From: Eunapius fragilis
Lineage: Eukaryota; Porifera; Demospongiae; Spongillida; Spongillidae
Reading direction: 5' to 3'
NCBI GenBank assembly: GCA_963681505.1
Contig: OY811988.1
Span: 5,103,607-5,167,606 of the forward strand
DNA: 64,000 nt
Both the position numbers and the translations under genes were made by a program. This document shows, one piece after another, positions 1-64,000 of the stretch (the stretch's first letter is position 1; each line of letters starts with the position of its first letter). Under the pieces are notes generated by a model that was not told where the DNA came from, did not search any database, and saw only the letters and a program-made list of their open reading frames with translations.

Positions 1-206
1 TAGTAGTAACTATCAGTCACCCTATTCAAATACGAAAGAGGGAAACTGACATTAGTCCTCATCCTAATGTCACATCCGTGTGTAAGATACTGTGGTATCT
101 GAACGACACCATTCAATACTGTCGTGGAGGAACAGCGTGCAATACCCCAGCCTTGAAGATAATTTCGGCAGCGATACAAACCGAGCTTAAAGAATGGCTG
201 AATAAA
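1..206 (+). CDS. partial coding exon of an unrecognised repeated family, copy 1
   Basis: An open frame runs from the window edge to position 206 and stops exactly at a good splice donor (GTGAGT at 207), phase 0. The deduced peptide contains the motif WYLNDTIQYCRGG followed by ACNTPALK and ends in EWLNK. I do not recognise the family. The same exon recurs on the minus strand near 2286-2465 (broken) and 4686-4800 (open), each followed by the same GTGAG donor and partly similar intron sequence (GTGATGGTTGACAT). Conservation of reading frame plus donor in three copies is the evidence that it is or was coding. The 5' part lies outside the window. It could be part of a multi-exon transposon gene, since two copies form an inverted repeat. 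Confidence 0.45.
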
Positions 207-979
207 GTGAGTTGGTCATAAATGATTGTGCAGTGGCTGTGATGGTTGACATAATAATTCATTAAATGCAGCCGAGCTATAACACCACAATGGAGCTACT
301 CTGCAAGAATGCCACACTTAGTCTATTATAGCTAGTGTTTTTTGTCAATTATGTATCTACTATTTTAACACATTATTTATTCATATTACCGACGCAATAA
401 TAATACATTGTTTTCAATTCACGAATGATTTTTCAGTAATATTACTGGAAGCCATTTTCATTCGCAAAAGTATAACGTTCCTCCTCTGTTTATCGTAACG
501 TGGCGGCAATCTCCCAGTAGGCTAGTAACCAAACACATAAACGTCAGACGACACTCCAGCGCTGGCTGGTATAGTGTACTAACTTTTAGTATGTTCTGTC
601 AGTGGCTATAAAACAATGCTACTTTGTAGTATCTATTAGTACCGTTAGTCCCCTTTACGAACAAACCTTGATGTCAGCTTTCTGATTGCCGCAGGCGGAG
701 AATCGCTTCTGTATCAAAGAGGTACGCAAAGACTAACCCACTTTCAAGTCTCGTAGCTTGCCGCAGCAAGTTGACTACGTCTCGTGGTTTGCAACACAAA
801 TAGAAAAAAGGTGTTCCTTTCCTTGTAGAGTGTTTAAATGGCGATTAGCTCATTGGTGTTTTTGAGTGAGCTCACGTTCTAAAGGTCTTTGGTTGCGAAG
901 GTCGTTGTTAAAGGCATGACATCATCATTTCAATATTTTGGACATATGTCCACAAAACATTAGGTCGCAAACAGCAGTG

Positions 980-1297
980 CAGGGGCGGATCTAGGATTTC
1001 GGAGCAAGGGGGGGAAAGTGATCGCGTCAAGCGACACGCCTTCCCCCAGCAAGAGGGTATGGGGGAGCGCTGTAAGCTCCCCCATCGGGGTCTGGAATGG
1101 AGCCCCAGCCGCTTTGCAACTTTCGCACTATTTAAGTCACAAAACACAGCATAATAGTAAGACGGATGCCACGATCCATTGCGTAAGTAATCAACACATA
1201 CGCGCATTGATTATGTAATGGAGTCTACGATGTTGTGAATGAATATTATTATGGGGGAATTCCTTAGTTTCCCCCCACCCCCCTCGATCCGCCTCTG
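980..1297. mobile_element. 318-bp MITE with CAGGGGCGGATC-type termini
   Basis: It starts CAGGGGCGGATCTAGG and ends CCTCGATCCGCCTCTG, an imperfect terminal inverted repeat with G-rich/C-rich subterminal runs. A related element lies at 60048-60329. The short direct repeat CAGTG flanks both ends, but a clean 8-bp duplication is not visible. The termini resemble hAT-type non-autonomous elements; the superfamily is not certain. Confidence 0.6.
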
Positions 1298-2285
1298 CAG
1301 TGGGCGACAGGGAAGCGCAATAATATACATATAGCGGGTTCAATAACATGTTTAAATAACAGATCACGTGGCCTCTAAATGAACAGCGAGAACACGAGTT
1401 ACAATCTAACAGATGCGCATGCGCAAGGATAGATCACTGAAATCAACGATAGCCTTAGTTTGGGACGTTTTTATATGAAACCGATCGCCTTTCCTAATTC
1501 CCCTGCTATGCAGACTTGCAATTAATCTATAATCAGGCAAAAATAATAATAGTTATAAAAATTAATTAGCTGTTTTAATAACGTGATAAATCTCTAAAGT
1601 GGCTTTTGAGTATAACTGTCAAATCATAATTTTTTAATCACAATTTTAAGCCGAGTTATGTACTGATGTCCACAATTTCATGAAATACATGCCTATTCCA
1701 CCACTTGCGGTGATGTAATCCATCCGCGCTAGGGTCTGGGGCCGAGACTAATGGGAATACTTGTAGGATGCATAATGACGTCGTATGAATAATGGTTTCT
1801 ACATCAGTCACGGTTGTAGTAACCAAGCATGTCGTACCTACTTATAAGGTTATGAACGCAGCAAGCATTTGCACACATCATTAAGTTCTTGTGATAACGT
1901 ATTTTTTACTTTCACTGTGCACGTAAAATCTCTAACAGTTGTATTATAATTTAAGAACAGAATCAAAATCGTAATGCAACGACGACAAGGCGTTGAAGGA
2001 TAGCCAATACGATAAACAGTTTACGAACGTTATACTTTGTGAATGACATTGGTCGATAATCATATGCATTCGATATAACAATGTATTATTACTGTACACC
2101 TCGCCTGCCGTCCACGTGAATAGATAGTGTGTTACAATAGTAGATACATCATTGACTAAATTAATTATTATAGGCCATGTGTGGCATTCTTGCAGAGTAG
2201 CTCCATTGTAGTGTTATAGCTCGGCTGCATATAATGAATTATTATGCCATCAACACCACTACACAATCATTTATGACCAACTCAC

Positions 2286-2465
2286 CTTATTCAGCCATTC
2301 TTTAATTTCGGTTTATATTACTACAGAAATTATCTTCAAGTCTGGGATATTGCACGCTTTTCCTCCACGGCAGTATTGAATGGTGTCACTCAGGTTCCAC
2401 ACAAGGATGCGACATTAGGATGAGAAGTGAAGTCAGTTTCCCTCTTTCGTATTTGAAGAGAGTCA
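2286..2465 (-). pseudogene. broken copy 2 of the repeated exon
   Basis: On the minus strand the sequence repeats the exon at 1-206. It keeps the text for CRGGKACN and EWLNK and the GTGAG donor at 2285, but a deletion in the middle of the exon shifts the frame and a stop codon follows. It forms the right arm of the inverted duplication. Confidence 0.5.
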
Positions 2466-2639
2466 CTGATAATTCCTCCTATGAAGGTGAGTTCAGGAGA
2501 CTTAAAAGGCTAGACATACTGTCGTTTTTGAAAAGGACAATCTATTCCTCGTTATACATTCAATGCAAGAGTAATCACCAATTGTTGTATTTTCGGATCT
2601 TGAATCCCGGAAATGTCACTAAATGAATTGAAAATTATT

Positions 2640-4680
2640 CCCCACCACGGGTACAAAATGAATGAGCATTTCCCCATGGATACATGGTGTGAGTTAGCAA
2701 TAGAGCTTCAGGCATCATAATACACATGCCAGATGCCACCACTGGGGTTAACATGCTGATATATGATAAGTATTATGTCTCAATGCATAAACAGAAGGGG
2801 AAATTAAAAATGCGAGAAAGTTCATAATTGTAAAACGTACTACACATTCATTAAGTAGCTTAATTATTTGGATAGTTAATTTTTTGGGCAGTGAATTCTG
2901 CTTCTCGAATATAGTGTACATGTCATGAAGGCATATTAAATATTAAATTTATCCATTGCATCCGAGTCAACCTTAAAACGAACTGTAAAAATTCAAGCCT
3001 TAAATTGATGTATACTTGTGGACCGGTGTCGTGGCAACTTTATCGCATACAGGGTACTTTATTAGAGAAATTAAGAAAGTGAACACTAAATTTCGAGACA
3101 TTTTTAAAAATTCCAATTTCTAAACTTTTTTTCAATCCTAAAGGTTTAAGCGTCATAACTATCTCATAATGAAACTGGCATTATGGCTGCAGTTACCATC
3201 GTTTCATACATTTAAAAAAAAAAAAAACGAACGCCTTTGCCTTTCAACGGGGCTTAATTTCCGACTAGGTCACGTGAATGATAAGTATGGTTAAATTGTA
3301 CAATAGTGAATTTCTATAATCTTATTCCATGCAAACATGCAGGACATTCAAATTCACAATGTCTAGAAGAATAAATATGTGCAGCACAGGCATGATGTGA
3401 GATTGAACGAAGACAACCTTTTCGCAAGGAGACATTAGCAATGAATGCGCAGTTCACAAACATTGGTACTGTATTATCATATTCAAAATGCTGAAAAATA
3501 TTGTAGCATGCTGTAAGCAGCTATTACAATAAGGTTATAAGTTTCTGATAGGATTAATTAATGCCAGCTCCTTCCCACACACTGTGAACCACGAGGAGTG
3601 CGCATACCTAGCCAACACCGATCGAAACAAGATAATTAAATGGTGCAAGGTGCGCGCCAAGGGGATTGTAAACAGCGAACATGAACAGCGAGCTCTGTCA
3701 GCACCAGTTGAGAAGGCTAATCCTTAAATCTTATAGTAGCTATTTAGACATTCTGGACATCGATTGCTGTAATATGTAAACGAAGAGAAAGTGATAGTTG
3801 TAATACATTAATTAAAGGCATGACTGACTTTCTGAAGTTTCATTAGGTTTTCTTGGATACTATGAGAATACAATTATATACATGTCTGTAAACTTTGCTT
3901 TCATAATAGTCTTTTTTAATAATTACTTCCGTTCAGCAAGTGTAACCTCAAGCATCCATGGAAGTATGGTTTATTTGGCTTCCTGCCTTACATGGATATG
4001 TTTCAGTCATCATCGCTCACGCGTTGGACAGCAACCTACAACATCGATAGACCCATGTCGCATAGAGATGAAAATTTGGTAGCACATCAGGAGCCAAGCA
4101 ATAACGTCATCCGGAAACAGCCACGATTATATTAATCAGAGTTTGAGCCTCACTATCACTTTCCTAATCCTATACTAGGAAGTATCTATTGCGATGCAGG
4201 TATTAATGGTGTAGATATTTCATGGATCTGCGTGTCATGTATGTACCAGAATGTGATTGACAAATCAATTGAAAATCATGAATTGATTCGACGCGTTTGT
4301 TTTTTGCTGTGAGCTTAGACCAAACCTTATATTTCGATTTCAATGCCATGCGGGTCCCACAAAATAATAAGTATGGATTCCAGTACAGCAGGATGCATGG
4401 ATGTTCCGTGTTGATGCGGACGTAGGCTACAAATTTACGACAGTTATAAATCACTCATGCATGTGTCTTCCGCACATACTTGCGGCGTTGTCCAAATAGG
4501 TCAGAATGCATAAATGATATATAATAGACCAACGTCACGACAATAAGCTGTGTGTGGTGCTGCAGAGTTGTGGAGCTGCAGTTGGTCGTACTGCATTGTG
4601 CACACCGCGATGAATGAGGTCCCCGCACCGATCGCGACCAACATATAATTAATGTCAACCATCACAAAATGTATTAAAAA
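2640..4680. other. AT-rich stretch without a recognisable gene
   Basis: No open frame here has coding character. Short A/T runs (for example 12 A near 3214) and scattered ORFs under 85 codons are all that I see. Confidence 0.5.
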
Positions 4681-4685
4681 CTCAC

Positions 4686-4800
4686 ATTTACCCATGCTAA
4701 AAATTCATTATGTATTGGGGTCTGAATATTCCTCATGGCTTCAGTGTTACACGCTTTTCCTCCACGGCAATTTTGAATCGTGTCGTTTGGGTACCATGCA
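4686..4800 (-). CDS. open copy 3 of the repeated exon
   Basis: Minus-strand text gives an uninterrupted frame with WYPNDTIQNCRGGKACNT and ends in AWVN at a GTGAG donor (4685). It follows copies 1 and 2 closely in the CRGG-AC core. The intron beyond it also shares GTGATGGTTGACAT with copy 1. The upstream limit of the exon is unclear; homology fades near 4800. Function unknown. Confidence 0.4.
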
Positions 4801-5179
4801 CAGTATCTATTTATAAATGCGCGTATGTGTTAGTTTTTATGAGAGCTATGGCCTGCGGATGTAAAAGAAATGAATCAAAATCACGTTCCAGTTCTAACAC
4901 TAAAAGATTTATACTAGCACCTAATTATAAATGCACGGATAGTCAGTCAATCCGTCGGTGTTCGTTTCTTGAGCGTCTGGCTAGGCCGTTTTTGAGAAGA
5001 AAAAATGTGCATGGGCTTCACCGACAGAGTACTGACACTTTCTGCATGCATGACAGCCAAACTGGGTTACCAAAACAGCTGATTGTTCGAATTAATGTTT
5101 GGAATACTCAGGATACTACTCTTTGTACTCATCTTCATTCTGCAAGTCACCAGATGCCCAGGGACCTGGTAGTACATGC

Positions 5180-5237
5180 AGGTGGTGGTGGTGGTGGTGG
5201 TGGTGGTGGTGGTGGTGGTGGTGGTGGTGGTGGTGGT
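5180..5237 (+). repeat. (GGT)n microsatellite
   Basis: About 19 uninterrupted GGT/TGG units. The long Gly and Thr runs of the open frames across it are a by-product. Confidence 0.95.
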
Positions 5238-5400
5238 CCTAAAAGCTGACAAAAAAGAGCCCTGTGGATGTTTCTACTTTTTAAGTGTCTACTGATGGGA
5301 GATCCTGACAAATTTTTTTTGAGCTTATTATGGAAATCAGTGGTGTTATGTTAATACCATATTCATATTGTGCGTTATGTATAGGTGGCCAGGGGTGGTG

Positions 5401-5518
5401 ATACATGTACAATGAAGGCATGCTGATGTGGTCAGTGTGCATGTACAATGAAGGCATGCTGATGTGGTCAGTGTGCATGTACAATGAAGGCATGCTGATG
5501 TGGTCAGTGTGCATGTGT
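5401..5518 (+). repeat. 36-bp tandem repeat, about three copies
   Basis: Three near-identical 36-bp units built around ATGTACAATGAAGGCATGC and GATGTGGTCAGTGTGC. The unit is a multiple of three, so frames stay open, but nothing else suggests coding. Confidence 0.9.
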
Positions 5519-5539
5519 ATGTAGGAACAGAGCATTTCA

Positions 5540-6810
5540 ACTTGTTTAGTATATAAGGTTATAACATATCATCTTGGAAGGTGTTGGTACCAATGAGAGT
5601 GCTTAATGTTTCTGAAGACTCATCGGGGCAATAGTATTTTATGAATAATTTTGAATGAGATACACACAACGAAGGGGAAAGAGCTCTGCAGAGTGCGTGG
5701 CCGCTTCTTGGCAGAGGCTAGAGACAAGAAGAACAGGGGCACATGCAACTGCTGTCAACAGTAAAAAAAAAAGGGTAGCTACCTCTGTGTGTTATATACA
5801 GGGTCTTTGCAAAAGAGCGCAACGCTTTTAAATGCATATACTTCATCAATAGAATTGTCAATCTAAATAAATCTATAAACGTACAATAACCACGTTTAGT
5901 CAAATACGAACCGTATTGTTACAATTCGTTTACCATTAGCCGTTCAAAAGATAAAATCAAATAGCTTGCAATTAACTAAACTGACAGAACAATGTACAAC
6001 AACTTTTAATTCATAACGTGATTTATAAACTGCAAAATAGAATTGATGAGTCTTTGAAAAATTATGAAATTTGATTAGCGTTTTACTAGTTAATATTCAA
6101 AACAACAAATCAAACTTGAAGTCGCTAAATGACCACTACGTTTTTATTAACTTTGAGTTTTAATAACGCACCATTAAGTAATCCATTACCAAATCAAGTT
6201 GTGTTTTGTACTTCATTTTATACTGGAATAATTTATGATGGTTATTAAAAATATTTACCCCATAACAGCTTCAACCTTAATAACTTTAAAGCAAATGATG
6301 GTCTTAAATGTTAATAACTCACAATTGAACCTAGGAATTTGAAATCAGTACTGTTCTACCGCATATCCAGATTATTATTAGTTGTTAAAGTCAATTATCG
6401 TAAACCCCAATCTTTGTTAATAGAGGGCTTTGAATATTCTGATTTATGAGGGATTTTATACAGTTACTTAACCGCTTATGTTAATTGAAATCTAATTGGT
6501 ATTTAAAGAAATCAAGCATTAATTGCCTACCAATTTCCTTGGTTGGTTCCAGCACTAAAAGCACTGAAGTGCACTCCATTCTTTCAGATTTGCATATAGT
6601 TCTGAAAACGGGCTGCTCAGAACTACAAGTAATAACTCAGCCCTTGTGCATTGATGGTTTCGTGTATAGCGATGGTAGAGTTATTTGAAAAGCCTTTAAT
6701 GTCGTAAGACATGTAAGATATGTAGCTCGCAAAACAGATGTTGCTTAATAAGATGCGGCTAGAATATAATTTTGGTAGTTCATCGGTATCGTTATTTACC
6801 CAACTTCAGG
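5540..6810. other. AT-rich stretch, no gene; MITE-like terminus at about 5797
   Basis: No coding signal. The sequence beginning CAGGGTCTTTGC near 5801, followed by TTTTAAATGCATATA, resembles the start of the sequence at 47448 (CAGGGTGTCCAC, then GTTTAAATCAGTATA), so both may be ends of one MITE family. I could not find the matching right end here. Confidence 0.35.
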
Positions 6811-6813
6811 GGC

Positions 6814-6970
6814 GGCACAGCAAAAAAAAGGCGCAAATCATATTTTGATTTCACAAGTGATCTGTTTTTTCATATCCGTACCAACATGATAATAGTTTTG
6901 GTACAGATATGAAAAAACAGATCACTTGTGGAATCAAAATATGATTTACGTTTTTTTTTTTTGCTGTGCG
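6814..6970. mobile_element. foldback MITE (about 70-bp arms)
   Basis: The left arm (from GCACAGCAAAAAAAA through CAAATCATATTTTGATT to CGTACCAA) is repeated almost exactly in reverse complement after a loop of about 13 bases, ending in TTTTTTGCTGTGC. The two arms differ by a few bases and in length of the A/T run. Flanks carry CAGGGGCGG on the left. The RNA or single strand would form one long hairpin. Confidence 0.85.
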
Positions 6971-7947
6971 GACGTACGAAGGGGGCGTGGCAAATAAAGA
7001 GGGGGGGGGGGGGGGGTTAATGATTTATTCACAACTATCAATGCAGATTATCTAATTCCTGCTATGGTCGAAGGGCTGGGAGGGGGGTTTAAATCCCCAA
7101 CCACTCCCCACCAGATGACCTTATTGTCCAGCAGGCGCAAACAGCCATGAGGGGGGTATAGCTAAAACCAGGAGCAGGAGCAGGAGCAGGAGCATTGGTA
7201 ATAGTCCTGCTGAGAATGCACTCAAAGCTGCTTTGTGTACAATGTTAGATGGTGATATGCACAATGGAAAAACCATAATGCTTGACCATATTAAGTCAGT
7301 TCTACCCCTAAAAACATGTGGGGAAAAGATAAACTGTTTTGGATCGGAGTATTCAAACTTCCTACAGATATTTATACATATTTGGAAATTGTCTTGAAAT
7401 GCAATTCTACAAAACAAAGAAAGGAATCAAGCAATATACAGTTTAGAACCTGAACATCCAATAGAGGAACAGATATGTTCTCTGTTCCCGTGTATGGGAT
7501 GAACTTTGGTAAATGCTGTGGTCGTTTCCTAGACTGCCCTCCGCTTGATGACAGAAATGAAGCAAGTGATATTGAGAACTTGAGCACTGGGAAAACAGAA
7601 GTTTTTTTACCAATGTTGTGGAACCACTGTTGTTCAGCAGGCAACATTTTTGAGCAGGATCCCCTGGATGATCCCTTTTGATATTGCTTCTTTTCAGGGA
7701 GACTGTAATGTATGTGCCCCCAGGGGTAGGGGTTTACATTTGCACGCTAGTAGCTTGCACGTGCCTGCCCAAGGTCACCAGCCGTTAGGACAAACAACTC
7801 AATTACACACATGCACACGTACAATATATAGGGCACGATGACGACAAACAACACCAACACAGATTGTCCAATGAGGAGAGACCACGACCGACCCTTGTGG
7901 TTTGACCTTCTGGAAAGATCCATCGTGGGGCGTGGTCCGGATATTAC

Positions 7948-8178
7948 AGAGACTCACTTAGTAACTTGAGAACAACACTTCCTAGGAAAATCACAGTTGA
8001 TGGTAGAATTTATGTGCTGGTGGGTTTTATAAGGAAGGACACTGCTGCTGTTGTGTGGAGAAGTAAGTGGTGGTTTTATGATGGACTCTCTGAAACAGAC
8101 CAGACACGAATGACACCAATGAAAGAAGCTAACATGTTTGGACACAAAGGTTCTTATGTGATATATGTATTATTTTAG
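7948..8178 (+). CDS. unassigned ORF, possibly a captured peptidase-like tail
   Basis: The open frame ends in a coding-looking stretch with YVLVGFIRK, KWWFYDGLS and GSYVIYVLF before the stop at 8176. A preceding TTACAG at about 7947 could be a splice acceptor. The pattern of a hydrophobic strand, then a WxxYDG turn, then a terminal YVLF strand recalls the C-terminal part of ubiquitin-specific or Ulp-like peptidases found in some metazoan transposons, but no catalytic residue can be assigned. It lies between inverted CTCCTG-rich motifs (7150 and 8400-8560), so it may be transposon cargo. Confidence 0.3.
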   Translation, partial: RDSLSNLRTTLPRKITVDGRIYVLVGFIRKDTAAVVWRSKWWFYDGLSETDQTRMTPMKEANMFGHKGSYVIYVLF

Positions 8179-8374
8179 TTATTCATCGTGCATGCATATG
8201 TATACAGCATTTTTTGTATAGTGAAGTCTCATTATGATGATATAATAAGTCATATCTTTGTTTCCTCTTTTTCTGTGCTTGCTGTTAAATGTGGTTATTA
8301 TGTTTAGTTGATACAAAAAAAAGTCATATCAGTATTACTAGAAATAATAATGATTATTATCTGCAGTTGGAGTT

Positions 8375-9178
<804 letters not shown>

Positions 9179-9330
9179 GCTACATGTATACCCGCCATGA
9201 GGGCCGGCTGAGGGGCGGATGGTTAGTGATTTCATTGTTTGGGAAGTTGCCACAACAATCTGGAACAGATCTGTAATACGGTTTTTTTTTTTTTTTTTTT
9301 TTTTTTTTGCCATTGCAAGCAACTTTGACA

Positions 9331-10817
9331 ATGGGTGGTCTTTTTGCAGGGCTGTTGCTGTTTGTATTGCTAGCTGTTGGCGGGGCCACAGCCACTACGT
9401 GGTCACTTAAGATTTGCAGTCCCGCTACGAACATGCGATGGAACGAGACGGATAAACCGGACTTCTCCTATTCGGCCGCGATAACCGCCGAACTCCGCTT
9501 ATGCGTCGCGGCGTGTGACGCTGGCGACTCGTACCGGACGGTGTACGTGGTAGCCACACTCGACAAGGCTTTCGTAATGCTGGGGCCAAGACTATACGAC
9601 GGACTTACTTACGGAGCCCTTGACGTCACTAGACGGACTGGCACCTACCTTGTTGTGTACGTATGCAACTCAACGCAGCTGGTCCAACATGATGACACTG
9701 CACAAGAGTATCTCAATCAGGTACGGTATGCATATCTGCATGCATAAATACCACTGTTCACCGGGTGTGCATGCATGCATTGCAATGTGTTTATATGTGT
9801 GATTTTATATTTTATTAGGTTTTGGTGACGTCGGGCCTGGATTCTGCAGAGTGGTCTGTGACTACGCTGGAATCGACGAAAACTCTTTCCACTGCGTCGG
9901 CGGTGATTCTGTTTACGTGCAACGGTCTGCAGTCACTCTTTTTCGCCTTTATCACAATCCCGTGCCTGTCGGCAGGGTGCTTTAGGATAAAGAAGGTTAC
10001 CTTTGGGCGGGCTATTCCACCCACATGTACATGCGCATGTACCGAGATAACGTCTACACCCCTTATTGCGGTGACGATAACATATCTCATGGTCGATCTA
10101 TCATATTGGATTTTGCAGGGCTGGAGATTCTGCTCTGAAGATTCAATAGCAAATTTGCTTTACCCGGATAGACTCTTTTCGCCTTACCCAATTCATAACC
10201 TGTTTTATGGGCTCACTGCCATCATGGCTTTCATATGTGGATCAGCCCTCGTACCTCCCTCGCGTGATTCCACCCCCTCCAAGGGATCCCGGTTATTTCA
10301 TCGACTTGGCTACCCTTGCATTTTCGTCATGCTTGCAATCTCTCAGTACCACACAATTTTTGTTGTGCTGGCAATGATCAGTGATCCTCTGGCAATGCTT
10401 TCTAACTTGGTTATTTTGGTGACCTCTTGCGTTTTTCTACTTTCTGCTGCAATCTCCGTACGCCAACAGTATCAAAAATCGAAATTGAATGGATTTCTTG
10501 CGTTGGTTTTAACGCTTCAAATGATAATCATTCTACTGTATTACGGACTTCTGCTAACAGTTTATCCCCTTACAACGGATGTGAGAGTGGCTTCGACACA
10601 TTGGTTAGGTATCGTTACTGTTCTTTCGATTTTTACAGTCAGCTTTTCATGCTCAATAACTTATCGCGTAACAGACTCCAGACCACAGAATACAACTACT
10701 TCCATGGAGTCAGGGGATGATGAATGCAAACAAATAGTGCCATTCTCACAACAAAAACAGCAGTTCCTAATGGCACTACCAATGCCAGCAGCCGTAAAGG
10801 TATGGGAAGAAGTATAA
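9331..10817 (+). CDS. two-exon gene: signal peptide, short ectodomain, seven membrane spans
   Basis: Exon 1 is 9331-9720 and exon 2 is 9819-10817, joined in phase 0 by a 98-bp intron (GTACGG...TATTTTATTAG). The product is 462 residues. I chose ATG 9331 because the following MGGLFAGLLLFVLLAVGG is a clear signal peptide; upstream in-frame codons come from a T-rich tract. Residues about 25-165 form a Cys-containing ectodomain (CSPATNMRW, LRLCVAACD). Seven hydrophobic segments follow, roughly one per 35 residues, including FFAFITIPCLSAGC, LMVDLSYWILQG and LALVLTLQMIIILLYYG, then a polar tail of about 55 residues. The layout (ectodomain plus seven spans) fits an orphan GPCR-like or GOST-like membrane protein; I cannot assign a ligand or named family. 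A 26-base T run and the CTGCTC array lie immediately upstream, in the likely promoter region. Confidence 0.75.
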
Positions 10818-10819
10818 AC

Positions 10820-11685
10820 GAGGCATCTCAATGGGCAGGAATGGCATGTTTAACAATGGAATGGTGCTGACATAATACCTGTTGATTACTTTTTCATGAC
10901 TCGGCATTGAGAATTGGTATTACGGACGCTCATTAATAAGTAATGGTATACATGTCCGTGTGGCATGCATGCAGGCAAAAACACTGCCCAAAACAGGAGA
11001 TGAATTTCCTTCTGCTGATCCATGACCAAATTATGGTGCTTTCCAAAAACATATCTGATCGTTAAATAAGATTATTTATTATTGTTTATGTCGCAGATTC
11101 TAAAGACTCGGTTCCTAAGTGCCGAAATTTTATAAACTAGATCCAAGCTGAGGCTGATTGAAATACTTCAGTGGTTGGTACAAGGTTTGGCTGTCGGTTA
11201 CTAATTCTACATGGCAGAACCATTTTATATTGACTGATGTGGAGGCTTTAACTGGTCGAACCCCCCCCCCCCCCCCCAATAAATTTTCCGGCCGGTCAAC
11301 ATATCCTACGCTAAGTTGTCCGCCGGACAACTTAGCCGCGGATACCCCCCCCCCCCCCCCCCCCCAAGTCTTAGGACAAATATTCAATATCTGTCCACTT
11401 TAGGATTTGCTGTCCCCTTGGTTTATGGACACTAAACTACATACCCGACTTGATCGGTTATTAGTGCAGTTGCGCTCTCTTGAAGAAGTTGGAGTCGGGG
11501 CCAATTGGAGTGCATACAGTGTGTCACTTCAGAGGGCGTCTCCAAACTATTTTAAAGATTAAAATAACTTGAACGTCGTTTCATTATAACCACCAATCAT
11601 AATTTATTATTACTACTATGATTACTGTTGCACAATTAGTAATGCGTACGTACGTACATATCTTTCATCGCGTGACTTAATAGCA
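10820..11685. other. intergenic, with two long C tracts and a small palindrome
   Basis: No gene. C tracts of about 17 and 20 bases (near 11262 and 11345) bracket a segment that contains the 21-bp palindrome-like AGTTGTCCGCCGGACAACT (about 11313-11331). This looks like the remains of a small foldback element. Confidence 0.5.
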
Positions 11686-11689
11686 TTCG

Positions 11690-13463
11690 CCTTCAACTCT
11701 CTGAACCGTGAAGCAGCTCTCCGCAACATTCAAAATTTGTGTCCTCCTTTTGCCACAATTCTAATTAACACTTATCGTGCAGCCACTGAATTGTTTGTCC
11801 ATGATACCATCATCTTTTCAAGGGAAGGTACAACACAGGGGATGACCCGCTTGCAATGCCTATGTATGCCCTGGGCATCCTGCCACTCATACAGCGGTCC
11901 ACTGGAGATATCCTCCAAGTATGGTATGCTGATGATGCCTCAGCCACTGGAACCATACACAATCTAAAAGAATGGTGGGAAAAAATCACTACCATTGGTC
12001 CCTCCTATGGCTACTATGCCAATGCCACAAAAACATGGTTAGTAGTTAAAGATACACGCCTTGCCTCCGCTACCTCAGCCTTTCTAGGCACAAATGTGAA
12101 CATAACAAGTGAGGGCAGACCACACCTCGGAGCATCTCTTGGAACAGAAACATATGTAGCACAATCTATTCAAAAGAAGGTTGCAAAGTGGTGCCTACAA
12201 CTTCAGACCTTATGTTCAATTGCAATCACTCAACCACATGCGATTTTTGCAGCCTTTACTCACAGTGTGGTTCACCAATCGACTTACCTTGCCAGGACTG
12301 TTCCAAACATAAGCAAATTTTTACACCCATGGAAGACATAATAAGGTCAAACCTTATCCCATCCCTTACTGGCAGAGCTCCTCCTGGCGACCTCGAGCGA
12401 CTCCTTTTGTCCTTGCCTCCAAGACTAGGTGGTCTTGGCTTCACCATCTCTACCAATCTGTCAGCCATTGAGTTTGATGCTTCAATGACAGTCACAAAAG
12501 CCATTGTACAACCTCATCCTATAAAAGAAAACACACTATCCACTCAGTGTAATTGAGGCACAAATCCAGGCCAAAAAACAAATCCATCAATCGAAGCAAC
12601 AGCAAACTCAGGACACAGCAGCAAGCCTATTACCACAATTGTCTGAGTCTTCCCAGAGATCAATGGTTCTCACTCAAGAGAAGGATGCTTCCAGCTGGCT
12701 TACTACTCATCCTATCTCTGAACACGGCTTTGCTTTGCACAAAGGTGCCTTTCGCGATGCCCTTGCTCTTAGATATGGATGGGACCCTGCTAACACACCT
12801 TCACATTGCATCTGTGGAAAATCATTCACTGTAGAACATGAACTCTCATGTCCTTTTGGAGGTTTTCCTACTCTACGCCACAATGAGATTCGGAACCTCA
12901 CTGCAAATCTACTATCTGAAGTGTGTCACAATGTAACTATCGAACCAACCCTACAACCAGTTACTAGGGAAACCTTCAAACTCGCCTCTGCCATCACTGA
13001 CATTGGAGCAAGATCAGACATTGCAGCTGATGGTTTCTGGGGTGGCCACTTTGAAAAAACGTTTTTTGACATCAGAGTCCTAAATCCACTTGCTCCATCT
13101 AACACCACACCCACACCCAGTGCTAGTTACCGCAGACATGAAAAAGAAAAACAAAGAGCATATGAGCAACGCATCAGGGAAATAGAGCATGCCTCTTTCA
13201 CCCCCATTGTACTCTCCACTACTGGTGGAATGGGTCCAATTGCAACCACTTTCTATAAACGCCCGGCAGACCGACTAGCTTCCAAATGGAACTCACCATA
13301 CAGCCAAACCATTGGATGGTTGCGATGCCGTCTGTCCTTTTCTCTCCTCCACTCATCCATCCTATGCATCAGAGGAGCTCGTTCTTCAAAGGGGCGTGTA
13401 CCCTGCAGTGTCCCTCTCCCTGTAGACCTAGTGCACAGTGAATCTAGGTTCACTCTGGACTAG
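11690..13463 (+). pseudogene. 5'-truncated, frameshifted retroelement with YADD reverse transcriptase and a zinc-knuckle/endonuclease-like C-terminus
   Basis: Read across frames, the order is: an [11 protein letters not shown]-like RT motif (about 11697), SREGTTQG (about 11820), [10 protein letters not shown] (11850), catalytic VWYADDAS (about 11920), GYYANATKTWLVV, GRPHLGASLG, LTGRAPPGDLE, PRLGGLGF, then a C-x-C-x7-H-x3-C knuckle (CICGKSFTVEHELSC), GARSDIAADGFWGG and FFDIRVLNP, and finally LRCRLSFSLLHSSILCIRGAR. The D...(F)D pair after the knuckle resembles the PD-(D/E)XK-like endonuclease of early non-LTR elements. At least three frameshifts (about 11838, 12330, 12550) break the ORF and the 5' end is missing, so it is dead. 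An A-rich 3' tail follows at about 13555-13610. It is a different family from the 21-37 kb copies. Confidence 0.8.
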
Positions 13464-13624
13464 AAAGCAACTAGTTGATCTATATCATTTAACTTCATTA
13501 TTTAACTCGTATCTAACACTGTGTACATGTACATGTAAAAAATAATCCTTTTTCATATATTCAAAAATAAAAATTAAAAAATTAAAAAAATTTAAAAAAT
13601 AAAAATTCATCTTCTAATTATAGA

Positions 13625-13839
13625 CCGCCATATTGGTGCTCGTTTACAATGGAGAAGTATGGGCTTATGCTTAGTTTTAGTACGTAACATTACTTCAGAG
13701 TGTCGTTTAAATATATATTATACATGACTAACATTTGATTTTAACTTGTGCTCTCGGAGAGCGAGTTACGTATCAAAAAGTACCAAAACCGAGCATAAGC
13801 CCATATACTTCCATAGTAAACCGAGCACCAATATGGCGG
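13625..13839. mobile_element. foldback MITE, about 215 bp
   Basis: CCGCCATATTGGTGCTCG at the left end recurs inverted at the right end (CGAGCACCAATATGGCGG), and similarity continues inwards for about 60 bases (GTATGGGCTTATGC against GCATAAGCCCATA). Arms differ by a few substitutions and small indels. No target duplication is obvious. Confidence 0.85.
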
Positions 13840-14469
13840 ACAATAAAGCAATTAACGCAATTAAAGCCCACGCGTCATGTGGCCATGAAAGAGCTCTATA
13901 GCTATATAGTACAATTAATACTTAATACTAAACAGTATGAAAACGGAAGCTTCACTAGAAACTTCCATACATGTATTAGGATTTGACCCCGACTATGAAA
14001 TCATTAAAAACACGCGACCTGTTTATATCGAGACTCCTGACGATCGGATCGTTTAGCTAGTTGCTTTAATTGAATGAGAAGACGAAAGTGAATAATTTCG
14101 TCGTTTTTTCATGTCGTAAAACCGTGCGGTTGTAGAGAACAAGTGGGTACTGCCCGTCCTCGTACCCATTCCCGTAATAATCCTCCTCCTTCTTCTGGCC
14201 ACGCATAACTCGGGATAGCAACACATTTAAAGATTATAAATTTCACCAATTATAGCTTCAGAATTGGCTGAAGGAGTGCCTACTGTGATCAAACAACATA
14301 TGCATTAAACATAGCAGTGTTTCTGTGTCACATGCAGATTGTGATCATTTAAAACGTTGAATACATGTTCAATCTCAACCAGTACCACTTCTATGTGATT
14401 AAAAATGCTTTTCTTCATCTAATATCACAGTATTATTATTAATGACAATGCAGTTCTGACTCAGCCACC

Positions 14470-14640
14470 CCATCTCACCAGCTCAGTCATTTTATTCAAC
14501 AACTGTGTTCCATCTTCTGAAGTTACATGGTTCCAATTCTCTGCTGTCCAACCCACCTTCCCAGTGACATCTTTCTGATGTAATAAACTGGATATCAGAT
14601 GTCCTTTGCAAAAATTCTCAATCAGCCTATATTATACATA
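14470..14640 (-). pseudogene. coding-like fragment, family not recognised
   Basis: The minus strand is open for about 55 codons with good amino-acid character (LIENFCKGHLISSLLHQKD, then VGWTAENWNHVTSEDGTQLL and MTELVRWGG) before a stop near 14473. Upstream the frame degenerates near a TATAATATAG that could be an acceptor. It is probably a remnant of a transposon or an exon of a decayed gene. Confidence 0.3.
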
Positions 14641-15974
14641 TAATCTCAATGAGTTCCACACTGTCCAGTCCTTTGCTATTTATTAACGACTTCCTGATTA
14701 CTTAAGCCTTCCCCTGTCAAGTCAAATACATTTTCTGATAACACCACCAATGTCTACTGCTCACAATACAGCCCCCTTTTATAAAGCCTTATCCTCCTTC
14801 TGTGCCTCAGCTTAAAGTCACCTTTCACATATGTTGTTTCATTTTACTTTGTAATCACAACATACCTTCTCTAGATTACTCAACTATGTGAAATGCATGC
14901 AGTAATGTTAGCCTCTGTTATTGACCTTGGCAAATATGGTACAGTGTGCAAAATCACCCTTCTGTGTAGTTTTTCAAGTTTTCAAATTTTTTCATTTTCC
15001 GTGAACTCCAAAGAGCTTCTATCAAATGGTCCTTACGCATCCTTAATTGGACTATCCATCATAAAGTTATTAGGCACTGAACCATACATTTCAATGCGAG
15101 CGTTACTCTTCTTTTGCCTGTCCTGGAAATTTTTTTTGATAAAGTATCAAAAGGGTGATTTTGCTGGACACTGTTCCATTATATATATATATATATAATT
15201 AAGTCTCAAACCCAGTACACGTTAGTCCCATATTGGGGCCAAAATGCATGTTGTGACCTCTGTCCTTCTTATATATCAGATCAGGCCATACTGCATGCTT
15301 CTTTTCTTTAAACAGATGTTCACCCTTCTGAAGCATAATTGTCCACTGTGGAATGCATGGCTACTATTTGATTTCAAATTAGTAGAGCAAGTACATCAAT
15401 TCTTTAGTTGTAATGAGCATGACTATTGAAAAATTCGTCATTTATGAAACCCCATGATATTTTAACATCTGTAAAATATCATTGGCTTTTTATGATCTTG
15501 TAATGTGTCTCAAAAAACTATCAGAACAGCTTCGTTCACATAGGCAAAACATTTGTCATACAAAGAGTCACCTATATGCAATACCTTGAGGGTAAGTCAG
15601 TGCGATATCACGATATGTGATGCCTGACTGAATATGACATGAATGGATAATGGTAACCCCCCCCCCCCCAGCCAAAGGAAGGGCTAGTGGTTAAATCTTC
15701 GTAATCGCAAACACTTCCCTCGCATCTCTTTCCATAATCATGTATGGGGACCATTTTACTTCCTGACATACTAAACAAATTTGCGAAGACGTTCATGGTA
15801 TCTATCTATTGTAGACTGTTTACATTTTTAATGGAATATAAATTGTCAGCAGCAATCACAGCATGTGCCTTATGTTACATTGAAGCACTGTCATTCTATG
15901 GTATATATGGTCATATCACAGGCAGCTCTTCCACCTCATTTTGAGAAATGATGCATTCTTCCTGGCATAAAAAG

Positions 15975-16080
15975 GAGATCTGCTGATATTTACATACCCA
16001 ACTGGTCTGGAGGTCAGGCTCCTGCACTGGACATCACCCACAGCACAAGTTCATCACCTCACTTACAACCCTCACAGTCT
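15975..16080 (+). pseudogene. short fragment resembling a retrotransposon endonuclease core
   Basis: The frame gives RSADIYIPNWSGGQAPALDI, which matches in spacing the RPADVLV-x-W-x-G-x-PAAFD core of the endonuclease-like domain in the 21-37 kb elements. Only this segment is clear; the following frame is broken. The resemblance could be partly chance. Confidence 0.35.
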
Positions 16081-17723
16081 GAACAACTATGTTGTGCTCA
16101 TTGGAGAGAGGAACAAAAGAGGAAGAAATAGGAAGAAAGTTTCAATGCCCAACATCTCCTCTTTGTTCCTATGGCTGTAATCTTCTGGTGGTTGTGACAC
16201 ATCTAGTATACCCGCTTAAAACCTCTGGCCTGGATGGTGGCCAACAGGTCAGACCAGCCAGTCTTGCTGGATATACCACAATGCCTATATGCAATGATTG
16301 CATGGCAGCCTCTTATCTAGTGTAGTTATTTAGTTACCTGTTTATTTATAAATAGTGCGATGCACACTTTTTATCATAAATGATCATGTACAACATATAA
16401 CAGCATCTGTACAAAACACAAAAGAGAAACTGAAATGTTAGCAAACAAAAAAAAAAAACAAGATCATGTGATGCTGATAAAACAGAACACAAATGAACAA
16501 CAATAACCAATGGGCTAATAACCATTAAAAATAAACATACTGTAATACCTTTTTCACAGAATGCTATTGACCTGGTGACATTATACTTTCAAACAATGCC
16601 AGAATGTACCTATATTACATAAATAACATAATGACTGAAAACTGAAAGATTACCTATCATACATTGTTATCAAATCTCCCTAATGCTTTCATATAACATG
16701 CTGCTTCTTCTTGGCTCCCCCCTCCAAATTTGAATCTCCTCTACATCTATACCTCACCAGTGAACTATAAAGTTGTAGCTTTTGGGATTGATTTAATCAT
16801 CCTGCCCTTATACAGTTAAGTACAGTCTCAGGTGCAGGCAGAACAGATATAAAAACATACATTGTAACAGTTGTTATATTCTCATGGCTAAGTGCATGCA
16901 AATTATATTACAGATAAAATAGGTAAAAAGTACGCTAGGGGCATTGTTGGGTAAAAATTATTCCTGGTGTCCTTTGCATGTGTTGGGTATACTTGTCATT
17001 TAGTCAGTTGGAATTATCTAATTTTGGTCCCATTTAAACGCCCACCATTAATTATGCTGTGAACACATTAATGTTGTCATTGTGGACTCCATGCATTGTC
17101 ATTTTTATTTCACAAAACGTTATTGATCCCAGGATGCTAAAAAAAAATTGAAATTCACCTGCACTGATCGCATTTGTAGAACAACTTCATATTTTGTTTT
17201 CATAGCCAGTTAACTATACCCAACATTACACTGTATCTGTATTTCTATTTCAGGGGGAAAAAGATACTTTGGGCTTAATCGTGACACATTGCATAGCAAA
17301 ATGTGTCACTAAATGTTCCACTTAAAAATTAAGATGATAATTATAATTTTTTTTAAATGCTGAAGTGCATCAGAGGTAAAGAGCTATCTGTTGCTGCATA
17401 CTGCTATTCACAATTTGTGCATGTCAATTAAATGGATAAGGGAAACTTGCAAGGGAAGCATAATATCATGTCAAGATTTTATGTTTGGAATACAAATTTT
17501 ACTGTGATCGTGAATAGCCCCGTTATCTTCCGGGTATTTAACCCTCAAGCTCCATCTTGGTGCCCATATTTTTGGAATGAGCCAAGAAAGATTAGTTGTC
17601 ACGCAATCCAGAACTCTCAGGATCTATATCATATAACCTTAACTTACATGTATGTCGGCTGCACTACATTGTGTAATTTTCCCATAATAAACATGCATCA
17701 CTATATAAATCACATATTGTTGC

Positions 17724-20018
17724 TTAATAGAACTGATTACTTTCTTCTATTATGTCCATCAGCTTCTTTCGCTCGTTATGGGTAGATATTCTGAGCTCAT
17801 CACGAAGCACATCCTCTGTGCAGAGGAGAAGGACTTCCCCATTTATATTTTCCTTTCTAAATGTTTCTTGATGCTGCGCCATTCCAAGAGTGACGAGTAG
17901 TTCGCAGATCTGCATAAAGATGACATGACGTCATATTAGCGGTGCTTTGTGTTTAAACATCCAAAGCTTACTTGTCCAACAGTGAGGCCCTGTAGAGTGA
18001 CTTTCCTCCCCTTTGGCTCTTGCGTGATCTTTGGATAGTGATCCAGTAAACAAAACATTTAATCATTCAGCCTAAGTTAGTTCACCAGGTAAATTTTTAT
18101 TTGCACAGTGTACTCTTGGTTGCAAATTGCATTGATCGCTTATATAGTTTAGTCCACAGCGTAGCATCAGGCCTGCTAAAGCTTGAGTACATGATATAAA
18201 TGCATATTCAATTTATTCTATGTGTCACATTTAATGTTTGCATTTAAATTTAAGTAAGAGTCTTCTGGGCTTAAAAATGTATTGATGTATGAGTAGCTTT
18301 CTAACTCATTAGAACTAATAGTGTTGATGACATCAAACAATAGCTTTTAAGCTTGGTCTCTATTAAAATGTACACATTAAAAATTTCACACTACACACAA
18401 TTAATGCGCGCACATTCGCATACACATATGCACGCACATTAGACACTCATACATCGCAAACATGTAAGCCCGCATACATGCTCGTAACATACGCATGCAT
18501 GGTACAAATTTACATGCACGTGCAAAGGCGATACATTCCTGCATACGCACACATACTGAATTATAATATAGTCATGCATGTATGCAGCAGTAAGCCAAAT
18601 CGCCATTGTATACATTCCCTGGAGGGTGCATAAACAAAACCTATATACGCCACGTACGCAATATTACAAATTCAGGTCGTTCTTAAAACTCTACCACGCA
18701 CGAAAATCTCTGCATAATGCATGGAACAATTGGGCACTGACTTGGAAACTTGTTTTTGCATCACACTTACAGCCGGTTTTTTACTGAAGCTTGGCGCGTC
18801 ATAGTGGCTCGTCGCTTTCTGTTCAAGTGTGTTGGGAGTGAGGCGAGCGTAGATACAGTCAGCCCCGCCCAGCGGTTTAGACCCGCCGGTTGCTGTGGAG
18901 TGCATAGCAACGCAGGTATCAGGCGGGTTTGCAACTCTGTTCATTGACAGGTTAAATTTCTGTTCCAATTCTTCGCGGAAGGACGTCCCAGTAACATGCT
19001 TGCTGAATATTTCAGCATCACCATTCGATTCTTTTTCAACCTCGAGTTGAGGATTTGTTTCTCGCGAGTGCAAATTCACCTCATGAAAAACAGTTGTAAC
19101 ACATTTGGCAGCAGAGTTTTCTACAGTGGGCACGTGCGTCTCGTCTTCGTCGGTATAGGCAGACACCGTGATGGGCAGATCGACAGGCAAGTGCAGGTAG
19201 TCCGATGGTTGGCGGACAAACGCGGGTTTTTGTCCCGCCACGTAGCTTGTGACCAACACAGTTTGCGAGCCTTCAACCAACGCCTTCAAGATCACAACGC
19301 GATCCCGCAGGCACTGTGGTACGTGGGCGTTGTCTGTACCGTTGCTGAACACGCATACTTGCGTTGGAAACTCTATTCTGGCGTGCTTCAGTAGCGTTTC
19401 CATGGTGAGCTTCGTGAGCGCGGGTTGGGTTGAGAAATATCCGGAACAATCAGACCGCAGTACTTTCGCGACTCCCTCAGTGACGCTGTAGACTTTAAGA
19501 CGCTGGCCAAAAAGTTTAACTCTCTTGACTTCTTGGACCACTAGCACTTCGGAGGCGGACACCGATGAACTGCCCTTTCCGGAGCTGTGCGACCTTGTGG
19601 CGCAAACGACCCGGGGCATCGGCCTCAACCCCATGACATCACCCGCCGTCTTCGCAACGTAGCCCTTCAACAAATTTTCATTTTCAGAGGCGTCGGCATT
19701 GTACGCAAGGCCGTATTCAACTGAGGAGGTGGCAGGAATTGTGATGTCCCTATATCCGGTCATTTCCGTGCCCTCAATAAGAACTGAAGCCGTACCCTTC
19801 ACGAGATGCACCAAGTACACGTCTCCCGCCGAAAGAGACTCCTCCGGATCTTCGGAATAGTCCCCGTCTTCTATTCGCATGCGCAATGGAAACGACTTGC
19901 GGTACTGGGCTACAAAATCCCTCAGTGAGAGCACTTCGCGACGACGCTCTCCCCGAAATGTGCCTTCATTAATGATAGGCATAGGGCTCTCACGGGCGGC
20001 CGTACCTTTATAATCCAT
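17724..20018 (-). CDS. GAREM-like adaptor: CABIT domain plus C-terminal SAM domain, three exons
   Basis: Exons: 20018-18771 (1248 nt), 18028-17972 (57 nt) and 17909-17724. All junctions are phase 0 with GT-AG ends (GTAAGTGTG, CCAAAG, GTAAGCTT, TTTATGCAG). The product is 496 residues. Residues about 30-290 carry CABIT features: LRDFVAQYRKSFPLRMRIEDG, LSAGDVYLVHLVKGTASVLIEG, then LPVDLPITVSAY. The small exon (ITQEPKGRKVTLQGLTVGQ) leads into a SAM domain in the last exon (ICELLVTLGMAQHQETF, ENINGEVLLLCTEDVL, ERKKLMDII). CABIT followed by SAM is the architecture of GAREM adaptors, which link receptor tyrosine kinases to GRB2 and MAPK signalling in vertebrates. The middle is disordered and about 190 residues long. 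Orthology to GAREM rather than another CABIT-SAM protein is an inference. The large first exon alone would end in a read-through stop at 18672, which I regard as intron. Confidence 0.82.
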
Positions 20019-20019
20019 T

Positions 20020-21000
20020 TACGCGATATATAAGCCAGGGTGCACCGCTACGCTGTTTGAGGCTGCCACACCAAATACTTTTTTATGGGTATAAAAATAT
20101 ATAGGCGTGCCCGAAAATATTTCATCGTAGAAAAGAAAAAAAAAAACACCTCAGTATAGCGTGTGACTATGCGGAAAATATACGAACAAACAAACATGGA
20201 TAATAAGAGAGATCCATAGACATACTATTATGTCTACAGAATTTTAGAAGGGGGGGGGGGGGGGGGGTTTGCTTATGATTATTATGCATTACTGCCTGCT
20301 GTCAATACCGATTTCTAATTATTCGCAATTATATCATGGTCGAAACAAACATGCATACAACGATACCTGCAATGATTAACTAAATACACGTAGCCATACC
20401 CCTTTTTGACGACTCCAACGGGAGGGGGGGGGGGGGGGGTTGGAACCGTAAACCCCCCCACCCACCCCCCCCCCCCCCCCCTCTAGCCGCCCCTGGTAAT
20501 ATATATTGATGGTAATACATATTGTTGGCATTGATGAGGAGTATAACGAAGAAAGCCCCGCCTCTTTCCCGACCAACCATGCCTATATGGTTGTGATATA
20601 CCCAGTGAAAAGGAACTATATAGAGTTCAGATGTATTGCTTTTATTTTTGCATGCACAGCAATAAAATTGCCGTCAGTATATACAGTTGCAATGACTTCT
20701 AACCGAAGTTTACGAAACTAAAAGGTTGTGTACAATGCCTATACCGGTGCAATACGAGCGGGATATCATAAACACGCGCAAATATATTTGCCAATTGAAC
20801 AAAAATACACAGCGGTGACGTAATCCACCCGCAGCTGCTTCGCTACATCATAATATCTATGGCTACATGCATGAGTCGATTCAACAGTAGCAGACCCAGG
20901 ATCCACTCATTGTCAAGTGAGAATATTCTATATAGTTTACTGCATGGACACTGAATATTATAATATTGCTGGGCTCCCAAAGATATTATGCTCTGGCGTC
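20020..21000. other. upstream region of the CABIT-SAM gene with G and C runs
   Basis: No gene. G runs at about 20250-20267 and 20419-20433 and a C-rich segment at 20452-20482 ending in TCTAGCCGCCCCTGG look like a decayed relative of the CAGGGGCGG MITEs. The region immediately above 20018 is the probable promoter of the minus-strand gene, but I see no clear core motif. Confidence 0.45.
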
Positions 21001-21004
21001 CTGA

Positions 21005-21465
21005 ATGTTTAGTAGGGTGTGTAAACAAAAGGCAGAAAGAGGTATTAGTAAACACAAAAAGTTACACTCACCTTCTCAAGACAACATAGCGTGGGACACA
21101 GCAGCTGTAATGAATGAACTTACTAACTGGAATTCAGGAAAAAAGATCGATTGGTCTGAACTGGCTAGAAAATATGGTGTACCAGGAAAAGAACGGGGGT
21201 CAAGTAATAAAAGAGTATGCTAAATGTTATGGAATCAACACATACAATCTCGATGGGTTACAGGAAAATAGAGTTTGTAGAGCAGAGTTCCTATAAGCAG
21301 CACAGTTGAACAGGTAAAACAGAAGTGGACAAGTGACATTGCAAATGGAACTTACTCAATTGGTGAAACATGTGCTCCAAAAACCTTGACAGTGATGCGT
21401 GCAACAGGTGGCAAGGTGATAGAAAAAAATGAGGTCATTCACAGTAGGAAAGTACCCCTAACTGA
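21005..21465 (+). pseudogene. degenerate fragment of a repeated ORF with a WSELARKYGV motif
   Basis: Pieces in shifting frames read IDWSELARKYGVPGK, GGQVIKEYAK-like text, then SIGETCAPKTL and SRKVPLTEI. I recall related sequences (NWS-LAR-YG, GGQ-VKE, KIPL-EIR) in unnamed proteins of sponges and cnidarians, probably transposon-borne. Frames are broken after about 21230 and at 21294, and the fragment stops at the edge of the minus-strand retroelement copy at 21468. Confidence 0.4.
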
Positions 21466-21467
21466 AA

Positions 21468-22312
21468 TAAGCATGAGCTGCTGCCCCTGAGGAAGTACTG
21501 GCATCTCTTAAGGTGGCAGGAGTGAGGGGTGAAGTGACCGTTATATCAAAGGCAGCAGGCTTGCCTCTATCCCAACCCTGAACCAACACATCAGCTGGAC
21601 GTGTGTTGATATGATCTCCAGATAGGCCATATCCCACTTCAACCCTTACAAGCAGGTGAGCTCGGTGGCAGAGTTCAGCAAAGGTGTCCCTAAGGTGGTT
21701 GTGACGGGTGACCACATCTCCACCATGCCGACACGAGGTTGCATGGTGGCCAAGAGGGTCAAGTACGGCCCCAGGGCAGAAGGGGCAAGAAGAAGCAGTT
21801 GATGTGTCGAGGCCTAGCCACCATCTGATAGCCACTTGGCACTCTTCTGAATCTAGGTGCATGTTCAAGCCTACAGAGGGGATGGCAGAGACCCAAGAAC
21901 TTGCATGGGGGGCAGATACTGACAACATGCGAGCTTTGTTGGCTGGTGAAGCAGAAGAAACTAGAACTTGGAACATGTGGGTGTCAAGTTTAAAAGATAG
22001 GACTTTCTGTTGAGGGGGAGTGTTAAGCACTGCCTCCACAGTAAGAGAATCCTGTGGAGAAACCTGGGCGTTAAAATGGGAAACAGCTTGCTGTAGGTGA
22101 ATGTTGTCTGGGCTCCCTAAGTCTGAGGCTGGTGAAGAGATAAAGGCGCCGCAGCACATGAGTGAAGAGAGAGGGAGCGAAGGCCTAGCCCACCTAGCTT
22201 AGGGCAAAGTTGAGCTTGATGCCACTGAGTGTCAGGCACATCTACTGCTAGGCAAGAAGCAAAGCAATGTCTCACCTCTTCATCGAACAGCATTAGGGAG
22301 TCAGATCAGAGG
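21468..22312 (-). pseudogene. retroelement copy B: 3' RT-thumb/endonuclease fragment, truncated at both ends
   Basis: Minus-strand text runs from a LMLFDEEVRHCF-like segment (about 22295) through GGLGLRSL, WWLGLDTSTASSCPFCPG, the knuckle C-x2-C-x9-H-x4-C, GGDVVTRHNHLRD and the endonuclease core RPADVLVQGWDRGKPAAFD. It stops at AAAHAY (about 21468), well short of the normal C-terminus. A frameshift lies near 22160. The 5' end meets (ATT)n/(TA)n at 22317-22350. It belongs to the QGWDRGKPAAFD subfamily. Confidence 0.8.
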
Positions 22313-22369
22313 CTTGTTTTTATTATTATTATTATATATATATATATATTGTGATACAAAATACTATTA

Positions 22370-23870
22370 TAGGACATAAAAAACACACGAAAACATGACC
22401 AAAACTAAATAACACTTCAGAAATAATCTTGAGGGCAATATCTGGACATTATAGCCCTCACATTAGCCCTTACTAGGTTCAGATTGAGCCGGCCATACAG
22501 CTCTGATAGAATGGCAGATTTGGGCCTTGATGATGTTATGGCTAGGCGAGAGGCTAGACTCGAAAACGACTCCATAGCCTCTTTCCCCCTATGCGGCATA
22601 CGACTCAACCACAAGAGGGATACATAACCAACCTAACTCGCTGCACTTCACATCATTGGCCTCATGCTTTCTGAGCTCAGTGGCTTGCGCAGCTGCTCCA
22701 GCAGTTACTCCCGCTTCAGACATAATGTTTGAGTTCAGCGGAGAGGTAACTGATATGTCACAGGCTGCCATTTTCCCCAGAGCCCAGTTGGAAATGAGGA
22801 CATCTGCTGGACGAGAGTGGCTGTGATCTGGTGTAAGGTTGCACCCAGCTTCTACTTGTACACTAAAGTGGGCTCGCCTACATGTTTCTGCCAATATGTC
22901 CCTCAACCTGTTGTGGCGGAATACCACATCCCCACCCTGCTTACAAGTAGTGGCATGATGCCCTAGGGGATCCAACATTTTATCTGGGCAGAGTGCGCAA
23001 ACAGAACCCTCAGCTGTGTCAAGCCCTAACCACCACTTCAGTGCTGTCTGAAATACTGGAGGGTCTAAATGTAAGCCTTGACCTTCAGATGGAATAACTG
23101 TCAGCCATGAGGAAGCATGTGGGGAGGATACTGATAAAAGACACGCTCTGTCAGCAATCAACAGAGAACCCTGATGAACTCTGAATAAATTATCGTCCAA
23201 GATACTGGAAAGAGTCTTCTGAGAAGGTAACTTTTCAAGTACCGATTCGATCTGTATGATGTCTGACTGATGAACTAAAGAATTAAATATCTCCAAGGAC
23301 TGGAGGAGGTGTACATGAGAATTTGAACCCAGGCCAGAGAAACATAACGATGCAATAAAGGCTGCTGGTGCATGATGAGACAGGGAACGCAGCCCAAGGC
23401 CTCCTCGGCTGAGGCTCAGCTGGGCCTGCTTCCACGCAGCAATGGATGGATGCACACCTGTGCAAGAAGTGAAACATTTTTGAACATCTTGATCAAATAA
23501 CTGCAGAACAGACTGAGAGAATGAAGGGGGTACAGCACAAGCAAGATGGACAAGTTTACAGTAACCACCACAAAGCCGGAGGAGTACAAGAGCCACTTGG
23601 GGGTCGACTTGACCAACATCATCCAGTCTCTTAGGTAGAACACCTGCCTCAGACCTTTTCCTATCCAGGACAGCCCTACAAAAGACAGAGTCACCAATAG
23701 GTATTCCCAAGATCTCAAGATTGGGTTCACTAGACTGTTTCATCTCCATTGGGAAATGAGTCAAACACCCACTGCTAAAAACCTCACACTTCTTGATGTT
23801 CACGTGAAGGCCAAGTGGGGGACCAAGCTCAATGAGCAAGCTGAGTGCTTTCCTAACAAGCAAAGCATAC
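22370..23870 (-). pseudogene. retroelement copy C: 5'-truncated, long open C-terminal half
   Basis: A 428-codon open frame begins within the reverse transcriptase after the catalytic site (RKALSLLIELGPPLGLHVN) and continues through EILGIPIGD, VDPQVALVLLRLCGGYCKLVHLA, LSRGGLGLRSLSHHAPAAFIASL, the zinc knuckle (CALCPDKMLDPLGHHATTC), HNRLRDILAETCRRAHFSVQ and RPADVLISNWALGKMAACD. A separate frame finishes the C-terminus (SELYGRLNLNLVRANVRAIM at about 22425-22510), so there is a frameshift near 22600. RT motifs A-C are absent. The segment 23870-23918 between the truncation point and (ATT)n is not element sequence that I recognise. Confidence 0.85.
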
Positions 23871-23918
23871 ACCAATGTAAACTAAACAAAAAGTCTATTC
23901 ATGAGCTAACTCCCCTAA

Positions 23919-23945
23919 TTATTATTATTATTATTATTATTATTA
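23919..23945 (+). repeat. (ATT)n junction between head-to-head copies C and D
   Basis: About nine ATT units separate the 5' side of minus-strand copy C from the 5' end of plus-strand copy D. Confidence 0.95.
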
Positions 23946-25340
23946 TACAACCGTTCGACTCCAGCATCCCTACATCAACTACACCTAATTTTGAAATCCT
24001 GGGGGCACCAATTGGAAGTCCAGAATTTTGTGGTGAATACATTGAGGCAAAGAGTTAGCAGGCTTGTTCTCTTCTCCATCTTTTACCTCAGCTATGTGAC
24101 CCTCAAGTATCCATCTTGCTACTTCGCCACTGTGCTAGCGTTTGTAAGCTGTCCCATTTAGGTCGCTCAATTCCTCCATGTGATTCTTCTCTAAGGCAGT
24201 TTATGCTCTTCGATGAAGATGTCCTCCACTGTTTGGAAGAATGTGCAGCCTTTGAACTTACACTTTCAGCCACCAAATTACGGCATGGTGGTCTTGGATT
24301 GACATCAGTCTCTAACCACTCCTCCAGTGCATTTATTTCATCTTTGTCCAATGCTATTGATGTCACCAGTGCTCCAAATGCTTCCCATCACCTCAAACAG
24401 GCAATAGCACTCTACAACACAAAGATCAACTCTGCTGATGCAATCACATTTGAATCAGTGACTAGCTCTCCTCCACAGCAGCACCATCTATCAGGCAAAA
24501 TAGAAGACAATTCCTTTCAGACTTTTCTTATTAACAGCACAGTCTGTACCAGAGCAAGACTCAGAGCAGTATCAGCCAGTAATGCTAATCCCTGGTTGAG
24601 AGCTATTCCTTGCATACACAATGACTTAGCTTTGGAGCCTCAAGAGATGCAAGTCCTATTAAAATGGTGGCTAGGTCTACCTGTCTTCTCAGCTGACAGT
24701 AAATGTCCCTTCTGCTCAAGTGCCCTTGATCCAGATTGCCACCATGCCCTTACATGTCGTTCTGGAGGGGACGTCATTTCACGGCACAATAAACTGCGAG
24801 ACTGTTTTGCCAATCTGTGCTCCAAAGCATGCTTATCTCCTCAACTGGAGAAAGGTCCAGGCTTAGACTTTTCTAGGCCAGCTGATGTGCTGGTACCAAA
24901 CTGGTCCCTCTCCAACCCTGCAGCCTTTGACCTGAAAGTCATTCATCCGCTTAATACGGACTTGATTCTGGAAGCGAGCTTGGCTTCAGGTAACTCTGCA
25001 GAGGTTGGTGAGATTGGAAAGCATGCCAAGAACAATCAGATGTGTGCAAGATTGGGCTGGTCATGTATTCCATTAGTGGTGAAGGTCTATGGTGGTTGGA
25101 GATGTGAAGCCCAAGAATGCTACTCCAGATTGAGAAAGAGGCTAGCCATGCAAGTGGGAATATGTGAAACTGAGGCACTGAGCCAAATGTACTGCCTGCT
25201 GGGTGTCACACTGATGAGGCAGAATGCAAGAGCCATTCTCCTCAGATGTGCCCGTGCTCCCCTTCTTGAGTATTAAACTTAATTGTGTTATGTAATGAAA
25301 TTATTATTATTGATGATAATAATAATATAGGAATACAATA
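23946..25340 (+). pseudogene. retroelement copy D: third subfamily, 5'-truncated, one nonsense codon
   Basis: After (ATT)n the frame gives FEILGAPIGSPEFCGEYIEAKS, an in-frame TAG (24056-24058), then an uninterrupted frame to 25276. This contains LLRHCASVCKLSHLGRSIPP, GGLGLTSVSNH, LKWWLGLPVF, CPFCSSALDPDCHHALTC, HNKLRDCFANLC and RPADVLVPNWSLSNPAAFD, and ends ARAILLRCARAPLLEY. The C-terminal segment (GGWRCEAQECYSRL) differs from the other copies, marking a separate subfamily. The 3' flank at 25298-25330 is ATT/AAT-rich. RT catalytic motifs are missing through 5' truncation. Confidence 0.85.
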
Positions 25341-25389
25341 TTTAGGAGGAGAAACAACATGCATGAATTATTAATAAATCATGCTACAG

Positions 25390-27890
25390 TTCAATAAACT
25401 TTAAGATGGGAGCCACCTGGAAAGGATTGCTGTCGCATTTGCCCTCACCAGATGCAAGTTGAGCCTGCTATACAGGTCAGACAGCACAACCGACTTTGGT
25501 TTGCCCGATATGATGGCGACGGGAGGCAAGCATCTTAAACGAGTCCATGGCTTCCTTTCCCCAAGCACCATAGGACTCCGTGACCAGAGGTACACAATAC
25601 CAGCCCAAAGCATTGCATTTGGGGTCATTCTCATTATGCTTTCGCTCTTCAGTGGACAAGGCGGCTGCCCCAGCTGACAATCCCGCTACTGAAACAATTT
25701 TGGGGTTAGCGGTGATGTCACTGAAATATCAAAGGCAGCTGGTTTGCCAAGGGCCCAGTTGGGTAGCAAAATGTCTGCAGGGTGTGAATGGTCATGCTCA
25801 GATGTAAGATTGCTACCCATCTCCACCTTTACGCTCAAGTGGGCTCTACGGCAAGTCTCCGCCAACACATTGCGCAGCTGGTTGTGTCGGGTGACTACGT
25901 CTCCTCCTTTTTTGCACGTTGTAGCATGATGACCAAGGGGATCTAATGCACTGTTTGGGCATAAGGCACACAGGGAACCATTGGAGGTGTCCAAACCAAG
26001 CCACCACTTGACTGCTACCTGGAATACTGAGGGCTCAAGATGAAGGCCGAGACCTTCAGATGGGACTACAGTTAGCCATGAAGCAGCATGTGGAGACGAG
26101 ACAGACAACAAACGAGCCTTATCAGCAACAGAAGAAATGATCAGGATGTTATTGAACTGATGGATGTCAATCTTGCTCGAAAGTTGATTTTGATGGACTG
26201 AAGATGAAACTAAACCATCAGACTGAATTGTATCAGAAGGAGATACAGACTCATTGAATGTCTGTATTGCATCAGAGAGATGGTGGTTGGAAGGGGAGCC
26301 ATAGCCAGAAGAGAATAAAGATGCAATGAATGCTGCAGGTGAGTGTAGGGACAGAGACCTCATGCCCAACCCTCCTCTGCTTAGGCTTAGCTGGGCCTGC
26401 TGTCAGGCAACATCAGTTGTATCAACTGCAGTGCATAGTGAAAAACTTCTACGAACATCTTCATCAAAAAGCTGAAGAGAAGTCATAGCAAGTAAAGGAG
26501 GAGTAGCACGGGCTAGATGTGCAACCCGACAAAATCCCCCACACATACGCAAAAGAGTTAAAGCAACCTGAGGGTCCACTGCACCAACTTCCTCAAGCCT
26601 TTCAAGCAAGGGTCTTGCCTCAGACCGCTTCCTGGAGATAAAGGCCGAGCAAAAATCTTTATCATTATTGGAATTCCCAATATCTCAATGTTGGGATTGT
26701 GAGACTGTTTCATGTCAGTTGGGAACAAGCTCAAATCACTCTGGCTGTAGACCTCACATTTTGACATATTCACGAACAGGCCAAGTGGTGGACCAATACC
26801 TTTGATCAATGCCAGTGCCCTATGCACCGCAGATATGGGACCAGCCAGCACTCCATCATCATGATACCAGGCATGGCATTGAAGATTCGAACAAACTTCA
26901 TCTTTAGATATTTCAGAAATCACTAAGGTCAAAAAAAAGAGGACCAAGTGGATCTCCTTGCTGAACTCCAGACTCAGACTGCAGATGACCCATAGTGTGC
27001 CATAACAAAGGATGTAGTCCATAGCACCAACAGGCCCAAGGGAGTAACTCTGGAAAGTGATTTTTAACTTCAACCAAGAGTGCCTGATGTGACACCACAT
27101 TAAATGCGTTCTTCAGATCTACCTTAAGAACAGCAAATTCAGGATCAGACCAATGCTCCTCAATACACCCCCTTAGCCCATGGGTAATTTTCTCTGTGCC
27201 AAAAGGGCATGCCACGCCAAATTGATGCGGTTGAAAGAACTCTGCTGCCTTGCACTTCACTGCAGCACAAAGACACTTTCCCGTCAGGTGACGGAGGGTT
27301 TCTCCAACAGCAATGGGCCGAACATCCAGGGGGCAATCAGGCTTAGATTTATTCAATGCAGTCAGGTTTCCGCCAGCGAGGAAGACAGACAATTGAGATG
27401 GGGCTTTTCCTGATGCAAGAAGATGAACAACTGCCTTGAGAGAAGACAGAATCGCTGTCTGAAAAGGAGTCTCTGCTGCATCAATGAGATGCTGGACACG
27501 GAGGCCAGTAGGCCCGGCAGCAGTGAGTTTAGGAAATGATCTTAAAATTGCCATTATGTTAACATTACTGAGAATGCTAGTATCAAATTCAGGTGCTTCA
27601 GGTGTGGTGGGTTGTTCACACTTGGGGTGCTTTGAAAGTAGCAACTTCCATGTCTCTTCAGAATTTGGTGCAACACCTGTTGAAACTAATACCTGACATG
27701 CTTTGCCATACAGACCATCTTGTGCAAGGGAGATTGCTGAGGCCACCTGTTGTTTTGAAGAGCTGTTCTTGGCATGATGCAATCGGTTGGATGGTGAAGC
27801 ACGGGCCTTTGCCATCCTCCACAATTCACTGAAGCTATCCTTTAACCAACGGTCACAAAGAGCCTCAATGGGGACTGGTTTATTATGGCG
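25390..27890 (-). pseudogene. retroelement copy E: RT, knuckle and endonuclease, several frameshifts
   Basis: Minus strand, 5' end at (ATT)n (27892). The open segment 27824-26913 holds FPKLTAAGPTGLRVQHLIDAA, DVRPIAVGETLRHLTGKCL, FGVACPFGTEKI, VDLKNAFNVVS (RT motif A) and SGVQQGDPLGPL (motif B). A frameshift near 26925 leads to WYHDDGVLAG (motif C; His replaces the Leu of the other copies), GPPLGLFVN and EILGIPI. Further shifts at about 26660, 26400 and 25685 separate the LRMCGGFCRVAHLARATPP block, the knuckle/HNQLRN/ILLPNWALGKPAAFD block and the C-terminus. The N-terminal zinc fingers are lost. It belongs to the PNWALGKPAAFD subfamily. Confidence 0.85.
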
Positions 27891-27891
27891 G

Positions 27892-28200
27892 CGCTATTAT
27901 TATTATTATTATTATTATTTTTATTTATTTATTTTTTTATTTACGTATTATTATTGAAATACACGAAACAAGACAATACATGAATGGAATAAATGCTCAT
28001 ACAGAATTATTATTAATATTGTCCACAAAAAACACCTATAGATGTTCTAAACTACATATTATTATTATTATTATTATTGTGTTATGTAATGAAATTATTT
28101 TTAAAGGATAATATTTTTATTTTAAATGCATACACAATTATTATTATTACTATTATTTCCATTCTTTTTTATATTTATTATTACATAATTACATGAATAC
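27892..28200. repeat. (ATT)n-rich junction block with 3'-end-only retroelement fragments
   Basis: ATT runs at 27893-27918, 28062-28078 and 28138-28155 enclose short non-repeat pieces. One of them, around 28023-28060 (CACAAAAAACACCTATAG through TTCTAAACTACAT), is repeated at 30088-30117 in the 3' untranslated part of copy G. These are therefore retroelement 3' ends of a few tens of bases between ATT arrays. Confidence 0.7.
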
Positions 28201-30010
28201 ACGAATATACAGCAGTAAGATAATTAAATGCACCCTACTATAGGTACTAGACAGGGACAAAACACCTGGAGAGGATGGCTGTGGCATTGGCTCTAACTAG
28301 TATGAGGTTCAGCCTCCCATATAAGGCAGCTAGGACCTCAGCCTTAGCCCTGTTGGAGCTAGTTGCAAGGCGAGAAGCCAGAAGAGAAAAAGACTCCATT
28401 GCTTCTGTCCCCCAAGCACCATATGCCTCAACCACCATGGGGACGCAAACCCACCCTAGTTCCTTCCATTTGGCATCATTTTCTTCATGCTTCCTTTCCT
28501 CGGTAGCTCTGGCAGCCTGACCTGCTCCGAATCCCACTTCAAGTAAAATATTGGAGTTAAGCGGTGACGTCACAGACAAGTCAAAGGCTGCTGGCTTACC
28601 CAAAGACCAGTTGGGTACTAGGATGTCTGCAGGGCGAGTGTGGCTATGGTCTTTGGAGAGGTTACTTCCTGCCTCCACCTTAACACTCAGGTGGGCACTG
28701 CGACAGGTCTCAGCAAGGGTGTCACGTAGTTTATTGTGGCGGGTTACTACATCTCCACCACGCTTGCAGGTGAGTGCGTGATGGCCAAGGGGATCAAGTA
28801 CTTTCCCAGGACACAGAGGACAAATTGAGCCACATGAGGTGTCTAGGCCCAGCCACCACTTAATGGCCACCTGGAACTCTGAAGGCTGGAGATGAAGGCC
28901 TAGCCCCTCGGAGGGAATGACTGACACCCAAGATGCAGCGTGAGGGGAGGAGACAGAGAGAAGGCGTGCTCTATTTGCGGCAGAAGATTGCTCATAGAGT
29001 GTATTAAACAGATGGTAGTCAATCTTGCAGGACAGCACCTTTTGATGGAAAGGGGATATCAACACCTCCTCTATGCTGACCGCCTCAGATAAAGGTACAA
29101 GTGAGTTAAACAACTCAACTGCATGGATAAGGTGTTCTTGGGACAATGGACCAGCACCAGAGGAGCTCAGAGAGGCGATGTAAGCAGCTGGTGAATGCCG
29201 ACTCAGGGAGCGCATGCCCAGGCCACCCCTGCCTAAGCTGAGTTCTGCCTGTTGCCAGGCCTGATTGGAGGTGTCCACTGCCGTGCACTTGAAGAAGGTA
29301 GCTCGGATGTCATGATCAAAGGCCTCAAGGGCTGATATGGCCTGGGAGGGTGGCGTGCCACGAGCAAGGTGGGCCAGCCTGCAGAATCCCGCACATTGAC
29401 GTAGGAGGGAAAAGACCACATGTGGGTCGAATGCTTTGGCCTCATCATGTTTCTCCGAAATGAAGGTGGCGCAAAAAGCCTTGTCACCAATCGGGATGCC
29501 CAAAATAACAATATTAGGGTGAGTTGATTATTTCATTTCTGGAGGAAAAGGACTGACATCATGTTTGCTAAATATCTCACATTTAGGAAAGTTTACAATG
29601 AGACCATTAGGAGGACCAAACTCTTGTATGATAGAGAGAGCTTGAAGAACAGCAGACCTGGGACCAGCCAGCACACCATCATCCAGGTACCAGGCATGGT
29701 AGGACAAATCTGCACACATAGAATTAGTGGCGATTTCTGACACTACTTTGTTTAAAACCAGGGAAAAGAGCAGAGGACCAAGAGGATCCCCCTGCTGAAC
29801 CCCTTGTTCCGAATGTAAGCTGCCCAAAGGATGCCACAGAATGGGATGCTGACTGTAACACCAGATGGCCCAAGGGAGCAGCTCAGGGAAGTGTTTGCTG
29901 CACTTTGAGAGGATTGCCTCCCGTGAGACCATATTGAAGGCGTTCTTCATGTCCACCTTAAGGACAACGAAGTCATCATCCAGCCAATACTTATTAACAC
30001 ACGCTCTTAT
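28200..30010 (-). pseudogene. retroelement copy F: RT motifs A-C to C-terminus, one stop codon and a small in-frame deletion
   Basis: One frame runs from about 30010 to 28247 on the minus strand and is interrupted only by TAA at 29528-29530. It holds VDMKNAFNMVS, GVQQGDPLGPLLFSLVLN, WYLDDGVLAGP, GPPNGLIVNFPKCEIFS, ILGIPIGDKAF, LARGTPPSQA, GGLGMRSLSRHSPAA, CPLCPGKVLDPLGHHALTC and RPADILVPNWSLGKPAAFD, and ends YGRLNLILVRANATAILSR. About 13 residues are missing between EKHDEAKA and FDPHVV relative to copies C and H. Frame preservation over nearly 600 codons suggests recent insertion. Its 5' truncation point abuts the A/T-rich tail of copy G. Confidence 0.88.
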
Positions 30011-30024
30011 TATTTTTATTTTTT

Positions 30025-30228
30025 TTAATTTTTTAAAATTATATTTTATCAATTAGAATACAGAGAATAAAAGCACTATTGCACACAAAAAACACCTATA
30101 GATGTTCTAAACTACATAGCTTCTACCTAGAATGGATCTAGCCACTGAACGCACCAGGGACATATTAAGGCGGCTGTAGATGGTGTGGAGGGCCCAAGAC
30201 TTTGAAGTTATTATTATTATTATTATCA
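30025..30228 (-). pseudogene. retroelement copy G: last ~30 codons plus 3' UTR, ending at (ATT)n
   Basis: Minus-strand 30200-30120 reads TIYSRLNMSLVRSVARSILG then stop, the C-terminus seen in copies H and I. It is followed by about 100 bases of 3' untranslated sequence and an AAATAATAAG-type tail that touches copy F. The 5' truncation meets (ATT)n at 30205-30225. It is therefore a very short 3'-end insertion. Confidence 0.8.
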
Positions 30229-30256
30229 TGGATAATAATTAACATCAAAATGGATA

Positions 30257-33200
30257 ATGCCGTGCTGTAGATGCAACGGAAGGAACGCCGTATGTAAGGG
30301 CTGTTCGTGCGTGAGGAAGAAGATTGCGTGCTCGGATTGCTATCCTTGCCGTCAAGGGAAGTGCATGAACTTAACCACGTCGTCCCAACAATTATCTAGT
30401 ACCTCGGCGCTACCACTTCGAATTCTCTCTCCGACATCCGTAGCTTCTAATTCTGATGATCTGCCTCCTCAAGTCTCCGCATCACCGCAACTTCTTTCTC
30501 CATTATCACATTCACAGCAGCTGTCCGCATCCCCATCGCTGCCTTCTACACATTCACAGCAGCTGCCCGCAATTCCACCGCAGCAGCCGCATGCAGTTCC
30601 TATTTCTCCGCAATCACCACCCGCATTGTCGCTGTGCTCCTCGTCGCATCATTCTTCTCCACCGCCCCGACAACCTTCATCCCCGACTCCATCTCCTGAG
30701 CAGCCAATTTTACTGCGGGTCCTCCAACAGCACCTCGATCACGAGCTCTCATTACCACCCACCCCAGGATTTTCCTCCACCACACCACAGACCTCTTCTT
30801 CAGGACTTTCCTCCACCACACACCAGGCTTCTTCTTCAGGTCTCTCCTCCACCACACCACAGGCTTCTTCTTCAGGACTTTCCTCCACCACACACCAGGG
30901 CTCCTCTTCAGGACATTTCTCCACCACGCACCAGACCCTTTCTTCAGGAATTCCCTCCAGCAGGAAGCAATGCACTGTTGATGGTTGCCCTGCACAGATA
31001 GCTCCATCCATGTGGCACAACCACATGACCCTCCATGCCAAAGGTGCTCTTCCTGGGAGTGTACCATCAGAATGGCTGAGGGTCCAAAATGTATTTGTTT
31101 GCCCTAGCTGTTCCCAGCTGGTTTCTAACTCCCGGCAAGCTTCTCACCTGCGCCAATGTCCTATGAGGAGCATCACATCAGTTTCTTTACAGCGGCCTGT
31201 TCCAACCCCCTCTTCAGATATCAGTCACAACCTTCCTACTTTTGAGGAAGTGTGCCAACTGAACCACCCAACTCTGCGGTACATCCCAGCTAAAGCCAGA
31301 CCAGCTTTTGCAAAAGCTGTCTCATCTGCTCTAAGAGATGTCCTACTAAAGAATACTGAAGATGCATGGTTAAAGCTCTTCATGCTCCCAAAGTGTGTCC
31401 TCCCTTCCTTGAAGCACAAAGGGAGCCACAATCCACATGTAGCAATAGAGTCTCTTTGCAAAATGTGGTTGAATAATGACCTATCCACTCTTTGGACAAT
31501 GGCAAAAAGTCGGGAGAACAACAGCATCACAGAGGAGGCCACTATCGGCAAGAATTACAGAAGAGTGATTAATTCTGCAGTTTCTCTCGGCCGCTCAGGA
31601 TTGACAGGCAAAGCTTGCCGGATGCTATTATCAAGTGGCATTGCCCCCAATAATGACACAACCTGGCGCTTGTTGCAGGCCAAGCATCCAGCCTGTCCAC
31701 CTCCAGTGACCCCAAATGCTACCTCTGAGCCTGTTACGCTAGGTCCCACCTTTAAAATACTGAAGATCTTGAGATCCTTCCCTAAAGGTACCTCAGCTGG
31801 TCCTTCAGGACTCTCTGTTCAGCACCTTTTGGATGCTGCATCTATTCCCCTTCACACATCAATTGGTGACTCTCTTAAGGGCATTGTGAATCTTATGGCT
31901 TCTGGAAAGGTCCCTGAGCCAGTGGCAACATTTTTGGCAGGCGGCAGGCTAATTGCACTGAACAAAGGTAAGGAGGGTAACCCACCAGATGTTAGGCCGA
32001 TTGCAGTGGGGGAAACATTGCGTAGGCTGACAGGGAAATGCATCTGTGCCATCCTAAGGGACAAGATCTCCTCATTCTTTCAGCCCTCACAATTTGGAGT
32101 GGCTTGTAAAGCAGGTGTAGAGAAGATTGTGCACAGCTTAAGGAGATGCATTGATGAAAACTGGTTAAGTGGCGACTTTGTAGTGTTCAAGGTGGATATG
32201 TCAAATGCCTTCAATATGGTATCGAGGCAGGCAGTTTTGGATGAGTGTGCTACTTTCTTTCCAGAGCTTCTCCCATGGGTCTCGTGGTGCTATGGATCTC
32301 ATACATCATTGTGGCACCCTATGGGCCAGATAAGTTCCCAGTCTGGTGTCCAGCAAGGTGATCCACTGGGCCCAATGCTGTTTGCCTTGGTTCTCCATAA
32401 GCTTGTTACCAGTATTGATGCAGATGATGATTGTCTCCAGCTGCTTCTGGAAGCTTGGTATCTTGATGATGGGGTTCTAGCAGGGGAGAGGTCTGCAGTA
32501 ATACGTGCTCTGCACCTCATAGAAGAGCTTGGTCCTCACTTGGGGCTTTACATCAATTTTTCCAAGTGTGAACTTTTCAGTAGGAGTGGTAATTCACTAT
32601 TTCCACCAGGGGTGAAGTCGTCTCTCCTTCCCAACCTGGACATCCTAGGAGCCCCAATTGGAGATTTTGTCCACTGCTCTCGCTTCATTGCTGAGAAATG
32701 TGCAATGCCCAAGATCTTGCTTAAGGCTCTTGTGGATGTCTCTACAGTTGACCTTCACGTGGCCTTTTCGCTTCTTCGTATGTGTGGAAGTTACTGTAAG
32801 TTAGTGCATCTAGCCAGAGCCACTCCTCCAAGCCATTGTGCTGACTATCTTAAGCTCTTTGATGAGGTGGTTGGGTCTTGACACCTCTGGAGGTTCTCTG
32901 TGTCCACATTGTCCTGATATTGCCCTTGACCCTCTAGGTCATCATGCAGCCTCCTGCAGACATGGTGGTGATGTGGTTGCAAGGCACAATCACTTGCGGG
33001 ATATCTTTGCTAACTTTTGCCGCCAGGCCCACCTTTCTGTGAGGGTTGAAGTTGGGCATGGCTTAGCTAGGGACCATGTTAACTCTCGTCCTGCGGATGT
33101 CCTTGTTCAGGGATGGGACAGAGGAAAGCCTGCGGCCTTTGACGTTACTGTTGCTTCACCCCTTACACCAGTAACCCTCAACAATGCCAGTACCTCTGTG

Positions 33201-33479
33201 GGAGCAGCAGCCTATGCTGCTGAACTGAGAAAGCATGTGGCCAATGACACCAGATGCCAGGAGTTGGGGTGGACATGTATCCCCCTAGCTGTAGAAACAT
33301 ACGGTAACTGGGGGAAGGAGGCCCAGAGTGTTTTCTCCCGTCTTGCCTCTCTACTTGCCATCGGCCAGGCCATTCCCAAACCCAAAATGCTGGGTGACAT
33401 CTATGGCCACCTCAACATGTCACTAGTGAGGTCAGTGGCTAGGGCCATCATGGGGAGAGAAAATGTCCGGATAGGTTAG
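30257..33479 (+). pseudogene. retroelement copy H: near-complete RLE-type non-LTR retrotransposon with an internal deletion
   Basis: The longest copy. ATG 30257 opens an 874-codon frame. Domains in order: N-terminal Cys cluster (residues 3-37: CCRCNGRNAVC, GCSC, CSDCYPCRQGKC); a Ser/Thr/Pro/Gln-rich linker (40-235) with five 12-residue repeats; a C2H2-like finger (CTVDGC...H...H, about 237-258); a C-x2-C-x11-H-x3-C finger (about 282); then RT from about 505 with SAGPSGLSVQHLLDA, FGVACKAGVEKI, VDMSNAFNMVS, GVQQGDPLGPM and AWYLDDGVLAG. It breaks at LKLFDE (32865): about 0.5 kb encoding the thumb region is deleted and the frame shifts. The rest (32838-33479 frame) resumes at RWLGLDTSGGS with the knuckle CPHCPDIALDPLGHHAASC, RPADVLVQGWDRGKPAAFD and SLVRSVARAIMGRE. 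RT plus this knuckle and an R-P-A-D...D core is the layout of R2-like elements with a restriction-like endonuclease that perform target-primed reverse transcription. Both flanks are ATT/AAT repeats. Confidence 0.9.
30766..30957 (+). repeat. 36-bp tandem repeats inside the copy H linker
   Basis: Five 36-bp units encode 12-residue repeats of the type LSSTTHQASSSG. The multiple-of-three unit keeps the frame. It is part of the disordered linker between the Cys cluster and the zinc fingers. Confidence 0.9.
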
Positions 33480-33584
33480 AAGAACTGTAGGTTTTTTAGC
33501 GGCATCTATTGTAAGTTAGTTATCCTTATAATATTGTAATTGTGTTAGTCCTTTTATCCTGCTGTAACTGTATTCTGTTGTCAA

Positions 33585-33760
33585 TAATAATTATTAAATA
33601 ATAAATAAATAATAAATAATAAATAATAATAATAATAATTTTAAACAGTAGCACGTATCAATAACATGAACAAAATGACATCACGTGGGAGTCCTAAACT
33701 AAAGTTTTTAACCCTCTGGGGTCTGGGTGCCATTATTATTATTATTGGAATCAACACACC
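33585..33760. repeat. AAT/ATT arrays enclosing a 3'-end-only fragment
   Basis: Copy H ends in AATAAATAATAAT-type repeats (to 33640). The next 90 bases (AAACAGTAGCACGTATC and on) recur at 35913-35955 and end at (ATT)n 33731-33746, followed by GGAATCAACAC. Both pieces look like minus-strand 3' UTR ends of the same retroelements, cut to under 100 bases. Confidence 0.65.
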
Positions 33761-34208
33761 GAGTAAAAGTATATAACAGATACACACTATCTACACATTA
33801 TGTATGCACTAGCGTGTCCCCGTGAAAAATCACGGGCTGATTATACGTCTCGCTGTTATTCGTCGCGCTATTCATTTGCCATATGAACAGTTGGTCTACC
33901 TCCTAGCTCCTCTTTTTTTACCGGCTGTTTTAACCGCATATATAATCTATCACCTGTTCTAACATACCGTTACTACGCAACCTCTATAACATGCCCGCGC
34001 AAATTTCAGATAGTAACTACATGTTCTCGGCCGGTACGATGAGACTTGAGAGTGAACCACAATAGCGTTGCTTTTATTCTTTCGGCACTTATGCAGTTCC
34101 CCCCTCCCCCCACTATGAATTCAAGAAATATTGAAAAATTTTAGATATTAAATGTGAAGTGGAAACCAGCTGTCATTGCAACCGCCTTTTGTGTGGGAGG
34201 TGGTCGTT

Positions 34209-34310
34209 CCTATTGGTAGCTAGGTACGCGTACATACCTAGCAACCAATAGGCGCTAGGCCGAGTATATAAATGAGTTACGCGGACGTACGTACGTACGA
34301 TGGAAATTAT
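34209..34310 (+). promoter_or_regulatory. promoter-like block: palindromic CCAAT/ATTGG pair, TATA box, ATG
   Basis: A 44-bp near-palindrome (CCTATTGGTAGCTAGGTA ... TACCTAGCAACCAATAGG, 34209-34252) places ATTGG and CCAAT boxes in opposite orientation. TATATAAA follows at 34265, then repeated GTACGTACG and an ATG near 34300. Spacing is like a class II core promoter. The short frame after the ATG stops within about 15 codons, near a retroelement insertion. It might be the promoter of a displaced gene or of a transposon. Inference only. Confidence 0.4.
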
Positions 34311-34365
34311 AGTATTAGATAAACAGCCTAACAACCCACTCCCATAGACTCCCTACCCATTATAA

Positions 34366-34690
34366 AATTATTATTATTATTATTGGAATACATGAATGCA
34401 TACATGTATACTATTTATTTTAATGAATCTACAGTTCTACTTACAAACACATCTAATCACCCTACAGTTCCACTAACCTCCCCTTGGACAGCTTCCCTTC
34501 CCATGATGGCCCTTGCCACAGACCTCACCAGAAACATGTTGAGGCGGCTGTAGATTTCAGACAACATTTTGGGTTTGGGGATGACTTGGCTGATAGAAAT
34601 CAGAAAAGCAAGCTGGGAAAAACACTCTGAGCCTCCTTCCCCCAATTGCCATACGTTTCCACAGCTAAGGGAATACATAACCATTATTGG
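34366..34690 (-). pseudogene. retroelement copy I: last ~75 codons and 3' UTR
   Basis: Minus-strand text (with a frameshift near 34650) gives PLAVETYGNWG, then ISQVIPKPKMLSEIYSRLN and LVRSVARAIMGREAVQ, the end of the copy-H subfamily. The 3' UTR runs to (ATT)n at 34367-34385. The 5' truncation is at about 34687, next to ATTATTGGGAATA. Confidence 0.8.
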
Positions 34691-34710
34691 GAATATAAAT
34701 GCATGTACAG

Positions 34711-35873
34711 GATTATTATTATTATTAACACATACACTAAGTACAACTAAACTACTAATGGCAAGTTAGGAGGGTGGAAGCTCCCTGGCCAGGATGGCTC
34801 TAGCAATGGACCGAACCAGGACCACATTCAAACGACCATAAATTTCAGCCACAACTACCGCCTTGGGGGAGGACTGGGGAATGGCTAGGAAGGATGCCAG
34901 CCTGGAGAAGGTATCATGTGCCTGCTTGCCCCAATTGCCATAAGTCTCCACTGCCAATGGGATGCAGGACCAGCCCAACTCTTGGCACTTGGGTCCATTG
35001 GAGTGGAGCTTGCGGGTCTCTGCTGCCAGGGCTGCCGCACCAGCCTGGTGACATGAATCACCTAAGATGACAGAGCAGAGTGGTGAGGTAATGGTCAGGT
35101 CTAGTGCCGCAGGTTTGCCTCTGTTCCAGCCAGCAATGAGGATGTCAGCAGGTCTGGTGTGGGCAAGATCTCTGGTAAGGCCATGACCTCTCTCCACACT
35201 CACACTTAGGTGGGCACGATGACAAAGGTCAAATACCTCATCTCGTAGACGATTATGGCGTGTGACCACATCCCCCCCATGCCTGCAGGTCACAGCATGG
35301 TGACCAAGAGGATCAAGACAGTATCGGGGCAGAATGGGCACACGGACCAACCAGAAGTATCTAATTCCAGCCACCACCTAATAGCCATCTGGAACTCATT
35401 CGACTCCAGGTGCAAGCCCAAACCAGGGGAAGGGACCACTGATAGCCAAGAGGAAGCATGAGGAGCAGCCACTGACAGGAGGCGAGCTCTGTTAGCTGGA
35501 GAGGAGGATTCCAACAAGATGTGGAAATGTTGTGTTTGGATCAATCCTGACAAGACCTTCTGGTGAATGGGAGACTCCAGAGCAGAAATTGACTGTAATG
35601 GCATTAAAAGGGGAGACATAAACATTGCCACTGCCCGTTGTAGGTGGATATTATCAGCCTTGCCAAAGCCGGAGAATGACAGGGAGGCAATGAACGCTGC
35701 AGCAGCATGGTGAGAGAGGAAGCGAAGACCCAGACCCGGACATCCTAGGTGCTCCAATTGAGGATTATCTACACTGTTCTAAGTTTATCGCTGGGAGGTG
35801 TGCTGAGTCTAGGAAGCTACTCTCCGGTCTAGTGGATGTTGCTGCAGTCGATCTCCAGGTAGCAGTTTCATTA
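34711..35873 (-). pseudogene. retroelement copy J: endonuclease half with an inverted 5' segment
   Basis: Minus-strand 35737-34766 encodes GLGLRFLSHHAAAAFIASLSFSG (joined pieces), WWLELDTSG, a damaged knuckle with a frameshift near 35300, HNRLRDEVFDLCHRAHLSV, RPADILIAGWNRGKPAALD, YGNWGKQAHDTFSRLASFLA and LNVVLVRSIARAILARE. At about 35738 orientation flips. Plus-strand 35738-35873 reads DILGAPIEDYLHCSKFIAG then VDLQVAVSLL, which is the part of the element normally just upstream. About 0.2 kb between the two parts is missing. The outer end abuts (ATT)n (35876), and the 3' end lies at (ATT)n 34711. This is the arrangement produced by twin priming. Confidence 0.85.
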
Positions 35874-35875
35874 TT

Positions 35876-35975
35876 AAATATTATTATTATTATTCCAAAT
35901 AACATTACAACATTAAACAGTAGCACGTATCAATAACATGAACAAAATGACATCATTATTATTATTATTATTATT
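35876..35975. repeat. ATT arrays enclosing a 60-bp 3'-end fragment
   Basis: (ATT)n at 35876-35892 and 35953-35976 enclose a piece sharing the 40 bases starting AAACAGTAGCACGTATC with 33642-33683. Confidence 0.75.
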
Positions 35976-35976
35976 T

Positions 35977-36719
35977 TATTTATAATGTAAATACAATTAT
36001 TAAACACATTACACACACAAACGGATCTAGCTCTATGACAGTGGGATAATCCTAGAGAGGATGGCTGTAGCATTGGCACGAACTAGATGGACATTAAGCC
36101 GGCCATAAATGTCATTCAGCACAACTGACTTGGACTTGCATGTAGAGGTGGCGAGTCTGGAGGCAATTGATGAAATGATAGAAGAGGCCTCATCGCCCCA
36201 AGCTCCATACGATTCTACCACCATGGGGACACATACCCATCCAAGTTCCGAACATTTGGGATCATTAGCTTGATGTTTCCTCGCCTCTGTGGCCTGAGCA
36301 GCAGACTTGGCCAAGACTCCCGCTTCCAAAAGGGTTAAAGGGTTTAGCGGAGACGTGATGGAGACATCTAGTGCTGCTGGTTTGCCTAAGAACCAATTGG
36401 ATAGCAAGATATCAGCTGGGCGAGTCTTATTGCGATCATGTGTGAGATTGTTGCCCACTTCCACCTGAACACCTATGTGTGCACGCCGACAGGTCTCCAC
36501 CAGGATATCTCTGATCTTGTTGTGGCGGGAGACCACATCTCCACCAAATTTGCAGGTGACTGCATGGTGGCCAAGGTGATCAAGTACACCGGGACACAGG
36601 GTACACTGAGAGCCCTCTGAAGTATCGAGGCCAAGCCACCACTTTACAGCAATCTGGAAAACAGGTGGATCTAGATGGAGTCCAAGGCCCTCAGAGGGAG
36701 TTACAGACAGCCAGGCTGA
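35977..36719 (-). pseudogene. retroelement copy K: endonuclease fragment
   Basis: Minus strand from (ATT)n at 36720: LSVTPSEGLGLHLDPPVFQ, WWLGLDTSEGS, a slightly shortened knuckle region (CTLCPGVLDHLGHHAVTC), then an open 167-codon frame with HNKIRDILVETCRRAHIGVQ, RPADILLSNWFLGKPAALD, YGAWGDEA and YGRLNVHLVRANATAILSR. The 3' UTR ends at (ATT)n 35953-35976. It belongs to the same subfamily as copies C, E and F. Confidence 0.85.
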
Positions 36720-36851
36720 ATTATTATTATTTTTATTATTATTTTATTAAAATTGTCAAATATACATGACATACGAACCAAATACGAGTAATAAACGTGT
36801 TAATTACCTATACAGTACACATATTAATTATAATTGCAACTACCAAATCTA

Positions 36852-38393
36852 CACCAGAGATAGGGATTGGCAACGTGTCACGTGAGCCATAGATATTTGT
36901 AATTTTATGTGTGCCATCCTACCTGCTGTGAATCACACGTACATCGAAGTGTGAAAGGGGTACGAAAATTCGCTGGCGTTTTGGAACAAAGATGGATAAG
37001 CACGTTTCACTGTAGCACGCAAGCAGGTTATTGTATATATGTATTTTAACAAGTTTTTCAGGTCGAGAGTTCTCCGCGTCATTTTATTTTTGTCCAAGTT
37101 CAGCGAAAAATTCCAATGTTGGGTGCGCTCTTTTTTGTGGGACAGTATCTAGTGAATCGACGGGTTGTTCTTTCTGAAATCCGTTACCCCAACTTAAAAA
37201 TGGTTGTATTTTAGCGTGCCATTCTTGTTTTGCCAATAACGCGCTCAGAACCACCCGTATAACATATCGAGTATGCAAATCTTGTGGGACAGTGTAGTCA
37301 TTGCTAAGCAAGCTAGTACTATAAAACCTATACTGGCTTGTAGCACATTCCTTACATTTTAGCGTCCAAGTATAGTGATGTGCACCACGCGTTTGGTTGA
37401 CAACCTGCATTTTTTCAAAGGGAATGTGAATTTATTCGCAAAAGAACGGCGAGCGCCCACAGCCTCGCGAGAATAGTCTGTTTCTTGATCGTTGAATACT
37501 ACCACTAGCCTGCTCTATCCAGCTTTTATTACCGTTGACAAGAGTGTGTTGTTCCCTTCTTGAATGTGTATAAAAGTTTAGCATGCAACCACTACTGCTT
37601 AAAAGTCCAATTGGTTTCAAACGATCCTACTCTACTCCTCACACCCATCTCGAATGTAACCTTAAAATACCCCCTACGTATACACAATCCCATTTGTCAT
37701 CTGTGGTGAGGGGATGGGATTTATTGTTGCTTGGAAGAGTGTGTGTGTGTGGGGGGGGGGGGGGGGGGAAAGGGATTCAACAGGAGCAGTTGTGATGTAA
37801 TGGAATGGGTTCAGGAGCTGGTGCACTGTGAAGGGGGTCTGGATCGAGTGGAATTTGGATAATGCATGGCTGCACAAAAGGAAAAACAGTCCTGTGACTC
37901 TCATCTTCCCTCCTCCCACTCTTTACTGTAACTATAAATACCGCCAAATTAGCAACCCCCCCCCCCCCCCAACACCTCCACATGCCCAAACCCCACTTCG
38001 TTTACTGGAACAGGCCATTACATGTTACTAAGGTTCACAGTGCGCCAAATTATGGTGGCTATGTATCAATGCAATTAGTGCTGCATGGTCGTGAAGCCTC
38101 CAGGATATAAATATGACTTTTGTAACATGTAAGTTAGCAAGTATTAAGCTAGTAAACCATATCACCCAAAGGTCAATGCCAATCCATTCCTATAGGATTA
38201 TAATTGATTGAGGAATAAAGTAAAACTGGTTGTCAGATCAGTGGACTTATGTCTAGCTTTTCATACTCAAAGTGCCTGTACAAGGTTGCCTGGAAACTTA
38301 GGGGAACAGGAAATTTCTATGGATTCACGTGCGGATGGCACGCGTTAATTAGCGTTAAGTGAACTCGTTGCCAATCCCTCTATATATTATCTC
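36852..38393. mobile_element. candidate DNA transposon remnant with GGGATTGGCAACG termini
   Basis: GGGATTGGCAACGTGTCACGTGAGCCATAGATATTT at the left (36862 on, given here as one end) is matched in inverse at the right: CACGTG, then CGTTGCCAATCCC ending near 38382. The subterminal CACGTGA-CCATAGA-ATTT block is also mirrored. Inside are G and C runs (37750, 37956) and minus-strand frames at 37084-37410 and 37432-37620 that are weakly coding-like (TWTLKCKECATSQYRF). No transposase motif is recognisable and target duplications are unclear. Confidence 0.5.
37084..37410 (-). CDS. 108-codon ORF inside the transposon remnant, unrecognised
   Basis: The frame starts at MQVVNQTRG, carries a CKEC pair (possible half zinc site) and ends PTLEFFAELGQK. 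Codon and residue use look protein-like. Another open stretch lies just upstream on the same strand (37620-37432), separated by a stop. It might be part of a transposon-encoded DNA-binding protein. No function can be assigned. Confidence 0.3.
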   Translation of the reverse strand: MQVVNQTRGAHHYTWTLKCKECATSQYRFYSTSLLSNDYTVPQDLHTRYVIRVVLSALLAKQEWHAKIQPFLSWGNGFQKEQPVDSLDTVPQKRAHPTLEFFAELGQK

Positions 38394-38439
38394 TGTCTAC
38401 ACCCACTACCCCTACACCATCCTCTGCAACCTCCTAAAC

Positions 38440-39241
38440 TTGTTTTTACACAAAACCTCTGCTGGTCTAGCCTCATTCAACTTTTGTGGATTTTTGAAAG
38501 ATTCACGAAGTCGTTTGAGACAGCTTTCGGATGTACAGGCTCTTGCATGGTGTTAATCGGTAGAGGGATCTGGGATCCTCCCTTTTCACAGCCACTCCCG
38601 AGTCGCACCCTTCCGCATTGTCACCAGTATGCCCTGCATCCCAATCCCTCAATGCTTTTTTCAGGTTTCCCGCTTTTCTTTCACTACGCGACAGCAGATC
38701 TTGTGCCATTACTCTGTCGTGCGCAACTTCCCATTTCTAGTAGCTGTCTTCACTGCCCAGCCATCTGGCACCGCAGCCGGTAAAATCTAGTCGGGCGGGC
38801 CCTACCACCGCGTTTGGTCGGGTGGTAGGGCGTCAAGCCTACACCAAGATTTGTGCTGCTGCAATGGGCATTGCAGCTCCAATCGAATTGCAGCGTTCAA
38901 GTGGGTTCATTATCACCCAATTAGCGGTTGATGTGAGATAGCCCTACATGTATGGCTTGTAGCCGCTTCTGCCATTTTGGTACGGTGGTGGTAAACCGAT
39001 ATTCACAGCATATATTGCATAACTGTTCTGCACAAATCTTGGTATAGGCTTGACGCCCTACCACCCGACCAAACGCGCGGTGGTAGGGCCCGCCCGACTA
39101 GGTAAAATCGAGGTCCTTCGCTAGCCCATCCTCTTCCGATTCATCTGATTCTTCCGATTTTCCCTCCACAAAGCATCTATCGCAAAGTTCCAAAAGGCTT
39201 TCATCCTCATCTACGTCCTCCGCCTCTTCCATGCCCGCCAT
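38440..39241 (-). pseudogene. acidic ORF interrupted by the 313-bp MITE
   Basis: Minus-strand ATG 39241 begins MAGMEEAEDVDEDE, continues LLELCDRCFVEGK and an Asp/Glu/Ser-rich stretch to DLDFT. There the MITE inserts and its first three bases, TAG, act as a stop. Without the MITE the frame would go on as GCGARWLG and stop soon after. Farther on, another frame (CLKRLRESFKNPQKLNEARP) is coding-like. This looks like the start of a transposon-type or host gene now decayed. Unrecognised. Confidence 0.4.
38788..39100. mobile_element. 313-bp MITE with ~70-bp inverted repeats and 9-bp target duplication
   Basis: The ends TAGTCGGGCGGGCCC ... GGGCCCGCCCGACTA form near-perfect inverted repeats of about 70 bases (including TACCACC, GGTCGGGTGGTAGGGCG and the CAAGATTTGTGC inner end). 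Flanks are exact 9-bp duplicates GGTAAAATC (38779-38787 and 39101-39109). Long inverted repeats with 9-bp duplications are typical of Mutator-like (MULE) elements. No coding capacity. Confidence 0.9.
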
Positions 39242-39259
39242 TTTCCTATTTATTTATTT

Positions 39260-41100
<1,841 letters not shown>

Positions 41101-41488
41101 TTGCTGGGGGTATGTTTCTCTCGAGTCAGACCTCCCTATACTAACTAGCCGCTAGTTTATAAGAGTTTAAATTATATATGTCGGAAAAAAGCGAAGAATC
41201 CTTCTAGCAAGTTTCTTTTTTGTAAATCGGATGCTTAGTTACGATCTAACATTAAACACTGTTTTGCATGCATTATTACAGAATACACATTCTGCATGTG
41301 CAAACTCACATGTATAACGTTTCATATACAGGCTGTTGTCCTAGCTTGTGTGGCTAAAACATTTTAAAAACATCCTTTTTTCTGTCTCTGTATCCATAAC
41401 AATTATTCATATGCATGCCATCATTCCAAAATATAATGCATACATGTACACAGATATCCTGATGAAAAACGGTGATTTCCAAACGCGC

Positions 41489-43710
41489 ATGATCCGCGCA
41501 GTATTCGTCAAAGCAGTTCTGTTACTTGCATTCACTGTGGAACAGTCCCTCTCCAACAGATACTACGTCACTCCCGATATTACTACCACCCCGTGCCCAG
41601 AAAATCCATGCTATCAATCAAAAACATTTTTCCTTAACATATCAAGTGTCGTAGCAACCAACGCAACTATTATATTTCTTCCAGGAAACCACTATTTGGA
41701 GTCGGAAGACCTTCTGCTAATTCAGAACCAAGTAAACCTATTAATGATGGCGTCAGCGGACAACTACTTCGCGCAATATACAATTGCAAAGAAGGTTCAA
41801 GAATATGGCTATGAATCCTTCAGTGACGATGAGAGTATTTCGTACATGGAACCATCTGCAAAAATTATATGCACCAACCGTTCGGGTTTTGCATTCGTTA
41901 ACATTTCCAACTTGATTATAGCCAACCTTACGTTCGTCAATTGTGGTCAATTTTATTCAGCGACAGGGCTCAATGCTAGCGTCCATCTGAAGCTGGTCTA
42001 CAATCTCGCAATGGAGGGTGTCTCCATTCAAAACGGTACAGGGTACGGTTTGTTAGCGGTTGACGTGTTGGGTCGGTCGGCAATTGCAGATTCGTCGTTT
42101 ATTGGAAACAACCAGTTCTATAAGTCTCTTCTTGAAAGTGAAAACACTTCTAACTGCAAAGATGAAGTGTGGATTACGTACCAAAGGTCGAGGTCGTCAC
42201 AGCCCGAACAAAGCGGAGGCAACGTTTTATTCAGGTACAATGCTGGAACTTCTAATGTATCGCCCCTTGGTCACTCACTTCTCGTGTCAAACGTTCTCAT
42301 TGCCCTTGGCATAGATGCCTCCGAGACATCTAGCGGTGCAGGCCTGAGAATCGACATGGAGAATATGGTTGGGATTGACGTTTCCATTACCAATGTGAGG
42401 TCCTACAGAAATCAAGCCAATAACGGTGCTAATACGTACTTCAATCGTTCTAGCGTGTTCTGTGGATGGTGTAGCGGTGGCCTAAGCATGACGTTTGGAA
42501 CCTATCAGTGTAAACAGTGCTCCGACTACTACTTACTGCTAATCATCCCATTTGCTGTAATGGGAGTGCTGCTGGTAATAGGTTTAGTTATGCTTGACAT
42601 CACAGTTTCTACTGGGGTTCTAAATGGTATAATTCTCTATGTGAACATAATCAGAATAAATAATTCACTATTTTTCCAAAATGATGATGTTTATTCTCGA
42701 CTGTTGTCGGTATTAATAGCATGGATGAACCTTGATCTTGGAATTGAAACCTGTTTCTATGACGGAATGAACAGCATTGCAAAAACATGGCTGCAATTCG
42801 TTTTTCCAACATATATATTCGCTTTGGTGGGGATTATAGTCCTTACCATTATATTAGGAAGGTATTCTTCAACCATCTCGAGGCTCTGTCAAGTCAACAC
42901 ATTTCCAGCGTTAGCAACTCTTATCTTGCTCTCATATTCAAAGATCCTTAGGACAATCATCACCATAATCTCCTACGTAAAATTTGATACCACGAATGGA
43001 ACTTTATCAGTGTGGCAGTATGACGTAAATATAGAATATTTTGGAGCAGAACACCTACCACTGTTTATTTTTGGTCTTGTTGTCAGTATTATTTTTGTCG
43101 TCCCATTTCCTATACTATTGATGGCTGCACCATTGCTGCAGTCTAGATCGCATATCAAATACTTTTTTTGGGTTAACAAATTTAAAGTTTTCTTCGATAG
43201 CTATCAAGCCCCTCATAAAGATCGCTATCGTTTCTGGCCTGGATTTTTTCTGTTCATTCGTCTACCACTTTTTATGGTGTTCACTTTATCAGAAAGTTAT
43301 GATGTCAAGCTGTTCTCCATTGTAGTCTTTTCCCTGCTCTACTCGTGCCTTGTGGGAGCACTATCCATTTACAAGAATTGGCATGGATTGTCCTTGTTCT
43401 TGAAATGTTTTTTGTTGCGAATCTAGGGATCTTATCAGCTTTTCGAATAGTCCAAAGATCAAGATCAGGCAACGACTATGCGAGTTTGGTCATAATCTCA
43501 CTTGCAGTTGTGTGTGCAGTAATCAGTATCGTGTGCATCATCTCCAATCACTGGACCAGGAGGTGCAACTGTGCCGCTAAGGTTATGAATTCTTGCTCTA
43601 AGGCTTCATCTGAAAGGGCTAATCTATTGAGAGCTCTAGACGGTGCAGTGCCTCAACATACTGATGGTGCCGCTACGTTGCGTGAACCTTTGCTAGATGA
43701 GCCACTTTGA
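41489..43710 (+). CDS. secreted-ectodomain/multi-pass membrane protein of a sponge-type family, frameshifted near the end
   Basis: I chose ATG 41489 (MIRAVFVKAVLLLAFT, a signal peptide); in-frame ATGs at 41462 and upstream are possible. The ectodomain (about 345 residues) has CPENPCYQSKTFFLNIS, FLPGNHYLES and repeated N-x-S/T sites, and looks like a right-handed beta-helix (LIIANLTFVNCGQF type strands). A Cys-rich hinge (CGWCSGGLSMTFGTYQCKQC) precedes eight or more membrane spans: YLLLIIPFAVMGVLLVIGLV, LIAWMNLDLGIETCFYDGM, WLQFVFPTYIFALVGIIVL, LATLILLSYSKILRTII and others. I recall this combination as a large family in Amphimedon and corals, function unknown. The frame ends at 43426, but homologous text (LEMFFVANLGILSAFR, then one more span and a tail LREPLLDEPL) continues in another frame to 43710. 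A frameshift near 43380 therefore truncates the protein: pseudogene, allele or sequence error. No intron is visible. Confidence 0.75.
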
Positions 43711-43766
43711 AACAACTATGTATGTATGGTGCTGAGAATTGTATAATGCACTGTTACAATATTCTA

Positions 43767-45045
43767 CACAGCGAAACCGTTATATGGACACGGTAACGTC
43801 TCATCACGTGACCTTACCCGTCTCTTTGATGTAGGCGGATACCGTTGAAATCAATTTCAACGGGCCGTCTGTGGACTGAGAGTGGACGGTAACGTCTCTT
43901 TCCCCGTCCCTCTTTCACGTCATTTATACGTTATAATCCGTCATTTCGGTAAATCGACGGTTAAAGAGGTTCGCTTTTTACCGTGTCGTACCGTCGGAAC
44001 GTAAGGTTGGGTTTTAGGCAACCGCGCCGCGTCTATCCATGCAGCACCACACCATCACATGCAACTTTCTCAGATTCTGAAGCAGTTTTGAAAATACAAA
44101 TACATAGGATGTACGAAAGGGAAACGCAAGTATTTTGCTTGGTCTCTGTACGTATTGATGTACAAAACAACTGTACTGGTAGGATTCTGTCCTGTTGAAA
44201 GATATGATTATCGGATGAGAACCACACCAAGTACTTGCTTAAACACAATTGCGGTATTGATGACACGGGCGTGAAACCTGTACGACAATACACAACTCTC
44301 TCGTCATCATCATCAAAAAAAGAGATTATTTTGCACATACCTCATTGCGCTCCAAAGACAAACAAAGTAACTTCGCGGAAAGGCACTGTAAGCGAGGAAA
44401 CAAAAATCATAAGCCCAACAATAATACAACAACTTACAGATTGGAAAGAGTATACCATAATGCGAAAGGCATAACTCTCTTGCCAGCAAATGTTCATCTG
44501 TTACAAAAAAATTACATACTTGTGACGGACACATTGACATACCTCATGGCGCTCCAGAGTATGACGTGGAAAGGGTAAGCAGAGGTATCAGACATCAACT
44601 TACATAACGAAAAGCACGTACTTTCGCGTTACAACCTATTCCTGTAGACGAAAGAAAGGGGTTCGACACAACAAAAATGGCGCCTACCGACACATTTACC
44701 TGATGAAGCTACGCCCATGGAAGGTCCACACCTCCCAGGAGACCAGTATGTGTGTTACATCTGCTGATTTTGAAGCACTCAGAACATGTAGATCTACGCT
44801 CGTATTCCCCACAGTGGTGACAGTAACGTCGCTTGCCGCTCATTTTGGAAGGAGGTGACTTATATCACGTGACCATGACGTCAGTAACTATGTGGACGGT
44901 ACCGTGCTGTGGCGTTCGTCGATTACCATTGCACATACACGGGCACCGTCACAAAACGTTTCCGTGACATTTCCGTAGAAGTCCGTCATGTTCGATAGAG
45001 ACGGAGTACCGTTGCAACCCGTCTCCGGATAGCGGTTTCGCTGTG
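43767..45045. mobile_element. 1.28-kb non-autonomous DNA transposon, CACAGCGAAACCG termini
   Basis: The left end CACAGCGAAACCGTTAT is mirrored by ATAGCGGTTTCGCTGTG at the right, flanked by the 3-bp duplicate CTA (43764-43766 and 45046-45048). Subterminal copies of GACGGTAACG/GGTACCG-like words and TCACGTGACC occur near both ends in opposite orientation. CAC...GTG ends, a 3-bp duplication and subterminal repeats fit CACTA/EnSpm-type elements; Chapaev is an alternative. I see no transposase; inner frames are short. Confidence 0.75.
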
Positions 45046-45049
45046 CTAT

Positions 45050-46190
45050 ACGCCATTTTTTCTTAACTGATTAACTTGCGATTTGTGTGTGTGGACTTAT
45101 ACTTTTTACCATAATGATTGTGAATATAATGGTTATATAATTGAGGTCAAGCTATTTCATCACTAACTGTGGCAATTTTGGTCCGTAAAAGAGACGAGCA
45201 GACGTAAAATAAAACGCGACGACCATTAATTGCACATGTGGCATGATACTATACACCACTACTATAGCTCGTTTTCTATTTACAGCGGTATCCAGTCTTA
45301 ATCTAATTGTAAGTAACGTCCTAGCACTGAAGTGGATTAGGACTAAAAATACTGTCAGTTTGCCTAACTCCCCTACCTCAGTACTGAATGAAATGGCTTT
45401 CCGCTATCGCGGGAGCTGGGTATACAATTCCGTACTGACTCCTCTTACAATTAGCCCTGGCCTGTATACGACGTATGATAAGCCATTTGTTACTCCTTGT
45501 GTCCTAACTTAAAACGTAATATTTGTTCCTCTGGGCCCCTCCCTCCGCTTTGGAACAAATATGTGGAGCAACACTGCATGAATCATTTATTTGATCAGTA
45601 CAAATCTGTACAATATATGAATTGCATATTTGTTAGAATCGGTGCCAATCAGATTTCGGATCGAATATGGGGTCACATAGTATGTCAAATATACAAAATA
45701 AAGCAGAGAATACAAATAATAATATACAGAATACATAATACATTTAGACATATGGGGCAAAAACAATAATAATATTACACATTAAATAAAAATGATAATG
45801 ACATAAACTATTTAAGCATGACGATCAGGCAGAGATACTAGGCAACCGTGCTCCATCATCCATTCCAAATGCACTCGTCCATTTGGTGCGGGAGCCCCTC
45901 AGACAAAGGTTTGTTGCTCTGAGGATTGCAAAAGACAGTCGTGCTCTCATCCATCCCAATACCTCACTGTTTGACTTTTCCCACTTATGAGCGAGTTTCT
46001 GAGCAAGATGTATATATAGTTACAGAACCATGTCTGTGACACATTTGAGATTTGATACATGTACATAGAAAAAAAGTTGCCATTTTTGATCCAAATTTGT
46101 CCGGTGATGTAATCATCCGCAGCTGCGATGTGGGTCTTGGTACGAGACTAACATCGCCAGGACAACTGTCAGGTCCACCACATGTGGTCT
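45050..46190. other. intergenic, no confident gene
   Basis: A 90-codon frame at 45243-45512 begins with a hydrophobic stretch and ends without recognisable motif. Plus-strand 45840-45980 reads SSIPNALVHLVREPLRQRF and LRIAKDSRALIHPNT, coding-like for about 45 codons but unassigned. The remainder is non-coding. Confidence 0.35.
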
Positions 46191-46194
46191 GCAC

Positions 46195-47165
46195 GTCAAC
46201 CCACACCAGGACATCCCTTCCAGGAAGCAATGCATTGTGGAGGGTTGTCAAGCACGAATCACCCCTTCAATGTGGCACAGCCTGACAGCCACATGTCTCT
46301 CGATCCATGCAAAGGGTGCTCTTCCTGGTAAAGTACCCTCTGCCTGGCTGATCGAACGGAACTTGCTCATTTCTCCCAACTGCTACCAGTTAGTTTCCTC
46401 CTCTCATCGTGCTTCCCACCTTAGTCGCTGCAATCTATCATCAATCGCGAACGTCATTCACTCGCCTACTCGACTCATGACCTCCCTACTTTTGAACAGA
46501 TTTGTCAACTTAAGGTTCATCCCATCCAAAGCAAGGCCTGCTTTTGCTAGAGCCCTGTCTTAGACACTGCGTGAGGTGGTCCTTAGAAACACAGATGAAT
46601 CATGGCTGAAACTATTCATGCTACCTCATAGTAAATATGTGTTCTTCCATCCATTGCACGCTGAGGGACTCATGCCCCACACACGTCCATCAAATCCCTA
46701 TGCAACATGTGGCTCAGCAACGACCTGCTACTCTATGGCTCTTAACCGCACCTTCAAACCATGCAGCCTCCAAGACTGAGCCCAATCCATCTAACATCCA
46801 TAGAAAGATAATCAATTCGGCAGTATACCTTGGCTGTTCAGGTTTGATGAGCAAGGCCTGTCAGATGCTCATTTCAGATAGTGTAGCACCCTCCAATGAT
46901 AATACCTGGCAGTTATTGCAGGCAAACATCCTCCTTGTCCTCCTCCTGTGATTCCCAATTGCAATCCAGTACCCTTGGCACTCACCTCGACATCCTTTAT
47001 GTTATGCGATCCTTTCCCAGGGGATCAGGAGCGGCCCTTGGGCCTCTCTGCCCAACATCTGCTTGACACCGCTTTCATCACTCCCATTGCCTCTTCCCTC
47101 AGGAGTGTGGTCAATCATCTGGTTTCAGGCAAGGTTTCACTACCTGTATCAGTTTTCTTGGCTAG
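46195..47165 (+). pseudogene. degenerate retroelement piece N: N-terminal fingers and start of RT
   Basis: It aligns by eye with copy H from the C2H2-like finger onward: SRKQCIVEGCQARITPSMWH, HAKGALPGKVPSAW, SHRASHLSRC, RFIPSKARPAFARALS, then stop, RNTDESWLKLFMLP, INSAVYLGCSGLMSKACQML, LSAQHLLDTAF and LVSGKVSLPVSVFLAS, where it ends. Stops and several frameshifts break it. It lies 10 kb from the main nest and lacks ATT flanks, so it is older. Confidence 0.8.
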
Positions 47166-47564
47166 TTGCTCTGAAAAATACAGTAATCAATCATGTTGTA
47201 ATTTTTTTTCTCTGGTCTTCACAACTGTACCACTAATCTATTCTAGTCAGGACAATAAGACAGTTTAGTAAACAATTTGAATACGTACAATTGTGAGTTC
47301 AGTACATTAATTGGAATCATAAGCTTGTGTAATACAATACACTGACAAGTTCAAGTTTCTGTTGACTACATATGTGCATTTCGAAATTGATGCAGCAAGA
47401 AGCAAAGTAATTTTAAAAGCTGCCCCAGCCAACCCTAGAATATGCAGGGTGTCCACAAAAGAACCGAATGTGTTTAAATCAGTATAACTCAAAGATTGAA
47501 ATTAATTAACAACTTGATTCATTAATATTCATTAGGTAAATAAATGACTAACAATTAGGGCTTG

Positions 47565-47737
47565 TCGTGCCCCTGAACTTGAAAGAGATTGTGGGCTCAC
47601 CTCAACAAAGGACAGAACACGTCTGGCTGATGTGTTGGTGCCTAACTGGTCTCTCTCACGTTCAGCAGCATTTGACCTGAAGGTCATCAATCCGCTCAAC
47701 TCAAACTTTTTATTGGGAGCGAGCATGACATCAGGTT
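47565..47737 (+). pseudogene. retroelement piece N2: endonuclease core only
   Basis: The frame reads RLADVLVPNWSLSRSAAFDL, then KVINPLNSNFLLGASMTSG, closely like copy D (RPADVLVPNWSLSNPAAFD). It is about 50 codons long and ends at the pogo-like MITE. It is probably the other end of piece N after a large deletion, or a separate D-type copy. Confidence 0.75.
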
Positions 47738-47745
47738 GAAAGGTA

Positions 47746-47920
47746 CAGTCTACCCTCGATATAGTCCGGGCTACGGAAACCCCCAAACTAGCGGACTGTA
47801 GGACAAACGGATAATAGCGATGCGAAGTTTAGCTTACGAAGGGTTAGTAGTTGGCAAGAAAAATAGCGGACATTATCGCGGATGGACTGTATCGAAGCGG
47901 ACACTATCGAGGGTAGACTG
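47746..47920. mobile_element. 175-bp pogo/mariner-like MITE with TA target duplication
   Basis: CAGTCTACCCTCGATATAG at the left is mirrored by CTATCGAGGGTAGACTG at the right, flanked by TA on both sides (47744-47745 and 47921-47922). Inner CGGACTGTAG / CGGACACTATC words extend the symmetry. CAG termini with TA duplication suit a pogo/Tigger-type Tc1-mariner MITE. Confidence 0.88.
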
Positions 47921-48191
47921 TATTGTTGACACTGCATGTTGTTTGATACCAAATTTTAATATTATAGCATGTCATGAAATAATGTAGGAAGTAACAGTTT
48001 TAAAATTATGTAGTGAGTTATTAATACTTAAAATTGCTGTGACCTTCTGCTAGTGTTTTCAAGTTTGAAATATTAACTAAATTTAGTAAAACTTCAATAG
48101 AGTATGATAATTTTTCAAACCTCCATTTACGTGATCTCTCATAATTAAATGTTACTGTACATTATTATGGACACCCTTTTGATCACATTAA

Positions 48192-49473
48192 CCATACATT
48201 GATCAATGATAACCCCAGTTATCGTACGATAACCGGGGTTATCAATTTTTGTTTTCGATTTGTCTTTCGTGGAGCTAGAGTGATTTGCGTTAAAAACCTA
48301 TTGGCATTGATCTCTAGCGTACTAATGATCGTATTCAATAAGTGTTTTGCCAATTTCATTACCTGGAGTTGGGGTGTGAATAAAAATAGGGCAGCAGTTG
48401 TACTGAAAATTTACGCATCGGTACAATGAAAGCGCCAAAGGTTGGGGACAGAGTACAGCCAACTGCAGCAGCGGCGATGGGCAAAAAGCTAGCAATACAA
48501 CGCTACGGAGCTAATGCAAAGGCCAAAAAGCTTTCAGGTGAATTTATAGCTTCAGAGGGTAGTGGACGTGGGTGCAAATGGAGGGTACACTGGGACGATG
48601 TCAAAATCGGAGAATCCGTTCAAAGTTCTAAGGTACTGGAGAATGCTGGGTCTGTTGAGGAGATCGAAGATAATGTAGTCATGGCTGATCATGATTCAGA
48701 CGAAGAGCTGCTGGCAGAAGAGGCGGAACCAGAAATGGAAAAAGGCGGGGAACCATCACAATCGACCCGTTAGTTGTCAAAGGCATCAAATGGACCATCG
48801 ATAATAGATGTAGATGAATCATTGGTGCATGATATTGTTCTGCTTGCTGAACACCCCAAGTATGTTAGAAGTAAGAACACACCAGTAGTAGCAAGAAGGC
48901 CTTATTTAGATGTCATGTATGCAGGAATATGGCTGCGATGTACTGCAAGACATGAACAATGTCTATACCACACAACACCAACGAATGGTGATTGCTGTGT
49001 GCAGCATCACATCTGCACGCAAGTCAAGGTGCATCAATTATCACCATGCATGGAGCGAGTATTTAATGCTTGTGCCAAGGGAATTGACACGTACATGTAC
49101 CCAGACCAATAAACGGTTCCTTTCAATATTGCTTTCTGCTGTATCATTGATCACCCTGATGAAAATACTCATAAGAATGACATTATATAGGTGTAGTACA
49201 AGTATAGTAACATGAATATTGTGCACAATGAGGCTAAGATTGCATTCTTTTTTTCTAGTTGTACCTAAGAGGTAACCACAATAAGGTCGTTGTGAATGTG
49301 CATGCATCAATCATAACTCTCATAAGGTAATTACAACTAATGACTATTTATATTTCATCAGATCATGGATACACCTTTTAGTGCAATTGTAATTATTAAA
49401 TCTAGTTCTGAAGACTCAAAACGTAGTGCTGAAGTTTGATAACTGGAGTTATCAAATCTTGATCAATCTATGA
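48192..49473. mobile_element. 1.28-kb TTAA-flanked transposon carrying a decayed ORF
   Basis: TTAA stands at both edges (48188-48191 and 49474-49477). The ends CCATACATTGATCAA and TTGATCAATCTATGA are inverted, and each is followed inwards by a GATAACC/TCCAGTTATC palindrome. TTAA duplications are used by piggyBac and Kolobok elements; which one cannot be said. It contains the ORF at 48426. Confidence 0.65.
48426..49112 (+). pseudogene. transposon-borne ORF split by one TAG, unrecognised
   Basis: ATG 48426 opens 115 codons with VGDRVQPTAAAAMGKK, a WRVHWDDVKIG segment suggesting a small SH3/Tudor-like barrel, and an acidic tail (DSDEELLAEEAEPEME). TAG at 48771-48773 ends it, but the same frame continues for 112 codons (IIDVDESLVHDIVLL, RRPYLDVMYAGIWLRC) to 49112. 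It is therefore probably one roughly 228-residue protein broken by a nonsense change. It sits within the TTAA-flanked unit. The function is unknown; a DNA-binding accessory or a transposase N-terminus is possible. Confidence 0.45.
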
Positions 49474-49893
49474 TTAAAGTTAATTAGGTCTATTCACTAA
49501 AATTTTGCCGCCCTTCAAAGTACAGGATTTTTAGCTTCATCCGCCTATCAGAAGTTATTCAAACACTGTTGATTCATTCCTGGACACCTGTTGAGTAAAA
49601 ATATAAATAACCACCTGATAAGGTGATTATAATCGGATGTGGTGCTAACTTCCAAGTGGTAATGAATTGTGGTTTGAAAACAGCAGAGTGGTGTAACCAA
49701 TGTGCACACATCTGGGCAAGTGATGGAATATGTACCATAAATAATTACATAAATAATTAGTTACAATACTTTCATGCACACACACACACATGCACACACA
49801 CATCCATACACAATTAAGAAAACCCATATCAGCAAGAACAGATTGATAACCACAGGCACATAAAACAATCAACCATACTTTTGACAGATCGTA

Positions 49894-52307
49894 CTAATCT
49901 GAAGGACACGGAGACTTGCGTTTTTTTCTTTTCTTCTCCTTGGTAGGGCGTCCATCACGTGGCACATGGCTTAAATGTATAACGATGGACGGAGACACAC
50001 TGGCTGATGGAATAGCCGATGCAACATACGGGGAAGATGTTGTCTCAAAGTGTGGGGTTTCTACTACTGTAGTCACATCAATGGAACCTCCTGATTCCTC
50101 ACCACTTTTATCACTCCTTCCAGAAGTCCTGTGCTTTTCCTTCTTCTTCTTTTTTTTCTTCTTCTTTGCCCTTTTTATCACATCTTCAGTCCCAACAACC
50201 TCTCTGGTCATAAATGATGTGTGAACGCTCTGTGGTGCGCCATGCGTCACGTGCATGCCGACAGAAGAAAATGGAGAGGGCTGGTGTGTTGTGTGTGGCA
50301 AAGGACCTGAATACGAGGATTTCAGCACCTGAGCAGCAGGGACCGGCGGAAAGTGAATGCTGTGGGGAACAGTGATCACTTTGTCCTTGGCTTCGGGGTT
50401 CTCATGCCTTCGCTTTGATGTCTTCTTTTCCTTTTCTAGTGAGTTTATTCCTTTTGTTTTGGAAACATTGGCAAGGATCATCATTGCATCCTCTTCAGTT
50501 GGTGCTTGAGGAGGAGCGGGAAAATCCATAATGATAGGTGCTTGTTTGAAACGATGCAAATCAGGCACTGATTCCACTGCATCAGGCTTTGAATGATCAG
50601 GAGAGTTGAAGACTGGAGAGATTTTTTTGAAGCATAAAACAATAGTATTACACAATAGTACATGTATGTAAAGTAGCATAACACGCATTACTGTAGAGCT
50701 CTCCTACAACCATACTTTGCAGTATGGGAGATGGTTCAGATCAGCTTGTAACAACTACCTGTGCAGCAATGCAGCATCCATTTTTACTAGAGCAACGATC
50801 ATGACACATGGCAGGAATCACATGACACATGGCAGGAATCACATGACACATGGCAGGAATCACATGATACATGGCAGGAATCCCATGGCAGGAATCACAC
50901 GACACATGGAAAGAATCACATGGCAGGAACCACATGACACACAGCAGGAATCACATGATACATGGCAGGAATTACATAACACATGGCAGGAATTACATAA
51001 CACATGGCAGGAATCACATGACACATGGCAGGAATTACATAACACATGGCAGGAATCACACGACACATGGCAGGAATCACATGACACATGGCAGGAATCA
51101 CATGATGCACACTGTATGGCAGGAATCGCATGTCAATTTAGCACACGCTTTGTATACTGCACGCGCACATGGTCACTTGAAATATATACGTAAGCATACA
51201 GGGCGATATAAAGTTCTACCTCCCTCCCGAGCTGTCTTCCCTTGTATGCTGGGTAAATATAACTACTAGAATAAAACGACCAATGACGTGTGCCGAAGTG
51301 ACAGAGCTAAAAGTGAAGCCATGCACTCGCAGTACACATCTTTTGACCAACTAAGAGGGTTTGCTTGAACAGTTAGTTTCGTCTGCTTTCACGTTCTGTA
51401 ACCATCACTATAATGATAAAACAATATGTGGATTGAGGCAGCGAAACAGGACCTAGGACACATTTTTTCAAGTTTTGTATTCTATACATGTAAGAGACAC
51501 AGGTCTATGTCATTTACAACTTCCTTCTTACACACCATGCAGAAATTAGTCTTTCCATAATGGAGTTACAGTGGCCTGAAATTTTATTATTAGGTATACA
51601 CTTTAATTGCACGTGTCAACTTTGACGCTCATTTTTCATAATATGCGCTAGGTCCCTTTTTGCTGCCTCGATCCCACATGACCATTCATGTCACATACAC
51701 ACACACACATCAACAAAAGGACGGTGACATCCAATGTTCACCCACGCACCTTTATCAGCCAATCCAGAGTCCTCCCTGAGCGGACTGTGTGTATTGTGAG
51801 TGTCAGGTGATCCAGGGGTGTGCGGACGGGTGCCGTCATCCTCCAACTCACAGGGTGGTGCTGTACCCTGTGGGTATGCGCCCTCCTGCGTGTTGCGTGA
51901 GGTGGCAAGATCAGTGCCGTGGGGTGGTGGTGGGTGGTGGTGGTCGTAGGAAGGTGGTTGTTGTTCATTGTAGGAAGGCGGTGGGTGGTGGTGGTCGTAG
52001 GAGGATGGTGCATAAGACGATGCGTTCCTTTTGAGGTAGGAGTTACCGGACTCATCTTCTAGCCTGCTGAAGGTAACAGGGTTGAAGGTTAGCAGGTGGA
52101 GGGGTGGTGGTGGTGGTGGTGGTGGTGGTGGTGGAGGGGTGGTGGTGGTGGTGGTGGTGGTGGAGGGGTGGTGGTGGTGGTGGTGGTGGTGGTGGTGGTG
52201 CAGAGAAATCTACACAAATCACTTCTGACAAAGTCCAAACAATATCAAGGATACATTTACGCTGAGAATATCAATCCAAAAAACCTGGCAGGACCAAGGT
52301 ATGCCTG

Positions 52308-52343
<36 letters not shown>

Positions 52344-52361
52344 GCATGTATGTGTGTGCGC

Positions 52362-52405
<44 letters not shown>

Positions 52406-52841
52406 TAGGGTGAGTATTGCAATCCCAACCAGAAGCAGCTGCGTCTAATTGGGAGTTTACCGTACATATATGTACATGTAACCGTCTCCCCATATTGGTA
52501 TCAATACCCACCTCCTCTCCCCCTCCCAACACAACAAGTTATGCTAGCATTACTCTCACCTTGAAGTGTAATCACGTTGCCTTCTTAGGGGCTGCCCCTG
52601 GTCACCATAGTTGTAACGAGGTCGGTTGTAGGGGTATCCCCTCTTACCACCCATCATCCTGCCATCCCTTCGACCCCTCCTGTTAACAGTGATGAGAGCA
52701 CTAACAATATGCACACACACCCGCACCACCACACTTCCACTACAACACACACACACACACAGAAACAAGCACATACACATAAGCACACACAAAAATACAC
52801 ACACAAACACATGCACATACACCCACTACACACACACCCAA

Positions 52842-52877
<36 letters not shown>

Positions 52878-53168
52878 ACACACACCAACCACGTACATGA
52901 AACCACACCTCCGCGTGTGTCTCTTGTCGTAATCAATTACAGGTACCTGATTATGCCTGGACGGGACAAGATAAAGGTTTACGCAACATTGGCACATTTG
53001 ACATGAGTCGTACCTGGCTGCTTTTTGAACGCATGTTTTGTACCCATCATCCTTTTCGGTATAGCGATTACTAAATCTCACCTCGTAGCGTGCCAGCCTT
53101 GAGCTTATCTCGTCTTCAGATTCATTAATAAGCACATCGGCCAGCATATCGTTGACGCGCAACTGCAT
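49894..53168 (-). CDS. five-exon gene for a disordered Arg/Tyr-rich, Lys-rich protein, divergent from UBE2K
   Basis: Reconstructed from splice sites: exons 53168-53082, 52946-52909, 52679-52560, 52063-51750 and 50612-49894. All have GT-AG borders and the phases (0, 2, 2, 1) agree, giving 1278 nt and 425 residues. Exon 1 (MQLRVNDMLADVLINESEDE) leads through IDYDKRHTRR to a basic Arg/Gly/Tyr block (GGKRGYPYNRPRYNYGDQG). Exon 4 is SY/Pro-rich (SSYDHHHPPPSYNEQQPP), and the last exon has IIMDFPAPPQAPTEEDAM, a nine-Lys run followed by EKHRTSGRSDK, and a basic C-terminus (KEKKRKKRKSPC). Composition suggests a nuclear RNA- or chromatin-associated protein, but I do not recognise the family. Introns hold the 21-bp, GGT, TG and CA repeats. 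The start is about 320 bp from the UBE2K start, implying a shared promoter. The 38-nt exon 2 is the weakest part. Confidence 0.65.
50800..51130 (+). repeat. 21-bp minisatellite, about 15 units
   Basis: Units of the type ACATGGCAGGAATCACATGAC with substitutions and a few length variants. It lies in intron 4 of the minus-strand gene. The unit length is divisible by three, so long His/Thr/Trp/Gly frames appear on both strands without coding meaning. Confidence 0.93.
52096..52200 (+). repeat. (GGT)n with GGAGGGGT interruptions
   Basis: Three blocks of GGT separated by GGAGGGG. It lies in the intron directly upstream, in the gene's sense, of exon 4. Confidence 0.93.
52306..52404 (+). repeat. (TG)n microsatellite, interrupted
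   Basis: TG/GT runs on both sides of an AAGCATGTATG interruption and a GCGCGC core; intronic. Confidence 0.95.
52741..52890 (+). repeat. CA-rich array
   Basis: CA runs with many ACACATAC-type variants in intron 2 of the minus-strand gene. The Cys/Val and His/Thr frames are artefacts. Confidence 0.93.
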
Positions 53169-53487
53169 TTGAAGCGATATGAGGGAGGCCTGATGGCAAC
53201 GTTCAGTATAGACAATTTATGATGGCCAAGCCGCGAGGAGTTCTAATTGGTGCTCATGACCCCATGACTGTACACGTTGCGGTGCTTGTATTCTCAATAA
53301 TTGTAACATCTCAATATAACAATAGCTACACTACGTGTGGCATATACAATGATATATATTTGTACGTACCAACCAGTAAGATAAACGTTCTCTTTGAACG
53401 CGAAGAAAGCGGAAGTATCCAAGAGCAATATATATCGTTATGCAATGCCACGCACATGACAATTCCGTCATCAGTTATTGGGCCAAA
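53169..53487. promoter_or_regulatory. putative bidirectional promoter between the two divergent genes
   Basis: Only 319 bases separate the start codon of the minus-strand gene (53168) from that of UBE2K (53488). No classical TATA box stands out on either strand at a fitting distance. GGGCCAAAATGGCCC immediately around the UBE2K ATG is a palindrome (53480-53494). The head-to-head arrangement suggests shared regulation, as is frequent in compact animal genomes. Confidence 0.5.
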
Positions 53488-56400
53488 ATGGCCCAGCTCC
53501 ATATAACGAGGGTTAAGCGGGAGTTCAAAGAGATCCTCTCCAGCGAAGAGGTGAGAAATTATGCTTGTGATCTCGTCGTTAGGTGAGTAAGTAACGTGCG
53601 TGTGTGAGGTTACTGCCAGTGGTGGTAATGGACCGCTGTTTTGTTTTTATGACCCTATATTGAACTGTGACGTCGGGAATTGTTGCTTAACTCCAGGTTT
53701 CAGGTTAGAAAAAAAAAAAAAGGCTGGTACTTTTTATCCCTGCCATGTACAAGTTTTAAAGGGTTTCCCCCGCTCCACCCCCACACCACCCCTGCCCTCG
53801 CAGTCGGATACTAGTACTGACGTACGTTTGCACGCGCGGCTCCTGGTTAACTGAAGTGGAGACCAAAGGAGAAGGATGTGTAGGACTTACCGCACGAAAT
53901 GTCAGCAGGTTTATGCGGAGAACATGTTCTAGAATTCAGCATTTAGATAGGTGCTCGCCACTATTGGCATGGGTAATGTTTTAACAACGGTTGACACGAC
54001 CAATACCTTCATGCATGACAAGCCCACGTTTGGATGTATTACGAAGAAATTAACGTCTACGTACTTCCATACGTTTTAGCTGACATGATGCATCCGCTGG
54101 ATTTAGAGGAGCTGAAAATGACTGTGCGTGCATGACAAGTAAAATGGCTTCATGTGGACGGTTATTATTGCATGCTGTAATGAGCTGTTAAGGCTGTACG
54201 TTTCGTAGCTATATCCACATGATGCGTACTAGTACTAGTATGTAAGCATGTACGCTGCTCCTAACTTTCTATCTCAGTTGCCTACACCTTGAGGGATTGC
54301 ATAGAGCTTTCCTTCATATATTTTTCCATGGACTGACGATTTTCATAGGAAAGGTGATAGTAAGCAACTATTGTTTAGCACGTGCCTATAGGACCTTATC
54401 ATGAGTCGAATTTCATAATGTTCACTTTGACTACCAGCCGGTACTTCAGCAATAGCTTTAAATAAAAATTAAAAACAACTTCCATCAACAGTTATTCCGG
54501 TAAGTACTCGTGGAGGCTGACTAATCACAAACATGACTTACTTACATGGGCTTGATTTCCTGTCACTAATCGGAGTCCCAAGTTTCAGCATTTTTTTTTG
54601 TACTTCTGCAGACAGGCCAGTACTTGGACACTCTTGGTCTCACAAGACACAATATTTCCACTTAGTTTCAGGTATGCTACAGACTTGGTATTAAATGAAG
54701 AGCTTGGTATGTACCAGCAGTATTGGATGTATTATCATGAGCTGATAGACATCGTTTACCAAAGCTTACCTGGGGCATCTCTTGTGTATACAACACCAGG
54801 TCTTAAAGCAGCTTAGCATATTTCAGTTCTGCCGATTCTTCCATCAAACTTACAGACTAGCCAGTTAATAACACGAGGACAGCAAATTAATGCGATTATT
54901 ACTTTATATCTGACAACAGTAGACAACAAATTAACCTATTATGCAAGTAATAAAAAAAACATTATCCACGAGAAAGCTGGTGGCTTATAGGATCGAAAGG
55001 CAATAGTGGTGTAAAAACCACGGGAACATGATTAACTGAAATAGAATAATGAATTGCGCCTACATTTCAGACACTACTGCGGCTGATGTGTGCAAAATAT
55101 ACGTATTAGCTTGATTAAAAACAGCAGTGACGGTATGGTGTAACTCTGTCATCGTTGGACATGTCCTTCATGAAGTCGCCAAAGAGTTCAAGGCATTTTT
55201 AATACGCCAAGGCGAGGTTTTGTGCGAAATACCTGGGAGACGTAGACATGTAATAGGTTGGAGGTCCCCTGTGTTTACCATTTAAAAGGTAAAGACTAGA
55301 CTCGCTCGGATTAGAGGAAGGATAGAGTGTTCACAGTCATCAATGTACCCTCGGAGGAAGGATAGGGTGTTCACAGTCATCAGTGTACCCTCAGAGGAAG
55401 GATAGAGTGTTCACAGTCATCAGTGTACCCTCGGAGGAAGGATAGGGTGTTCACAGTCATCAGTGTACCCTCAGAGGAAGGATAGGGTGTTCACAGTCAT
55501 CATTGTACCCTCAGAGGAAGGATAGGGTGTTCACAGTCACCATTGTACCCTCAGAGGAAGGATAGGGTGTTCACAGTCATCAGTGTACCCTCAGAGGAAG
55601 GATAGGGTGTTCACAGTCATCAGTGTACCCTCAGAGGAAGGATAGGGTGTTCACAGTCATCAATGTACCCTCAGAGGAAGGATAGGGTGTTCACAGTCAT
55701 CAGTGTACCCTCAGAGGAAGGATAGAGTGTTCACAGTCATCAGTGTACCCTCAGAGGAAGGATAGGGTGTTCACAGTCATCAGTGTACCCTCAGAGGAAG
55801 GATAGGGTGTTCACAGTCATCAGTGTACCCTCAGAGGAAGGATAGGATGTTCACAGTCATCAGTGTACCCTCAGAGGAAGGATAGGGTGTTCACAGTCAT
55901 CAGTGTACCCTCAGAGGAAGGATAGGGTGTTCACAGTCATCAGTGTACCCTCAGAGGAAGGATAGGGTGTTCACAGTCATCAGTGTACCCTCAGAGGAAG
56001 GATAGGGTGTTCACAGTCATCAGTGTACCCTCAGAGGAAGGATAGGGTGTTCACAGTCATCAGTGTACCCTCAGAGGAAGGATAGGGTGTTCATAGTCAT
56101 CATTGTACCCTCAGAGGAAGGATAGGGTGTTCACAGTCATCAGTGTACCCCCAGAGGAAGGATAGGGTGTTCACAGTCATCAGTGTACCCTCAGAGGAAG
56201 GATAGGGTGTTCACAGTCATCAGTGTACCCTCAGAGGAAGGATAGGGTGTTCACAGTCATCAGTGTACCCTCAGAGGAAGGATAGAGTGTTCACAGTCAT
56301 CAGTGTACCCTCGGAGGAAGGATAGGGTGTTCACAGTCATCAGTGTACCCTCAGAGGAAGGATAGGGTGTTCACAGTCATCATTGTACCCTCAGAGGAAG

Positions 56401-59400
56401 GATAGGGTGTTCACAGTCACCATTGTACCCTCAGAGGAAGGATAGGGTGTTCACAGTCATCAGTGTACCCTCAGAGGAAGGATAGGGTGTTCACAGTCAT
56501 CAGTGTACCCTCAGAGGAAGGATAGGGTGTTCACAGTCATCAATGTACCCTCAGAGGAAGGATAGGGTGTTCACAGTCATCAGTGTACCCTCAGAGGAAG
56601 GATAGAGTGTTCACAGTCATCAGTGTACCCTCAGAGGAAGGATAGGGTGTTCACAGTCATCAGTGTACCCTCAGAGGAAGGATAGGGTGTTCACAGTCAT
56701 CAGTGTACCCTCAGAGGAAGGATAGGATGTTCACAGTCATCAGTGTACCCTCAGAGGAAGGATAGGGTGTTCACAGTCATCAGTGTACCCTCAGAGGAAG
56801 GATAGGGTGTTCACAGTCATCAGTGTACCCTCAGAGGAAGGATAGGGTGTTCACAGTCATCAGTGTACCCTCAGAGGAAGGATAGGGTGTTCACAGTCAT
56901 CAGTGTACCCTCAGAGGAAGGATAGGGTGTTCACAGTCATCAGTGTACCCTCAGAGGAAGGATAGGGTGTTCACAGTCATCAGTGTACCCTCAGAGGAAG
57001 GATAGGGTGTTCATAGTCATCATTGTACCCTCAGAGGAAGGATAGGGTGTTCACAGTCATCAGTGTACCCCCAGAGGAAGGATAGGGTGTTCACAGTCAT
57101 CAGTGTACCCTCAGAGGAAGGATAGGGTGTTCACAGTCATCAGTGTACCCTCAGAGGAAGGATAGGGTGTTCACAGTCATCAGTGTACCTTCAGAGGAAG
57201 GATAGGGTGTTCACAGTCATCAGTGTACCCTCAGAGGAAGGATAGGGTGTTCACAGTCATCAGTGTACCCTCAGAGGAAGGATAGGGTGTTCACAGTCAT
57301 CAGTGTACCCTCAGAGGAAGGATAGGGTGTTCACAGTCATCAGTGTACCCCCAGAGGAAGGATAGGGTGTACACCATGCACATCCACATCAGGTGTGGGA
57401 ACATTGCACTTATGTATGTGCGTGTACACCATCCACATCAGGTGTGGGAACATTGCACTTATGTATGTGCGTGTACACCCATCCACAGCAGGGGTGGGAA
57501 CATTGCGCTTATGTATGTGCGTGTACACCCATGCACATCAGGGGTGGGAACATTGCACTTATGTATGTGCGTGTACACCATCCACATCAGGTGTGGGAAC
57601 ATTGCACTTATGTATGTGTGTGTACACCCATCCACATCAGGTGTGGGAACATTGCACTTATGTATGTGTGTGTACACCCATCCACATCAGGTGTGGGAAC
57701 ATTGCACTTATGTATGTGTGTGTACACCCATCCACATCAGGTGTGGGAACATTGTGCTTATGTATGTGTGTGTACACCCATGCACATCAGGGGTGGGAAC
57801 ATTGCACTTATGTATGTGTGTGTACACCCATGCACATCAGGTGTGGGAACATTGCACTTATGTATGTGTGTGTACACCCATGCACATCAGGGGTGGGAAC
57901 ATTGCGCTTATGTATGTGTGTGTACACCCATCCATATCAGGGGTGGGAACATTGCGCTTATGTATGTGTGTGTACACCCATGCACATCAGGGGTGGGAAC
58001 ATTGCGCTTATGTATGTGTGTGTACACCCATGCACATCAGGGGTGGGAACATTGCGCTTATGTATGTGTGTGTACACCCATCCACATCAGGGGTGGGAAC
58101 ATTGCGCTTATGTATGTGTGTGTACACCCATCCACATCAGGTGTGGGAACATTGCACTTATGTATGTGTGTGTACACCATCCACATCAGGGGTGGGAACA
58201 TTGCACTTATGTATGTGTGTGTACACCCATGCACATCAGGGGTGGGAACATTGCACTTATGTATGGGTGTGTACACCCATGCACATCAGGGGTGGGAACA
58301 TTACACTTATGTATGTGTGTGTACACCCATCCACATCAGGGGTGGGAACATTGCACTTATGTATGTGTGTGTACACCCATGCACATCAGGTGTGGGAACA
58401 TTGCACTTATGTATGTGTGTGTACACCCATCCACATCAGGTGTGGGAACATTTGTACACCCATGCACATCAGGGGTGGGAACATTGCGCTTATGTATGTG
58501 CGTGTACACCATCCACATCAGGGGTGGGAACATTGCACTTATGTATGTGTGTGTACACCCATGGACATCAGGGGTGGGAACATTGTGCTTATGTATGTGC
58601 GTGTGCTCACTAACATGTGTACACCATGCACAGGTGGCACACCCTTGTAGCTCAAACCCTTTTATTTGCAAATGTCAAATCTGTTGATGGAACATTAACG
58701 TTTTGCAGTGTGTGATGTGTGCGTGTTCGCTCTGAGCAGAGCTGTGTGCTGGTCACACTGTCTTGTCACCCTCTTCCCCATGCCAACCTCTTCTCCACCT
58801 TGTACCCTCCTCCCTACACTGTGCCTCGCCCCCATGCTATCACCCTCCTCCCCATGCTATTACCCTCCTCCCCATACCTTCCTTCCCCTGCCAGGCCCAA
58901 AAATGTGCCATCAAGGTGGAGATAATTGACGAAAAAGATGTCACCAAACTGAAGGGTGTTATTGCTGGTCCACCAGACACTCCATTTGAAGGTGCGGCTT
59001 AATTAAAACTGTCCATTTATATCATACCTGTTAAATTTAACCCTATAGACATAAGACATATCCAGAGGGGGTGTACAACAATTATTTTGGTATTGTCAGT
59101 GCCTTATATGGTGAAAATTAATTGTGAAATGATTTCATACTTGTGAATATGATTTGGGCACCCCCTCTGAATCCACCTGTGATAGTAAGCTGTCTGTTTA
59201 CCATATATCTACCAGGCTTTTCTCCCAAACTAAAATGACCTCAGGTCCCAGATCTATTTTTACCCTGTAGGTTCTCAACTATCCTAGTGGTCCCCAGACC
59301 TACGTTTTCAGGATTTACCCATCACCAATGATGCCTAAAACACACTATAATCAAATGTACTACTAGTACATGATGTGTGGGCGTCTGTAGGGAACTGTTT

Positions 59401-62400
59401 AACTGATCTTAATATGCGGGTAGATGTCTGGATGCAAATTGCTTTTGACCACTTAGTGGAAGGAATTTCACAGACACTTGTACACAGTGTGCTTGCAATT
59501 AACAGCTCCAGTTATGCATGTACATGTATCTAGCTGGGGGTAGCTGTAATCTGGGGATGAGGGAGGAAGCCTTACCTGGTATATATCTCAGCCGCCACAG
59601 AAAACCTTCTCAATTCTGTTCACTGATTCTCCTGCACCTGAGTTGTGTCCCTACAGGTGGGCAGGTTATCAATATTAATACAGCTCTAGTTATACATGTA
59701 TCTAGCAGGGATAGCTGTAACCTAGCTATGCTCACCACCAAAGGGCAAGACTTCTGATGTGCCGATGATGTAAGGCTTATCTGGATAGTATGTACGGTGT
59801 AAAGGGACCACTTCACTGTCCAGAACGATGTTTAGTAATAACCAGGGGGGTATGCCATAGGTCACCTACCAGGGGGTATGCCATAGGTCACCTACCAGGG
59901 GTATGCCATAGGTCACCTACCAGGGGTATATGCCATAGGTCGCCTACCGGGGGGTATGCCATAGGTCACCTACCAGGGGGTATGCCTTAGGTCACCTACC
60001 AGGGGGTATGCCATAGGTCACCTACCAGGGGTATCACCTACCAGGGGCAGAGGCGGATCCAGGGGGGGGGTTGGGGGGGTTGCAACCCCCCCTTTCAAAC
60101 CCGTAATGAAAATTATCATTAAGAATTATTGCGAAGTAAGGATGGCTGAAATTCGTAATACAACTGCAGCTCTGCGAGGAAACAAACGGCAAGGCAGTAT
60201 TATGTAGTGTTGTGCGCATGATATAATAAAAAAGCGCTGGCGGCTGGGGCTCCGCCCCAGACCCCCTCCCCCGCTTCATGAATATTAATTAGCAACCCCC
60301 CCTTTTCTAAAATCCTGGATCCGCCCCTGCAGGGGGTATGCCATAGGTCACCTACCAGGAGTATGCCATAGGTCACCTACCAGGGGGTATGCCATAGGTC
60401 ACCTACCAGGGGTATCACCTACCAGGGGGTATGCCATAGGTCACCTACCAGGGGTATATGCCATAGGTCGCCTACCGGGGGCTATGCCATAGGTCACCTA
60501 CCAGGGGTATATGCCATAGGTCGCCTACCGGGGGCTATGCCATAGGTCACCTACCAGGGGTATGCCATAGGTCACCTACCAGGGGGTATGCCATAGGTCA
60601 CCTACCAGGGGTATCACCTACCAGGGGGTATGCCATAGGTCACCTACCAGGGGTATATGCCATAGGTCACCTACCAGGGGTATGCCATAGGTCACCTACC
60701 AGGGGGGTATGCCATAGGTCACCTACCAGGGGTATGCCATAGGTCACCTACCAGGGGTATCACCTACCAGGGGGTATGCCATAGGTCACCTACCAGGGGT
60801 ATATGCCATAGGTCGCCTACCGGGGGCTATGCCATAGGTCACCTACCAGGAGTATGCCATAGGTCACCTACCAGGAGTATCACCTACCAGGGGGTATGCC
60901 ATAGGTCACCTACCAGGGGTATATGCCATAGGTCGCCTACCGGGGGCTATGCCATAGGTCACCTACCAGGGGTATGCCATAGGTCACCTACCAGGGGTAT
61001 CACCTACCAGGGGGTATGCCATAGGTCACCTACCAGGAGTATCACCTACCAGGGGTATGCCATAGGTCACCTACCAGGGGTATATGCCATAGGTCACCTA
61101 CCAGGGGTATATGCCATAGGTCACCTACCAGGGGTATATGCCATAGGTCACCTACCGGGGGCTATGCCATAGGTCACCTACCAGGGGTATGCCATAGGTC
61201 ACCTACCAGGAGTATCACCTACCAGGGGGTATGCCAAAGGTCACCTATCAGGGGTGTGATAGCAGGAATGTGGCTGTGTAGATGCATTGGGACAGTGTTA
61301 TTGCTACCTAGACCATTACACATTTGTGTACATGTACATGACATCTTTAAACTTCCAAGCATTCCATCACTACCACCATCACTGCCACCATCACTGCCAC
61401 CATCACTGCCACCACCACTGCCACCATCGCTGCTACCATCACTGCCACCATCACTGCTACCATCACTGCCACCATCACTGCTACCATCACTGCCACCATC
61501 ACTGCCACCATCACTGCTACCATCACTACCACCATCACTGCTACCATCACTACCATCATCACTTCATCACTGCTACCATCACTGCCACCATCACTACCAC
61601 CATCACTACCACCATCACTGCCACCATCACTGCTACCATCACTGCTACCATCACTGCTACCATCACTGCTACCATCACTACCACCATCACTACCACCATC
61701 ACTGCCACCATCACTGCCACCATCACTGCTACCATCACTGCTACCATCACTGCCACCATCACTACCACCATCACTGCTACCGTCACTGCCACCGTCACTG
61801 CCACCATCACTGCCACCATCACTGCTACCATCACTACCACCATCACTACCACCATCACTGCTACCATCACTGCCACCATCACTGCCACCATCACTGCTAC
61901 CATCACTACCACCATCACTGCCACCATCACTGCCACCATCACTGCTACCATCACTACCACCATCACTGCCACCATCACTGCCACCATCACTGCCACCATC
62001 ACTGCTACCATCACTGCTACCATCACTACCACCATCACTACCACCATCACTGCCACCATCACTGCTACCATCACTGCTACCATCACTGCTACCATCACTG
62101 CCACCATCACTACCACCATCACTACCACCATCACTGCCACCATCACTGCCACCATCACTGCTACCATCACTGCTACCATCACTGCCACCATCACTACCAC
62201 CATCACTGCTACCGTCACTGCCACCGTCACTGCCACCATCACTGCCACCATCACTGCTACCATCACTACCACCATCACTACCACCATCACTGCTACCATC
62301 ACTGCCACCATCACTGCCACCATCACTGCTACCATCACTACCACCATCACTGCCACCATCACTGCCACCATCACTGCTACCATCACTACCACCATCACTG

Positions 62401-63786
62401 CCACCATCACTGCCACCATCACTGCCACCATCACTGCTACCATCATTGCCACCATCACTGCCACCGTCACTGCCACCATCACTGCCACCATCACTACCAC
62501 CATCACTGCCACCATCACTGCCACCATCACTGCTACGATCACTGCTACCATCACTACCACCATCACTACCACCATCACTGCCACCATCACTGCCACCATC
62601 ACTGCCATCGTCACTGCCACCATCACTGCTACCATCACTACCACCATCACTGCTACCATCACTGCCACCATCACTGCCACCATCACTGCCACCGTCACTG
62701 CCACCATCACTACCATCATCACTACCACCATCACTACCACCATCACTACCACCATCACTGCCACCGTCACTGCCACCATCACTACCACCATCACTACCAC
62801 CATCACTGCTACCATCACTGCCACCATTAGTTCTCTACTGCATTTTGCCTTTATTGAGGTAATAACTACACCCCCTTGGCAGGGTTTCATCGATAAAAAA
62901 CCCTCAAGGGGTGATGAACATCAAGATGATACTTTTAAGAGAGGGGGGGGGGGGGGGGGGGTGTCTATTTAAGACTGGACAAATAAGCAATTCAGATTAC
63001 TTTGTGCAATACATGTATGAAATAGAAAAGGTGGAAGGATTGCTGCATCCATCACTCGTGCGTACTGGCATTTATGAAAGATTGCCAATATAATGGCATC
63101 CCCCCCCCCCCCCTCCCCCCCCTTTGATGAATTAGTGACTCCTGCACATAGATACACAGATGATTAGTTTGGTTGGCATCTACAGTGTAATTGTGTGTGC
63201 TGTGGTATGCAGTTGACCTCTCAGTTGTGTGGCGGCGGTGGTGGTGGAACATTCCTTTGGTGGGACTAGCTTGCCTTGTCAGCTCATAACATGTAATTGT
63301 AAGCAGTCCAGAAATGTGTTTTGTATCCACACATACACGTATCCTTCTGAGAACGCTATTGTTTCTGTGATGGGCACACATTAGAACCTCCACGCATACA
63401 TGTACTTCTACATATAGATGCAAATCTTGTAGCTCAATGGTCATGGGTCCATAGGAACTTTCTTTTCTCTCAAAGTCAACGTGGGAGGTGTGGTGTGGGT
63501 GTGGTGGGAGGTGGGTGTGGTGGGAGATGAGTGTGCTGGGAGGTGGGTGTGCTGGGAGGTGGGTGTGCTGGGAGGTGGGTTTGCTGGGAGGTGGGTGTGG
63601 TGGGAGGTGGATGTGCTGGGAGGTGGGTGTGGGGAGATGGTGTGGTGGGAGGTGGGTGTGGCAGGAGGTGGGGATAGGTGTGGGTTCCTTGTTAGATTAG
63701 AGCTTTCCCTCTGGGAGTTAAGTGGTTTCTTCAGTTGTGTGTGTTCACTTCACATGCATTAGGTATGTTTGAATGCCAGCTGTAAT

Positions 63787-63848
<62 letters not shown>

Positions 63849-63936
63849 TCATGTATGTTTTTGTTCCTTGCTGACAGGAGGAACATATCATTTGGACATC
63901 CAGATACCTGACAGTTACCCCTTCAACCCACCCAAG
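53488..63936 (+). CDS. UBE2K: ubiquitin-conjugating enzyme E2 K (E2-25K/HIP2) homologue, exons 1-3, incomplete at the right edge
   Basis: Exons 53488-53550 (MAQLHITRVKREFKEILSSEE), 58895-58991 (CAIKVEIIDEKDVTKLKG, VIAGPPDTPFEG) and 63878-63936 (GTYHLDIQIPDSYPFNPPK) join in phases 0 and 1 with GT-AG borders. The peptide follows human UBE2K closely: a KREFKE helix, AGPPDTPYEGG, and I-x-IP-x-x-YPFNPPK. This is the N-terminal half of the UBC fold. The catalytic Cys and the C-terminal UBA domain that marks UBE2K would lie beyond the window. The enzyme charges ubiquitin from E1 and builds Lys48-linked chains in the cytosol and nucleus. Introns 1 and 2 (5344 and 4886 bp) are largely satellite DNA. 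Exon 2 is preceded by a long CT-rich tract (CCCTCCTCCCCAT type) that makes a strong acceptor. Confidence 0.93.
53900..55310. other. UBE2K intron 1, non-repetitive part
   Basis: No gene or element recognised. An open frame at 54598-54816 (MYQQYWMYYHELIDIV) is mildly protein-like but isolated. Confidence 0.5.
55313..57371 (+). repeat. 40-bp minisatellite, about 51 units, with higher-order duplication
   Basis: The unit is AGAGGAAGGATAGGGTGTTC followed by ACAGTCATCAGTGTACCCTC. Rare variants recur at fixed spacing: GGATAGGATG at about 55844 and 56724 (880 bp, 22 units), and TCATAGTCATCATTG at about 56092 and 57012 (920 bp, 23 units). An 880-920 bp block was thus duplicated in tandem. It lies inside UBE2K intron 1. 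Confidence 0.97.
57369..58620 (+). repeat. 50-bp minisatellite, about 25 units, fused to the 40-bp array
   Basis: The unit contains TGTACACCCATCCACATCAG and GTGTGGGAACATTGCACTTA, then TGTATGTGTG. Because 50 is not divisible by three and the unit has no stop in any plus frame, all three plus frames are open for more than 400 codons; none is a gene. Variants (GGGGTGGG/GTGTGGG, TCCAC/TGCAC, GCGC/GCAC) are mixed along the array. One unit is deleted internally at about 58450. Confidence 0.97.
59835..61255 (+). repeat. minisatellite of CCATAGGTCACCTACCAGGG-type units
   Basis: Units of about 24-28 bp (GGTATGCCATAGGTCACC, TACCAGGG), alternating with shortened units (GTATCACCTACCAGG) and variants with GGTCGCCTACCGGGGGCT, which themselves repeat in blocks. 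It is interrupted by the MITE at 60048-60329. It lies in UBE2K intron 2. Confidence 0.95.
60048..60329. mobile_element. 282-bp MITE inserted in the minisatellite
   Basis: It starts CAGAGGCGGATCCAGG and ends CCTGGATCCGCCCCTG, with GGTTGCAACCCCCCC / GCAACCCCCCC subterminal segments. It is the same family as 980-1297. Insertion into a repeated unit is visible because CAGGGG appears on both sides of the element. Confidence 0.9.
61357..62829 (+). repeat. 1.47-kb ACTGCCACCATC-type 12-bp array
   Basis: About 120 units of 12 bp (CCATCACTGCCA, variants with ACTGCTACC, ACTACCACC, ACCGTCACT). Higher-order blocks repeat, for instance the segment with paired CCGTCACTG variants at about 61780 and 62212 (432 bp apart). 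Several frames are open in both directions (HHCHHH, TATI, PSLP, MVAV dipeptides), which is trivial. Confidence 0.97.
62940..62960 (+). repeat. G tract of about 18 bases
   Basis: A poly-G run; a C-rich counterpart (C13-TCCCCCCC) lies at 63099-63121, so the 160 bases between could form a weak foldback. Confidence 0.8.
63480..63685 (+). repeat. G-rich 20-bp minisatellite (GGGAGGTGGGTGTGCTG type)
   Basis: About nine irregular units of GTGGGAGGTGGGTGTGCTGG, with many GGG triplets on one strand; G-quadruplex potential. It lies in UBE2K intron 2, about 0.2-0.4 kb before exon 3. Confidence 0.9.
63787..63847 (+). repeat. (CA)n microsatellite
   Basis: About 30 uninterrupted CA units, ending 30 bp before the UBE2K exon 3 acceptor (TTGCTGACAG). 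Confidence 0.97.
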
Positions 63937-64000
63937 GTAGGTTATGTTCAGCCACATAATACACACGTTCTTTGTACATGTGGTGTCCATGCCCAGTGCT

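Follow-up and report, generated by a model that had tools for sequence, protein, structure and literature searches.

(AAT)n microsatellites as probable landing sites for RLE-type retrotransposons in a nest of the sponge Eunapius fragilis

The analysis presented here points to a nest of RLE-type (restriction-like-endonuclease) non-LTR retrotransposons in which some families, that of copy H above all, target (AAT)n microsatellites, an unrelated LINE adds further sites of this type and nests grow; we put the probability of this reading at about 0.83. The window, meaning the whole stretch of DNA that was analysed, comprises 64,000 nt of Eunapius fragilis (GCA_963681505.1, contig OY811988.1, forward strand 5,103,607-5,167,606), and the genome data are those of one individual's assembly. 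All 15 ATT/AAT runs of at least four units in the window fell inside 21,000-36,750 (25% of its length), and none of the other nine trinucleotide classes had runs of that size there. First-order Markov copies of the window gave a mean of 0.003 such runs, while twenty 10-kb control regions of the same genome, regularly spaced on three contigs and including three that hold relatives of the nest elements, contained 2 per 200 kb.

A preliminary description had placed nearly every boundary of ten or more RLE-type copies at an (ATT)n or (AAT)n run, and both points held. A run lay within about 5 bp of all 13 positions it gave (at 33,585 the first stretch has three units, and one of six units follows at 33,622), and at least 10 tracts of the window matched the H, E or D proteins by tblastn, with several additional 3′ fragments, each about 50-330 bp long, separating runs (Table 1). 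Boundaries without a clean run were the 3′ side of the first copy, truncated at ~21,458, an imperfect run at 30,007 and a point near 35,735 where two fragments of opposite orientation are fused without ATT. The "several" junctions between (ATT)n and a minus-strand 3′ end proved a generous count: the exact (ATT)5-GGAATACA junction occurred once in the window, at 34,367, and four times genome-wide including that one, and 27,947 and 33,732 were similar only. Copy H itself is broken by an internal deletion and a frame break (ORFs 30239-32881 and 32814-33479). The 43-bp repeat at 33641-33683 and 35913-35955 was considered as a long target-site duplication and rejected, because in L041 this sequence forms the 3′ UTR of a different element family (by eye).

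Table 1. Components of the nest from left to right, in window positions.
Feature	Positions	Strand	Evidence or remark
Copy A, RLE-type fragment	21458..22299	-	5′ end near ATT run 22320, 3′ end lost; tblastn to E and H2 proteins
(ATT)n run, A/B	22320..22335	.	run search
Copy B, 5′-truncated	22336..23917	-	tblastn; ORF 22589-23881
(ATT)n run, B/C	23918..23946	.	run search
Copy C, 5′-truncated	23947..25299	+	tblastn; ORF 24059-25276
(ATT)4 + (AAT)4, separating C and D 3′ ends	25300..25327	.	run search
Copy D, 5′-truncated, RT and endonuclease parts	25328..27894	-	RVT_1 E=3.3e-7; tblastn
(ATT)n and A/T-rich run	27895..27955	.	run search
Short 3′ fragment flanked by ATT runs	27956..28056	-	42 bp common to 30077-30118
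ATT runs 28057-28078 and 28137-28149, short piece like C 3′ end between	28057..28149	.	
Copy E, reference of E family	28150..30006	-	tblastn; exact 3′-end pattern at C18:5131804
Fragment F, element 3′ part only	30035..30207	-	matches H2 aa 177-218
(ATT)n run at H 5′ end	30208..30226	.	run search
Copy H	30227..33582	+	full 5′ end, Cys cluster, RT, endonuclease; RVT_1 4.5e-16
(AAT)n at H 3′ junction	33583..33639	.	run search
3′-UTR fragment, other element family	33640..33731	-	L041 has same sequence in sense; by eye
(ATT)5	33732..33746	.	run search
(ATT)6 then GGAATACA, the 3′ end of a minus-strand copy	34367..34384	.	
3′ fragment, 79% complementary to H 3′ part	34385..34711	-	
(ATT)5	34712..34727	.	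run search
Copy G, 5′-truncated, right border approximate	34728..35735	-	tblastn
RT fragment (H aa 791-846), joined to G without ATT run	35709..35876	+	tblastn
(ATT)5	35879..35894	.	run search
Very short 3′ fragment	35895..35954	-	43 bp identical to 33641-33683
(ATT)7	35955..35975	.	run search
Copy I, 5′-truncated, endonuclease part	35976..36719	-	tblastn; ORF 36033-36743
ATT-rich run, right end of nest	36720..36744	.	

The placement of elements relative to the repeats was clearest among the relatives of copy H. Three of them, at 99-100% identity, have unbroken frames of 1,231, 1,231 and 1,239 codons, and a fourth has a 1,242-codon frame with a TGA inside the match; judged by such near-identical copies with open frames of more than 1,200 codons, the family appears to be recently active. 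With two hand corrections included, 19 of the 21 5′ junctions that could be resolved (28 given) had at least three AAT units, those of 5′-truncated copies among them, and 17 had at least four. The corresponding values were 0.35% and 0.03% in 39,840 control windows of 40 nt, and 3.6% and 0.5% in 1,904 A+T-rich windows of the same size. L137 and L083 were H-family copies lying outside AAT at their 5′ ends. On the 3′ side, 18 of 23 scored junctions (26 given) had at least four AAT units within 60 nt; genome-wide, (AAT)4 was found within 30 nt of 21 of the 42 exact H 3′ ends, the other half having no sense-strand (AAT)4 within that distance. The repeat was oriented as AAT rather than ATT at 17 of 18 5′ junctions and, by 15 to 3, at 3′ ends. 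In six AAT-flanked copies (L037, L042, L050, L052, L127 and L133) the upstream DNA matched none of the fetched elements, and where both flanks of an AAT copy were available (two copies), they had no longer stretch in common than AAT itself. Truncated copies with one 3′ UTR in common were also observed. For this family the preliminary description was supported, in that the runs were present at 5′ junctions and not confined to 3′ tails.

Natural examples of empty and filled sites were provided by R, a LINE unrelated to the nest elements that has an RT domain (2.5e-10) and ends in (ATT)n. Of 30 R tails, 18 were covered; among the 16 distinct ones read, nine carried a bare AAT run, six carried an RLE-type copy inside the run and one (L175) lacked a run. 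The existence of both bare and filled tails indicates that the AAT repeat predates the insertion, and the copies inside R tails indicate that other retroelements also provide targets. Copies were clustered, since 44 of the 150 listed had a neighbouring copy within 5 kb against a random expectation of 1.0, and head-to-tail copies lay inside each other's AAT tails, for instance two H copies on C6 (L027). These two observations agree with the earlier idea that the locus feeds itself, but the supply of AAT sites is shared with the R LINE. Nests might instead be end-to-end template jumps, with RNAs copied serially at one site and joined through AAT microhomology, or tandem duplications; many fragments are indeed head-to-tail and 5′-truncated, some shorter than 100 bp, with only AAT between them, and some clusters are duplicated (C8:4470-4506 kb). 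We consider this origin unlikely, because the copies of the window nest share only 44-67% protein identity with copy E and are present in both orientations, and because a copy was found between two AAT runs with no element similarity upstream (C5:3393101, L127/L147).

The families differed in their association with the repeat. In the E family, 2 of 12 5′ ends were in AAT with corrections, or 3 of 12 when counting L087, whose three AAT units are just past the 40-nt limit, and 5 of 49 exact 3′ ends had AAT genome-wide; a solitary E copy in ordinary DNA was flanked by an 11-bp target-site duplication, CATGGTATACT. The difference in AAT flanking between H and E was significant (p = 4e-5), with about 54% identity between their endonuclease parts. 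Full-length copies of other families, examined by eye (20 copies), had AAT in 12 of the 18 resolved cases and lacked it in six. The proposal that the elements insert into ATT repeats thus stands for H-family copies and several relatives, but not for the E group, which is mostly outside AAT. Such exceptions would fit a lack of endonuclease specificity, with insertion at whatever nick arises in easily melted, A/T-rich DNA, of which AAT is merely the commonest, as E-family and some full-length copies do occupy A/T-rich non-AAT sites (L045, L059 and L093). This explanation is very improbable, given both the rarity of runs of at least four units in the A+T-rich windows compared with H junctions and the divergence between two families of the same kind. 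Least credible is that every run is simply an element's own 3′ tail, of the kind seen in the I element, with 5′ AAT arising where copies abut tails: most H copies do have AAT at their 3′ ends and an upstream copy's tail does form the next copy's 5′ flank in head-to-tail nests (L027, L033, L128 and L140), but the six copies with AAT next to element-free upstream DNA strain it, exact placement within tails is not expected from random insertion and R tails hold pre-existing bare sites.

Under targeting of (AAT)n, the protein of some families, copy H's above all, would nick inside the microsatellite, and the element RNA, ending beside AAT units, would anneal to the nicked (ATT)n strand, which would prime its reverse transcription. 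Such target-primed reverse transcription in (AAT)n is likely, Dong being the precedent, and would be expected to yield full-length or 5′-truncated copies flanked by AAT on both sides, with AAT on the sense strand. Each insertion would leave AAT on both sides, with a net gain of repeat, and R would spread more sites through its (ATT)n tail, so that later copies would land beside earlier ones and nests would grow. A broader version, to which we give somewhat less than an even chance, is that R seeds (AAT)n pads genome-wide on which RLE elements lodge, that nests expand by positive feedback as gene-sparing sinks and that the unequal AAT dependence of H and E reflects target specificity gained or lost.

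The closest known system is Dong of Bombyx mori (R4 clade), a non-LTR element whose 5′ end is immediately preceded by TAA repeats, for which a test RNA with 7 TAA repeats and a TAA/Dong primer were used (available text of PMC3774820); TAA and AAT are one microsatellite, and this kind of insertion was seen in the H family (19/21) and rarely in the E family (2/12). In the same source the Dong 5′ end has a self-cleaving HDV-like ribozyme, whereas H had no Rfam match, and the available text mentions neither nests nor an outside tail donor. About 30 nt separate the ATT run of H from the first in-frame ATG. According to the accessible part of PMC4640811, some families of the HERO clade, with a leech family cited, share microsatellite specificity, no repeat being named at that point, and the fish element Togen, related to the NeSL and HERO clades, is microsatellite-specific too, but targets (TG)n instead of AAT. 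The 3′ ends of LINEs of the RTE type scatter microsatellites in Lepidoptera (PMC2887409, in part), where the repeats are a product, whereas in the E. fragilis nest they are also a target. Insertion into 28S rDNA, as in R2, was not observed at the junctions read, which were AAT or other DNA, and the listed copies were spread over most contigs. A literature search of titles and abstract starts, with subscription journals and Repbase Reports outside its scope, yielded no description of AAT-site nests or LINE-tail targets. Landing in AAT is thus known in principle from the silkworm element, while the nests and the insertion into a foreign element's tail merit further study. A single genome here allows the supply of targets, their use and the loss of specificity to be quantified, and the sequence basis of microsatellite targeting becomes testable, as H and E follow different target rules despite their related endonucleases. 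The proposed chain would also account for retroelement nests without an external hotspot.

As regards element class, a single ORF, the lack of LTRs and 5′-truncated copies agree with RLE-encoding non-LTR retrotransposons, and the RT of copy H is of the non-LTR type. Its best PDB matches were R2 proteins, although weak (phmmer, best 1.5e-5). As candidate signs of a C-terminal CCHC zinc motif and a PD-(D/E)xK-like endonuclease, in an 8-row alignment of the endonuclease part the HH..C, R-H-N, P-A-D and D residues were invariant or nearly so, and the degenerate copy G lacked the first two Cys of the CCHC zinc motif; the motifs presumably resemble those of HERO. The RLE fold was modelled with low confidence (pLDDT 45), Foldseek listing R2 chains, none significant, and the A1 profile found nothing relevant among PDB sequences. 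The N-terminal Cys cluster, which we take to resemble CXC domains, had no Pfam match and no PDB match up to E 10, and its single-sequence model was weak (pLDDT 64). The search for a 5′ ribozyme gave no Rfam match at E<=1 in 18 loci, mostly 5′ flanks, with L146 and L160 being 3′ flanks that run into the following 5′ end; Rfam models may miss element ribozymes. Between 20,000 and 38,000 of the window, all Rfam rows scored below the gathering thresholds and fell in a C-rich low-complexity stretch at 20.4 kb.

All 15 ATT/AAT runs (one microsatellite read on opposite strands) of at least four units in the window lie inside the retroelement nest at 21,000-36,750. Markov copies of the nest stretch contained a mean of 0.003 such runs, and control DNA (20 regularly spaced 10-kb regions, three contigs) held 2 per 200 kb. 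The preliminary description had placed a run at 13 named positions, and one was found at each; its view that nearly every boundary is ATT holds at these, but not, or only imperfectly, at three borders (Table). RLE-type copies on both strands make up the nest, with protein identities to copy E of 44-67%, and short 3′ fragments sit between them.

The genome (218.9 Mb, 24 contigs) was searched, flanks were fetched for relatives of copy H (H family), of copy E (E family) and for other copies, and AAT units were counted within 40 nt of the 5′ end. The script scored 22 of 28 H flanks and 13 of 14 E flanks, the other six and one not reaching the copy start; at least three units were present in 18 H flanks and 1 E flank, and at least four in 17 and 1. 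Near-identical duplicates (L090, L099) were excluded and L038 was off target; H-family matches of at least 94% identity outside the sample include C1:7385994, C7:4732048, C1:8013380, C13:4985713, C2:5704119 and C8:190438. Correction by eye removed L138 from the H set, its alignment being broken inside the copy, and L086 from the E set, where the start was not reached. L132, which the script had extended into a neighbouring H fragment, was shifted to its own start, adjoining three AAT units, while the E copies L084 and L098 were given starts farther upstream to allow for a deletion in copy E at that point, after which L084 showed (ATT)3. Once corrected, 19/21 H junctions versus 2/12 E junctions carried at least three units (Fisher, p = 4.0e-5; uncorrected, 4.2e-5) and 17/21 versus 1/12 at least four (p = 1.2e-4; uncorrected, 8.3e-5), the E count for at least three units rising to 3/12 if L087, with three units just past 40 nt, is included. 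Control windows of 40 nt held at least three units in 0.35% and at least four in 0.03% of cases. Insertion into ATT repeats, for which a flank count had been proposed earlier as a check, is supported for the H family and not for the E family. The sense strand read AAT at 17 of 18 H 5′ junctions and ATT at one (L031).

At the 3′ end, the count covered the 60 nt next to the 3′ UTR (26 H junctions, 3 without an anchor and 23 scored). At least four were present in 18/23 H and 2/13 E copies (p = 4.1e-4) and at least three in 21/23 and 6/13; in E copies L110 and L114 the runs lie farther out. Genome-wide, the exact H 3′ end occurred 42 times, with (AAT)4 within 30 nt at 21 (37 rows, 21 distinct starts), and the exact E 3′ end 49 times, with (AAT)4 at 5 (7 rows, 5 starts; p = 4.6e-5). 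The sense strand at H 3′ ends was AAT in 15 and ATT in 3.

Empty sites were provided by R. This LINE carries an RT domain (2.5e-10), is unrelated to the RLE-type elements and ends in (ATT)n. R lies directly beside an H copy in L026 (on C3) and beside a different element in L072, and its marker has 30 genomic occurrences at no more than one mismatch. Eighteen R tails were read, 16 of them distinct (near-identical pairs L164/L169 and L172/L174). Nine passed from 9-39 bp of AAT directly into DNA without element similarity, six held an RLE-type copy within the run and one (L175) had no AAT run; leaving aside two found via their insertion, 4 were filled, 9 empty and 1 without a run. The copy in L072 was recognised by comparison with L046 and L128, and L177 (71-bp fragment, 80% identity) is the least certain filled tail. 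Since these runs occur both bare and filled, the AAT repeat was present before insertion, which is the key prediction of targeting. In two copies lying in AAT (C5:3393101, C2:8700563) the longest stretch common to both flanks was AAT itself; this comparison reports only the longest shared stretch, and a very short duplication outside AAT could escape it. An E copy at C14:4371643 showed an 11-bp duplication, and some other solitary E copies tested had none of 7 bp or more.

Coordinates and loci of the features
Feature	Location	Remark
Non-ATT or imperfect border	near 21,458	3′ border of copy A
Non-ATT or imperfect border	near 35,735	fusion
Non-ATT or imperfect border	30,007	A/T-rich run
Bare R tails	L164, L166, L167, L168, L171, L172, L173, L176, L179	
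Filled R tails	L026, L072, L165, L170, L177, L178	
Other families, 5′ AAT within ~40 nt	L044, L048, L050, L051, L052, L055, L057, L058, L060-L063	by eye
Other families, 5′ AAT absent	L045, L046, L047, L049, L056, L059	by eye
Distant relative outside nest	46147-47787	~36% identity
Distant relative outside nest	12624-13370	~24% identity
Inverted duplicate of entire element cluster	C8:4470284-4506838	paired matches
Inverted repeat, MITE-like element	38787-39101	arms ~70 bp, 96% identical
Long satellite arrays	55313-58604, 59841-62827	units 40, 50, 26, 12 bp

Insertion is best accounted for by target-primed reverse transcription in (AAT)n, which would start from a nick in the ATT strand with which the element RNA end beside the AAT units would pair. 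The junctions, their orientation and the empty sites are observed, whereas nicking, pairing and a gain of repeats on balance are inferred from them. The proposal that the locus feeds itself is right in outline, but only some families are AAT-specific and the unrelated R also supplies sites. Clustering was evident, 44 of 150 listed matches having another within 5 kb (random placement averages 1.0), a count somewhat inflated by duplicated segments among clusters (C8). On C6 (L027), two near-identical H copies follow each other head to tail, separated by nothing but AAT-rich sequence.

In many nests the 5′ run may be the tail of a neighbour. This was examined in ten copies flanked by AAT, comparing as much as 220 nt of the DNA that precedes the run with the nest and the fetched flanks L025-L163. 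Three (L029, L033, L128) matched 3′ parts of other elements and L055 matched a unit also present in L077, while L037, L042, L050, L052, L127 and L133 gave no match, so that, on these alignments, a neighbour's tail appears not always to be the source.

Among relatives from other families, 18 of 20 5′ flanks were resolved by eye, 12 with AAT and 6 without; in L053 and L054 the flank stops short of the copy end. Truncated copies of further families had AAT in L040, L042 and L101 and not in L102 or L103, and L100 gave no junction call. No run of four AAT units was found near the two distant relatives. Units containing sequence similar to GATTAGGGCCACG or GAGGACCACGTGG were seen by eye between AAT runs in L055, L060, L066 (~600 bp), L077, L120 and L142, and are perhaps another element using the same sites. 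A 3′ block like TTATTCC-ATTCATGTATTCTCTTGTA was common to different families (L064, L065, L070, L121, by eye), possibly as a common template signal.

AAT targeting itself is not new, since Dong has TAA repeats directly upstream of its 5′ end (PMC3774820) and microsatellites are targets of some HERO families and of Togen (PMC4640811). LINEs generating microsatellites have been described (PMC2887409), and the I element ends in 3′ TAA repeats (PMC3747384). Literature listings and passages from the cited papers held no description of R-tail landing sites, nests or the difference between families.

Copy H carries an RVT_1 domain (4.5e-16) and, in a phmmer search of the PDB, matched R2 proteins weakly. 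In the aligned C-terminal part the C..C..HH..C motif is conserved and R-H-N, P-A-D and D residues are invariant; its structure model was poor, and a Foldseek search with it gave no significant match, with R2 chains among the listed rows. A frame change and an internal deletion break the frame of copy H. Three relatives at 99-100% identity to H have unbroken frames of 1,231, 1,231 and 1,239 codons, and a fourth has a 1,242-codon frame with a TGA, which shows recent movement of the H family. Several full-length copies (window 30257-30370; L030, L063, L146; four rows aligned) begin with a conserved Cys cluster, C-x-C-N-G-x-N-A-x-C-x2-C-x-C..., which had no match in Pfam or PDB and is a candidate DNA reader.
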